From assembly GCF_003144115.1 (NCBI RefSeq), contig NW_020312004.1:118269-182268 (forward strand): DNA of 64,000 nt. The letters run 5' to 3'. The notes under the pieces are model-generated. The model searched no databases. It saw only the letters and a list, made by a program, of their open reading frames with translations, and was not told the origin of the DNA. The DNA is from Tilletiopsis washingtonensis. Taxonomy: Eukaryota > Basidiomycota > Exobasidiomycetes > Entylomatales. The position numbers were made by a program, and so were the translations under genes. Each line of letters starts with the position of its first letter. Positions within the stretch are counted from its first letter, which is position 1. Positions 1-64,000 of the stretch are shown here, piece by piece.

Positions 1-352
1 CGCCATTTGCAAAATGTGTCAGCTCTCTCCATCTCATCATCTCTCCCTTGAAGCAGAGGCGCAGCAAACGCCGAACGCACCGAATGGATGCGCTGTGCTT
101 TCAGCGTGCCCTCGAGCGTCGCGATGACGGCAGCGGCGCGAGGTGTTTCGCGTGCGGCGACGGCGTGCAGGTAGAGCGGCAGGGCATCGTGTGCGCGCTC
201 GGCCGCCGAGCGCGGCGCCACGGCCTGTTTGTGTGCGCGGGGGGCAGGACGGGCGTCAGAGAGAGGAGAGGAGGGCAGGGCGAGGGAGGCAAGCGACGCA
301 CGGAGAGACGCAGCTCGGCGAGCGCGCTTGCGAGGAGCTGCTTGGCGGCCAT
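1..352 (-). CDS. 5' end of an unrecognised gene, cut by the window edge
   Basis: Two exons can be read on the minus strand: 352-302, starting with ATG and coding MAAKQLLASALAELRLS, and 224-81. They are joined by a 77-nt GT..AG intron. The second exon stays open for 48 codons and reads as plausible protein (for example ALPLYLHAVAARETPRAAAV, then ATLEGTLKAQRIHS). At position 80 a GTGCGT donor opens a further intron; a CTGAC branch motif lies near the window edge, so the rest of the gene is outside. The fragment is alanine-rich and predicted helical. I do not recognise the family. It lies in tandem with the Pol III gene, whose stop is 293 nt upstream of this ATG. The model rests on open frame and splice signals only. 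Confidence 0.45.
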
Positions 353-645
353 GTGATTGCGACGTGAGGGCGCGAGGGTGGAGGTGGCAAGGGAAGCGAG
401 CGTGGCGCGCAACGCCGGCGCGCGGCGGCTGCCTTGCGTTCCGCGCGGTGTCCACGCCGAGTGCACCGTCGCTCTCGCCCTACTCAGCTCCGCAACACTG
501 ACGGCGTTGAGGCGCACACGCTGGCGGGTAAATGAGTAGTTTACATATGAGGGGTTTGGAGAGAGCAGGCTCACACGCGCAGCGGCGACGAGCAGAGGAG
601 GGGGCCAGAAACGAGAGAACACGGGTGACGGTGCGCGTGCGAGCC

Positions 646-3600
646 TCAGGCGTCAAAGACGAGCGGCCGGCGCGGCGGCAGCTTGGGGCGCGGCGTGACG
701 AGCTTGGGCATCGACGTGCCCAGGTTCTGCGCCGCATTGCCCATGATGATCGACTCGGACACGCCCTGGATCGAGTCGGTCTTGCCGAACAGCGCCGCGT
801 CGAAGAGGTGGTCTGCAGTGGAGGTGCAAGTCAGCGTGGCTGCTGGCACAAGGCGCGCACGGTCCGCAAGGACGCACCCGTCGTCTTCTCGAAGCTGGCA
901 AGCATCAGGACGCTGTCCTTCATCTTGGCGACGCCAAAGCGGGTGATGCCCAGCACCTCGCCCTGTGCGAGAGAGGAAAGCGTGAGCGACGGCTGCGGCG
1001 CATGGTGCTGGCCGCGGCTCTGCCCACCTTGTACGTCATGACGTCGGCCAGCAGCATGACGTGGCGCGGGTCGATGCTCATGCCGTGCGACGACATGGTG
1101 TAGTCGATCTCGCGGAACACGGCCGTGCGCGCAGACTCGATGCCGAGCACCGTCTGCATCTCCATGATGTGGTTCGTCGCCGTGGCTGTGCCAATGACAC
1201 CTGGCGCAAGGGGGCAGCGGCATCAGCTGGCGGGCGTCGCTGCACTGTGCGGCATCCACTCACCCTCGGTCGTCATGACGTCTTTGAGGCCGTAGCCCTC
1301 GACGAGCAGCTTGCGCTGGCCCTTCTCGTCCGAAATTACGGCACGCACGGCCGTCTGGATGCCCTTGACGACGACCTTGGGCAGCGCACGCTTGAGCAGC
1401 TTGAGCTGGTAGTACATCTGCGTCTTGTCCTCGATGTAGATGCGGATGCGATTCTTCGACGGAATGACAATGACGCGCTGGCAGGGAGAGGGTCAGGCGG
1501 TGTCGCATAGAGCCCCTGCGGGCCCCACTCACGTCCTCCTTGATGCGCAGCTTCGGCGCGCGCACAATGGCCCACTTGATCTCGTCGAGCGTGACCTCGA
1601 GCTGCAGGCGGCGCACGGCCTCCATGTCGATGTGCACGCCGAGGTACACGTACGACGACGCCCATGCCTCCTCGATGACCGACGCCACGTCGCCGAGGTA
1701 CGTCTTCTCGATGCGGCCCTTGACGATGCGCGCCGTCGTCTCGCTCTCGGCATTGACGAGCTTGGCGGTGATGATCGGCGTGTTGATCTGCTTGGCGGCG
1801 TTGATGATCTCCTTGATGCGCGGCACACCCAGCGTCACGTTCATCGACGCGACACCGGCAAAGTGGAATGTCTTGAGCGTCATCTGCGTGCCCGGCTCGC
1901 CGATCGACTGCGCGCCGACGGCGCCGACGGCCGAGCCCGGCTCGACCTTGGCGCGCATGTACTTGACGTAGCACGTGTCCAGGAACTCGGTCACCGCCAC
2001 GCGCTTCACCTTGGTCTGGTTGTCGACGATGGCAAGTGCCGCGATGCTCGCGCCCATCGTCAGGTCCGTGTCTTCGTCCCACTCGTCCTCACGCTCGAGC
2101 GCCGGGTAGAGGCCGTGCGCCTCGCGGATCGCCGCCGCCTTGTCGACGATGGCCGTCATGAACTCCTGCACCTGGTCGCGGTACTTCTCCGTCGTCTCCT
2201 TGATCCAGCGCGGCGACGCCAGCTCGGCGGCGACCATCTCGGCAATCTCGTACGGCAGCAGGCCGCGCTCCTCGACGTGCTGCGTGAGCGCCTTGCAGTG
2301 CCGCCACGAGCGCAGGTACTCGACGGGCAGCGCATTGCCCTCCAGCTCCGCCGGGTCCAGGCCGTCGTCGCCGTACATGAACTGCACGACGCCGCCGACG
2401 GAGTTGCGCACGGAGAGGTCGTAGTGCGTCGACAGGTCCTCGAGTGCCTGCCAGACGCGTTCAGCAGAGAAGAAGGGGCCAGATCGGCACGACGGCGCAC
2501 CTTCATCAGCCGACGCGCCATGTAGCCTGTCTCGGCAGTCTTGACGGCCGTATCGACGAGGCCTTCACGGCCCGAGATGGCGTGAAAGAGAAACTCGGTG
2601 GGCGTGAGGCCCGAGAAGAAGCTGTTGCGCACGAAGCCCTTGCTCGGCGGGTCCTTCGACTTCTTGGCAAAGTGCGGCAGCGAGCGGTCCTGAAAGCCGT
2701 TCGGCACACGCGAGCCGGCGATAATCTGCTGTCCGACACAGGCGACCATCTGAGCGACGTTGATCTTCGAACCTGCGAGCGTACATGTCAGCACTGAAGC
2801 GCATCACGGGCAGAAACAAGACACACCCTTCGAACCGCAGACGGCCATGATGAGCGGCGCATTGTGCCGGCTGAGCTCCGTCATGCAGATCTCTCCCACG
2901 TCGGCACGCACGGCACTCAGCACGCCGGAGATCATGTTCTCGAGCGTCTGCTCCTGTCCGCAGCCCGGCAGGTTCTCGAGCTTGCCCAGCTTGGCCTTCT
3001 CGATGAGCGAGATGCACTCGGCGTACGCCACCTCGACCTTGCTGTCCTTTGTGGAGCGCAGCCGGTGCCCGGGCATGACGTCGTTGATGCCGAGCGAAAA
3101 GCCCTGCTGCGCCAGCCAGCGCGCACACATCTTCGCCAGCCGGTTCATCGCCCGGATCGCCGAGTCGGGCCCGTAGTCGCGCAGCATGACGCCAAACACG
3201 CTGTTCTTCTTGCCGTCGCCCACCGTGCTCTTGTCCATGACGCCGCACATGACCTCGGAGTTGATGATGACGAGCCAGCCGTCGTTGGGGCTCATGTCCT
3301 TGATGTGGCCGTCCTTGGGCTTCTCAAACGTGCGGCACTGCGCCTCGAGGTTCACGAGCTCCTTGGCGGCGCTGTTCGGCTTGATCATGCAGCTGAACAC
3401 CTGCTTGCCCGTCCAGAGGCGCTGCGGCTTGAGGATCGCCGGCGGCGGAATGTCAATCTGCAGGTCGGCGTCGGCAAAGTACGAGCAGATCTGCGCGAAC
3501 TGCCCGCGGTCGAAGAAGCGGTCGCGGCGCGAGATGAGGAACGACGCCGTGATGAAGTCCTGGATGGCCGCAATGATGGGCTCGCCGTTGCGCGGCGTGA

Positions 3601-5712
3601 CGAGGTTGTGCTTGACGCCCATGAGCACGGTGGCCTCGGTGCGCGCCTCCTCCGTCTGCGGCACGTGCATGTTCATCTCGTCGCCGTCAAAGTCGGCGTT
3701 GTACGGGTTGCAGGCGCACTCGTTGAGGCGGAACGTGCGCCACGGGCGGATCTTGGCGCGGTGCGACATGATGGAGAGCTTGTGCAGCGACGGCTGCCGG
3801 TTGAAGAGGACAATGTCGCCGTCGCGGATGTGGCGCTCGACAATGTCGCCGATCTTGAGCGCCGTCGCCGCCGAGCTGCGCGACGACGCCGAGCGCAGCA
3901 TGCGCTTCCAGCCCGTCTTGACGTCGATGACAAAGTTGGCGCCCGGATGTGTGTCGCAGCCGTTCATGATGGCGGCGCGCATGGCCTCGATGTTGTGCGC
4001 AAAGACGCGCTCGGGATACGTCAGGATCTTGGCCACACGCTCGGGCACCGCGACCTCGTCGATCTTCAGATTCGGATCCGGCCCGATGACGGTGCGGGCC
4101 GAGAAGTCGACTCGCTTGCCCGACAGATTGCCGCGGAAGCGGCCCTGCTTGCCCTTGAGCCGCTGGCAGAAGCCGCGGATGGGCTTGGCGCCGGGCTGCG
4201 TCGGCGCGCCGGGCATCTCGGAGTTGATGTAGAGGGCGACGGAGAGCTGCAGGAAGTCCCACTGCTCGACAAGCATCGACGTCGTCGTGCCCTTGCCGCC
4301 GCGCGAGAGGCCCATCTTGAGCAGCGCGTTGGTGAAGATGATCTCGGTCAGCTTCACGGTCAGGTCGTCCTCGTTCGTCGCGCCCTCCTGCGCCACCGAC
4401 GGCCGGATGCACACCGGCGGCACGCAGATGTACTGCCAGATGTACTCCTCCGGCCGGCCGTACTCGGGGCGCAGGCCGAGCAGCTCGCAGTCCTCGTCGC
4501 TGATGCGCTTGAAGAGGTCGAGCACGCGCAGCGGGTTCAGGTCCTCCTGCGCGCGCGCCAGGTGCGGCGTCACGTCGTTGTTGCCGCCCGGCCCGCCGAG
4601 CTTGATGTTCATCTCAAACGTCTTCTTGAACGCCTCGCGCTCCGTCTCCGTCTTCTTCTGGCGGAACTTCTCGTGCGTGATTTTGAGCGAGCCGACCTTC
4701 TTGACGACGCCGTTGGTGCTGCCGCAGCGCGGGCAGTAGAGCACCTTGCGCGCCGCGCCGTTGACGGCCTTGAACGTCGACGTGCGCTGCAGGTTCTCCA
4801 GGTTTGGTCGCCGGAAGAGGCGCAGGTACTTTCGCCGCGCCGTCTCGTCGAGCAGGACTGTGGCGCAGTTCTGACAGAGGCGAGTCAGGGGTGCCCATCG
4901 TCTGCAGCACTGCTTTTCGCCTGCAGCAACGCTCATCGCGAGCAGCACTGTGCCTCGCCTTCTGCAGACGCCAGCAGCGACGCTCTCTGCGTCTCCGGCC
5001 GCGCTCTCCTCGTCGGGCAACAGCTCCTCCGTCCATCTGCGCGCTGCCGGCTCGCACTCACCTTGCAGATGCACTGCAGGATGCCGAGCACGTGCTTGAA
5101 GAAGCCGACGTGGAAGACGGGCAGCACGAGGCGGATGTAGCCGTAGTGGCCCACGCAGTCTGCCATCTTGAGGCCACAGGTGACGCATGGCGTCTGCTTG
5201 TCGCTGACGCCCTGGAGGGACAGAAAGCGTCAGTATGGGCGCAAGCCGCGCGGCGGCTCTGCACTTTGTTCCCTCTGGCCAACACCAAGGCCAGCAGTGC
5301 AGGGCAGGGCTCCTCTCGCGAACAGACGGCTTGAGCCGGCCCAGCCGGCGCCTTCCCGCTGCTCGTCACCACTCTCTGCCGCACCTTCCCTGCCCGCTCA
5401 GGTGCACATCCAGCCCACAGCCTGCCGCGCCTCTGCTGCCCATGCCCACTCACCATGCGTCGGTCCAGCACGCCGCCCTCCTGCGGCACGCGCTCCGGCA
5501 CGCCCGACGCGCCGGCGGCCTGGCTGATGGTGTACATGTCGCGCGTCGTGCACTCCATCTCGCTCATGTTGACAATCTCCTGCGACGAGAGCACGCCGAA
5601 CTGGATGTGCTTGATGCGCTTCGGCGCATCCTGCACGCTGGAGCGGGGCAAGGGGGTCAGCGATGTGATGCTGGACTGTGCAGTGGGCAAGCACGCACAC
5701 GAGGTCCTTCAT
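646..5712 (-). CDS. RPC1: RNA polymerase III largest subunit (Rpc1/Rpo31)
   Basis: Catalytic largest subunit of nuclear RNA polymerase III, which makes tRNA, 5S rRNA and other small RNAs. Ten exons: 5712-5699, 5637-5454, 5211-5062, 4870-2827, 2772-2501, 2447-1533, 1477-1264, 1200-1028, 962-878, 812-646. They give 1405 residues, normal for the family. The N terminus [18 protein letters not shown] aligns with yeast Rpo31; the first exon holds only 14 nt. The clamp zinc region (CVTCGLK, then C-x2-C motifs) is followed by the active-site motif [10 protein letters not shown] near residue 510, whose three Asp residues bind the catalytic magnesium. The C terminus has the Pol III-type segments [20 protein letters not shown] and [15 protein letters not shown], and there is no heptad-repeat tail, which excludes Pol II. 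Divergent from the Ugo1-like gene. Confidence 0.96.
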
Positions 5713-6060
5713 CGTGGCGTGCGCGGCCGGGTGGGCAGGAGCGCACTGCACGGGATGCGGGGCCGCGGACGCCTGGCAAGCGACGGGAGCCCAGAGAGCG
5801 CAGCACCGGCGGGTGTGTGCGGTGGATGAGCGGACGAGTGGAGCAGGGTGCGAGGGAAGGAGCGGGCGAGGCTGGACGTGGAAATCCAGGCAGGCACGCC
5901 GCGGCGCGTGTCCATCGGCCGAGCATCGCCGCCCGCCGCCCGCCGCCCGCCGCCCGCCAGCATCGCGCCCCACTCGGCGCAGCAGCAGGGTGCAGCAGCG
6001 GGCGGGGCCGAGCGCTGCGCCCAACACGCCCTCTGCCAACACACCTCCACCACCCCCGCC
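5713..6060. promoter_or_regulatory. Divergent promoter between RPC1 and the Ugo1-like gene
   Basis: This 348-nt stretch separates two start codons facing away from each other, so it must hold both promoters and leaders. It contains a short GC-rich tandem repeat (5931-5958). I see no convincing TATA box and no further coding sequence. Confidence 0.5.
5931..5958. repeat. Four perfect tandem copies of GCCCGCC
   Basis: The 7-nt unit GCCCGCC is repeated four times without change at 5931-5958, inside the shared RPC1/Ugo1-like promoter, about 100 nt before the plus-strand ATG. It could be slippage of a GC-rich leader or a cluster of GC-box-like sites; the sequence alone does not decide. Confidence 0.8.
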
Positions 6061-7950
6061 ATGTCTGCCTCCGCTCCTCCCGCCGGCGGCGCACACCCGC
6101 TGCGTCCCTACGCCACCGACGCCGGCGACCGCAACATCTTCGTCGCCGCGCGTCCGGCACCCGCGGCTGTCTCCACAGCGTCGCGCAGCAGCAGCAGCAG
6201 CGGCGGCGCCGCACCCGTCGCTGTGCCGGCGCCGCGGCAGCAGAACCGCTATGTGCGCCTCGACGACGACTACAGCGACCTCTCGGGCGCGCCGAGCTTC
6301 AGGGATGCGCTCAAGGGCCTCGCGCTCGCCGGCGCGCTGCAGTACACGTCGACGGCCATTGCCATGCCCTTCGAGGTCGGCAAGCTGCTGCTGCAGATCC
6401 AGTGGGTGCCGCGCGACGACGTCTGGAACGCATACGCACAGAGCGTTGCCGCCGACGAGGCACAGCGCCGCGGCGTCAAGGGTGCACGCGCAGCCGGCAC
6501 GCCCGCCGCAGCCAGCGGCCTGAGCAACGAGTGGGAGCTCGACGAGGAGGACACCGAGGAGGAGCGCATGGAGATGGGCGGCGAGCGCGAGCAGTGGCGC
6601 GAGGAGGAGGAGAGCCACCAGCAGCGCGACTTTGGCGGCGAGGAGGACGAGGTGTGTGCTGTGCTGCCGCTGATGCGTGACGCTGCCACTGCTGACGCTG
6701 CTGCAGCTCTCGGACGAGGAGGAGGCCTCGGCCTACTTTGCCGACCTCGCCTCGACGTCGCAGCGGCCGCCGCTCGCGAGCGGCGCACGACGACCCACCG
6801 ACGCCGCCGGCTATGTCGTGCGCAAGTCGATCCACGAGCGCGGCGGCGCCGCGCCGCGCCACGTGCTGCCCGTCGTGGTGCGCGGCGGCGTGTGGGAGAT
6901 GATCAAGGCGGTGGCGCGCGGCAAGGAGGGCTACTGGGGCCTGTTCAAGGGTGCGTGGCTGGCCCGCATGGTCCGCTCGCACCTCGATGCTGACGCGCAA
7001 GACCCGTCGCAGGCACCTTGACGACGTTCATCTTCGACGTCGCCACGTCGACGATCCAGCCGCTGCTGTCCCTCTCGCTCTCCTACCTCATCCCGTCTGC
7101 CCTGACGCCGCTGCCGCTGCCGTACGCGCCATACCCGCGGCGGACGTATGCGCTGCTCGTCTCTTCGCATCTTCTCACCGGCTTCATCCTCTCGCCGCTG
7201 GACCTGATCCGCACGCGTCTCGTCGCACAAAGCACGCTCACGCCGCACCGCAAGTACTCGGGGCCCTTTGATGCGCTGCGCCAGATCCTGCGCGACGAAG
7301 GCGGCTGGCGCACGATCTACTTCCACCCGCACCTCCTCATTCCCACGCTGCTCGACTTTACGCTGCGGCCCGCGCTCTCCATCGGCGCGCCGCTGCTCAT
7401 CGAGCACACGCTGCGGCTCGACAACGTCGGCTCGCCCGTGGCATATGCGCTCGCCGACTTCATGGTCAGCACGTTGGCGCTCGTCATTACGCTGCCCATC
7501 GAGACGGTGCGACGGCGTCTGCAGATCCAGCCGCGCGCGCCGTGGGGCGCCGAGCCGCCGGAGCCCGTCGGTGCGCGTCCGCTGCCGCAGGGCAGCGTCG
7601 CCTCCGTCGGCCTGGCAGCCAAGCCATTCAAGGCGCTGCGCACGTGCGTCGAGACGCGCCCACGGCCATACCTGGGCGTCAGCGAGGCCATCTACCGCAT
7701 CTTGGTGGAAGAGACGTCCTTTTCGCCTGTGCCTCGGCAGCATTCGCGCGAGGCCTCGACGGACAGCTCGTCCGGCGATGTGCTGGCCCGCAGCGCCGTG
7801 CTGGCGAAGCATGGCAACTCGAGCCTCGGCGGCCTGCGCAGCCTGTACCGCGGCTTCACCATGGGCCTCGGCGCCAATGCCGTCGTCTTTGCCCTCACGC
7901 TCGTCAGCCGGGAACGCAATCCTTCGTCGGCCGGTTGGGCGGAGATCTAA
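6061..7950 (+). CDS. UGO1: Ugo1-like mitochondrial carrier-fold protein
   Basis: Predicted member of the mitochondrial carrier fold, closest in layout to Ugo1, the outer-membrane protein that links the fusion GTPases Fzo1 and Mgm1 in yeast. Three exons (6061-6651, 6707-6950, 7013-7950) give 590 residues. The N-terminal segment has the HPLRPYATDAGDRNIF pattern that I associate with fungal Ugo1 proteins. A carrier-like repeat follows (ALAGALQYTSTAIAMPFEVG), then an acidic insert of about 60 residues rich in Glu, then two more carrier-like repeats with PxD/E-x-x-R signatures (SPLDLIRTRL and LPIETVRRRL). The carrier signature of the first repeat is degenerate, as in Ugo1, arguing against a solute transporter. 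Convergent with the lipocalin gene (143 nt between stops). The family call is from memory of motifs; a divergent carrier is the alternative. Confidence 0.65.
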
Positions 7951-8093
7951 GACGCTGCGGCGGCAGCAGCTGTGTAATCGCGCAATTTGTGCGGCTTGTC
8001 TCGTCTGTACTCCACCGTCAAATATACCACCTCTCTTCTCGCCTCAGCTGGATCCGTTGCGCAAAGGGTGCCATTGCGTGACGGGCCCGTGTC

Positions 8094-8955
8094 TCAGGGC
8101 ACGGCCGGGCAGTTGGACTGGTCCGTGATGGAGTAGGGCTTGGTAAGGGGGTTGCCCAGCGCCGCGACCTCCTTGATGTACTCCTGCGAGTGGGGAACCT
8201 CAGCACTCAGCACCCCAGGGCGGCGCCGTATGCGCTCGGCAGAGCATACACACCTCAACGACGCGCTGCTCGACGTTGCGCGTGCGGCTGAGCACGAACC
8301 AACCGTCGAAGTTGTCCGACGAGACGATGACGGTCTCGTACTGCCTGCGCCCCTTGGCCTTGGTGCACAGCTTCTCGCCGGGCTTGTTGTAGTAGGCCTT
8401 CTGCTCCGCCCATCGTCAGCGACCTGCCGCTGCTGCTGTCTCGAGGCCCCACCACACGCACCTGGACGATGTAGTTGGGCCCTTGGCAGCCCTCGGCCGT
8501 GTTCGTGGAGCGCGCGCCGAAGTCGACGCGGAAGGCGCCGGCGCCGAACTCGGGCGCTGCAGGCGGGGCGACACCCTTGATGCCGCTCGACGTCTCGCCA
8601 CGTACACAGCGGTTCTCTACGGTGACAGTGCCGTTGCGGAACGAGCCGTACGAGGCGTTGACGCAGCGGCAGCTGCCAGGTCGCATCACATGAGCAAGGC
8701 CAGGCATCGGTGCAGAGCACGGCATACTTACTCAGAAGAGAAGGGCTGGTCCTGCGCCGCGAGCTGGTACCACACCGCCCGGCTGTCGCCGTCGGGCTGC
8801 GGGCCGACGTAGCGGCTGGCCTTGAAGCCCTGCTGCGGACGAGGATAGGCACACTGCCCGTCCCACGTCGCCGGCACCGTGCCGACGGGATGGGCGGCAC
8901 CCGCGGCGACGAGCACGGGCGCGGCGAGAACGGTAAGGAGGGCGGCGAGGTGCAT
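8094..8955 (-). CDS. Secreted lipocalin-like protein
   Basis: A 223-residue protein in four exons (8955-8732, 8672-8462, 8400-8254, 8183-8094). Residues 1-18 form a clear signal peptide (MHLAALLTVLAAPVLVAAGA). The mature part has a lipocalin-like order: a glycine and WYQLAAQDQPFS near the start, a strand pair VTVENRC, PNYIVQ in the middle, then TVIVSSDNFDGWFVLSRTR and a C-terminal helix EYIKEVAALGN. Conserved cysteines could make the usual disulphide. Lipocalins bind small hydrophobic ligands in a beta barrel; fungi have few of them. Ligand and role cannot be read from sequence. Same strand as the mucin gene upstream, with 978 nt between. Confidence 0.7.
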
Positions 8956-9933
8956 CTTGAGGTGGTGGTGGGGTGGACTTGGGCCAAGACGTCTCCGAAT
9001 CCTCGAGCTCTATACGGAGCGAGCGCCAGGGGCTCGTCCGGGCCGCCGAGGAAAGAGTCCTGCGCTAGGGGCGTCTCCTCGCTGTCATCCGTCCCGCACA
9101 GCCGCGCAGCCCCTCTCGTCACCACGCCGCGGCCTGCAGCATGCTTCCGTAAGACGAAGCGCAACTCTGCATCCGCGGAATGTGCGAGGCGCACAAGCGT
9201 GCGGAGAGTGGAGAGAGAGGAGCGACTGGCTCGCTTCGCTTGGCGCTTCGGCCACACGCTAGCGCACTCCGACGTCGATCTCGTCGATCTCGCGCCTCGG
9301 GGGACGGGAGCGCGGTGCCGGGCCCGAGGTGCATGCGCCCGGTACGTCACGCGCTCCTTGGCGCGCGAGTCCTCGTCCTCGCCAACTCCGGAGTAACATG
9401 TCTCCCGCGGGAAGGAGTACTGCAGCGGAATGCTGACGACGAGCACGAGTGAGGAACAGGTGAAGCTATGGAAATGAGGGGGGCTGAGCGGCAGCGATAG
9501 ACTTATATGCGCAGCACAGCACAAGGGCAGGACAGCGACAAGGATGGGTGAGGAGGGGGCGGAGCAGCAGCAGCCCGAGACACCGAGGTGCTGGTGCAGC
9601 GTAGAGGGACGCCGGTGCGATGGGTGAGGGGGTATACATCGAGGCTCGCAGCACAAGACTGGCTCGGCGCGCAGATCAAAGGAGGAGGAGTAGGAAGAGT
9701 CCCAGCCTGGACGGCCTCGTCGGGCGGCGGTGCCGGCACCGGCGTCCTCGAGCAGTGTGGGTCTAGCGGAAGGGCGCGCAGCAAAAGGATTGTGGGGCGA
9801 GTACGGCAAGTGAGTAGTCGAGCAGTAGACGGCGGGGCGGATGAAGGGGAAACGGTGACGGCTTGTTGATGACCCAGGGAACGAAGCTTTTGGACGAAGG
9901 AGGAAAGAGGGTTGGACGATCGAGCGACGAGGA
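8956..9933. other. Intergenic: lipocalin promoter and mucin 3' region
   Basis: Between the lipocalin start (8955) and the mucin stop (9934), both on the minus strand. It should hold the lipocalin promoter and the mucin 3' UTR. Open frames here are Arg/Pro-rich shadows. I see no gene or RNA element. Confidence 0.5.
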
Positions 9934-12900
9934 CTAGAGCAGCATGCTGTTGGACGTCATGTTGGGCTGGCCAATCGAGACGCCCGAGAGCACGCTGCTG
10001 CGGCTGCCGCGCTTGCGCGAGCGGTTCTCGGCGGCGCGCGGGCCGTAGGCGTGCGAGCTCGTGTACTGCTGCGGGCGCTCGTACTCCTGCGCATACGAGC
10101 TGGCGCCGAGGGCCGCGACGATCTCGGGTGCCGAGCCGCCGTTGGCCGCGAGGTAGCTCTGCTGGATGCGCTGCGCCTCCGTCATGCCGCTCTCGCCGCT
10201 CGGCACGAGGCTGGAGCCGCCGCCCGAGTGGCGCTCCGTGCCGATGCTGGCGCGGTTGTCGACGGCCCACGAGTCGTTGAAGGGGTCGCTCCAGATCTCG
10301 GCGTGCGGCTCGTGGCGGCTCATGCGCGCGGCACCGGCCAGCGCCACGCCGTCGACCATTGCCATCTCGGGCGCGCCGTGGCTGTAGCCGTGCTCGGGCG
10401 AGTCCCACGTCTGCGTGAGCTGCTGGCCGTGCAGCACGCGCTCCTGCTCGGCCACACTCGGCGCCCACGTCTCGCGCAGGCCGCCGCCATTGCCGCCGAA
10501 GCTGCGGATCGTGTTGTTGCGGCCGAGGCCGGCCTGCGGGCGCGGCGGCGCCTTGGCCTTCTGCTGCTTGCGCCACACGCGCCAGCCGATGACTCCCGCA
10601 ATGACGGCAACAAGCGCAGCAGCAACGCCGATGAGGGCATTGCGCAGCGTCGCGTTCGAGTTGTTGGGACTCTGCGAGCCCGTCACAATCGACGACTTGG
10701 CCTGGCCGCCGCCGACGAGGATGTTGAACGAGGGGTCGACGTTGGCGGCAAGCTGCTTGGCCACGTTGTTGGGCGCCTGCGTGTAGAACGCCGACGTGGG
10801 GTCGGCAATCTCGGCCTGCAGCGTGTCGGCGAGGTTCGAGGGCACGTAGGCGACGAAGAGCGTCAGCGCCTGCGTCTCGCTCGTGGCGCCGGGCGGGTAG
10901 TAGGACTGCAGCCGTACGGTGACGATCGAGTCGGACGAGAGGCCGATCGCCTGAGCAGGAGGTGGTCAGTGAAAGTCCGAGGCTGCAGAGGCAGGCGACT
11001 CACAGTGGCGATGAGGGCGGGCATGAAGGCAAAGACCTGGGCCGTCGTGTCGGCATTGGAGGCGAGCCACGTCCAGCGCATCGTCGGCTTGAGCAGGATG
11101 GCGACGGGCGTCGTGCCGTCGGGCTGCACAAAGGCAGCGTCGGCAGGCACGATGGTGCTGGGGTACTTTGCCGTGATGGTAGCCGAGACGCCGACGGCCG
11201 AGTCGCTGGGCGAGAGCGGGATCAGGCCGTTCGGGTCCGTCTCGACGATGCCGGTGGCCTCGGGCAGGATGAGCGACGTCGTGTCGGCGTACCAGTAGCC
11301 GCTCGTCGTCTGCGGCGGCTGCTCGGCGACCGGCACAGCGGCCTCCGTCGTCGTAGGCAGCGGTGCGAGGCCGTCAGGTGTCGTCAGCGTGCCAGCGACG
11401 CCGTAGTCCGTCGTGGTGGCCACGGGAGCGGCAGCAGCGGGCGTGGTGGCGGGCTGCGGTGCCTCGCCGGCCTCGGTCGTCTGCGGCGTCGAGCTCTCGT
11501 ACGGAGCAGCCGTGTTCTCGGGCTGGCTGGGCGTGCTGGCCGGCTCGTCGGCCTGCGTCTGTGTCGGCTGCGACGGCGTGTCCTTGTCGCTAGACGTGGG
11601 CTCGGGCTGCGACTCCTGCTCGGTCGACGAGGGCGTGCCGGTGAGTAGTCCACCAATGCCGCCGATGAGGCCACCGTCCTTCGACGACGACGCCGGCTGG
11701 TCGGCATCCGACGTCGGCGTCGGCGTGGGCTGGTCCGCGTTGCCCGAGGGTGTCGTCGACGTAGCCGAGTCGCCGCCGCCGGTGAGGAGTCCGCCGACGC
11801 CGCCGATCAGGCCGCCGTTGTCGTTGTCCTTCGTCGACGTCGGCGTGTCGCTGGAGCCGCTCGTGTCGGTCGAGTTCTGCGAGCCGCTCGAGCCCGAGCC
11901 GCCAGTCAGCAGGTCGCCGACCGAGCCGAGCACGCCATCGTTCTTCGTCTGGTCGCCACCCGACGAGCTGGTGTCGGTCGAGTTCTGGCCGCTGCTGCCG
12001 CTGTTGTTGCTGCCCGAGTCGCTGCTCTTGGTGCCGTCGTCGCCCGTCAGCAGGTCGCCGACCGAGCCAAGCACGCCGTCGTTCTTCGAGGACGTCTGGT
12101 CGCCGCCCGACGAGCTCGTGTCCGTGGAATTCTGCGAGCTGCCGCTGTTGCTCGAGCTGCCCGAGTCCTTGGAGCCGCTGTCGCCAGTGAGCAGGCCGCC
12201 CACGGCGCCGAGCACGCCAGTGTCCTTCGACGACTGGTCGGTGTTCGACGAGCCGCTGTTCGACGAGTCGGTCTGCGTCGAGTCCTGCGAGCCGCTGTTG
12301 TTCGACGAGCTGCCCGAGTCGCTGCTCTTCGAGCTGCTGTCGTCGCCGGTGAGCAGGCCACCAACAGCGCCCAGCACGCCACCGCCGCTGCTGTCGCTCT
12401 GCTGGCTTGTCGAGGTTTTCTTTTGCGAGCCCGACGAGCTGTCCGTCGAGTTTGACGAGGACTGGTCCGACGAGCCGGACGAGCTGTCGCTCTTGTCGCC
12501 TGTCAGCAGCGTGCCAACACCGCCAAGCAGCCCACCATCGTTCTTGTCGCCCGAGCCGCTGCCGCTGTCGCTCTTGGTGTCCTGCGAAGACGCGGAGTTG
12601 TCCGACGAGCCCGACGTCTGCTGCGACGACGAGCTGTCCGTGCTGTCGCTCTTGTCGCCCGTGAGAAGGGTGCCGACGCTGCCCAGCAGGCCGCCGTTGG
12701 AGTCAGACGAGGACGAGGACGAGTCGCTGTCCTTCTGCGACCCCGAGCTCTGCTTGTCTGCATCGCTACTGTCTGACTGGCTGGACTTGTCCGAGTCCGA
12801 CGACTTGCTGTCGCTCTTGTCGCCCGTCAGCAGGTTGCCAACGCCGCCGAGCAGGCCGCCGTCGCTGCCCGAAGAGCTCTTGCTCGAATCGTCATCGTCC

Positions 12901-13247
12901 GAGTCGGACTTCTGCGCTGTGGGTGTAGGCGAGTCGTCTGCGCTCGACGACGTGCTCGTAGAGTGCTTCTCGTCGTCCGAGGAGCTGGTAGATGTGGAAG
13001 AGGGCGCAGAAGTCGACGAAGTCGTCGAGTTGCCGCTCGAGCCCTGGTCCGACGAGTCGACGCCGAGGGCCTTCTGGAGGTCGCCAATGACGCTGCGCGA
13101 GCGCCACGCTGGCCGCGCGCCGGCGCCCTCGCCCGTGGCACGGCGCGCCGCGACGCCGTTGCGTGCATGCGGCGGCGAGGTGAAGTTGGCGCTGGCGAGC
13201 GAGCCGGCGGAGAGCGCCAGCACGAGGAACGACGCCGAGAGGCGCAT
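9934..13247 (-). CDS. MSB2: Msb2-like signalling mucin with nine internal repeats
   Basis: A 1086-residue type I membrane protein in two exons (13247-11004, 10950-9934). Signal peptide at residues 1-20; a Ser/Thr/Asp-rich mucin region (about 65-645); a conserved extracellular module (about 650-830) with QVFAFMPALIATAIGL, LTLFVAYVPSNLADTLQAEI and the DPTSAFYTQ..VDPSFNIL stretch; one transmembrane helix (about 853-871, LIGVAAALVAVIAGVIGW) followed by RVWRK; and a cytoplasmic tail of about 215 residues. This order and the membrane-proximal module match fungal Msb2, the surface sensor upstream of Cdc42 and the filamentation/appressorium MAP kinase. The tail is longer than in yeast. Unusual: nine glycine/leucine-rich blocks in the mucin part, listed separately. 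No GPI signal is seen. Msb2 is my best reading; a different mucin sensor is possible. Confidence 0.75.
11625..12863 (-). repeat. Nine degenerate ~50-residue repeats inside the mucin domain
   Basis: Within the mucin, a 16-residue hydrophobic block recurs nine times: examples are LLGGVGNLLTGDKSDS, VLGAVGGLLTGDDSSS and LIGGVGGLLTGGGDSA. The copies begin near residues 131, 187, 240, 291, 345, 392, 439, 480 and 527, so spacing is 41-54. Between them lie Ser/Asp/Gln-rich spacers without hydrophobic residues. At DNA level the copies have drifted, so the array is an old internal expansion that has been kept in frame. Confidence 0.9.
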
Positions 13248-15955
13248 CGCGGCGAGTGCGCGACGGGCGCAGGGCGCTCAGGCGATGCGAGAGAGGTGCA
13301 GAGAGAGGGTCTCGGCAAGGTGCGCTGCGCTTGGTGCTGCAGCGAGAGACGCGCGTGGAGAGCGCAGAGCGCAGGCGGAGAGAAAGGAGTGTGTGTGTGC
13401 CGGCAGGCAAGAGTAGACGGCGTGACGAAGCGGCGAGAGGAGGGGTCGTGACGGAGGCTGGAGAGAGTGAGCGCGCGAGGGGATGATGGAGGAGCAGCGT
13501 GAAGGGGAGGCAGCCGTGAGAGCGAGCCTGGCGGTGTGCGGGTGTTGCACCGTGGATGGGAGTGATGAGGAGGGGAACGAGCGGCGGCAGAGCGGGAGAG
13601 GGGCAAGCACGGCGCAGCGAGAGAGGAGGAGCGGCGCGGCGCCAGTCTGTGTGCCTCTCTCTCGGCGCGCCTTCCCATGCGCAGCGGCACGAGAGCAGCG
13701 CAGAAGCTAGCGAGCGTTTGTGGCTGCGCTAGTGCCCGCACGTTGCTCTGCAGCGGCGCGCCTGCAGCGACCGCGGTGCGTGTTGCGCGTCTGCTGCTCC
13801 CGTGCCTCGCTCGCCACGAAAGGCAGGTCTGCGGCGCGGGGCGGCGGCGAGGGAAAAGAAGCGCGGCGGCGCTGCGCGGAAGACTTCTCTGCCGCCCCCG
13901 CCACGGCGTGCGGCGTCCCGGCAAGCACGTCGCGAGAGCAACACGCTGCGCCCTCCGCCGGGGCATTTACGCCTGCTGCTCGCCTGCCCGCACCCGCGCC
14001 TGCGGACTGAGCTGGTGCCCGCGCGGCACGCCAGAGAGCGGAGCCGGCGGCGAGCCAACGCGCACTTCCATTCCCCGCCCGCGCCCGCCTCGAGGTGTTT
14101 GCTCCCGCAGAGCAACAGCAGCAGCAGCGCAGCAGGGTGCAGCAGCAGCGTCCCGAGGTGCGAGCGCTGGGTGGCAAGCGATGTGCCAGCTCTGGCACGC
14201 TCGCACGCACGCCGTGCAGACCATTCTTGTGCCGTCGGCCGGCGGCGGGAGGCGGCGGCGCCTCACCCTGGCCCGAGAGTGCGTCTGGGCGCTGAACCTG
14301 CTCCTGCACCTGAACGGCACGGCATCGTCGCCCTCGAGCGTGCCGGCAGCAGCATCCAGCAGTGCCGGCGGCGAGTGGACACAAACTGCCGCTGCCGGCA
14401 CCCGGTCTGCAGTGCTGCGATGTACCTGCAGGGCAGCACCCCTGTCTGTGTTCGCAGGGCACAGGCGGCGCGCCGCCCTCGGAGCCACAGCTTTGCGTAG
14501 CGCTGGCGTGCTCGGCTGCCATCGAGGCGGCTAGCGCACCACACCTGCTGCTGCTGACGCGGCCATTGCGCCCGCGCTAGGCGCCAACCCTCTTGACTGC
14601 CAGAGGGGAGCCCTCTCGACTCATCGGAGGCCTCTCTGCGATCCGTGCAGCGAAGGTCGCAGTTGCATTCCAGCCTCCTCACTGATCAGTGGGAGTCCTG
14701 CTGCGCGACGCATGAGCTCGAGAGAAAGAGCAGACGCAACTGCAGGAGAAGAGGGGAGCGTGCGAGCGACGCGCGTCGTGACAGCTGCAGCGCCAGCCAC
14801 AAGAGGCGCCTCCTCGCGTCCGTGGCGCCGGCGCATGAACGGGCCTCAAGGGCGCGCTCGCAGCGGCCTTGCCCGCCCAGAGCGATGCTGCGCTCCGCCG
14901 GACTGATTGATCGTCGAGCGCCGTCAATGCTCCGCAATCAAGCCCGAACTCGCCTTCGACAGCACGGTTCGCGCCCATTTGGGAGAGCAGGAGCAGAACG
15001 GCAGTGGCCGCACGGTCGCTTGTCCCGACGCTGCGCACGGGTGGCGTGCTCCACTCACGCCCTGCGTGCCATGGCATGCTGCTGCACTTGCGTGGCTGCA
15101 CAGGCGTGCAAAGAGCATACAGAGCGCATGCACGACTGCCGAACGGTCCATGTCGCCACTGGTGCTGGGCGTGCACCAGGTGTCGTGGCGGAGCTGGGCT
15201 GCGCCGCAGGCTCCGAGCGCCTCGAGTGCTGCGTGCATCGCCTGCATCCTGCGCTGCGGCTCTCAATCGAATCGAACGGCACGCTCACCACGTCCGACGA
15301 GCTGCCGCACCTCTGCATTCTGCGCCGACTCACCGCTGCGCTGAGCGCACCAGATCAGGCAGGTCGGCGTCGGCGTCGGCTGCGGCGCATGCCCGTGCGC
15401 CTCAAGCGTGAGAGCGAGCCGCACAGCGTGCAGCATGCAGCCCCTTGACGAAGCATGAAGGCGCGCAAACGTCAAAGGCTGCTTGCGCCGCAGTGACGGC
15501 GAAAGCAGCGGGGCTGAATGATGGGCGCGAGCTCGAGGGCGGAGTCCGAGGCGAGCGAGGAGACACGTCGGATGGACGAGGCGCACGCCTGTGATGCCGG
15601 CGGGCTGCAAGTCGTGGGAACCAGCAGGGCAGCGTCGCTCTTGAGCGCCGCTCGGGGTCGGAGGCAGCTTCGCACAAGGCACGGAGAACGGGTCGTTTGC
15701 TATTACTTGCGAAACATTGCTGAGTGTGGAGCTCGATGGTGATGGTGATGGCCCGCCAGAGAGATGGCGAGGCGTGAGGCCGGAGAGACGGTACAGGTGG
15801 CACTAAGGATACAGCTACAGATGGAGAAGCGACAGTGTGATGTGCGGGGGCGCAAGGGTGTCGGCGCCGACGAGACGATGCGGTTGTGTGGTGTGAGCGG
15901 ACGGCGAAAGACAGTTGCGATGTTGCAAGAGAGGAGGCGGAACCTTCGGAGACGT
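13248..15955. other. Long intergenic region upstream of the mucin gene
   Basis: About 2.7 kb between the mucin start (minus strand) and the stop of the MIF4G-like gene (minus strand). The first 425 nt (13248-13673) are purine-rich on the plus strand, meaning CT-rich in the mucin's sense direction, and carry no ATG in that direction, as expected of a 5' leader. The remainder has many overlapping Arg/Ala/Ser-rich frames in both directions and a short CAG-rich run (14111-14150). I find no supported gene or RNA; the length suggests an extended promoter for a regulated sensor. Confidence 0.5.
14111..14150. repeat. Short CAG-rich imperfect repeat
   Basis: Two runs of AGC/CAG triplets, 14111-14130 and 14139-14150, separated by a few other bases. 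Low-complexity sequence in a non-coding region. Confidence 0.7.
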
Positions 15956-18900
15956 TCACGCAAGGCTGACGCCAGGCATGCTGCGCGTCTCTGCGATGCG
16001 TGGAGGAGACTTGAGCTTGATGGACACGGGCTTGCGCCAGCCGCGCGCCTTGTAGGCAATGACCTCCTGCATTGGCAAAGTAGCATCAGCACAGCGTTCT
16101 AGTGGCAGAGCATGCTCGGACACTCACGCGACACCAGTCCTTGGTCGGCACGCTGATCTCGGGAATGTCGAGCACCTCGCGCAGGCGCAGCATGGTGGCA
16201 TCGAGCGTCGCCTGTGCCGATCCCTCCGGCGCAGCAGGCGGCGGCGAGCCCACCGAGCCCGGCGAGTCACTGCCGCTCTCGCTCGCCGACGGCGAGGCCG
16301 TGGCGCGCCAGACCGAGTTGCGGCGCGAGTGGTGGTAGCGCAGCGTCGTCTCGGGACTGTGATTGATCCAGTGGTTGGCGGGCGCCTTGTTGGCGAGCAG
16401 CACGACGCCAGTGGCGCCGAAGAAGGCAGCGCCGAGCTGCTTGTGCTGCGGCTGCCTCGACTCGCCGCTCTCGCGCGGTGGCGTGCGCGGCGAGTCGGAC
16501 TCGGCAGAGCTGCACGTCGAGCCATCCAGACTGCCATCGGCACTGCTGCGCCGACGGCTGCTGGCGGGCGAGGCGCCGCGCGCCTCGTTGAAGCTGGCCG
16601 TCTCGAGCGTGGAGCCGACGGTGAGGAGCAGCGCACAGCCGGCTTCGAGCTCGTACGCCGAAGGCACGCCAGGGAAGACGGTCTCGAAGAGCAGGCGGTC
16701 AAGCCAGTCCTGCACGACGGCAATGTCGAGCATCGAGTGCCGGTACAGCTGTGGAGAAGAGCGTCAGCTGCCTGGCAAGGATCAAGCTATCGGCGACCGA
16801 CTCACATCGCCGATGAAGCGCACAGTCTTGATGTCGGCAAAGCTGTCCTTCTTGCTGCCGACGGCCGCCTGCTGGCGCTCACGGCTGCGGAACTCATCCT
16901 CGGAGATCTCGCCCTTGGTGGCGAGCTTGAGGTTGTTGTCGCGCGCTCGGCGCGCCGCGTCGACGTGTGCCGTGGCAGCGGAGAAGCGCTTCTTGCTGCC
17001 GCGGCGCAGCGACGGCACAGTGAGGTGGTTCGCGCGCTCTCGCACCGCGGCGCCGCGCTCGAGCAGCGCATCGAGCGTACGGAAGAGCTGCGCCGTCAAG
17101 ACTGTCGCTGGCTGTGCGAGATCCGTCGGCTGATCGGCGAGGTCGGGACCCCAGAAGCTCGGCGTGTCGATGTATGCGAGCGCCGAGCCGCCGTGCGCTT
17201 CGAGATCCATGTGTGGCGGCGCGTCACGCTCGCCGGAGAGCACCGGGCTTGCTGCAAGACCGTTGGTGTAGAGCTCGCTCATCGCAGCGGGATGGAACGA
17301 GACTTCGGGCGTCGAGTCGATGCTGCGCAGCTCGTTGCGCAGGTAGAGGCAGAGGCGAGCCATGCTCTCGGATGTAGTGTCCGGCGCGCGTGCGTCGGCG
17401 AGCAGCGCCATGATGCCCGAGACAATGTGCTCCATGATCTGCTCGACGGCCTGGGCGTGCCACTTGCTGCACCACTCCGGCGCGATCCATTCTCGCGCAT
17501 CGCCCTCGCCGACCCAGCGCGTGCGGACGAGGCTCGGCACCTGGCGCGCCGAAGCGGGGTCCATGGAGGGCGTCAGGGCATCGCGGATCTCGGCGACGAA
17601 CTGCCGGCAGAGCAGGTGCGACTGGCTCGTCGAGTAGCAGTAAAAGAACGCGGACAGCATGTCGTCGAGGCGTGCCGCCAGCACGTCGAACGCCGCCGCG
17701 TCGTCCGTCTCGCGCATGCGCTGTGCACGCAGCGAAGGCGACGTCGGCGGCGTGGGGAACTGAATGAGCGCAGCAGACTTATCGCCCATGTCAGTGGGGC
17801 TGACGGGCGGGCTGAACCAGGCCAGCGGCGAGAAGGACGTCATCGACGAGTCGGAGCGGTTCGAAGTGCCGCCGTGCTCGGAGACCAGCTGCGTGTCGAT
17901 CGGCGCGAGCGCGATGCTTGCGGCGGGCTCGGCGAAGGACAGGACGGCGCCGGCGTAGGGACGGGCTTGAGGCACCAGCAGGTCGCTAGTCGAGCGAATC
18001 ATGCTCTGCGCAGCAATGACGGCCGGCGGCGTGATGATGATGCTGGGCACCGAGCTTGCACTGCTCGGCGAGTCGACCTCCTTGGGCGACGACGGAGCTG
18101 AGCGAGGGAATGTGAGCAAACGGCTGCGCGGCCAGCGCGGACACTGCTCACCTGCGACAGTCTGACCCATTGACTCGACACCGGCAATGCCGAGGCCAAG
18201 GCCGGCCATGCCTGCCGCATGAGCAGCGAGCGGCAGGGGAGCGGGCGGCGTTTTTGGGCTGCCCGTGCGGCGCAGCGTGCCCGCAGCGGGCGGCTGGCGC
18301 AGCACCGTGCCGCCTACTCGACGGCGTGTCGATGGCGCGGAACGAGTGGCCTTGGGCACAGGTGCACGGCGAATGACCGCGCCTTCCTGTGCTTCCTCCG
18401 TCTCGAATGCAGGCGCTAGGCCCAGACCAAGCATCGTCCGCACCTCGCTGCTCCAGCGCGTCGTCTGGCCCAGCTCCTCGTCCGTCTTGAGCGTAGCACC
18501 GCTCAGGCGCGCATCCTTCGTGTCGCGAGTGCGCAGCTCGAGGCCGGAGCCGGAGAAGTTCTCCGTCTCGGGCTTGCGCTTTGGCGACTGCGTGGCCGAC
18601 GCGGGCATGGGCGGCGAGTCACGCACGTTCGAGACGATGGTCCATGGATTGACGCCGGCGACGTCGACGAAGTCGAGGCGCTTGGCGCCGCTCTGTGCGG
18701 CCGTGCTTGCAGGCACGGCGTTGTCCAGCAGGGCGAACGGCGCGCGTCGTTCGGGCGGACCGCGAGCCGGCGGCGTGGCGCCGACGTGCTCCAGGCTAGT
18801 TGCGGTGCTTGGCGCACCTGCCTGGCGAGGCGAGGCCGGTGCCGTGCTGCGGCGCGATAGCAGAGGGGCGGTGTGGTACGTGGCTGCCGGCTGGCGCGGG

Positions 18901-19196
18901 TGCGGCGGCTGGCGGCGACGCTTCTCTGGCGAGAGAGGCGAAGGGCTCTGCAGCTGTGCTGCCGAGTCGGCACGCACCGGACGGCTCGAGGACGGCGGCG
19001 TCCACGTCGAGCCCGAGGCGTGCTTGCTGGCCGTGGCCACGGGCGGCGTGCAGAGCGCAGAGGCCAGCAGGCGCCCCGCAATGTCGTCGTCGCTGCTCGG
19101 TGCGCTGCGCGACGAGGTGCGCGGCGGCGGCGTCGTGGCCATGGCGTAGTCCGACGAGCGTGGGATGATGGTCGAATAGGAGCGAGTTGTGAGCAT
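15956..19196 (-). CDS. Large disordered protein with a MIF4G-like C-terminal region
   Basis: Four exons (19196-18153/18152, 18097-16806, 16748-16128, 16066-15956), about 1020 residues. The first 500 residues are Ser/Pro/Thr-rich with several SP/TP sites, suggesting phosphorylation. The middle has helical blocks (FDVLAARLDDMLSAFFYCYS; EWCSKWHAQAVEQIMEHIVS). Then comes a charged segment and SFADIKTVRFIGDLYRHSML, followed by VQDWLDRLLF; this resembles the MIF4G helical repeat of translation initiation factors (RFIGELFK-like). The C terminus ends KARGWRKPVSIKLKS. The likeness suggests an RNA or translation role, but I cannot assign a named protein. Start chosen at MLTTRSYS; the frame is open further upstream, but that part looks like leader. 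The first intron (18151-18098) is 54 nt with no stop, so retention would keep the frame. Confidence 0.7.
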
Positions 19197-20842
19197 GGAC
19201 GGAGTAGAGGGGGGACGTGCTGATGCGAAGACGGGGGAGAAGCGATTCAGAGAGAGGGTGGTGGAGTGGGAGGGACGAAGAGGAGGGCGAAAGACCAACA
19301 GCGAGCAGCGGGCAGCAGGGAGTGGAGGAGCGGGAGAGCCGGCTCGCGAGGAGGAGGTGAGGAAGAAAGAGAGGATGAGGTGGTGGCGAGGAGAGACGAT
19401 GCAGCGAGCGAGACCATCGGTGAAGCAGCTCCAGGACGGCATCGGGGAAGCACCAGCTGTGGAGAAGCGCAGCAGGCGGGCGCCGTGTTGCCGAGCACCG
19501 GCGCTCGGCGCTGTTCCTGTGCCTCGGCGGTGTGCCGAGGCTGCACCCTGTGCTGTCTCCGAGGCAGCTTAGCTGTGACTTGCGACCCTCATACGCTCCG
19601 CGCATGGCCGAGGCAGGGCGGCGGCGACAGCTGCGAGCTCCTCGCCTCGAGCAGCGCTGCCGGCGCCCGAGTCGAGAGCAACACGGCCGCCGGACGAGCA
19701 GTGCAGGGCGCTCGGCGACTTGCCATGCTCGCGTCGGAGTCGGCGCTGCGTTGCTCTTACCGCTCTCGTCTTTGCGCTGCTACCGCTGCGCTCGAGGTGG
19801 CGAATGGGGCAAGTCGAGCAGCCGCCGCCGAGAGGGGATGGAGCGCGGCAGCGGTGTGCCTTGCGCGCCGCTCTGCTCGCCTGCCCGACGCCGCGCGCCG
19901 GCACGCCCACCGGTCCACGCGCCGCTTCCGCTGCTTCTGGCCGCATGCCCCTTGCGACCTTGTTCCCACGCTCTGGCCTCACAGCACCTCGCCCAGGCAG
20001 GACCATCTCAACTCGCCTTCAAGGCCTCACCCAGAGAGGGAACCCGGAAGTAAGGCGCTCGGTACGGGTTCTGCTCTATCTTGAGACCGTTCTGGCATTC
20101 TAGGCCGCAACGAGGTCAGCCGGGAAGAGCAGGCCGTAGAAGTCTGCAGGAGAGAACGAGACGCGAGCTGGGCACCCTTGGCAGAGAGACGTGTCTGGGC
20201 TGGCTCCTGAATGCTGCTGGACCATCGCAGTGTCGCCGTCATCACTCGCTGTGAGCTGCACCTTCGACTCTCTTTCTCTCTGCAGGCATTCAGCAGTGGT
20301 CCCAGCTGTGACGCAGAAGAGATCTTGAGCGGCTGTCCTGCTCGCTGACAAGCTTCAGCATCCAGCGCGCGCTGCGCTTCGCTCACGCAAGGGGCGGCGG
20401 CGCGCGCGGCGTGCCGTTCGCGTTGGCGGGGCGTGTGAGGCGCGCCGCGCGGGCCGAGCCATGGGCCCGGATGGCGAGCAGCGCTAAGGCTCGCCCGAGA
20501 GTGCTGGTGTCGGAGCCACCTCCGTACTGCCGCATCTCTGTGCGCTGCTTTCGTCTGCGCTGCTGACGTCGCTTGCATGCTGAAAGAGCGGCGCTGTGCC
20601 GCGGGTGCGAGGGATCAGCGTGGGAGCGGCCGCGAGAGCATCACGTGACTGGCTAGCCGCGGCGGCGGCACTGCAGCTGCGGCGAAGAAAATGCGGCGCG
20701 GTGCTGTGGCACGCGAGAGCGACTGCGGCGCAGCGCCACGGCTTCTTGCTCAACTCGCCCGTTTCGCCCAGCAGCGCGGCAGCTCGTCGACGGCAGCGCC
20801 GTCCTCTCCTTCGCCTCCCGCACCCTCCCCCTCAACGTCAAG
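19197..20842. other. Divergent intergenic region, MIF4G-like gene / uL22
   Basis: About 1.65 kb between two divergent starts. The first 218 nt lack ATG in the minus-strand sense and are CT-rich in that direction, fitting a 5' leader. The final 100 nt before the uL22 ATG are pyrimidine-rich, as is common for ribosomal protein genes. The middle holds no convincing gene, tRNA or repeat. Confidence 0.5.
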
Positions 20843-22138
20843 ATGGTAAGCATGCCCGCACACGCACCTCGCCCTCCTCGCATGCGCGCTCTCTCTCTCG
20901 CCGATACTGCACGCACGCACATCTGTGCAACCATGCCGAGCCGGCCGTCGGCGCTGCCGGGACAGCCGCGGCGGCTGGAAGCTGTGATGGCACCGGCAGG
21001 GCAGCCGGACGTCTGCGCCTCTCGTGTGCACGCCAGCAGCACGTAGCCGCAGCCTGCCAGATGTTGCAGCATGGTGGGCGCACGCTCGCAGTCACGGCTC
21101 AGCGGGCCGGGTGCATGCAGTGTCGGGGCTCAGAGGGAGAGAGGGAGCAGCGAGTCGGATCAGAGGTGCGCCCCATCGCCAGCGAAGCCTCGTGCTGAGT
21201 ATCGCCCTCTTCCCAGGTCCGCTACTCGTTTGACGACTCCAAGCTGGTCGAGAAGACGTCGAAGTCGCGCGGCGAGTACCTGCGCGTGCACTTCAAGAAC
21301 ACGCGCGAGACCGCCGCTGCCGTCTCGGGCATGAAGCTCAAGAAGGCCTACGCCTACCTCGGCAACGTCGCCGAGAAGAAGCAGTGCATTCCCTTCCGCC
21401 GCTTCAACGGCGGTGTCGGCCGCACGCAGCAGGCGACCGAGTTCAAGACGACGCAGGGTGAGCATGCAGCGAGGGGCGGAGACGCGCGGGAGAGTGGGCC
21501 AGGGCAGGAAGGGAGCTGCTGATGAAGGGAGCGGAGGAGGCGTGTGGACTGCGTGGACACATCGAGCTACCTGTTGGAGGTCGTGTAGGCGGGCGCGAGC
21601 CGGGCAGTACGACCCGTGCTGGGACCGGTGTCGAGCGGGCGCAGATGTTGGCCAGGACAGAGCAGGGCGGAGATGCTGGCAGAGAGCAGCGACTCGGTAA
21701 GTGCCCTTGCTGACGCCGTGTGGCTCAGGTCGCTGGCCCGTCAAGTCGGTCAAGTTCCTCCTGAACCTGCTCAAGAACGCCGAGGCCAACGCCGAGGCCA
21801 AGGGCCTCGAGACCGAGGAGCTTGTCATCCGCAACATTGTCGTCAACCAGGCCCCCAAGACGCACCGCCGCACGTACCGCGCACACGGCCGGATCAACCC
21901 GTACAAGGGCAGCCCCTCGCACATTGAGATCCTGCTTGTGAGTGGTGCCGATGCCGGTGGGGCTGCATGCAGCCGCTGACTGTGCGTCCCTTCTCTCCAG
22001 GCCGAGCCCGCCGCGCAGGTGCCCAAGGCCGACTCGTCGGCCCTGCAGCCGCGCCTGAACAAGCGTCAGCTTGCCCAAAAGCGCATCGCCGCTTCGCGCA
22101 GCAGCACTGCCGCTGCCGCGCCCGCCGCGAGCGCCTGA
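20843..22138 (+). CDS. RPL17: 60S ribosomal protein uL22 (L17)
   Basis: Large-subunit ribosomal protein that lines the peptide exit tunnel. Four exons: 20843-20845 (only the ATG), 21217-21457, 21729-21937, 22001-22138, giving 196 residues. Family blocks are all present: [56 protein letters not shown] and [20 protein letters not shown]. The C terminus is Lys/Arg/Ala-rich with the QKRIAAS motif also seen in yeast. The 371-nt first intron directly after the start codon and the 271-nt second intron are much longer than the 50-60 nt introns elsewhere here, a usual trait of ribosomal protein genes where introns often help expression. Confidence 0.97.
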
Positions 22139-22477
22139 GGAGCGTCCGCCCTGTGAGACGTGGCCGCTTGACTCTCTCTCTGCATACATACTTCACCACC
22201 CCCACATGTTGCCCCATGTACACTCTTCCGCTCCAGCAGCAACACCGACATGACCCGCTCGTGGCAGTTTGGCGTGCAGCGACGTGGAGGCGCGGGCAGG
22301 GCAGGTCGCGCAGGGCACAGTCGCGCTGTCGAGCAGATCACACAGGGCACGGTCGCGCTGTAGAGCTGTAATGCGGGCTCAAGTCTACGGTACACGGAAT
22401 GGGGATGGGGAGACAAGAGTCTAGACACAGCGGGTGCACGGGGGAAGAGGGAAGCGAGAAGGCTAGGCGTCCGCCTT
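22139..22477. other. Convergent 3' regions of uL22 and SSE1
   Basis: 339 nt between the two stops; both 3' UTRs must lie here. A near-duplicate pair (CAGGGCACAGTCGCGCTGTCGA near 22313 and CACAGGGCACGGTCGCGCTGTAGA near 22342, in part) repeats about 20 nt. No gene seen. Confidence 0.45.
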
Positions 22478-25159
22478 TTACTCGTCGATGTCCATCTCCT
22501 CCTGCTTGGGCGCCTCCTCGGCCTTGGGCTCCTCCTTGGCCGGCGGCGGCGGGGCCTGCGTCGTCGTCGTGGGCTTCCGCTGCGACCTGCGACGTGCGAC
22601 AAGTCAGCATGTGCTCCACACGCTCGTCACCCGCGCTACTCACATGATCGGCACGCAGGTGTAGATGACGTCGTCGCGCTGCTTCTGGATGGCGGCCGTC
22701 GTGATCTTGGGGTTCTCGTTCTTCGGCAGCTCGGACTGCTTGAAGAGCATGTCGCCGAGCCACTTGTCGGCGTTGGCGCACTTGTCGACAACCTTCTGCT
22801 TGTCGGCCTCGCTGATGTGCTCGTACTTCTCGTCGCCGCCCGTGGCCTGCGTCATGTACGTGTTGATCGTCTCGCGCAGTGCCGAGGCAGCCTTGGGCCG
22901 CTCCTCGTTCTCGCTCCAGCGGAACGCGATCGGGTCGCCAATCTTCTTGAGCGCGTCAAGGTGCTCGACGTAGGCGCTCTTCAGCGCGTCCTCGCCCTCC
23001 TCGGAGTAGAGCCACTCCTCCTGCTCGTTGAGCGCCGCGAGGTACTTCTCCTTCTCGTCGGCCTTGACGAACGCCTTGTAGCGCTCATCGAGGCGCGAGC
23101 GCTGGTCGTAGATGAACTCCTCGAGCGCGTTCTTGCGGTCCTCGGTGTCGAGCACCAGCTTGTCGCTGGCGTACATCTGGCCCTCCTTCTCCTTGAGCTC
23201 GGCCAGCAGGCTTGCCTCCTTGCCGCCGAGGCCCGAGACGATGGGCAGGTCGTTCTTGCGCTGCACCTTCTTGACCTTGCGCTTCTCCGTCTTGGGCGCC
23301 GCGCCGTCGGTGTCCATGGCGGCCGCGTCGACCGGCACGTCCTCCTCCTTCTCCACCTCCTCGACGACGTAGGCGCTCTCAAAGTTGAGCACGCCGTGCA
23401 GGTTGAGACGCGCCTTGACCTTGACGATCGAGTGGTCGCCCTGCGCCGTGGGCGTCACGCCCTTGATCTGGAAGTCGCCGAGCCACGGGTTGATGCCCTT
23501 GGGCAGCGCGTCCGGCTCGGCGTAGTGCGCCGAGAGCGCAAACGGCTCCTTGCGGTAGAAGGTCATGATCTTCGTCGAGGGAATCGGGTTGTTGGGCTGG
23601 AAGACGACCAGCTCCGTGTCCTCGTCGGGCACGTCGGCCGCCTTCTCCCAGGTGACCTTGATCGGGTAGGCCGTGACGTCGTGCACGGTGAACTCGCGCA
23701 CCTTGAACACGGGCGAGAGCGAGGCGCAGGCCAGCGTGCAGCCGCGGCACACGGCCTCGTCCTGGTTCGACGTGAAGCTGAGCGTCTTGCCGAAGAAGGC
23801 GGCGACGCGCTCCTTGAGCGCCGGCACACGCGAGCTGCCGCCGACGACCTCGACGGAGTGGATGTCGTCCTTGGTGAGGCCGGCCTGCGCGAGCGCCGAC
23901 TCGAGCGGCTTCGTGACGCGCTCGAGCAGCGGCGCAATGAGCTCCTCGAACTCCTCGCGCTTCAGCTGCGACGAGGCGTCGATGTCCTCCATCAGGCTCT
24001 CGACGTTGAGCGGCGCGAGGGCGTTGGCGGAGAGCACCTTCTTCAGGCGCTCGCAGCCGGCGGCCAGCCGGAAGATGGCCTTCTGGTTGGACATGACGTC
24101 GATCTTGTACTTGGTCTTGAACTCGGTGGCGAAGTGCTGCAGCAGCGCGAGGTCAAAGTCGCGCCCGCCAAAGTGGCGGTCCGAGGCCTGGCCCAGCACC
24201 GTCAGCTGGCCCTTGGAGAAGGCCACGACGGCGACCTGGTAGCTCGAGAGGCCAAAGTCGCAGAAGACGACGTGGCGCGGCGCGTCGGCCTCGGGCAGGT
24301 CCGTCTTCGTGATGCCGTAGCCGAGCGCCGTTGCCGTGGTGTCGTTCATGAGGCGCAGCGGGTTGAGGTTGGCAATGGCGGCGGCGTCGAGCATGGCGCG
24401 GCGCTGCACGTCCGTGTACCACTGCGGCACGGAGATGACGACGTCCGAGACGGCCGAGCCGCCGAGCTCCTTGCTCGCCTGGTCGCGCATCTTGCCCAGG
24501 TACATGCCCATGAGCTGCGTGGCCGAGAACGTCTGCGGCTCGTTGGCGAAGCGGACCTGCAGGAGCGCGTCTGTGAGCACGGCCGCGCCCAGGGTTGGCT
24601 GTGCTGCTCGCCACTCACCTTGACGCCAACCTCGCCCTGCACATCGACCAGCTCAGCGTTGATGAACTTCTTCTCCTCCTCCTCGAGGGTGGAGAGCGTC
24701 CGGCCGAGGATGCGCTTGAGGCTGCCAATCGTGTTCTTGAAGTTGGACGTCTGCATGGTGGCAGCGCCCTCGCCAATGGCGCGCGACTTCTGGCCGAACG
24801 AGATGAGCGACCTGCAGGTCAGGGTCAGCAGATGTCCCGCCCGGAGCGATTTCGATGCAACGCTGCGACAGTTGTTGGCAGAAACAAGTCGCGAGCTCGT
24901 CATTGCAGCATCGCACACACAGGCCAAGGCATGCCTGCCTCAAGCACAGCTCTTGCGCGCCGCGACGCCTGCCTGGCTCCCCTCTGACCTCGGCCTTGCC
25001 GCACCTACAACTCCACATCGCTTCGGTATACATGCCCTCCGCTACTCACGGGGTCAACCGCTGCGAGCTCTCGTTTGCGAGCACGTCGACACCGCGTGCC
25101 CGTGCGGCACCGATCTTGGTGGTGCCGCATCCGACGTCGATTCCGACCACAGACGACAT
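22478..25159 (-). CDS. SSE1: Hsp110 chaperone / Hsp70 nucleotide exchange factor (Sse1)
   Basis: Cytosolic Hsp110 that releases ADP from Hsp70 and holds unfolded protein. Four exons (25159-25050, 24811-24619, 24556-22644, 22586-22478) give 774 residues. The N-terminal ATPase begins MSSVVGIDVGCGTTKIGAAR and continues with PSLISFGQKSRAIGE, NTIGSLKRILGR, FSATQLMGMYLGKMRDQA, VISVPQWYTD and VEVVGGSSRVPALKERV. TPSLISF in place of the Hsp70 pattern, an acidic loop in the beta-sandwich part (VEKEEDVPVDAAAMDTDG) and the long C-terminal helical domain separate it from Hsp70 itself. The C terminus ends EEMDIDE. Divergent from the SET-domain gene. No clear heat-shock element could be read by eye in the 383-nt promoter. 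Confidence 0.95.
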
Positions 25160-25542
25160 GCTGCGAGAGAGAGAAGAGGTGCGAAGAGAAAAGAGGTGTT
25201 CTGGCAGACGCGGAGAGGCTGCTGCGGTCTAGTGCGGAGGCGTATGGGTGCGAATAGAGAGGATCGACGAGTCTCAGATGGGTGTGTGAGACGTCCGTGT
25301 GATGGGTGGAGACGAGAAGATGGCTGCTGCCACCGCTGGAAGATGTCGACGCCGGCTTAGAATTTCACGCCCGCCGCCTCGCCCGAGGCAGGCACGCCGC
25401 CTGCGCTGCAGAAGCGCCGAGAAGCGCCGCGTGGCACGGGGCAGCGCCTCGATGAGCGCTCTGGAGACGTCACGTGCACGTGGATTATTGCCTGCCTGTG
25501 CCTCCTTCGCCCCCCTCTCGCAACCTCCACACCACCCGCAAG
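25160..25542. promoter_or_regulatory. Divergent promoter between SSE1 and the SET-domain gene
   Basis: 383 nt between two opposed start codons. It has a GA-rich part next to SSE1 and a repeated AGAAGCGCCG unit (near 25405-25425). I looked for nGAAnnTTCn heat-shock arrays and found none that convince. Confidence 0.5.
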
Positions 25543-27407
25543 ATGCCAGACGAGACAGCGCCGGCCGCCGAGGAGCGCGAGTTCCTGCGCTGGTTCGCCG
25601 AGCGCGGCGCCGTTCTCTCGCCGAGCGTCGCGCTGGCCAGCTTCGCCGGCATGGGCCGCGGCATGCAGGCGCTCGAGGCGCTGCCCGAGGATGCGCTGCT
25701 CTTTGCCGTGCCGCGCGCCATGCTGCTCGGCACGCGCACCTCGGCCCTGCCGCGCCTCGCGCTCGCCGAGGATGCCCGGCGCCGCGGCGACGGCATGGAC
25801 ATCGACGACGACGAGGCACAGCCGGGCACCTGGCAGCACCTGCACCGCCAGGGCTGGGCGCAGCTGCTGCTCGTGATGCTCTGGGAGCGCTTCCGTGCCT
25901 CGGAGCGCGGCCAGGCGGCATGCGCTGCCTTCGACGCTGGCGCCGACTGGGGCGCCTACTTTGGCATCCTGCCCAAGCACTTTGACACGCCCATGTTCTG
26001 GTCCGACGCCGAGCTGGCCGAGCTCAAGGGCACCGCCATCGTCGGTGAGCTGCCGCGGCACACTCGTATCTGGCACCTACTGACGCTTCGCTCGCAGAGA
26101 AGATCGGCAAGGAAGAGGCGCACGAGACGTACGAGAAGGACATCTTTCCATACATCCAGTCGCACGCCGCCCTCTTCCTCGGCTCGCTGGCGGCGGAGCA
26201 GCCTGACGCTGTGCCTGCGCTGCTGCAGGAGTTCTACAGCGAGCCGCTGTTCCACATGATGGCCTCGGCCGTCCTGTCGCGCTCCTTCCACGTGCGCAAG
26301 CCCGAGCCGGGACAGCAGCCGGGCGCAGAGGGCGCAGAGGGCATGGTGCGGCCAGGCGACCGCGGCGTCGAGCTCGCCGCGCCGGCAGACGAGGATGAGG
26401 AGGGCGAGAATGGCGACGAGAGCGAGCTGCACATCGACAGCGACAGCGACAGCGACGCCGATGCCGACGAGGCAGAGAACATCGACGACGTGTGCATGGT
26501 GCCCATGGCCGACATGCTCAATGCGCGCTTCGAGACGGACAATGCGCGCGTCTTCTACCACCTCGACAAGCTCGAGATGCGCACCACGCGCGCGATTGAG
26601 AAGGGCGAGCAGCTCTGGAACACGTACGGCGACCCGCCGAACTGCGATCTGGCGCGGCGCTACGGGCACGTCGATGAGCCGAACGGCGCAGACGTTGGTG
26701 CGTTCCGTGGCGCATCCCTTGGTGACGCGGCTGACACTCCCTCACCAGTCGAGCTGCCGATCCTGCGCGTCGTCGATGCCATCCTCGCGCTCGAGGGCGC
26801 CGCAGACCAGGCCGAGCGCCGCACCTCGCTGCTCTCGCGCGTCGAGTGGTCCGTGGCCGAGGGACTGGACGAGGTGCACGCTCTGACGTACCTCTTCGCG
26901 CCCTCGTCCGAGCCGCCTCACGCGCCTGAGCCTGCCAAGGCCTCGTCGTCCGAGCTGCGCGCCGCGGCGGCCTCGGTGGCAGAGGAGCTGCTGGTGCACA
27001 CGCGCCTGCTGCTGCTCGATGATGCTGCGTACGAGAAGGTGCAGGCGAAGGGCAAGCTGCCGAATGCGCGCATCGAGGCGCGCGAGCCGGCGGCAGGCAA
27101 GACGCTCGGCGTGGCCGAGGTGCTGCTCAAGGCCATCGACCTGCGTCTGGCCGAGTATCCGACGAGCGAGCAGGAGGACTCTGCTCGGCTATACGGCGCG
27201 GCTGGGCAACAGGCCGAGCAGGGCATGTCGGCGAACCTTCGCGCGGCGCTCGTGGTGCGGCTGGGCGAGAAGCGCATTCTAATAGACAACGCACGCGTCC
27301 TCACGGCAGCGCACGAGGCTTCTCTCAAAATCGCCGCTGCGCCGGCGAAGGGCTCGAAGCGCAAGGGAGCAGAGACGGCCGGGGCCTCAAAGAAGGCGCG
27401 GAAGTAG
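25543..27407 (+). CDS. RKM4: Rkm4/SETD6-type SET-domain lysine methyltransferase
   Basis: Predicted protein-lysine methyltransferase; yeast Rkm4 methylates ribosomal protein eL42. Three exons (25543-26044, 26098-26697, 26749-27407), 586 residues. The SET domain is split by an acidic insert, as usual in this class. Visible parts: FLRWFAERGA and GRGMQALEALPEDALLFAVP at the start; GILPKHFDTPMFWSDAELAE; then VPMADMLNARFETDNARVFY, TRAIEKGEQLWNTYGDPPNC and LARRYGHVDEPN, which hold the cofactor-binding Asn and the catalytic Tyr region. A Rubis-subs-bind-like helical C-terminal domain follows. The tail is Lys-rich (KKARK), a possible nuclear signal. The acidic insert (about residues 245-300) is longer than in yeast. 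SETD6-like substrate choice is equally possible. Its stop lies 77 nt from that of the convergent fusion gene. Confidence 0.8.
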
Positions 27408-27484
27408 GGAGCATGCCACACACACACTGTACTTTAGACACTAGACAGTCGCAACGACTTGATTCCTGTTGGCCCCGCAACGCA

Positions 27485-30400
27485 TCATGCTTGCGCCTCT
27501 TCCTCCTCGTCCGTCTCGAAGCCATCCTCGTCTTCGTCCTCGTCTCCCTCCTGCTCACCGTCAGCCGGCAGCTCAGCTCCGGGGCCCCACCAGCCGCGCA
27601 GGGCATTGGCGAAGGCCGCCACCACGCCGCCTTGCTCGTCACCGCCCTCCTGCTCCGCGACGCGGCCGAAGCCGCCCGGCGGCTCCTCCTCGTCCGCGCC
27701 GCGCTGGCGTCTTTGCTCCGCAGTCATGTGCATCAGCTCGGCGAGGAGGTCCTCCTGCAAGATGGAGGCTGTCAGTCAGAGCTGGCAGACAGCGTCAGAG
27801 CTGCACTCACGCGTGCCTCGTCGTCCATGTTCTCCATGGCCGCACCCCACTCCTCGAGGCCGTTGACGCCGCGCAGCATGCCCATGAGGTTCTGCAGCGC
27901 AGCACCGATGCCGCCGGGCGGCATGCCGGCAGCTGCAGTGCGAGAGCGCTGCCGCTCCATCTCCTTCTGCAGCGGCTGGAAGTAGGCGTCGTCGTAGCGT
28001 GTCGAGCCCTCTGTGGTCGGCGGGAGCGGGTCCCACGCATCGAGCGAGTCGCCACCGCCAGTGACCGCAGGCGGGAAGAAGCCGATGAGCGTCTGCCGCA
28101 GAGCGTCCGGAACTGAAGTTGGGCAAGGGTGAGCATGTTCCGCGCAACACGGGACAGGCGCCTCTGCACTCACGATCCGAGACGAGCACGTGGCGATAGA
28201 CCGACCTTCGCTGCTCCTGCGATGCGACGGCAGGCTGCAGCTTCTTCGCGCCGTCTCTGAGTACAGGCCATGCCTCGTTGAGCGTCTCGCTGAGCCACTT
28301 TGACGTCGGCGCCTCGCGCCACAGGCTCTCGCTGCGTGAGACGTAGACGTTCGACAGCAGCAGCGAGAGCGTGTCGGTCTTGTTGGACCAGCGCGACGCG
28401 GGCACGGAGAACACCTCGTGGCTCCGCATCTCGGGCGAGAAGGCAAGGCCGATCTTGTCGAAGAGCAGCGGAAGCAGGCAGGGATGCCGCGCGATCGCCA
28501 GACGCAGCGCTGCTGTGCTTCGCTCGCCAGTCTGTCCATGGAGTCAGTCGAAGTTGCAGCATGGTGGCAGAGGGCTGCTCACCTTGTCGCCGTCCTCCTT
28601 CTCCTGCGCGCGCAGAGCCAGTGCGCGTGCGTACTGGATGCCGACGCACCAGTCTAGCGCGCCCTGTGCGCCCTGCGTCTCGCCAACGAGCGCCTTGTCC
28701 TTCTCGTCGAACGGCGTCCGGGCGCTGAGGACACTGGCGCCGCTGTTCTCGACGCCGCGAGCGACCGCAGCGTCGAGGCGCGGCAGCATCTCCAAGAACC
28801 AGGAGTGCTGCCGCGCCTTGATGCTGAGGAAGTCGAGCCACAGCACGATGGCGTGGGGATCGGCAGGCGCATCAAGGCCGAGCACGAGCTTGGCCCACTC
28901 GAGCGCCGTCCGCCACGTGCCGCGGCGGCCGAGGAAGTTGATGTGCCGGTGCGCTGCGAGCCAGAAGCCCCGATTCTCCACGCCGCCGAAGTCGAGCTGC
29001 GGCGGGCCGGACGCGGACGTGAGCGCGCCCGTAAAGGCAGGCAGCGCTGTCCGCTCGTAGGCGAAGAGAGCGCGAGAGTTGAAGTCGCCCGCTTGACCGA
29101 GATCTCCTTGATGCCGCGAGACGTCAGAGAGCTGGAGCAGCGTGTCAATGTGCCACGGATAGCGCCGCGTGAGCGCCATCAGCTGGTTCGGGTCGTATCT
29201 GCGGCGGCGAGATCAGCACGAGACAGGCATCGGCGGGCGAGGCGTACGCACGACTGGACCGCCTGCAGGAACTGAAGCTGTGCTTGCCGGTAGGCTCTGC
29301 AGCGGCGTCAGTATTGGACGGCTGACGGCTTGGCTGGCAGCTCACCGGCTGTGGACCCAGGCTCCAAGGCGACCCCGTCCCTCGACATCGTGCAGCTCCA
29401 TATCGATGCCAGTGAATGTCCGTGCAATCGGCGGCCATGTGTCGGCCGGCTGCACGAGCACATTGCGCACGCGAGCATTCGAGTTCCACGCCTGCGCTCG
29501 GGCACGCGCCAGCCCAGACGCCGAGCCGTCGTTGGTGCCGCCGTGCTCGGCCTCGTACGCGCGGATGGCGGCGGCGCCGAACTGCCGCTTGAGCTCGACG
29601 GTGGGATCCAGAGCGGGTGCTGCGAGCGCCAGGAGCGGCCGCAGTGCCGAGATCGGACCAGTCGGTGCAGGTGCCGAGGCGAACTCCGCGTCGCACTCAG
29701 TTGCCTTCGAAGAGCTGGCCTCGGATGTGCCGGCCTGAGAGGCGAGCAGCTCGGAGAGCTCAGACATGCTCATGCTGCCGATGTCCTTGGCGCCTTCTGC
29801 CTTGCCGGTTGTCTTTTTGCCTGCAGCCTTGCTGGGCTTCTTCTTGCGCTTGCCGCCCTTGGCTCCCTCTCCCGCAGGTGCACTCTGCTGCACCTCTGCA
29901 GGTGCCGCAGCGGGCTCAGCTTCAGTGGGCTGAGCCTCCGTTTGGGTATCGACAGCTGGCGCGGCGGCAGCCTTCTTCTTCTTCTTCTTGCGGCTCGACT
30001 TGCTTTTCCGCGGCGCAGCCGAGAGGTCGTCATCGTCATCGCTGGCTTCCGCGCCTGCGTTGGCATTCAGCTGAAGGAGTGCGTCAGCGTGCGCGCTCGG
30101 TCGTCCGGGGAACGGCAACGGCCACTCACAGCTGCGAAGAAGCTTGCCTGGCCCACCGGCTGGCTTGTCTCGGCCTCATTCTCCTCCTCTCCCTCTTCAT
30201 CGTCCTCCTCTGTCTCATTCTTCTCGGCCGGAGCAGGGTCTGAGCCTTGCGCAGCGCCTGCCGGTGTCTTCTCGAGCGCGACGACGTCGTCTGCTTTCGC
30301 AGCGGGCACGCTCTGCGCAGCCTCGGTCTTGTCTCCCGCAGCCTTGTCGCTATCGACTGCTGCAGCCTTCAGGCTCTCCTCCCACTCGCGTGCGAAGTCT

Positions 30401-31575
30401 GCAATGCCCTTGCCCTCGCTGCGCTCGAGCAGGTCGCGCGGCACCATGTTGTGCGCGTGCGTAGGCGCGGCCTGGTTCGCCTGCGTACGGTCTGTGAGGA
30501 TGCGCAGCTCCGGCAGCTCGTCGGACGTGCCGCTGCTCTCGTGCAGCTGCTCGGCTTTCGCCTCCACTTCGTCCCAGCTCCAGAGCAGCGCATCAGTGCG
30601 CGGCAGGTACGGGCCGACGTCGACGAGGAAGACCTTCTCCATGCCGCGCGTCAGGTAGGCATCGAAGGTGAAGTCCGGGACCGAGAAGCCAGCATCGCGG
30701 CCGGGCTTGGCGCCCGGCGGCGGCGTCCTTGGCTTCAGGTGAGACTCGAAGAATTCAGCGAGACGCTTGCGAATCGTCGTCTGGATCGACGCGGGCTGCA
30801 GGTGCTCGTAGAATGTCCGGTCGCGCTGCGTGGCGCAGAGCAGACGGCCAGCGCGCACAAAGCAGCGGAACTCGTGCGACGGCGGCATGTCGAACCACTT
30901 CTTCAGCACGAGAGAGCACGGCACGCTCTGCAGTGCCACCTTTGGCGCAGAGGTGGACACGCTGACCTCCATCTCGTCGCTGGCGGCAACTGATGCATCG
31001 GCGGCGGGCGCGGACGTCGGACCCTGCGAGGACTCGAACAGCACGCGGGCCTGCTCGATGTCCGAGGTGATGAAGTCGGACGACTTCAGCAGCATGTAAA
31101 CGTCTCCTGGGGTCGTGCAGCGCAGCGTAGAGCCAGGCACGATCCAGGCGGCATCCTGCACTGGCGTGTGAGCCTCGCGACGTCACACGAGCATGCTGTC
31201 GGCATGAGAGGCACTCACCAGCGGCGCGCTCCAATTGAGCTTCGGGAAGCAAGCACCATCGTACGTGCTGATGACCTCTCTGATGCGCGCATCGAGCTTC
31301 GGAAAGCTCGTGGGTGCGCGCTTCGGCTCGTCATCGTCGTCGCTCTCGCTCTCCGCCTCGTCGTCTGACTCCTCGTGCTCCTTGCCCGCCGGGCGCCCGC
31401 TGCCCTTGGGCAGCACGAGGCCGTCCTGGTCCATCCACTCGAGGAAGTCCGGCTGCAGCGAGAGCACATCAACGATGGTCGCCTTGGGCGAGACCTTGCG
31501 GAAGTTGGGGTACCACGAGGTGAAGAGCGTGGCCTGCAGCGCCGGGCCGGGCGCCGTGAGCGGCGGGAGCGGCAT
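27485..31575 (-). CDS. CDC123-TCF25: CDC123-TCF25 (Rqc1) fusion protein
   Basis: One continuous reading frame in eight exons (31575-31219, 31155-30130, 30070-29346, 29296-29252, 29198-28583, 28531-28174, 28112-27811, 27754-27485), 1232 residues. Residues 1-390 are CDC123, the ATP-grasp chaperone that assembles eIF2: LFTSWYPNFRKVSPKA, FPKLNWSAPLDAAWIVPG, VLKKWFDMPPSHEFRCFVR and TDALLWSWDEVEAKA. After an acidic linker, the frame runs without a stop through an intron (30129-30071) into TCF25/Rqc1, a ribosome quality-control factor: a KKKKKK tract, WPPIARTFTGIDMEL, AYRQAQLQFLQAVQSYDPNQ, RYPWHIDTLLQLSDVS and GVENRGFWLAAHRHINFL. The tail is acidic. No TCF25-type N-terminal start is seen in between. 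The upstream start is uncertain; MPLPPL is the first Met before the conserved part. Confidence 0.8.
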
Positions 31576-31976
31576 GTCGGCGGGCAGCTGCTGCGCAGCG
31601 GGTGCGTCAGGTGTGTGCTGGCTGATGAGCTCAAAGCTGCTGCAAGTGGAAAGAGAGGCTGTCGCGAGTGAGAGGGGTGATGGTCGTGTCGAGAAGAGCT
31701 GACACCGGGCTGCAGCAGACGCAACTTCTTCGCCGCGCGCGAGGTGGAGGCAGGGTGGAGCTGTATTCAGGTCTGTGCCCCGCTGTAATGAGAATACAAA
31801 GCGCGCGCAGCCCCTGAATAGACCCTCGCACGGGTGTTGCTGTGCTCGGCCTCTCCACACCCGACCACCACCTCGCCGTTTCCCATCTCTGCCTCTCTCA
31901 TCCACCCGAGCGGACGCAGTTGCGCTTCACCTCACAGCGCACTCGGCTGTAGGCACCGCAGCCAGCGCGTGCTCTG
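31576..31976. promoter_or_regulatory. Divergent promoter, CDC123-TCF25 / GCK kinase
   Basis: 401 nt between opposed starts. The half next to the kinase is CT-rich without obvious TATA. The half next to the fusion gene contains a possible acceptor (a pyrimidine tract and CAG near 31640), so a non-coding or short first exon of the fusion gene may lie here. Confidence 0.4.
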
Positions 31977-34900
31977 ATGGAGCCGCCGCTGCTGCCCACC
32001 GCTGCCTCGCCGCCACGGCGTCTCCTGTCGCAGCCGCAGCCGCCGCTGCTGCTCGCCCGCTCCAGAGGCGCGACTTACAACGCTCCGTCGTCCGCAGCCG
32101 CCGACGGCCCGTCACGGCTGCCCTACGGCGCAGTCGTTGTGCCCGCCCGGCCGCCGCACCGCCTCTCCTTCTCCTCGTCTGCCGCGCCGCGGCTGCCTGC
32201 CGGAGCGGGCCTCGACGAGACCTTTGCCTCTGACTCGGACGAGGAGCCGCAGGTTGCACCGCTGCGCGTGCGTGACGCCAGTATGGGCGAGGCGAGTCGT
32301 CCGACGTACGTCGCCGGTGCTGCCCTCTCCGCCTCCTCGTCGCACGATGGGCCGCTGCATCGGAGCGTCAAGCGGCCGGGGTACCAACACAAGCGCGCCG
32401 CGTCGAGCATAAGTGCAGGCAGCGCAGCATCCTCCAGCACAGGTCCTCGTGCGCCCTCGACACCGCCATCCTCGATGCCGCTGCATGACGGCTCGTCGCC
32501 GATGCATCGGCCATTCACGCGCGGTGAGGCCGAGATGCTGGAGGCGCTGCGTCTGGGCGGCGGAACGACGAGCACGGGCCCGCACTCGCCCAGCTCGGTC
32601 ATGCGTCGTGCGGGCTCCTCGATGCGCCGCGCCAGCTCGGACTTCAAGCGCATGCTGGCCTCGAGCGGCGCATCTGGCAGCGGTAGGCGCAAGAAGGAGG
32701 GCGGCAGTGTCGACCTGCCTGCGCCGACGCCGCGCTATGATGGTGCGGTGGGCGAGGCTCCACCGCTCTGGACGCTTGGGCGTGGTTCGACTGAAGAGCT
32801 CTCAGACCAAGAACTCAGTAAGCCGCATCCCAGCTGGTGGTCTCCAAGCCGCACGCCGTCGCCTGCCACCTCAGCGGGCGGCGCCTCTGCGCACTCGCGT
32901 CCCTCGTCGCGCCGCTTGTCCTTCATCTCGGCAGCACGGGTGCAGGCGCAGCTCAACGCCATGCCAGTGCCAGAGGCGGAAGGCGAACACTTTGAGTTTG
33001 CGCCGACGCCAGCGAAGCCGGATGACGACGACGGCAGCAGCAGGGCCGCTCGGGCACTGCGCAGCCTCAAACGAGCGAGCAACGGCGCGCTCAGAAGGGC
33101 CAGCTTTGCGAGCGCCTCCAGCGACGGCCCGCTGTACACGCTGCCACCAACTGCGAGCCCGACGCCTAAGGTCATTCTGCTGCCAGAAGAAGGACAGCCT
33201 ACGCATGCGTATGCCACTCCAGATCGGACCCCGTCGCGGGGCCGCGCAGGCTCCGAGTCTGCCACTCCACGGGCGATAGACAACCGACTACTGCTGCAGC
33301 AGCCAGAGTCTCCTACCGATGGGCGCAGCTCCGTCACGCCTACTCCTGGATCCGCAGCGCCTGTGCTGGCCTCTCCCTCTCCCACGCCTGGCAGCCGCGG
33401 GCCACTGGGCGCGGCTGCTGTGTGGCGGCGAGCACAGAGAGAAGCGAGTGCTGCGGCCTTGGAGCGTGGCGCACCGATGCTCGACGCAGCGCCGCCTGCC
33501 GTCGCTGCCGAAACTTCAGGACCGCCGGCTCGAGGCGCGCCTTCCTCTGCAAGGTTGCCACGAGCGGCAGCCAAGTCTAGCGCAGACAGCAGCGCGGGCG
33601 AGGGCGGCCGGACGGGAGGTGACATGGTCGGCGTGGGCGCTGGTGGCGGCGCTGGAGGTCCACGAGGCTGGGGAACAAGAGGCACCAGCAACGGCGGTGG
33701 AGGCGACGCAGCTGGAGGTGGACATGGCGGAGCGGGAGGAGGCCGCGGGCCACCGAATGGCCGGAACGGGGCGCCTGCCGCAACCAACGGATCTGGCTCC
33801 CAGTCGCTGCACTCGCTGTTCCGGCGGCAAGAGTTGGTCGGACGAGGAGCGTACGGAGCGGTGTACCGCGGCGTGCACGTGCCGACCGGCGGCGCCGTCG
33901 CTCTGAAGGTAGTGAATCTGGACACGCCGGAGGACGATGTGTCGGACATCCAGAAGGAGGTCGCGACCTTGACCCAGCTGCGCGACGCGGAAAGCAAGAA
34001 CATCGTGCGCTACTGGGGCTGCTGGCTCATCAAGACGGAGCTGTGGATCGTGATGGACTTTGCCGAAGGCGGCAGCGTGCGCACAGTGGTGAGTCGCAGC
34101 CCGGCCGTCCTACTTTGCGATGCAACTCACCTTTCCCCGCTCAGATGAAAGCTGGCCCCTTGTCCGAGCGCTTCTGCGGTCTCGTCGTGCGCGAGTCGCT
34201 CGTGGCCCTGTCCTACCTGCACAAGTCCGGCATCATCCATCGCGACATCAAGGCTGCCAACATCCTGCTGACGGTGCAGGGCCGCGTGCTGCTCTGCGAC
34301 TTTGGCGTCGCAGCGTCGCTGGTCTCGTCGAGCGTGCACGCCAAGCGCTCGACGTTTGTGGGCACGCCCTACTGGATGGCGCCAGAGGTCATCACCGAGG
34401 GCAAGACGTACGACCAGAGCGCCGATATTTGGAGCCTGGGCATCACGCTCTACGAGATGGCGTGCGGCAACCCGCCGCACGCTGAGCAGGAGCAGATGCG
34501 CGCAATCATGCTCATCCCGAAGAGCAAGCCTCCGCGCCTGCCGGTCGACGGCAACTTCTCGCCGCTGATGCGCGACTTTCTGGCGATGTGTCTCAACGAA
34601 GAGCCGCGCGAGGTGAGCACAGCGTGTCGCTGCTGGCTTATGTACTGCGCTGACACTCGTGCAGCGACCCAACGCAGACGAGCTTGCGAAGAGCAAGTGG
34701 ATCAAGAGCTTTGCCAAGACGCCCAACTCTGTGCTCAAGGAGCTGCTCAACAACTACACCGCATGGACCAAGAGCGGCGGCATGCGCATGAGTCTGCTTG
34801 GCGCCGAGGCTGCTGACCTGAACGACGCTGGGTGAGCGACTGTCGGCACGTACTGTCCACTGCGCCTGCTGACAGTGTCCACAGTAACCGCGACTCGTTC

Positions 34901-36517
34901 ATGTTCGATGGGCGCGAGAGCGACGACGGCTGGGTCTTCAACACTCTGCGCGACCACGAAGCGTACGATGGATTTGACGAGGACATCGTCCAGCCGCAGC
35001 CTATCCGTGATCACCCTCTGTTGCGTCTCTTCGACGCTGCTGATGGCACGCCGGCAGTCGAGACTCTGCCGGCAGAGAACACAAGCGCACTGCGCCGTCC
35101 GGGCTCGCCCAAGGCGATACCTTCGCTGTCCACCCTGCGGGCGGCAGACGTGCGCCCGGCGCCACCGCCGCCTGCTGGCGTCGCGCCAGTGACTGCCGCC
35201 GCCGCTGCCAGCGCGGCTGCCGCAGAGGACAAGGCGAGCTTCGCAGGGATGGGCAACACACCCTTCCGCTTCGGCGGCGGTGGCGGCGACTCCAGCGCGC
35301 TGGGCACGCCGCGCGCGGCAGCCTTCAATCCGCCAGCAGCAAGTCGGCTCCGGGAGCACCGCCCGCAGCCGTCTACGGACAGCACAGATCCTGTCACGGC
35401 AGACACGTCGTTTGGCGACACGACCCTGCCTCACAGCGGGTCCACCTCGGCCGGCACCTCACTCAGTGGCCACGCCCGACATGCGAGCAAGTCCAGCCTG
35501 GCGCACCGCCGCGGCATCAGCAACATTTCGGGTGCGTCCGACAAGTCGTCGGCGTTCTCGAACGCGCAGGAGAGCCTGCCCTCGGAGCTGCCGCAGCATG
35601 CGCTGTCCGCCTCGCCTTCGCAGATGCGCGGGCCACGTATCGTGCCACTCGACTCCAATGCAGCTGCGCAGGCGCTCAAGACGGCCGTCGCTGCTGGATC
35701 GCTCGGACGGCCTCCAGGGCCGACGCGTGCAGCCACAGAGCAGCTCGGGCAAGCAGGCGAATGGCCCGAGCCTCAAATCCTGCGTGCGCGCTCCGCAGGG
35801 CCGTCAGCCGATGACGGGCCAGCGTCTGCGCCAGCACAGGCCGAGCGCACGGCGGCCCAGGCTGCGACAGCTGCACTCGTGGCTGCACAGCGCTATGCTG
35901 CGCAGACACCATCCTACGGCATGCGCAGCCGCAGCGGAAGCCGCAGCCGGCCATTCCATGCGTACGACGGTGCACAGGCTGTCGCGCCCGCCCTGCCTGG
36001 ACGCAGCATCTCTGCGGCGCCCCACACCACCTCCTTCCGCGATGCCGTGGCCGCGCGTCACTACGACCTGGCACCGCCAGGCACACTGGACCTCACCGAC
36101 ACCCTGCCGCCCTCTCCAAGCGTCTCGGCCTCGGCCTACTTCCCGCCTATGTCTGCCACCAACAGCCAGCGCGCCGCGGCGGCCTGGGGCCCGTCGCCGC
36201 TGCGGCCCAGCGCCGGTGGCCTCGGCCGGCCAATCGTGCACTCGCGCCTGCAGCACGGCGGCAGCGACCCTACGCAGATCGCCGGCTTCGCCCGCACCGA
36301 CTCGGGCGACGCCGCCGACGGCAGCGGCTGGCCAGGTGTCCCGCCAGGTCAGCCGACTGGTCCGCGCTTGCGTGCCCTCGACTTCTCCAACCTCGACGCC
36401 AACGGCGGCGTCCACGCCGAGCTTGCGCGCGTCGTCGACGACCTCGGCGCCTGGCTCGACGTGCTTGGCATGGGCCTTGCCAGCGCCATCAGCGTCGATG
36501 CGGCGACGCAGAACTAG
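31977..36517 (+). CDS. KIC1: Germinal-centre (GCKIII) kinase of the Nak1/Kic1 type
   Basis: Ser/Thr kinase predicted to act upstream of the Ndr/Orb6 (RAM/MOR) morphogenesis pathway. Four exons (31977-34088, 34145-34612, 34665-34831, 34885-36517), 1459 residues. The kinase domain spans about residues 612-880: GRGAYGAVYRG P-loop, ALKVV lysine, LWIVMDFAEGGSVRTV, then MKAGPL as in Nak1/Kic1, HRDIKAANILL catalytic loop, CDFGVAA and the activation segment STFVGTPYWMAPEVITEG. All catalytic residues are present. It is followed by WIKSFAKTPNSVLKELLNNY and a 550-residue disordered tail ending in ALDFSNLDANGG and a short helix (ARVVDDLGAWLDVL). Unusual: about 610 Ser/Pro/Arg-rich residues precede the kinase domain, which is N-terminal in yeast Kic1 and fission yeast Nak1. 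Confidence 0.85.
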
Positions 36518-36677
36518 ACGCGCCGCGCCCCTCTGGACCACACATCGTCACCTACCACTGTATCCACCACACCCCCGGGCATCCCTCGCGTCACCCAAAT
36601 GCACATCACCGGATCCGATTGACGTGCATGCCTGCCAGGCCCACTTCTGCTGTGTCCGAGAGAGCGAGGTGGCGCCC

Positions 36678-37776
36678 CTAGGCCGACTTGTACTGATACC
36701 GCATGCCGTCGAGGCCCTTCGCGGCAATTTCCGCCTGGTTGATGATGTCTGTGCGAGCGCAGCGTCAGCGAAGCAGCTTCGCGCTGGCGATCCACCACTC
36801 ACACTCGATCAGCAGCAGCAGGCCCAGCACCAGCGGCGTCAGCGCCCACCACGCGGCCGCGCCGAATGCGCCGGCGCCGAACGTCATGAGCGGCAGCGGC
36901 CAGCTGGCGACAAAGACGAGCATGAGGTAGAGGTTGCGCGGGTGCATCTTGGTCATGAAGTTTGGCGGGTTGTCGGCGCCCGTGTTGCGATTCATCGTGC
37001 CGGGTGCCGGCGCCTTGTAGCCGGCCATGTTGGTCGGGTGGTAGCGCAGGTCCGTCAACGACTTGACGAGCCAGCCGGGCGCCGTGCCGAAGAGGTGCGG
37101 CTGCTGCGGGTACGGCAGGCCCTTGCGCTTGATGAGGCCCATGCGGTCTGCCGTCTCGCGCCACGCCGCCCACAGCAGGCAGCCGGTGCTTGCGAGGAAG
37201 ACGGTGTAGATGGGCGCAATCGGCAGGCGCGTCAGGTCGTCGTGCGTCGCATCGGCCTCGTGGTGCACAAAGAGCATGTGGAAGTGCGTGTCGGGATGCG
37301 TGTTGGTGAGGTATGCGGGCATGGGCGTGCAATAGCTGCGCTCGACCGGTCAGCTGCGGGCGCAGACAGGACTGTATGCCGGGACCACATCACGCAAGCA
37401 GTGTGCGACAGCAGGCGCGGGCACAGCCCTCCTGTATGCTGGCCGCCGTGCTGTCCGGCCCAGTACAGCGACCACCACACGCAGAGCAGCAGCGGCACTC
37501 ACAGGAAGCCCAGCCCAGCAATCAGCACCAGCATGCCCATACGCGCGATGTAGTCGCTCTGTGAGTTGCGCTCGCGCAGCTCCTGCACGACAGCCTTCTG
37601 GTCTGGCAGGCGTCGCATGGCGGCACGTCAGCGCACTGCAGAGTGGAGGGCCACATCCAGTGCCAGGTGCGCTCACCATCGGCGTCCATGGGCGCGTCGG
37701 CGTCGGCATCGTCCAGCACGGCCAGCGGGTCGTTGGTGCCCGCGGCGTGGCGCTGTGTGAGCTTTGAGGAGGACAT
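36678..37776 (-). CDS. Unknown four-helix membrane protein
   Basis: Four exons (37776-37677, 37602-37503, 37335-36803, 36748-36678), 267 residues. Predicted membrane spans: IARMGMLVLIAGLGFLL, LPIAPIYTVFLASTGCLLWAAW, LYLMLVFVASWPLPLMTFG and AAAWWALTPLVLGLLLLIEY. The N terminus is acidic (AVLDDADADAPMDADD) and there is no signal peptide. A polar loop of about 70 residues with Gly/Pro and TDLRYHP lies between spans two and three; the end is GLDGMRYQYKSA. I do not recognise the family. All splice phases agree and the hydrophobic pattern is coherent, so it is a real gene. The stop lies 160 nt from the convergent kinase gene. Confidence 0.75.
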
Positions 37777-38217
37777 GGCTGCGGTGAGGAAGGTCGTTGC
37801 GGTCGAGAGGCAAGCTGCACACCGTCCTACGCCCGAGAGACACACGCGTTCGGCGTTACGGGCCGGCGCGCGCCGTGCGTGCCGTCGTGCCGCACGGCAT
37901 CCGTTGCCGCGGCACGCTCAGCGCTGCCGCCGGCTCCACATCCGCGGCTCAACTGAGATCCGACAAGCCCTGCCGGATCGCACACGACGCAGACACCACA
38001 GCGCTCATAACCGCAAGCATCGAGCATCAGGCCCTGTGGATACAAGTCATTGCGTGGCGGCGGCGATGTGAGGAGATACAGAGGATGCGTGGGACAGCGA
38101 GAGCGGCGTGTGGGCGCAATGGGAGAAGGTGGCCGGTCCGACAGCTGTGAGATCGAGTCAAATGCGACGGAAGACGCACGCATCGAAATATTGAACGACA
38201 GGGAGCGCAGTCTGCTC
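37777..38217. other. Intergenic, tandem minus-strand genes
   Basis: 441 nt between the start of the membrane-protein gene and the stop of the next minus-strand gene. It should hold a promoter and a 3' UTR. Nothing else is visible. Confidence 0.4.
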
Positions 38218-40300
38218 TCAGTCCTCGAGGCGGTTCGCCACCGGCGGCGGCGGCAGGCCAGCCTTGCGTTCTCTGCGCCTGATCTCCTCCCACAGCTCCC
38301 ACTGCTCCTGCACCTTGCGCTGCTTCTCCTCCTCGGCACGTTTACGAGCCTCTTCCGCCCTTCGCGCCTCGCGCGCCTGCAATTCGGCACTTCGCGCCTT
38401 GTCAGCCTCGGCCTGCCGCGCTCGCTCCTTGGCCAGCGAGGCTTGCACGGCTGCGAAGCGCCGGTCCGCCTTGCTCGCGCGCGGCTCGTCGACTGCAGCG
38501 GCGCCATCGGCTGTCTCGCCTTGCGCAATAGGCGGTGTGGCAAGTGGCGAGGGCGTGAGAGCTTGAGGCACATTCGAGGGCCCGCTCGTCGAGCGAGACG
38601 TGCCAGAATAGGCGCCAGACTGCTCAGAGCGCCCGTCGTCGCGGCCAAAGTCGTCCTGGCCGGACAGAGCGAGGGCCAGGGCCGCATCGTTGGCCAACTG
38701 CTCGTCCAGCGCGCTCATGCCCTGCGGAGGATTGACCGTTGGCGCAGTCGCCGCAGAGGGCATGTGCGCGAGCGTCTCGCTGGGGCCGGCCGCAGATGGG
38801 AACGGAGCAAGGTTGCGGATCGGTGGCAGGAGCGGCGCAGGAGGTAGCTCGACTCGCTGCCGGCCTGCTGAGCTGCTGCTGATCTGGCGTCCAGCAGGCT
38901 TCGGGCGCGTCGGCTCGCCTTCGACAGCCAGATCCTGAGCGCGCCGCTCAGCTGCCTCTGCAGCGACACGCGCTCTGCCCTCCCGATCTCCTTCGCCACG
39001 ACTGGCGCGGCCGTTGCTCGAGTGCTTCTTCTTCGGCTTTGCTGGCCGCACCTCTCCACTTGCAGCGGTGAACGAGGCAAACGCCGCAGCGTTGCCGTAC
39101 TCCGGATTGATGTTCTGTGCAGGCGACTCGGCAGGGACAGCTCCAAAGCGGCCCTGCACGCCCGGCCCGATGACCAGCGCAGTGCTAGGCATCGCAGCTG
39201 CGCCAGCTGGTGGCCCGCTGCCGTTCATGCCTGCCGACGTGGCTGCTGTCGGACGCAAGGCATCGTCGTGAGACGTCGCGCCGCTCGTGTGTCGCCGGTG
39301 TGGTGCCGGCGGCGCACTCTGCATCGCGTTGAGGCCGGTGACTGAGGTCGGCGTGCGGCTGCCGCTCTGAGCAGCGCCGCTGTCGAGCGGCGGACTTGAC
39401 GGTGCGCCGTTGCGCGAGCCGCGCCTGCGACGCTCCTCGGGCGGAGCTGCTGCGAGTGGAGGTGGGCGATACGGGCCGGGCGTTGGTCCCGCGGCGCTAC
39501 TTGATCGGCCATTGCCGAGGCGTGGCCGAGTGCGAGCGCCCTGAGCGCCAGACGCTTCCGCAGCAGAAATGACGCGGAAGCCGCGACTTGGGTCGCGGTA
39601 CTGGTGCTGGTGGAAGTTGGCTTGCGGCTGCCCGGCCACGCTGGAGCTGTGCGACGACGGCTCGCGCGGGTTGAGGACGCTGTAGGGCGGCGGTGCGGAC
39701 AGCGTGCCTGCTCGTGTCAGGCTGCCAGCAGGCAAGCCGAAGACATGCCCGCGAGGCAGTGCCGGGAGACGAAGAGACTCCAGAGTGTGTGGTGGCTTGA
39801 CGCGGATGCTGCAGGCAAGTGTCAGCCACAGTATGCGGTGACCAGCCAAGCCGGGCTTTGCCTTCTCGTCGGTACATCGCTCGACCTTGTCGTTGTACTC
39901 ACATGATCTCATCGCCGTCCTCCAGCAGCGCGCAGTCGTGGTCGTCGGCCAGCTCAAAGCCCTCCAGCTCCTCGTCCCGCGCCTCGCCCTCGCGCGTCTC
40001 TGGCGCGATGAGCGCGTTCTGGCGCAGCTCTATCCGCAGCATCTCGCGGCGCCAGCCCTGCAGCGTCTCCTGCTTAAGACGCTCGCTGTGCGTCATGGCC
40101 GCCACGGCCGCCTGTGTCGAGCTGGCTGGCGAGATCTGGCCGGTGAGGATGGAGAGGATGCTGAGCTTGAGCGCCGAGATGGGCTGCGCGGCGTCGGGGA
40201 TCGGGTGTGGCACGCGGAACGGCGGCAGCGGCGGCAGCGTGCGCAGGTGCACCGACGGCGCCTGTCCGCCGCCGGCTGCCATGGCAGACGGCGCAGTCAT
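38218..40300 (-). CDS. Unknown Ser/Pro-rich protein with charged C-terminal coiled coil
   Basis: Two exons (40300-39903, 39808-38218) give 662 residues. A structured N-terminal part (about residues 20-130) has helices such as SALKLSILSILTGQIS and SERLKQETLQGWRREMLRIE, followed by acidic LADDHDCALLEDGDEI. The middle is a long disordered Ser/Pro/Gly/Ala region with Lys/Arg patches (RPAKPKKKHSSNGRASRG). Near residue 490 the sequence LANDAALALALSGQ resembles a ubiquitin-interacting helix in shape only. The C terminus (about 590-650) is a highly charged helix rich in Ala/Arg/Glu, a probable coiled coil. I do not recognise the family. A UIM is a guess from the pattern. Confidence 0.7.
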
Positions 40301-41001
40301 GGCGGGCTGAGAGGGCTCGAAGATGCACGCAGACGCACTCGCGCGCAGCGGCTGGGTGTGGAGGTGCGCTGCACCCTGGCGGCTGGCAGAGGTGTGCGCT
40401 GCGCAGACGGAGGGCAGTGGGTGTGCTAGACACGGAGAAGGCTGCGAGCAAGAGGAGCTGGACGCTGAGTGTAAGAGACGAAAGTGAGGCTGGCTGAGAA
40501 GGAGAGGATGACGAGGGCGGCAAGGACGTCGCAGGGCCAGGTCACGCGGCGCCGCAAGGCGCCAGAAATCGCAATCGCCGCCTCTCGGGCCGGGCCGACC
40601 CCTCCGCGGCTTGCTGCGCCGCCGCCACGCGCGTCACACAGCACCCTGGCAGCGCCGCAGATCTCACTGCAGCGCCAGAACGCAGCATCACCTCGCTCGC
40701 CGCACATCTCGAGCGATCATCCATCGTAGGCGCAAGCTGGTGCTGGAGTGCTATGCTCGTCTCCCGTAGGGCGTTGCAGGCCGACGCTTGCCACGGCCGC
40801 CGCTGGAGCGTCGAGCAGCGGCCTGCACAGCCGCGCGATGCAGCATGACGGTGCCGCGCCGCTGGGCATCACGTGACGGCATCTTGGTGGGCAATGCGGG
40901 GTAGCGAGATCGGGCAGCTGCTCCGTGCGGCCTGTCGAGCACCCATCTCAGCACCTGACGGCCATCTCCACGCTCCAAAGACCCGTTCGAGTACGCCAAT
41001 C
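40301..41001. promoter_or_regulatory. Divergent promoter, unknown gene / polysaccharide deacetylase
   Basis: 701 nt between opposed start codons. It holds both promoters; no coding segment or repeat stands out. Confidence 0.45.
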
Positions 41002-43055
41002 ATGCCGCGCGAAGTCCTTGTTTCGATCGCACCTGACGCCGACTGCGTGGCGGGCTGGCTGGGTGAGCATATGCTACGCGCTTCTGGCTGAACGCGGCGG
41101 CGCGAGTGACGCACTGACGCTTGATGATGCCTGCTGCGGACAGGCTCATACGGCGGAGTGAGTGATGCCAGCTCAGGGAGATGCACACATGCATCGTGCA
41201 GATTGTGTGCTATTCATCTCACGCACGGCTGCCTGCTGCGTGCAGGAAGACAGCCCCAACGACATATCGCGCGGCGCCTTCGCAGCCGAGGTGGGCCTGC
41301 CGCGCCTGCTCAAGCTGTTCAAGAAGCACGGCATCACCACGACGTTCTTCATCCCGGGGTGCGACAGCAGTGCAGCTGTGACGGAGCACATACTCACATA
41401 CGCCATCAGTCACACGCTCGAGTCGTTTCCGAAGGAGTGCGAGGCGATCCGCGATGCTGGGCACGAGATCGGCCTGCATGGCTGTGAGCTCGGCGAGCGG
41501 CGCTGCCCACGAGCCCCTGCCTGACCCGCGCACGCAGACTCGCACGAGGTGCACAGCTCGAGTACGGCGCTCCAGCGCTTCCGCTGACGCTGCTGCAGAA
41601 CCCGACGGCCATGAGCGTTGAGCAACAGCGCGCGGTGCTCGACAAGACTGTGAGACTGACGTGACGGCCTCGCTGTGATCGCTCCTCATACTCACGCCAC
41701 GCTGTAGTACAAGCAGCTCTCCGAGTTCACCGGCAAGCCCATCGTCGGCAGCGTGGCGCCGTGGTGGGAGACGAGCAAGGAGGGCGTCGAGATGCTTCTG
41801 GAGTACGGTGCGTTGCGGCGCTCTGAGAGCGCCCAGCGAGCTGTGCCTGACGCACGGCAGGGCAGGCATCGAGTACGACGTGAGCGGCTGCCCAGCTTGA
41901 GATGCTGTCGCCTCATTTCCTACTGACATGGGTTGCGTGACACAGCACAGCAACCAGGTGCACTGTGCGAAGTCGGTGAGGCGCACAGCAGACCGCTTAC
42001 AACCCACCCGCAGAGCCACGACTGCCGCATGTTCTACCTCAGGGACCAGGGTGAGAAATTCGATGTGGCAGCAGGTGGCCAATGATCGAGCTCCTCGATG
42101 CAGACTACTGGACGAAGATCGACTATGACAAAGCCGCAGAGGTGCGCAGGCCCGTCCGCCCTGGCGACAGTTGCTGGCGGCACTTGCTGATGCGCATGGA
42201 TCGCTGACAGGAGTGGATGAAGCCGTGAGCATGCCTGGTCACGCGACCAGGCAAAGGCTAGACGCATGTCCGCCGGCAGAATGATCAAGGGCAAGGAGAC
42301 AGGCCTCGTCGAGATCCCGGCCTCCTGGTGACGTTGCACCGCGCGGTGACGCAGCGCATGCCTCGCTGACGCCTGTCGCAGGTATCTGGACGATCTGCCG
42401 CCGATGATGTTCATCAAGAGTGAGCTGTGCTGCCAGCTCCGACGCAGCGTCGATGTGGCCTGATACATGGTCCTGCAGAGGCTCCAAACAGCCACGGCTG
42501 GGTGACACCGCAGGCCGTCGAGCAGATCTGGAAGGACACCTTCACGGTGACTGCGCCCTGCAGCTGCATCCCGGCGCGCACCCGGCTCATGCCGCGCTCC
42601 CTGCCGCCAGTGGATCTACGAGAACGAAGCCGACGATGACGACGAGGTCACCGTGTACCCGCTCACCATCCATCCGGACGTCGCCGGGCGCGCACACGTG
42701 ATGCTGATGCTCGATCGCTTCATCAGCTGGCTCAAGCAGCATGAAGGTAAGCAACGTGGAGGAGAGCGCGGCGGCGGCAGCGGCAGGCAGCGCTCGCTTC
42801 GATGCTTTCAACTCCGCCGTACGATCCCGTTCGCACCCGCGAGTCGGTTGGCCCTCGCGTCGACGTCGACACACGAACGATGCTCGGCTTTTCCACAGAT
42901 GACAGCGACAGCTCACACCCTCTTCCACGCTTGCCACAGGCGTGCGCTTCGTGACGATGCACGAGATGAGCCTTGCCTTTCGCGCCAAAGCAGGCCCGCC
43001 GGCGGCTGGCGCAGTTATGCCGAAGAGCATGCAGGGCGCTGCCGCTGATGCTTAA
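41002..43055 (+). CDS. Polysaccharide deacetylase-family protein in 17 exons
   Basis: NodB-fold deacetylase/amidohydrolase, close to the fungal branch related to bacterial PgdA and PuuE. Exons: 41002-41062, 41144-41157, 41246-41358, 41410-41483, 41538-41548, 41599-41649, 41708-41807, 41866-41879, 41946-41957, 42014-42050, 42104-42141, 42211-42224, 42280-42327, 42382-42419, 42479-42546, 42611-42746, 42940-43055. All phases agree and give 314 residues, the normal family length. Seen: [20 protein letters not shown] with the metal-binding Asp14, [29 protein letters not shown] with the HxxxH metal pair (His86, His90), [21 protein letters not shown] and [16 protein letters not shown]. No signal peptide, so probably intracellular; a cell-wall or ureide substrate cannot be chosen. 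Five exons are only 11-14 nt long. The gene looks intact. Confidence 0.9.
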
Positions 43056-46000
43056 CTCGCTCTGGCAGCAGCTGCGCGCACGCGCAGGATGCCGAGGCGC
43101 CTCCGCGCAGGCCCAGCAGGAGCCCGACTCGGCACCGACGCCCCGCCGGAGTTTCGCGTCGATTGAGACATCACATCGCCTCCTGCCGCGGTGAGGGGCA
43201 GCGCGACGACAGCGCCTGCTCCTGGAATGGACGCTTGCCCGCAAATCAGAACTTGCTTGACACATCCGGCGCACTCTGGGACCGGTGACGGGCGGTGCGG
43301 TGGCTCGACGTGCCATTCACGCCAGTGGACGCTGCGACCTGCGAGAGGGAGCATGCAGCGTCAGCTGCGCCGGCGGATGCATGCAGACGCCCGCACGCAC
43401 GACGCTACGCAGCGCATCGCGCCCGATCCCGTAGCCTCATCGCGGCGTCTGCTGCACAGGACGCCACGCGCTCAGCGCCCGCACGAGTGGCCGCTCCGCG
43501 TCCATCTCAGCAACCCAGAGAGCCTTGTTGGCGAGACCCTGCGCTCCTGATGCAGCACGCCGGAAGCACTCCATCGTGCGAGGGCTCAGCACGCGATGCT
43601 CGTCGTCGGGCTCTGGATGGCATGCGCGACCCTGCGTCGGAGGCTCGCCCGCCCGCTCTCCGATGCGCCGCCTGTTTTTCCGAACCCTCCGCCGGGCGCT
43701 GAGCGAGCGCGACCCACGTGCCTCGCACGACGACTCTTCTTCTTTCTCCCTCCCTCCTTGCCACAGCACAACGGCACATCGACAGCTGCCAACATGCTGA
43801 CCGATACATCACTCTCGCGATCATCCGGCGCTCAGGGTCGTCGAGCAGCTCCGACGGGGCTAGCAGTCGTGCGTGTGAGTATTGCTCACCTCCTGGAGGC
43901 AAGGTGCAACGCCGACGGCCAGCTCCGACGAGGGTATTGAGCATGCATGAGAACGTGCGCAGCAATGCGCTTCGTCACAGAGGACGGCGCCCCGGCTGCA
44001 CTGGTCCGCTGCGATCTCGGAGGCCACCTGAGCCCGGGCACTGCGGCAAGGCCGGCAACGGGCAACGCTTCGCGGGCAGCCGAGCAGGGCAGCCGCTTCC
44101 TTGTCTGCTGCGTGCGGAGTTGCACTCACACCTGCAGCGGTCCGGACGACGGCCGGCGGAGAGAGAGCACATGCTGCGCGTCTCGTCTCGCCTCGCCTGG
44201 GAGTGTGGTAGCTGCGAGGCTGCGGCGGACCCGAGGCCGAGCGGCGGCTGGCCGCTGCGCATGAGACGACGGTCTGAGCTGGCCCGCTGGGGCCAGCACC
44301 AGTGCTCCGGGTCTCGGTGCCAGCTGCAGCAGCTGTGCTGCGCTGCCCACGGCCTCGGGCGGAGCGCGGGCTCAGAGTGTGGCGGTGGAAGGGCGGCGGC
44401 GGCGGAGGAGAAGGGCAGAGTCGCGTGGCCGTGCGCCGAGATCTGGCCGCTGGGCGCGGATCGAGGCAGCGGGCCCTCCGCGAGCTCTTCTACTGGTCGG
44501 GTGCCAGCTGCAGGTGCCGCATCCCCGCGCCGGATTCCTCAGGAGTGCGGAGTGGCGGAGTTGGGGGCAGCTGCGAGCTCGCCAGGCTCACACACCAACC
44601 CGGCGACGCTGCGCCCACCCGGCGGCCCATGACGCACAGGCGCGCCGCAGCGCACCCGGCGGCGCAGGCAGCCGGGCGCTGTGCGTGCGTCTGCGAGTGC
44701 TGCTTCTGGAAGGCCAGGCTTACGCAGGGTCAGCATGCGCCGCTGCAGCATGCAGCGATGCGGGACGCGCTGCGGCCAGAGCGACGTGAACACCCCCGGA
44801 GCGCTGATAGAGGTGACGTTTGCGCGCGCCGCGGCCCTGGTGCCTCGGCGCGCTGAACGATGAGCAGCCGTGGATGAAAGTTAGCGTGGCGTCACGCCTG
44901 GACCGCAAGCGCCGGCGGCGCGAAAAAATAGCCGCGGAATGAGGCACACGGGCAGCGTGCCTGCATCGCGGACGCGCGGCTGCGACGTGTACCAGATGCA
45001 GCCGCTGCGCCTGTGCCGTCGCTGAAGCCACGCGAGCACATCGCGCGCCGAAGCTCGGGCGTCGCGCCGACGCGCCGCCGCGCTGCTGCCGCGCCCTGGA
45101 AGAAGCCTCGCTGCAGGCCGCTGCAGGCCGCAAGATTTGCCGAGCAAGAGCAAGACGCGGCTCGCGCGCCCCGGCGTGGGCGCCGATCTGCAGCCCACGG
45201 CCGCAGGCGTGCTGTGGCTTGCATGCGCCAGGGCAAGCGCGCGGACGACTGCCCAGGTGCCGTCTGTGTGCTGTGCGCAGATGTCATCGAGCAGCCGCCC
45301 ATGGGGCCTGGAAGCATGCAGCAGCGCGCCACAGCACACCGCGCGCAGCGCAGCGCCCCTCCCGCCCCTCCATTCGCTGGCGATGGGCCGCCGTCCGCGT
45401 CGGCGTGGGCGCCGACACCCGCTCGTCGTCGGCCAGCCGTCAGCTTTCCGCGCGAGAGGCTGCTGCGCTCCATGCTGCTCGTCCATGCCTCCCGCGCCGC
45501 CCAGCAGCTTCCCACGCCCGACGCCGGACCGGCCTCGCCCGAGGCGTGCCAGACGACGACTGTGGAGGTGCCCGACGATGCGCGTCCTGCAACCGCTCCC
45601 GGTTCGTCCCTGCAGACACACAGCAAGCACGCAGCATGCAGCGGCTCTGCACTGCCCCTCCGAGAGGCGACGTGGCTTGTCCCGCACGGCCTGGACGCCT
45701 CCACTGCGGCGCGCACAACGCAGCGGACGCCCTCTCGCAGCGCTCGCTGCTTGCCGCAGGCGGTCTCAGCGCCGCCAAGCCAGGTGCCACGCTGGCGCGG
45801 GCGTTCTTGAGCGCAGCCGCACTCGCAGCTTGCTGCAGCAGCAAGCAGCCGCAGCGCAGCGCAGTGCAGCGCAGCGCACACGCACGATGTGGATGCAGAT
45901 GCCCCGCTGTCGCTTGCGTACCGAGGGAGCCGCGAGCTGCGGTGCTCGGCAGCGGCTGGATCTGCCGTTGCCCTCGGCGCTCGTCGCTGCGCTGCTGCCG

Positions 46001-47084
46001 GCCTCGCTCGGGCACGCGCGACACAGGCACCGCGCTTGCGAAGCAGCGGCATCAGAGGAAGCGTCGGAGTGTAGACGGCCGGGTGCACATGCAACGCATT
46101 GCGCCCAGCGTCAGGCCGGAGTAACGGCCGCACAGGCGCGCATCGATACTCCGCCCGCTGCGCATGTCACAGAACAGGTGCCGGCGTGCGGGCGAAGCCG
46201 CAGCAAGCTCGTGGCCGAGCTCCACTCTCGACGTTCGGCAGCAGCAGCTCGAGCTTCCAGGCGGCCCGCCTGTCGCAGCCGCCGGCGCAGATGACACAGG
46301 CCAAGAGCTTGTCGAGCGCGGTCCGGCGGCTCCGCGCGAATGTCGCACTTGCACCGCACCGCGATCCGCACCTTGCCTCGAGCAATGCAGCGTGGAGAGG
46401 GCGCGGGTGCGTGTCGGACACCCTCAGAATCTCAGCGCACCTGCAGGCAGAACAGCAGCACAGACCTGGAGCGGCAACTCCGACGGGTCGCGGAGCGTGG
46501 CCTGATTGCAGTGAGGTGTGCCCGCTGCTGCATCCTGATGCCGCTGCGGCTCGCCGGAGGCTCCTCCGGGCACCCCAACGGTCGGGCGCTCCGCTGCTCC
46601 ACACCGTCTCTGATCGTCCACGTCTGCATCGCCCGCACGCGAGCCTAGCGTCGGCCTGCCTAGACTAGCTCGGGGCCGCACCGATGCAGATGCCTGTCCT
46701 CCAAAGCGCCGAGTCCGAGGGCGACTACGCGCGCTGCGGACGCTGCCGGCAACGTCAGCCTGTGACGCTGTCTTCCGCGCTACGGCGTCGGAGCAGCAAC
46801 GATGCTCAGGAACGCTGCAGCGAAGCCTCATGCGCAACCCAGCAGGCCAAGCCTGAGCAGTGGGCCGCAGGCTTCGACTGCCCCAGGGCCCTCCGGTCCG
46901 CTCGCACCGCCGCAGCGGGGCGGCGCAGCGGAGGAGGACGCAGAGCGCAGAGAGTGCATGGTGCTGCCCAGCGCAGGCCAGCAATTAATGGTCCGACCAA
47001 CGGGCGGTGCTGCTGCGGAGGCTCCAACTTGGGTCGTCGTCGTCCTTCGGTGCGCAGCGTCGGACACCCTTCCTTCTCCTCCTC
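43056..47084. other. About 4 kb without a supported gene
   Basis: After the deacetylase stop, both strands carry long overlapping frames rich in Ala/Arg/Ser/Cys, in several phases at once, which is what high GC content gives by chance. None shows a recognisable motif, a splice-consistent extension or a hydrophobic pattern. The stretch contains GCAGC-type low-complexity runs (45851-45877). It may be distal regulatory DNA of the homeobox gene or harbour a fast-evolving gene or non-coding RNA that I cannot see. Confidence 0.45.
45851..45877. repeat. GCAGC pentamer repeat
   Basis: Five near-perfect units of GCAGC (one reads GCAGT) in tandem, flanked by further CAGC-rich sequence. A simple repeat in non-coding DNA. 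Confidence 0.75.
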
Positions 47085-49128
47085 TCTCACCCTCGTTCTC
47101 TCACTCTCTCACCATCATCCGTGCCGCACCCACGCTCCCCGCACCTACTCTGCGTGGCCAGGCCCTCATCTTGCAGCACCCTGCAGCGCCTCGACTCGGC
47201 GCCCACGCCGTGCTGACGCATCACGTTCCAGGTGAGACTGGCAGGGCGGGAGCGAGGGGCACGTCGGGTGGCGCCCGATACGAGTGCAGTGGAGTTGGCG
47301 CGCCGGCTGCACGCAGAGACTGAGAGAGAGCGCTCGAGAGGCACGCGGCGGCGCGGGCTGGGGCTGGGGCCGCCATGTGCGCCAGAAGCAGACGGCAGGC
47401 GGCCAGCACCACGGCTTGCGGGCGCGCGCGCGGCGCACGCTGGCCGAGGCGGGCAAGAGAGCAGCGAGCTGCAAACAGACTCAGCCACAGCGAATTGCCC
47501 GACGCGCGTCCTGCGGCGGCGCGGGCGGCGCGCTGGCTGAGGGCGCGCGCCGCACGCATTTCTCTGCGGGCCCCTCTCTTACCCGTGGCAGGCGGCGCGG
47601 TGCGCGCGCCGTGTCGGCGCTCTCGCCGCGCGCACATCGCCGCTCCGCTGCCTCTGCCGCACCGCGCTCGCAGCAGCAAGCACAGGCCTCGCCTCGCCGC
47701 ACCGGGATGACAGGTGCGCCAGACGAGACCCTCCCGTCCGGCACGCCTGTCAGGCCTGTCGTGCGCACGCGTGTCTCGGACTCCATTGCATGCGTCGTCG
47801 AGGCCCATACAAGAAGCACGGGTGCGCCATCGGCGGCCCGGCATCACCCCCCTTTTCGCGCCCGCCGTTGCAGCTCTCGCTGACCCGCGCCGGCGTCCAG
47901 CCTTCCCACGCGTCCCAGCGCGCGGCACACCCGCGGCCACCGCAGAGCGCCCGCTCGTCATCGAGCGCAGCGCCGCCCGCTGCCCGCCGCAGGACCTCGT
48001 CCTCGTCTGCTCGGCACACCACGACGGCACACTCGCCGTCACACCGTCGGCCTCGCACCGCCCGTCGCCGCCTGGCCTCACTCGGGACCCGGACACCTTC
48101 CGACGTCTCGCTGCCGTCCGATCCCGGCCAGCAGAGTGCGCCTTCAGGGCTTCGACCGCTCCCTCGTTCCGACCACCGGAACCTCGCACCGTCGACCGAC
48201 GCTCGAGGAGCATCGATAGCCTCGGCTATACCTCTGCTGTCTGCTCGGAGCCGCTCATCGATCCGCACTGCCTCGTGCTGCAGCACATCACACCGACGGC
48301 TTGCTCCTCGTCCCAGGTCCACAGCCGCCCGTTCGAGATCCGCATCTCGCAGACCGTTCTTCGGTCCGCCCCCGTCGCGCCACAGCGACGCCACCACCAC
48401 CTCGCCGAACCCCTCGGCACACGACAGGAGGCTCTCCGCGCCTCCCTGCCTCCGTCGTCAGTTGCACTTTGACGTCAGGGGCACAGCGGAAGAGCGACGC
48501 AACGTCAGCGAAGAGTGGCAGCCTGCCACGCCTGTCTTGCGGCTGCTAATCAGTCGCTGACGCATCTCCGCGCGTGGCGTGCACTTGCGATCGCTCGGGC
48601 ACCAGGCACCAGACTTGATCCATCGTCGTCGTCGCCGACGCCGAGGCACGCACCGACACACGTCGTCTGCTGTCACATCACTCCTGTGTTGCTCTCCGAC
48701 CACTGTGTCGGCAACTGCACGGCCCCTCTCGCTCGCCCAGGCCCTTACTCGGGCCCGCACTGCGCCCGGAGGCCTGCACTCGGGCACGTGTCAGGGGTCT
48801 GCGCCGACCTCTCAACGCTCATTTAGCGAGTCGTCCATCAGCTTCGCTGTGTGCCAAAAATAGCTGGCACCCGACGTTGCAGACGGCCTGCACGCGACTC
48901 CTCGGACGTCACCCCTGGCGCCGACCGACCGGGAGCTATCCCTCTGCCTCGGACCCGCTCAAGTGGCCCCTTGACGGCTCTGCGTCAAATCGACCCGTGC
49001 CACTCATTGGCAACCCCTCTGCCGAGACTCTGCCGTGGAACATCTCTCTGCGGCCAGCGAGAAGGATATAAGGAGACCGCTTTGGCGTCGTCTCACTTTC
49101 TTCACGCCTTTCGCCGTCTCTCACCTGG
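47085..49128 (+). promoter_or_regulatory. Probable long spliced 5' leader of the homeobox gene
   Basis: Model: transcription starts near the CT-rich tract at 47075-47115; a first leader exon without ATG ends at 47231 before a GTGAGA donor; an intron (47232-47873), which contains several ATGs, ends in a pyrimidine-rich acceptor (CCCCCCTTTT then TTGCAG); a second leader exon runs 47874-49128. Reading every line of 47874-49128 on the plus strand I find no ATG at all before the start codon at 49129, and C clearly exceeds G. This depletion is what scanning ribosomes select for in a leader. The exact start site and intron are inference; a TATA-like site at 49067 allows a second, proximal start. Confidence 0.5.
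49067..49073 (+). promoter_or_regulatory. TATA-like element upstream of the homeobox gene
   Basis: TATAAGG, 56 nt before the ATG, followed by a CT-rich stretch. In this GC-rich sequence such a motif is rare. It could drive a short-leader transcript in addition to the longer leader. Confidence 0.35.
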
Positions 49129-51320
49129 ATGAACCAAGCAAGCTCACGAACGGTGAGCCAGCCGTCCGCCCCGCACTTCACGGTGGCTGACACCTCGCAG
49201 TACACGCACCCGTCGTTCACAGCCTCCTGTGCTGCCCGCTTCTCATCCCATCCCTCTTCCTCGCGGAATCCTTCTTCACCTCGGCACTCGACGCCGTTCG
49301 CCAGCGACGACTCGAGACCACCGAGTGGCTCGGCCGGCAACGTGACGCGTCGGTCTCCTGCTCCCGCCAACGGCCAGATGCGTCGCGTCTCGCTGACGCC
49401 GCCGCCGTTGATGCGGAACGCGGACGACCTGACTCGCGATCCCGCTCTGCGGATCGACGAGCAGCAGGCGTCCTCCTCACGCCTCGCCGTCGACCAGTCG
49501 CGAGGCGACCACCAGGCGGACCACGCATACGGCGGCGACGCCGCCCGGCAACGACAGAGCGCCGAGGAGGCGGGCTCGTCGTGGAACCGAGGCGAAGGTC
49601 AACGCTCTTCGTTCGGCTCGTCGTCTGGCGTCAACGACGACTCATCATCGCGCCGACGGCCCGACCTCAAGCTCGCACTCGCCTCCAACGGCGGTGCAGG
49701 CAAGAGCGAGGGCTCGGAGCGAGGACAAGATCGTCTGCCAGGCATCGCACAACTTGACGAGTACCTGGCGAGCCCGTGGCCGAAGCCGGCCGTGCCCGTC
49801 AGCACGCCCGGTCGCTTCCAGGGGCCCGGTGACACCTTCCGGCGGACGCGCGAGTCGCTGCCGCCGCTCGGTCTGCCCGGCTTTGCCAGCTCGTCATCGT
49901 CGTCATCGGCGCAACACTCGTCGTCGTGGGAGCCTTTCTCTCGTCAACCGCAAGCTGCCTCGCTCCCTTCGCCGGCTGCCTCCCATGCATCGTCGCAGCT
50001 CGGCTACGAGCAGATGGAGCGGCGGCCCAGCCTCACACAGCTCGGCCGGCGCACGTCTGCGGTGCTGCTCGACCGAGGTGCTCCTGATGGTCGTCCGTAC
50101 GCTCGCGGCTCCCTGCTGAGCCCGCGTCCGGCGGAGGCTCTCACACATTCGCAACACATGGCACGATCCACCTCGCAGCTGGAGAACCGCGAGGCGATGC
50201 GCAACTTCTCGGACCAGCACAGCTCGCAGAAGCGCAAGGCCTCGTTCGACGCCAGCCCGATGCCTTCCAGCGCCACGGTGCAGTCAATGCGGCCGCACAC
50301 GTCTGGGATGCCGCCTCAGCCCTTTGTGTCGCACCAGGGCCGCGACTACGACAGCGAGCCGCGGCCACGCTCGCAGGGCGACCGCTGGCACGAGGACTCG
50401 AACAAGCGGCGGCGCGAGCACGAGCGCTGGAGTCCGGAGCGCCAGCCGGCCAGTGGCCTGCCTGCAGCTCGCGAGAGCATGGAGGAGCACGTGCGCTACA
50501 CCGGTGGTGAGTATGCACGGCCGTCATCGGGCGGCCAGCATCTCATCGGCACGGCCGCTGCAGGTCCCTCGTACTCTGCGGCGAGCAGCAACGCCGGCAG
50601 CTCGCACGAGCGCCGCTTCTACCCCGGCGAGGAGCAGCAGCGCCATGCATACGACCGGGAGCAGTCGCAGGCTCAGCGCCATCACGTCGCCACCAGCTCT
50701 TCGCACCCGCACTACCTGCGAGGCGACGGCGTGGACAGAGGCTACCCGTCCGGCCACGGCCTGCCGACGAGCCGCTCATACCCATCGCCATCCAACCGGC
50801 ACGAGCAGTACGGCGAGGAGCAGCACGGCCAGTACGGCCGCTACCCGGGCGGGCCTGACGAGCGTGACGCCGGCTCGAACGGTGGTGCGCCCAACGCTCG
50901 CAAGCGCGGCAAGCTGCCAAAGGCCGTAACGGACCTGCTGAAGTCCTGGCTGCTGGAGCACGCCACCCACCCGTATCCGACCGACGAGGAGAAGCGTCGG
51001 CTGTGCGCTGCCACTGGCTTGACGATGAGCCAGGTGTCCAACTGGGTGAGTGGTCCGCAGCGTGTGCCGAGCCTCGTCACTATTGCTAACGCGCACACCT
51101 CTTCCAGTTCATCAACGCTCGGCGCCGCATCCTCGTCCCATCGCCCTCGGGCGGCTTCGCCGTCGGCGGCACTGCTGCGGCGGAGCAGGTGCGCGAGATG
51201 TTCCAGGCCGAGCCGCACCACCACGGCAACCGCGGCCAAGACCCTCGCCACGCCCGTCCGCCGTCGCCGCCGCGCTATGCCTACCACCACGAGCAGCACG
51301 AGCGCTACGGCCGCAGATGA
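49129..51320 (+). CDS. KN (TALE) homeobox transcription factor
   Basis: Two coding exons (49129-51045, 51108-51320), 709 residues. The homeodomain lies near residues 592-652: RKRGKLPKAVTDLLKSWLLE, then HATHPYPTDEEKRRLCAATG, LTMSQVSNW and FINARRR. The extra HPYPT between helices one and two marks the three-residue loop extension (TALE/KN) class. The WF-N-R contacts of helix three are intact and are split by the intron after SNW. The remainder is disordered, rich in Ser, Gln, Arg and His, with no second domain seen. It should be a nuclear DNA-binding regulator, possibly of development; fungal mating HD1/HD2 proteins have a different layout and no pheromone-receptor or partner gene is nearby. 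The very long upstream region suggests elaborate control. Confidence 0.9.
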
Positions 51321-51665
51321 GAGCTGCGTGGGAAGCAAAGAGCGGGCGGTCGTGGCTCTTCGCTAGATTCGGTTTCACTCCTCAGCTCATCATCTGTTGA
51401 TATCCCCGGTCGCATACACCTTTCACCATCGGCCGTGCTCTCAGTCCTCCTCTGCTGTACCACCATCCGCACCCCTCCTCTCTATGCACTTCTCTCTCTT
51501 CCTCTCGCATCCCTTCTTGCACGCCTCCGCCGTCTGGGCTGCTCGCTCAGACGGCTGGCGCCTTCGCCACCTGACCATGCCTGTACCACCCCTTCGCGCG
51601 CCTCGCCAATGCACCTTGAAGTCTGTCCGCTGCAAACGTGTCTGATTCGACTGTCTATGATGAAA
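51321..51665. other. Convergent 3' regions, homeobox / amidotransferase
   Basis: 345 nt between two stops, CT-rich on the plus strand, which fits a homeobox 3' UTR. No further gene seen. Confidence 0.45.
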
Positions 51666-52798
51666 CTACACGCCGACACCGCCGTCTGCCTGCGTGCCCT
51701 CGTCAGTCCGCTTTGGCTCGACGCCAAGCATGGACAGGATGACGGCGCCTATCCGCTTGCCGTCGTGCGGCAGCGGTGCTCTCCGTAGGCCCTCGTCGCG
51801 GTCCGGACCCGAGATGGCGCCCATCTCGCTGCGTGCATCGATGAGCGTCGTGACAATCTCCTCGTCGAACTCCGGGTGGCCCTGCACGGTCAGCACCTGC
51901 AGGCTGCGCGCGGGAGCAGGGCCTGACGAGTCCGTTGCCTCGCCGGTGACGTCGAAGGCAATGTATGCGGACCCGCCGGCCGTCGAAGGCAGCGGCGGCG
52001 CATCGGTTGGGTACGGCAGCGCCAGGCCCTGCACCTCGCAGCGCGCCGTTGAGCCGATGTTGAGGAAGTCCGTGCCATTGAACGCCGGCGGCAGCTCAGG
52101 TACGATGTCACGATGGACCTGATGGATGTGCTGCGCGAGGAGCATCATCAGCTGCAGGACTAGGCCGTCGTACGAGCGCATCCGCACCATGTGCTGCTCC
52201 CTCTCGGCATAGCCCAGGTACTCTTGGCCTTCAGGCGTGAGCTCCACGTCGTACACGCCGATCTCGAAGCCCTTCTCGTTGAGCTTTACCTCGCCGTCAA
52301 AGGCGCGCGCGATGATCTGGTGCCCGTAGCAGATGCCAATGACTGGACGCACAGCAGGATGAGCTCTCGGCACAGTGGTTGTCCGGCTGGAGGTACTCAC
52401 TGCGCACGAGCGGGTGGTTCTCAGCCAGGCTCCGCAGCCAGCTGGCAAGTCCAGTCGTCCATTCGAGGTCCAGGTACGCGGAAGACGCTGGAGAGGTATG
52501 TGTGAGGCTAGCCCAGCTCTACATCACTTCAGCCACACGCACCCGAGCCCGTGACGATGACGGCGTCCCAGAGGCCGTCGGCCAGCTGTCCCTCGTCGGG
52601 AAACTCGCGCTTGTGCACGACGTCGAACGGCCGGATGTGCAGCTCGACCTTGTCCTGCCACGCATGGCGCGGCACGGCGGCGAGCGCGCGCTGCAGGAAG
52701 TCTGGGTAGATGGTGAGGTAGTCGCCGCGCTTGGCCACGACGGGCTCGGGCGGCGTGTCTGCGACGAGCAGCGCGATGGAGATTGTCTTGCTCGGCAT
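51666..52798 (-). CDS. Class I glutamine amidotransferase-like protein
   Basis: Stand-alone GATase1-fold protein of the GMP-synthase-like group (yeast YLR126C is a relative in layout). Three exons (52798-52543, 52487-52401, 52342-51666), 339 residues. Seen: ISIALLVADTPPEPVVAKRG at the start, WDAVIVTGSGASSAYLDLEW, the nucleophile elbow IIGICYGHQIIARAFDG with Cys119, and VQGHPEFDEEIVTTLIDAR with the His/Glu pair. The triad is therefore complete. An insert of about 50 residues lies between elbow and GHPEF. It has no synthase domain, so the acceptor is unknown; gamma-glutamyl hydrolase or amidotransferase roles are both possible. Divergent from the leucine-rich gene (251 nt). Confidence 0.85.
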
Positions 52799-53049
52799 GC
52801 TGTTGCTGCTTGCTGTTGTGGAAGAACGGCAAGGGTGATAAGGCGAGGCGCGTCAGTGGCAGGTGGCAGAGGCTAACGCAGCTTGCCGCAGGTGCACCTT
52901 GAGCCGCGGCTAATCTCAGCCTGCGGGGGTGCGGCTCCGACACGTCAGCCGCTGCTCCACTTGTCTGCTCACCACCACCTCGTCTCGCCACCTTTTCTGC
53001 AAGTGCTCCGTCGCCGACTCGCTGCGCCTCTCTGCTCGGCTGCGAAAGC

Positions 53050-54799
53050 ATGTCGCCGCCGCGGCGTGCGCCCGCGCCGAGCGGCGGCAGCACCGGCGCT
53101 GCTGAGCGCGATGCCCGCCACGCCTCGCTTGCCGCGTCCATCCCGGCGCTGCGCACCCTCGCCGCCGCTCCTGTCGCTGCTGCACCGCTCTCGCTGTCCG
53201 AGCGCCTGTCGCGCGCACGCATCGAGGACCGCCGGCGCGTTCGCAACGCCGAGGCACAGGAGGCCGCGGACGCTGGCGCCTCGCTCCCCGGTCCCAGCCG
53301 CCCGGCAGCCTCGCTCGCCGGGCCAGGCGCAGCGTACCTGGCTTCGCTGGCTGCCCAGCCGCTGCGCGAGGAGGCGCTCGACCGCGCGCGAGCCGAGCGC
53401 GATATTCGGCGGACCTTTGCCGGGCCTGTGCCGCGAGGCTGGGGTAGCGACCTGCATCCGCTTCTGGCTGGACGAGAGGCTGCTGCCAGAGAGGCAGAGC
53501 GTGCTTGCCGGGACGCACCTCCACATGCAGCGCGGCGCCGCAAGTCGCAGCGGCGAGAGGATGTAGAACGCTCGGCAGGCCAGGCTGAGCTCGAGGAGAA
53601 TGGGCCAGAAGAGCTCATGACCACACGCTGGGCTCTTGGAGATGACCTTGACGGCGAGAGCTCATCGGGACGTGCAGTGAGTGCTCGAGGCATGGCCCGA
53701 TGGCTACGCGCTTGCAGAGGCTGACGAATGGCAGCAGGCGCTTCCATCGTTGTCGGATCTCGTGCTCATCTCCATTGCTCGGTCGATGTCGGTCGATGCT
53801 ACGTCCGAAGCGGCCAGCGTGGCAAGAGACCTGCCGACGCACATGTGCCAGCGGCTCATGGCGCTGTGCGGTCGTCTTGCTCGTGCGCCTCCACTGAGCG
53901 ACGCGAGTGTACGACTGCTGCTGCTCGACGAGGACTACGCGGCTTTGGATGCCGGGCAGAGCGATTCTGAGTCCTCCGACGACGACTGGGACGCTGCAGA
54001 GCCATCGTCAGACTGTCCGAGCTCGCTCGATCTCTCCTACAGCTCGTTGCGGGCATCTACGTTGCGAGCGCTCGTTGGCACGTCACGGGCGCCGGCCGTC
54101 TATCTGCGCTCGCTCTCGTTGGCCGGCACATCACTGCCGCTCGTGCGAGCGCTCGCTCAGGCGCCGAATCTTGAAGTGCTGTCGCTCGCCGACTGCTCCA
54201 CAGCCATTCTCTCGCTCCCGCCGCAGACGCCAGACGCAGAGCTTGGGCTAGCCTTGCGGAAGCTGACGCGTGCGACGCCAAAGCTTCGCACGCTCGACCT
54301 GTCCGTCGAGTGGGCAAGTCCTGGCGTGGTGCGAGCCGTCGCATGGTGGGACGCGGAGCGCAAGCGCCGGCCAGAGTGGAGCGAGCTGCAGTCGCTCGTG
54401 CTGCACACGTCCCGCTACGCCTCATCGCAGACAGTTGAGCCGAATGACGAAGCAGAGCAGCTCAGGGCAGCCGGTCCCTGGGCTGGGCCAGCGCACGCCG
54501 CCGTGTTCCGGCAGTACATCATGGGCCGGGACCAGTCGGCGCCACAGCCGTCCGTCAACGCACGCCGTGCTCGCTTCGCAGAACACGTGCACTCGACTTC
54601 GCAGGCGGACCCGTGGCTGGCAGGCGATCCTTTCGCCGACGCACCAGCCGTACCAGGTGATCGCCCGGCATCGTCGTCTTCGCCGAAGAAGGCCTTGCCG
54701 AAGCACGAGATCGAGCGAGCGCGCGTGCTGGATGCCCTGTGGGGCCGTCGCACGTACGGCTGCGGTGTCGGCCGGCCCTCAGCCGAGGTGTACTTCTAG
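53050..54799 (+). CDS. Unknown protein with a short leucine-rich-repeat region
   Basis: Two exons (53050-53676, 53720-54799), 568 residues. Residues 1-200 are Ala/Arg-rich and mostly disordered with a possible helix (SLSERLSRARIEDRRRVRNA). Residues 210-280 are helical (SLSDLVLISIARSMS; LPTHMCQRLMALCGRL). Around residues 320-440 leucine-rich-repeat-like strands occur: SLDLSYSSLRASTLRALVG, YLRSLSLAGTSLPLVRALAQ, NLEVLSLADCS and LRTLDLSVEW. The tail is Ser/Pro-rich and ends RTYGCGVGRPSAEVYF. No named family. The intron needs the second AG of GCAGAG to keep the frame; use of the first AG leads to an early stop. Convergent with MCH1, 70 nt apart. Confidence 0.75.
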
Positions 54800-54869
54800 T
54801 CGAGGCGCGCTCTCTCCTCATTGTACTCTAGCCCAAGCGAAGCATCACGTTCTATCTGCATTGCGCGCC

Positions 54870-56759
54870 CTACAATCGTGTCCGCCATGCTCGCCATAAA
54901 GGCCAGAGCGCGCCGAGGGCAGCGACGCCTGCGGCTGCGGCAATGGCGAATGAGGGCTGATAACATGCCGCGCCGCTGGTGCACAGTGCACCGCCAACGG
55001 TCTCGCCGCTCGCTGCGCCGGACGACGCGTCTTGTCGTGCTGCAACTGAGTCGGAGACGGCGGCGAACAGCAGCGAGAAGCCGAGCGAGCCGGCGGCGGC
55101 TGCGTAGGTCATCGTGCCCTGTGGATGACGCGTGAGCGGAGAGCGTTAAGGGACGTGGAGTTTGTGCACGCACCCAGTTGCGGCCGAAGCGCGATGGGCC
55201 CCAGGCGATGAGGATCGTTGAGGGCACGACAGTGAAGACCATGCCGTACTTCGTGCGGGGTCAGCCGGTGCAGCTTGCCGACGTCTAGCTGCAGACTCAC
55301 GCCCAAGCCCGTCAGAGCGCATACGACGGCCAGACCAGAGATGCTGCGCATCGCCGTGGCAGCATAGACAAAGGCGGCGAGCAGCAGCACTTGCGCGCCC
55401 ATGACGAAGGTGACGCGCGAGACGCGCAAGCGAGCAGCCGCGCGCAGTGCCTTGCCGTGCCTGGTGCTGCTCGAGGAGCGCGCATAGGCGGAGAGAGGGC
55501 GAGAAGGGCAGAGCAGGTCCGTCAGGAGACCCGAGAGCAGGCGCGCGATAGTGTTGGTGATGGCTGCAGCATGCTTCTGTCAGCAGGTCCTAGGCAGGGA
55601 GAGGCCTCGCATGCTCACCGATGATGCCAACCAGCCTGGCGCGCACGCGCAGCTCCTCACGGCCCACCTCGGGATCCGAGGTGCCGTCGAGCGTGTGCAT
55701 CGACATGATGCTGACGACGATGGAGCCGACGGAGCTCATGAGCATCTCTGCGCCGCCGGCAGAGCTGAACACGAGCAGACACATGAGCAGGAAGCCCGGC
55801 GACTTGACGTAGCCGCCAAGGTTGTGGTGCTCTGCGCCGAGGTAAGGCAGCGGACCCGAGGCCTGTGTCTCTGTAGCGCCTGACCGCAATAGCGGCGTCT
55901 GCTCCTCGTCTGCTGCTGCAGCGACAGATGCCGGAGCATCCTTGCGTCGTGGCGCTCCGCCCATGGCAAAGGCGCCGAGGACATTGACCACGGCGAGCAT
56001 GGCGCCGAGGAAGGCGAGGAAGTGCGCAGCATCGAGATCGCCCGTCTCCACATCGGTGAAGGTTGGCAGCGCGGCAAGCTGCGTCAGGAAGAGCGACGAG
56101 AGACTGAACACCGTGCTCGGCAGCGATAGCGCCAGCGACGGGTGCGAAGGGAAGTAGGCCGCCGCGCTCGTGAGGCACGCAAAGAAGCTGCGCGCATGTG
56201 GTCAGCAGGGACATGCTGAGCACGCCAGGTATGCTGCGAGCTTCGAGCTTATCGGTCCTCAGCGTACTCACCTAGCGGCCACACCAGCGCCCACCAGCAA
56301 GAAGTAGCCCGTCATGAGCGCAGCCGCACCGGGCGTTGCCGTGCCCAACCGCAGCGCATCGCGGTCCGCACTGGCCATGAGCGCATAACCGAGGCCAAAG
56401 AGCGCCGCCGCAGCGAGGCACAATGGCCGTGGCCCACGATGATCGGCCAGAGCACCCCACGGCGCAGCCGAGAAGTACTCGCCGACGACGGCGCCCGCCC
56501 AGACGGTGTTTGTCTGCGGCAGCGTCAGTCAAGCGCCCGGCGCAGCAAGCAGCGCAGCAGCATGGCGCACCTGAGTCAGCGTGAGGCCGAGGTCGCGCGT
56601 CAGATTGGGTGCAAAGAGCGGGAAGACGAAGATGGAGCCGGCTGTGAGGGCGACGACGAAAATGGCGGCGGCAGCGACGCAGCGGCGGGCCAGAGAGGGC
56701 AACGCCGCGGGCGGCGCCTCGGCGGGCGCGCCGCCATCGTGCGACGCAGGTGCAGGCAT
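54870..56759 (-). CDS. MCH1: MCH1-like major facilitator transporter
   Basis: Polytopic transporter, 528 residues in six exons (56759-56571, 56513-56272, 56187-55619, 55563-55301, 55248-55174, 55118-54870). About twelve membrane spans: for example AAAIFVVALTAGSIFVFPLF, GAAALMTGYFLLVGAGVA, FLAFLGAMLAVVNVLGAF, FLLMCLLVFSSAGGAEML, LLLAAFVYAATAMRSISGLA and a final AIAAAAGVAALGALWPLW. The motif NTIARLLSGLLTD and TAGSIFVFPLFAP match the Mch1/nodulin-like branch of monocarboxylate-like carriers. Yeast Mch1 has no monocarboxylate activity and its substrate is unknown, so I name no substrate. The central loop is acidic (DEEQTPLL). Confidence 0.75.
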
Positions 56760-57604
56760 GCTGCAGCGCACAGCGGGCGAGAGCAAATGTCGGCGAGTGA
56801 GGTGAGATCGTGGTGGTGGTCGTGAGCAAGACTGTGAGGCCGTGCTGTATGCGTCGTGTATGCCCGCGCTGCCGGATGTCGCGCCGCGTGGGCGTGTGGA
56901 GGCGGTGCGCCAGTGGCCGCTCAGGGGCCGGCGCCTGGCAAGGCTGACCTCGGCTGCGGTGCTCGCACTCGCTGTTGCTGGCCGGCAGAGTGATTGCACA
57001 AGGGTGAGCAGGTGGAGCGAGACTGAGGAGTGTCAGGATCGGGAGACAGGCAGCGTCAGGGTCCGGCGCTGACTCGACGGCGGGCATGTGGGACAGGAGG
57101 CGTCTGGCGCCGTCGCGCTAACAAAGCGGTGGCTGACGTGCTGCTGCGCCCGCGCCGCGCGCGCCGCGCCGCTCGCCGTGCTCGGCGCATGCGGCGGCAG
57201 CGGCAGCGCGTGCATAGAGAGCGGCTGGGCCGACGTTGCCCTTCGAGCTCGTGGAACAGACTTATGGACACAGCATGGCATGCCGAGGCTGCCCACAGCA
57301 GCGCATAGACTTGAACGATCTTCATTGGAGTCGAGTGCGGTGGGGATGGGGGTGGGCGTGCACGGAGCAAGGAAGAGAGGAGCGGGAGTGAGGGAATGCC
57401 AGGCTGAGCACCGATGCACGATCCTGCGAGCCGCGACGAGAGGGCGCTCGCGACAGGCAGTGACAGACGCACGGGCGCAAGACTGGCGAAGAGACCGCAG
57501 CTGCGGCGTGAAGAAAGGGCGTCCGAGGCGCAGCTGCACCGCTCGCAGCACCAGCGGCCCTGCTAGCTGCGCCCGGCCGCCGCGATGGGCGAGTGTGATC
57601 TGAT
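56760..57604. other. Intergenic, tandem minus-strand genes
   Basis: 845 nt between the MCH1-like start and the stop of the V-ATPase gene. Contains the MCH1 promoter and a V-ATPase 3' UTR. A minus-strand frame at 57325 begins with a signal-peptide-like MKIVQVYALLWAASACHA but turns at once into Arg-rich low complexity, so I do not call it. Confidence 0.45.
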
Positions 57605-58893
57605 TTACTTGAGCTCGCACTGGGACAGAGAGGTGAGCGAAGGCAGGCGGTAAGGCAATGCGCACCTCCACTCACGCCGGGCGCGTCCTGCACACGGGTG
57701 TTGAGGATCAGGGCAACGATGAGGCCGTACAGACCCAGCACCTCGGCGACTGCGGGAGGGCGCGTGAGCATGCGTGCGTAGCTGACGGGCTCCGCAGCAC
57801 TCACAAATGAGGATAAGAATCTGGCGGACGCGAGGAAGAATGCAGGCGTCAGCGGCAAGAACAGCACAGAGGGCTGGCAGTCGGCGAGGTCGTTGCTCGC
57901 GTACGCCATGGTCCTCGCAGAGCGACACGCTTTGTCGAATCGCGCTGCGCCACATGCGCAACGCAGCATCCCTTCCGCAGATAGACGGGCCCGAGGCGAG
58001 ACAACACCTGAAGAAGCCACGCAAGCGATCCTGCAGCCTCAATGCTGGTCCGAGCGCGAGCAGCATTCGTCCCGATGCCAATCGCGGCTGTGCACAGGCT
58101 TCTTCGACTCCACCGCTGCGTACTCGAGGCCCTCGCGAGCGCACACGAGCCGCGATCGACTCATCCTCACAGCCCAGCCTCTCCACCAGCAAGCCACAAT
58201 CGCAGTGTGCCCGCTCACTCCGCACGCCACTCACCATGCCGATGAAGAGACGCGGCTGCTGCGCGGTGCCGCGCACACCTGCGTCACCGACGATGCCGAT
58301 GGCGAAGCCAGCGGCGAGACCGGCCAGGCCGACGGAGAGACCGGCGCCGAGCTGGATGAAGCCGGCGTACAGGCTCATCGGCGACTTGACTGGAGAGCGC
58401 GCGCGATGCTGCATCAGCACGATTTGTAACTTGCGAGCAGCTGTCTGCAGGGCCACTCACTGTCGCCGGAGATGAGCACCGAGACGACGAGGCCGTAAAT
58501 GGCAATGATACCAGCCATGATGACGGGGATAATGCACTTGATCAGCAGGTCCGGGCGCAGCACACCCATGGCCGAAATGCCGACGCCCGACTTAGACGTG
58601 CCGTACGAGGCACCGAGGCCTGTGCGCAGGCGGGCTCAGCTAGGCCTCGCAAGGGTTGCACATGCGGCGACTTACAGGTGAAGACGATGGCGGCCGTGCA
58701 GCCCATAGCTGGAGAGCGAGCGGTGTGAGCAGCGATGCCGCTAGGTGCAGCGATGCGATTGAGGGGCGCCGATGGTGCGGGCACCGCTGGCCAAGGCGGG
58801 CAGCGTGCATCGGACGCTGGGCGACTCATGCGCTTACTCACCGCCGAAGAACGGTGCGTAGACCGGGCAGAGCTCGGTGTTGATCTCAGACAT
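57605..58893 (-). CDS. VMA3: V-type ATPase proteolipid subunit c
   Basis: Membrane rotor subunit of the vacuolar proton pump. Seven exons (58893-58842, 58708-58676, 58619-58461, 58389-58235, 57820-57805, 57749-57676, 57619-57605) give 167 residues, four membrane helices. Seen: [94 protein letters not shown] and [20 protein letters not shown] with the proton-carrying Glu in helix four. The N terminus and [20 protein letters not shown] point to c (Vma3) more than c' (Vma11). Exons of 16 and 15 nt, and a 414-nt intron before them, are odd. The end [13 protein letters not shown] differs from the short family tail. Confidence 0.93.
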
Positions 58894-60957
58894 GGCGAAG
58901 GCGGGGGCTGTGGCGAGAAAGAGGAGCGGAGGGCAGGAGGCGGTGCGCGAAGAAGGAGCGGGTCAGTGCGCTGTGTGCTGGCAGGGTGGCAGCTCGGCGC
59001 AGCGCTGCGACGAGTGTACGGCCGTGACAAGCACCGTGCGCTGCGCCGAGCGAGTGCTGCTGCGACTCACGAGGGTGAAGGTGAGGGCGAAGGAGTGAGG
59101 TGCGGTGAGGTGCGGTGAGAGATGCAGCGAGAGTGAGCGAACGATCGAGGTCGAGAGCGGCCCGCCGCGGCGCGCGCGGCCGCCTCAGCGACGACGCCGC
59201 CGTGCACGCTGGCTGGCGCACCGCGAGCTGCACGTGCGCGCCTCCTGCTGGCGCGCCGAGGCGGCTGCGCAGCCGCGCCACGCCCGCACCTCGTCCATTC
59301 CCCTAACAACGTCAGGCGACCCCAGTAAGAGTCAAAGCAGCATGCTGTGTGTCCTCGTGCTGAACACGAAGAGCAGGCTTGCTTGACGGTCGTCGCCGCC
59401 TGAGACAGCGGCGCATGGCTGCAGCACCGCACGGCAGTAGCAGCTGCGCCGCCTCGATTAGGTCCTGCCGCTCCCACGCTCACCGGCTGCTGCAGCACCG
59501 CCGCCGTCCTCCCTCCGAGCGAGTGTCCGCCGTTACAGCTGACCCGACCACGACTTCAAGGCAGAGGAAAAGCGACCCGAGGCTTCATATCAGCAGGATC
59601 TCAAGACATAGGTCCGAAGCCTCTCCGAGAGAGGTATGCCAGCGAGCGAGGCGGGGCTGGTGCTGGGCTTGGCTGAGAGGCCTGCGGGGCGCCGTCTGCG
59701 CGCGCGCACGGGGCAGCGGCGCCGAAGCGGGGCGCCGGTCGAGATAGCAGACCTCGCCTCCAGCCCAGCGTGCAGCAGCCCTCACTTTCCCTCCAGAGCG
59801 GCAGGGCTGCTGCAGTCCGCATTGCTTCGTCGTATTTCTGGCACTCCGCAGCTCCATCTCGATGCCTTCTCTGTGTTCTGCGCGCTGGCTTCGAGACGGC
59901 GGCAGCAGCAGCAGCAGAGGCTCGTTTCTCCAGGCTTCAGTCGTCCTCGCGTGCTCTGAAGCGGCTGGCGGCGTGCTTGTCTGCGGCTGGGCGCGGCCGG
60001 CTGCTTCGTCTGTTCGAAGTGCAGCTCTCTCGAGGCACGGCGCCTCTCTCGCTCGCTGCAGTGCGAGGTTGCGGCGGTGCGGTCATGCGAGCGCGGGCGC
60101 CCCTAACGCCCGAGCGTGGGACCACATGGGGCCGCTGCGCCCCTGCCTCGAGCGCACCTCGCCTCTTTTGGGCGCCTCCACGAGCGCTGCTGCTGCTCGC
60201 CTGCCTCTCTCGCATCTTGCGTCGCTGTCAGGCACCACAGCAGAAGGTGCTGCGGCGTGCGACTCTCTCTCCAACGCAGAGCGCCGCTGCCGCTGCTGCC
60301 GGCTGCTGCTCCTGTCATGCGCACCCTGGCGCAGACTGGGCGCCTGCCGGTGCCGGAGCTGCCTGGCCGGCTCAGTGCGCCCACCGCACGCACGCAGCTA
60401 GCAGCATGACCCACAGCGGCGTACGACGACGCAAAGTGACGATCGCGATGGCCTCGGTGAGAGGACGGCCTCTGCTGCCGGCGCGCAGCGGCGGGCGAGG
60501 ATAAAGGGCGCGGCGAGGAGGTGCGCGCTGCGCTGCCCGCCTGCGCCGGCCGTGCTGCGCCCGAGCTGCAGGCAAGCAAGAGCAGCCCAGCCGGCCCGAT
60601 CAGGCGAGCCCACCACGAGCTGGGCCCACATCATCTGCTGCTCGCCGGGCCCACTCCCTCCGTCCCGACCACCACCACCCGCACCCCGGCGCCGCTGTCT
60701 GAGCCCGGCTCTCTGCCGTGCCCCTGCGTGCCTGCTCGTCACCCAGCGCGCTCACCCTCGACCCCGCCTCCACACCCGCGCTGCGCGTCAGACCCCGCGC
60801 AGTCCAACACCGCCGCCGAGCCCCTGCAGCTCACCGCCGCGCCGCGCCTATCTCTCGGGCCGTTGCTGCGCACTCGCCTCGCAAGCAGCGCGCGCACACC
60901 TCGCCGCCTCATCGGCCAACAGTGTCCATCTCACTCCACCACCACCTCGCAGCCGCC
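58894..60957. promoter_or_regulatory. Divergent region, V-ATPase / FHA gene
   Basis: About 2.1 kb between opposed starts. The last 505 nt before the FHA ATG (60452-60957) contain no ATG on the plus strand and are C-rich, a likely leader; an ATAAAG motif at 60501 could be its TATA box. The middle part shows no gene, tRNA or repeat that I can support. Confidence 0.5.
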
Positions 60958-63878
60958 ATGTCGTCGGCCGCGCAGCCTCGCGGCGCCGAGGCGTCGGCCA
61001 CCGGCAGCCTTATCGCGCCCACGGGCACCAAGTACCGCTCGGGCGGCGGCCTCGTGCAGATGCACTACTCGGCCTCGGCGCGCCACAAGGATGCGTCCCT
61101 CAGCACCTTCCGCCCGGCCACGCTCGCGCACCGCCTGTCATACCGCAGCAAGGTCGTCACCTTCTCGTCGAGCCAGCCGCGCACGTCGCTGCGGCGCGCG
61201 CAGTCGGGCATGTCCTCTGAGCTACTGCCCGAGCGCGCCAGCTCCACGGCCGCCACGCGCAACTTTCTCACCAAGACGATGAGCCGCATGCATGCCTCGC
61301 TCGTCTGGATCGACGGCCGCCCGGCACTCATCGACCACGCCTCGACGCACGGCACCTTCGTCGCGCGCGTGCGCGCCACGCAGAGCCCCGACCACATCTG
61401 GGCCGCGCGTGTGCCCAACGCCGCGTCGGCGCGCCTCGAGCCTGAGAAGCCTTTCGTCCTCGAGGACGGCGACCTCGTCACGCTCGGCAAGGACGTCATG
61501 CGCGACGGCAAGCTGCACCAGGCCGTGCGCGCCTTTGTGAGTGGCAGGGCCTTATCATGGCGCGCTGGGGCACTCTGTACACGCCTACGGTCCGAGCTGA
61601 CTGAATCCTTTGCCAGGTGAGCGTGCAGACGGCTCCGGAGCAGATCAGCGCTGCGGAAGGCGCGGCTGCAAGTGCTCGTGCGGACCCGTCTCTCCGCAGC
61701 TTCTTCACCGCAACCAAGGCATCGGCCAGCAGCGCAGCGGCGACCGCCAAGAATCCTACGCGCCGCTACGGTCTGGACTCGATCGAGGTCTCGGAGGACG
61801 AGTGGGCCGAAGAGACCGATCCGGCCGGCGAGGCTGTTGTGCGCCAGGCCTCTGTGAGCGCAGGATCGGACGTCGTCTCTGTGGCGAGCGACTTGGTCAA
61901 CGTCGATGCGCGCGGCTCGTCTCGCTCGCGCTCGCCGTCGCAGAGCGATGGCCTCTCGGGCGACGAGGAGTCTCAGCCTCAGATTGGCGCCGCGGTGCTG
62001 TCCTTCGATGAAGCCGGACGCTTGAAGGTCTCGCTGGTCAAGGCCGAGCCGCTCTCCGAGCCAGGTCTGAGCGACAATGATCTGACGGGCTCGGAGACTG
62101 CGTCTGCGCTCAACGACGCCATCGTCAAGAGCGAGAAGGCAACGTCCGCCGTCAAGGGCTCGGCCAGCAAGAAGGCGCTAGTCGATCCGCTCTTCGGAAC
62201 AAGCCGCCGTCTCGTTCTCAGCCGCTACATGGGAGAGCTGCCCGAGCAGAAGCGTGTCGTACACAGCAAGGCAGGCAACGACGGCGCTGCGCGGCTCGGT
62301 GACGACACCATCGACGACGGCAACGCGCCGGCGGACATCTCCTTCGTTCGCGCCGACGCCGAGTCGGATGCTGCACTCGACGAAGAGGACCAGCAATCCA
62401 GCGCCATGGAGGCGGAAAGCGCCTCGGAGGCGGAGCTGGACGACGAGCTCGAAGACGAAGAGCTCGACGAGGAGCTCGAGGAGGAGGATCTCGACGACGA
62501 GCACGACGACTTCGACGCCAACGCGCTCGACGCTGATGAGCTCTACGCGAATGATGTCGCCAGCGAGCAGCCCGACGACTGCGAGGAGCCGGCGCAGTAT
62601 GATGAGGAGGGATACGATGTCGAGGAGCTGGCGGATGAGGACGCGGCTGCGGAGGCAGATGCAGTCGCCGAGAACGACGGCGAGGACCTGCCAGCCGCCG
62701 AGAGCGAGAGCGCCGACGACGACGCCGCCGCCGCCGAGGAGGAGCCGTTCGATGACCAAATCTGGCGGGAGCTGAAGCCTCCGTGCGACTGCGACGCGTG
62801 CCTCTCCGATCACGAGTGTCCCGAGGACGAGCAAGAGGAGGAAGCAGAGGAGGAGGAGGAGGCGGTCGTCGACAATGGCAGCGAGGTGTCCGAGGAGGAC
62901 GTCGCGTCGTGCGACTGCTCGGAGTGCGCCGACGCGCTGAGCGACAGCGAGGAGGAGGACGATGAGCAGTCCGAGGAGGACGCGGCAGACGAGCCAGGAA
63001 CTCCCGAGAGCGTGAGTCTGCACCGACCTGCCAGGCTTGCCGCTCGCTGACCGCTTTTTCCGTCATCGCAGAGCAAGCACGACTGCCAGTCGGCGGCCGA
63101 CGACGCGTACGCGGCCCATCTCGCGGCTGGAGGCGCTAGGGACGTACTCCATGAGGCACAGCTGGCCACGTGGCGCGACGACGACATCGCCAGTCTCGCT
63201 GCGTGGAAGTCCATGCGTAAGCACGCCCGCAAGAGCGCACAACAGCAGCGGACACACGAGGCCGAAGAGCTTTCTGGTGATGCGGAAGTTGAGCCCAACG
63301 CCGGTGCCAGTGTCGCGCAGGAGGTGAGTCTGGCAGCCCGACGAAGACATGCGCTTCGTGCTGACGATACATGTTGCACCGCAGGACGCTTCGGTGGAAG
63401 CTCCTTCACTGGACACTCCGCGGATGGACACTCCTTCGCTGAACACCTCTTCGCTCGCAACTCCGAAGCCCGAGGTAAGCGAGACGAGCTGCCCCGCAGT
63501 GGTGAGCACATCGCCAGCACACGTCCGTGGTCTGCGACTGACCGGCTCACCAGCAGGCCGGAGTCAAGCGCTCGCTCGACGACATGGAGAACGAGGAGAG
63601 CGCCGCGCCGGAGGCGAGCGGTAACTCTCCGGCGAGCGACAACTCCGAGGTCGTCCCGCAGGCGTCCGCCACCGCTGCCGCGAGCGATGTGGCTGCTCGC
63701 CCCAGCAAGCGTGCTCGCCGCATCGCCGCCGCTCGCAACTTCGCCGCCGGCGCTGCCATTGGAGCCCTTGGGTGAGTGCCTGTCTCGTCATCCTGCCCGT
63801 CAGCGGATAGCTCACTGTCGACTTCTCTTTCACAGCACATTCCTCGGTCTGGCACGCCTCGGCCGCTCCTACGAGTGA
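60958..63878 (+). CDS. FHA-domain protein with an acidic, cysteine-containing region and hydrophobic tail
   Basis: Six exons (60958-61536, 61617-63011, 63072-63323, 63385-63474, 63557-63771, 63836-63878), 857 residues. The FHA phosphothreonine-binding domain lies in exon one: MSRMHASLVWIDGRPALIDH and STHGTFVARV carry the S-R-x-H and S-x-x-G-T/N-like core, then FVLEDGDLVTLGKDV. A long, strongly acidic stretch follows (about 460-660, many Glu/Asp runs). In it sit two cysteine clusters: CDCDACLSDHEC and CDCSECADAL. The C terminus has VKRSLDDME, a basic RPSKRARRIAAARN and a hydrophobic FAAGAAIGALGTFLGLARLG, possibly a weak tail anchor. I know similar FHA proteins with this ending only as unnamed basidiomycete families. 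The exon-five acceptor is a tandem CAGCAG. Confidence 0.85.
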
Positions 63879-64000
63879 GCGCACGCCATCAAAGCGGCGC
63901 CTCGCCAAACTTCTCTTGAGCTCTGCACACGCGTGGCGCTCGACGCCACCTAACGACCCACCCTTCTCGCACATGGCTTCTCGGTTCTGGATGACACGAC

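What the first reader, a model, noticed from the sequence alone, without database searches (positions are those of the whole stretch)
27485..31575. CDC123 and TCF25/Rqc1 joined in one gene
Seen: the CDC123 frame (31155-30130) runs without a stop through an acidic linker to a canonical GTGAGT donor; the next exon (from 30070) continues in phase, after a CTGAC branch site, into TCF25. The junction reads SFFAALNANAG, and both sides fit the N-terminal part of TCF25, so the splice lies inside TCF25 and not between genes. No alternative TCF25 start Met with the usual Lys/Arg-rich beginning is present. Known: CDC123 builds eIF2 and TCF25/Rqc1 works with the Ltn1 ribosome quality-control complex; in yeast they are separate. 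Inference: one polypeptide may couple initiation-factor assembly with nascent-chain quality control, or be processed afterwards.
Basis: partly seen in the sequence, partly recalled or inferred. Interest (0 to 1): 0.78.

Follow-up and report, generated by a model that had tools for sequence, protein, structure and literature searches.

The report
Two translation-factor genes fused in fungus
In a fungus, one gene appears to encode a single long protein that joins a factor that helps build the machinery for starting protein synthesis (CDC123) to a factor that helps destroy failed protein products (TCF25/Rqc1), which are separate proteins in yeast; it still needs RNA and relatives' genomes to prove it.

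Summary
An eight-exon model on the minus strand (31575-27485) gives one uninterrupted 1,232-residue frame with near-complete CDC123 (Pfam D123, E 5e-86) and TCF25/Rqc1 (Pfam Tcf25, E 5.5e-93) domains. Codon content says the join is coding: 0 of 1,925 overlapping off-frame stretches of the gene are both open and score as high. The intron inside the join (30129-30071) resembles the other six and has the best-scoring of 14 acceptors nearby. New: the CDC123 half has Leu119 where human CDC123 has ATP-contacting Arg111, and Asp-Val-Gly where the two aligned relatives have Asp-x-Asn, so its ATP site is altered. Whether the halves cooperate is untested. No relative was found, but the collections searched hold prokaryotes, viruses and plasmids, and no transcripts are at hand. 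I judge a real fusion protein likely (about 0.75); functional coupling is open.

The parts
31219..31575 (-). Exon 1: start Met and N-terminal part of the CDC123 domain; ends with Leu119, at the position of human Arg111
   Evidence: no Met upstream of it in the open frame listed (31926-31183)
31156..31218 (-). Intron 1, 63 nt
30130..31155 (-). Exon 2: rest of the CDC123 ATP-grasp domain (DVG motif at aa 298-300) and an acidic, Ala-rich linker to aa 461
30071..30129 (-). Intron 2, 59 nt, inside the join; GTGAGT donor, CTGAC branch, CAG acceptor; if retained, the frame ends at TGA 30069-30067 and gives CDC123 alone
29346..30070 (-). Exon 3: acidic then Lys-rich segment (RKKKKKK at aa 488, KRKKK at aa 535) and the start of the TCF25/Rqc1 domain
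29252..29296 (-). Exon 4 (45 nt), TCF25 domain
28583..29198 (-). Exon 5, TCF25 domain; holds nearly all of the stretch (aa 716-855) that matches Rqc1 of PDB 9ofv
   Evidence: aa numbers
28174..28531 (-). Exon 6, TCF25 domain
27811..28112 (-). Exon 7, end of TCF25 domain
27485..27754 (-). Exon 8, acidic C-terminal tail and stop codon
30177..30218 (-). Alternative Lys/Arg-rich Met starts (ATG at 30218, 30200, 30179) in a shifted frame; they enter the TCF25 frame through other, weaker splice sites
29771..29773 (-). First Met in the TCF25 frame downstream of the join (aa 561); a possible internal start that would drop the Lys-rich segment

Best explanation
A real gene fusion in a fungus. One eight-exon gene is transcribed and spliced into one mRNA that is translated into one 1,232-residue protein: an N-terminal CDC123-type ATP-grasp domain, a long low-complexity linker (acidic, then Lys-rich, about 320 residues), and a C-terminal TCF25/Rqc1 domain. 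The domains most likely fold and act independently on the two ends of a flexible tether. The CDC123 part holds eIF2-gamma during eIF2 assembly; the TCF25 part works with the ubiquitin ligase Ltn1 on stalled 60S subunits. Because they share one chain, they are made 1:1 and are destroyed together. In yeast Rqc1 is lowered by Ltn1 after translation (PMC8102910, abstract and passages); if the same holds here, Ltn1 activity would also lower CDC123 and so eIF2 assembly, tying initiation capacity to quality-control load. Shown by sequence: the open frame, both domains, splice signals, coding-like linker. Inferred: one mRNA, one stable protein, co-degradation, coupling.
For: Uninterrupted spliced frame. 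Both domains almost complete: profile 1-298 of 300 and 3-337 of 337. PDB relatives Cdc123 (4zgn, 8phd) and Rqc1 (9ofv, E 1.6e-10). Linker codon score equal to the cores and reached by 0 of 781 open off-frame stretches; in 30432-30130 the fused frame is the only one of six with a positive score. The intron acceptor at 30071 is the best of 14 AG sites near it; the intron is 59 nt among introns of 49-63 nt, with a CTGAC branch site. No Met in the TCF25 frame of exon 3 before aa 561.
Against: No transcript, peptide or relative with the same order. Alternative starts exist, and all three Lys/Arg-rich ones have A at -3 where the fusion's own start has G. The usual N-terminal TCF25 motif (recalled as M-S-x-R-A-L-R-R-L; from no call) is not seen in the fused frame. 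The linker's synonymous codon bias is weaker than the cores'. The lack of poly(A)-like hexamers in 30450-29900 says nothing, because the 200 nt after the gene's own stop lack all eight too. Two changed ATP-site positions mean that CDC123 activity is not assured. The Ltn1 effect on Rqc1 is known to me only from yeast.
Confidence: 0.75

Rival explanations
1. Two adjacent genes that only look joined: CDC123 ends by its own transcript end in the linker and TCF25 starts inside, at one of the Lys/Arg-rich ATGs (30218, 30200, 30179) with another splice, or at Met561 (29773).
For: Of 111 single-intron models that reach the TCF25 frame, 21 begin at these three ATGs, seven routes each. All three have A at -3, the fusion's own start G. 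One of their acceptors, 29994, scores third of 14 (3.7). Merged neighbours are a common annotation error in compact fungal genomes (general knowledge).
Against: None of the 21 uses acceptor 30071. From donor 30129 they need 30042 (score -8.3, lowest of 14, 88-nt intron), 30003 (-1.2, 127 nt) or 29994 (3.7, a GAG, 136 nt, nearest CTNAC far upstream), against 7.0 and 59 nt for 30071; the other donor, 30156, scores 3.5 against 6.9. Their frame scores -0.43 with one stop over 30432-30130, the fused frame 0.65 with none (frame assigned). Met561 would drop the Lys-rich segment. 15 ATGs precede 30218 in the CDS, so an internal promoter would be needed. The remaining 90 of 111 models begin at five Mets of the CDC123 frame.
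Confidence: 0.15
2. One gene, two products (compatible with the fusion): intron 2 is a switch. Spliced, it gives the fusion; retained, it gives CDC123 alone (481 aa, ending at TGA 30069-30067).
For: The retained frame ends at a TGA one base after the acceptor (coordinates). Intron 2 is 59 nt, not a multiple of three.
Against: The splice sites are good, so retention may be rare; the stop would lie upstream of five more introns, which could trigger decay of the mRNA (inference). TCF25 alone would still not be made.
Confidence: 0.15
3. The CDC123 half is a diverged copy that no longer uses ATP normally, serving as an eIF2-gamma-binding tether for the TCF25 half, while another intact CDC123 gene does the essential work (compatible with the fusion).
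For: Arg/Lys to Leu119 and Asp-x-Asn to Asp-Val-Gly300. In plants D251N, at a conserved residue described as responsible for ATP binding, and in yeast a mutant of the 'DIN' sequence, weaken eIF2-gamma binding (PMC10898606, passages). In a model of the human protein Arg111 contacts the beta and gamma phosphates (PMC12860950, section 3, part 1).
Against: Lys112, Asp284 and Asp298 are kept. 44 of the 115 columns shared by the human and fission-yeast proteins differ here (43 changed, 1 gap), so the Asn change is one of many. No close fungal sequences to tell lineage habit from loss. No genome is held for the window, so a second copy could not be sought.
Confidence: 0.2

Closest known systems
CDC123 / Cdc123 (eIF2 assembly factor; Pfam D123; PDB 4zgn, 8phd)
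   Same: Nearly whole D123 domain, conserved PKLNWS, KSSDF, EFRCFV, QRD and PxDxxxxSxG segments
   Different: Followed by another protein in the same frame; Leu119 for Arg/Lys and Gly300 for Asn in the ATP site
TCF25 / Rqc1 (ribosome-associated quality control; Pfam Tcf25; PDB 9ofv)
   Same: Nearly whole Tcf25 domain and a preceding Lys-rich stretch
   Different: No free N-terminus; CDC123 sits where the usual N-terminal start would be; the segment before the domain has no detectable match to PDB Rqc1
Other fungal gene fusions, such as SPDS-SR of basidiomycetes (PMC10051792, search listing and abstract start only)
   Same: Two house-keeping genes, separate in other fungi, joined in one frame
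   Different: The SPDS-SR partners are metabolic enzymes (spermidine and lysine biosynthesis); here the partners act at opposite ends of translation

Membership tests
CDC123 (R2K.1 ATP-grasp) | Full D123 domain | tested here: met
   Pfam 289 bits, profile 1-298 of 300
CDC123 (R2K.1 ATP-grasp) | Absolutely conserved Lys (human K104), Asp (D233) and first Asp of DxN (D246), as named in PMC4431377 section 5 | tested here: met
   Lys112, Asp284 and Asp298 align (numbers checked; human numbers assigned by counting along the aligned segments)
CDC123 (R2K.1 ATP-grasp) | Second Lys/Arg in the loop after K104 (taken by me as human R111) that names the R2K clade | tested here: not met
   Leu119 against Lys and Arg in the two aligned relatives
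CDC123 (R2K.1 ATP-grasp) | Asn of the DxN motif (human N248) | tested here: not met
   Gly300; Asp-Val-Gly against DIN and DFN. PMC4431377 notes that other polar residues occur there at times
CDC123 (R2K.1 ATP-grasp) | Binds eIF2-gamma and supports eIF2 assembly | not testable with these tools
   needs experiment
TCF25 / Rqc1 | Full Tcf25 domain | tested here: met
   312 bits, profile 3-337 of 337; Rqc1 9ofv E 1.6e-10
TCF25 / Rqc1 | Lys/Arg-rich segment before the domain (PMC8102910, passages) | tested here: met
   RKKKKKK at aa 488 and KRKKK at aa 535
TCF25 / Rqc1 | Free N-terminus with M-S-x-R-A-L-R-R-like start (recalled, no call) | tested here: inconclusive
   not seen by eye in the fused frame or at the three shifted-frame starts; the segment before the domain has no Rqc1 match in PDB up to E 10; the motif itself is recalled
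TCF25 / Rqc1 | Works with Ltn1 on 60S | not testable with these tools
   needs experiment
Gene fusion (one polypeptide) | One uninterrupted spliced frame with a coding join | tested here: met
Gene fusion (one polypeptide) | One transcript and protein observed | not testable with these tools
   no RNA or proteome data
Gene fusion (one polypeptide) | Same order in related species | tested here: inconclusive
   no relative found in eight searches, but the collections are of prokaryotes, viruses and plasmids

The most novel reading that the evidence does not exclude
The fusion is a direct physical coupler of translation initiation and ribosome-associated quality control: a CDC123 domain with an altered ATP site holds eIF2-gamma while the TCF25 domain engages Ltn1 on stalled 60S subunits, so that stalling lowers eIF2 assembly without the eIF2-alpha kinases.
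Probability: 0.12. Interest if true: 0.85.

Novelty: new variant of a known kind. Interest (0 to 1): 0.5.

Why it matters
Stalled-ribosome quality control and the control of initiation are known to influence each other: Hel2 restrains Gcn2, and the stress response that lowers initiation also restrains quality control (PMC12868832, passages). Genes fused in evolution tend to be genes that are used together (PMC9925542, abstract), so a natural fusion would hint that CDC123 and TCF25 belong to one circuit, and would make that testable in ordinary yeast. It also raises the question of how a CDC123 with an altered ATP site can work.

Tried and rejected
Relatives: genome contigs was scanned twice (with CDC123 exon 2, with a TCF25 stretch) and viral contigs four times (with the TCF25 stretch; with CDC123). 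The only hit, L001 (23% identity over query residues 98-170), lies on the strand opposite to a listed frame, beside frames that I read as phage tail genes, and is rejected as chance. Plasmids with the whole protein and phages with the CDC123 half by tblastn: no match. These collections are not of fungi, so absence says nothing about fungi.

Own genome: none is held for this window, so a second CDC123 or TCF25 copy could not be sought. ARAGORN and Rfam at gathering scores found nothing in the window. The promoter/terminator scan is of bacterial type and was not used as evidence. Poly(A)-like hexamers were dropped as evidence: none of eight occurs in 30450-29900, but none occurs in the 200 nt after the gene's stop either, and they are nearly absent from the window.

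Papers: CDC123 with TCF25, 2 papers, unrelated by title; Cdc123 with Rqc1, none; gene fusion, fungi and CDC123, 2 papers: PMC4431377 (passages) speaks of fusions of prokaryotic members, and PMC7662794 names CDC123 only in its reference list; Cdc123 with quality-control terms, 20 of 315 listed; gene fusion in fungi, 20 of 64 listed; fungal names, 15 of 2,183 listed. The last three are not exhaustive. UniProt and InterPro, where a domain order could be looked up, are not at hand, so 'not in print' is claimed only for these searches. The main paper on TCF25 and K48 specificity is not held. Passages of PMC12592149 were seen and not used.

My first splice model was wrong at intron 4 (donor taken at 29247 in place of 29251) and broke the frame; it was corrected. 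The output was cut; one search repeated the search with a full tally. A structure prediction was not run, because the two-exon CDC123 part is not one contiguous reading of the window and a one-exon model without relatives would be poor.
Full report
What is there. On the minus strand of the window an eight-exon model runs from Met at 31575 to the stop at 27485. It is 3,699 nt of coding sequence and 1,232 residues (133.4 kDa), with no internal stop. All seven introns are 49-63 nt, begin GTGAGT, GTGAGC or GTGCGT, end CAG, and hold a CTNA[CT] branch-like site 11-17 nt from the end. Pfam lists two families at an E limit of 10: D123 at residues 21-363 and Tcf25 at 699-1074, both almost complete. By sequence the nearest solved structures are Cdc123 (4zgn, 4zgo, 4zgp, 8phd) and the quality-control subunit Rqc1 (9ofv). 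That 4zgn is from fission yeast, 8phd from human and 9ofv from baker's yeast is recalled; the calls print molecule names only. The organism is a fungus: Pol III RPC1 in the window matches PDB chain 5fj8_A at 838 bits and 7a6h_A at 747, and an Hsp110-type protein matches SSE1 best (the animal chain there is partial); that 5fj8 and SSE1 are yeast and 7a6h human is recalled. The small introns and 67.6% GC suggest a basidiomycete, but this too is recalled knowledge and no call places it further.

Is the join real? The Cdc123 match runs to about residue 379 and Tcf25 starts at 699. The stretch between is low-complexity: acidic and Ala-rich, then Lys-rich with RKKKKKK at 488. An open frame of 80 codons is not rare in this GC-rich window (7,334 of 18,218 sampled stretches), so openness alone is weak evidence. 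Codon content is stronger. The 80 linker codons before intron 2 score 0.55 bits per codon against 0.54 and 0.49 for the two cores on which the score was trained. Of 1,925 overlapping off-frame stretches of the gene, 781 are open and none of these reaches 0.55; across the window, real genes included, 327 of 7,334 open stretches do. On synonymous choice alone the linker is only weakly coding-like (0.10 against 0.28 and 0.25); 10 open off-frame stretches and 1,347 open stretches of the window equal it, and this counts against over-confidence. For a slightly longer span, 30432-30130, which includes 20 codons of the CDC123 core, the fused frame scores 0.65, while the other five frames score from -0.02 down to -0.91. 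The intron acceptor at 30071 is the best of 14 AG sites within reach, scored on the gene's other six introns. The next, 30055, is close (6.6 against 7.0) but does not lead from the CDC123 frame into the TCF25 frame (frame arithmetic from the coordinates). That scoring rests on six introns only and gives one accepted intron (28582-28532) an acceptor score of -7.7, so it is rough. Poly(A)-like hexamers are absent from the join but also from the 200 nt after the gene's own stop, so they decide nothing.

First, alternative starts with Lys/Arg-rich beginnings do exist at 30218, 30200 and 30179. They lie in a shifted reading of the acidic linker. A full tally gives 111 single-intron models that reach the TCF25 frame: 90 start at five Mets of the CDC123 frame and 21 at these three ATGs, seven routes each. 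From donor 30129 the 21 need acceptor 30042 (score -8.3, lowest of 14), 30003 (-1.2) or 29994 (3.7, third of 14, but a GAG and a 136-nt intron); the other donor, 30156, scores 3.5 against 6.9. In their favour, all three ATGs have A at -3, while the fusion's own start has G. I consider them unlikely but not excluded. Second, a Met at 561 is in the TCF25 frame and could serve an internal transcript without the Lys-rich segment. Third, the junction segment has no match to Rqc1 in the PDB at an E limit of 10; its one hit is an unrelated cytochrome at E 2.4. So 'both sides fit the N-terminal part of TCF25' is a statement about composition. Fourth, if intron 2 is retained, the frame ends at TGA 30069-30067 and makes CDC123 alone (481 residues).

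The CDC123 active site. Burroughs and colleagues (PMC4431377, section 5 read) name K104, D233 and D246xN248 of human CDC123 as the ATP-grasp residues, and a second Lys/Arg in the loop after K104 as the mark of the clade. A 2025 paper (PMC12860950, section 3, part 1 read) models Arg111 against the beta and gamma phosphates; that Arg111 is the clade's second basic residue is my inference from position. In an alignment with the human and fission-yeast segments, the window protein keeps Lys112, Asp284 and Asp298, but has Leu119 where the others have Arg or Lys, and Gly300 where both have Asn (numbers checked). Leu119 is the last codon of exon 1, and I see no other GT donor that would change it (by eye). 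In plants a mutant of a conserved ATP-binding residue (D251N), and in yeast a mutant of the DIN sequence, weaken eIF2-gamma binding (PMC10898606, passages). Against making too much of this: 44 of 115 columns shared by the human and fission-yeast segments differ here (43 changed, 1 gap), and without fungal relatives one cannot say whether Leu and Gly are this lineage's habit.

How it most likely works. A single chain with two independent domains on a flexible tether. CDC123 is needed for eIF2 assembly (PMC8844851, passages). Rqc1 is needed for Ltn1-dependent ubiquitination in a yeast cell-free system; the same paper cites an earlier study with purified complexes in which it was dispensable (PMC5562442, passages). 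Rqc1/TCF25 promotes K48-linked chains (PMC12868832, passages). The minimal consequence of fusion is 1:1 production and shared fate. In yeast Ltn1 lowers full-length Rqc1 after translation (PMC8102910, abstract and passages); in a fusion this would remove CDC123 as well. That is inference. A review describes cross-talk between quality control and the stress response that limits initiation (PMC12868832, passages), which makes coupling plausible but does not show it.

What could not be done. No genome is held for the window; no RNA data exist here. Eight collection searches found no true relative: two genome contigs and four viral-contig scans, plus tblastn of plasmids and, for the CDC123 half only, of phages. 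That is expected for a fungal gene in collections of prokaryotes, viruses and plasmids. Six of the ten paper searches looked for a link of the two genes or for such a fusion and showed none; three of these lists were capped and the held library is partial.

Verdict. The second and third rivals are compatible with the fusion, so the odds given do not sum to one. Interest 0.5: a notable fusion of two known translation factors, not a new kind of system.

Noticed in passing
window 10863-13277, minus: Long Ser/Asp-rich frame (804 aa) with a repeated GGxGxLLTGDxSDS-like unit, seen by eye; no Pfam match up to E 0.001.
   Followed up: no
window 26049-27407, plus: Frame with a Rubisco-LSMT substrate-binding domain and a weak SET match below Pfam's cut-off, convergent with the fusion gene; 77 nt lie between the two stop codons, so the transcripts probably overlap (inference).
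   Followed up: partly
window 31953-34148, plus: Protein-kinase frame in divergent orientation upstream of the fusion gene.
   Followed up: no
window 2804-5365 and 22640-24652, minus: Pol III largest subunit RPC1 and an Hsp110/SSE1-type chaperone, used to place the window in the fungi.
   Followed up: partly
window 49072-51366, plus: Long frame with a KN-type homeobox.
   Followed up: no
window 30064-30069, minus: At the intron-2 acceptor the retained frame reads TGAATG, a stop directly followed by an ATG, but this ATG is not in the TCF25 frame.
   Followed up: yes
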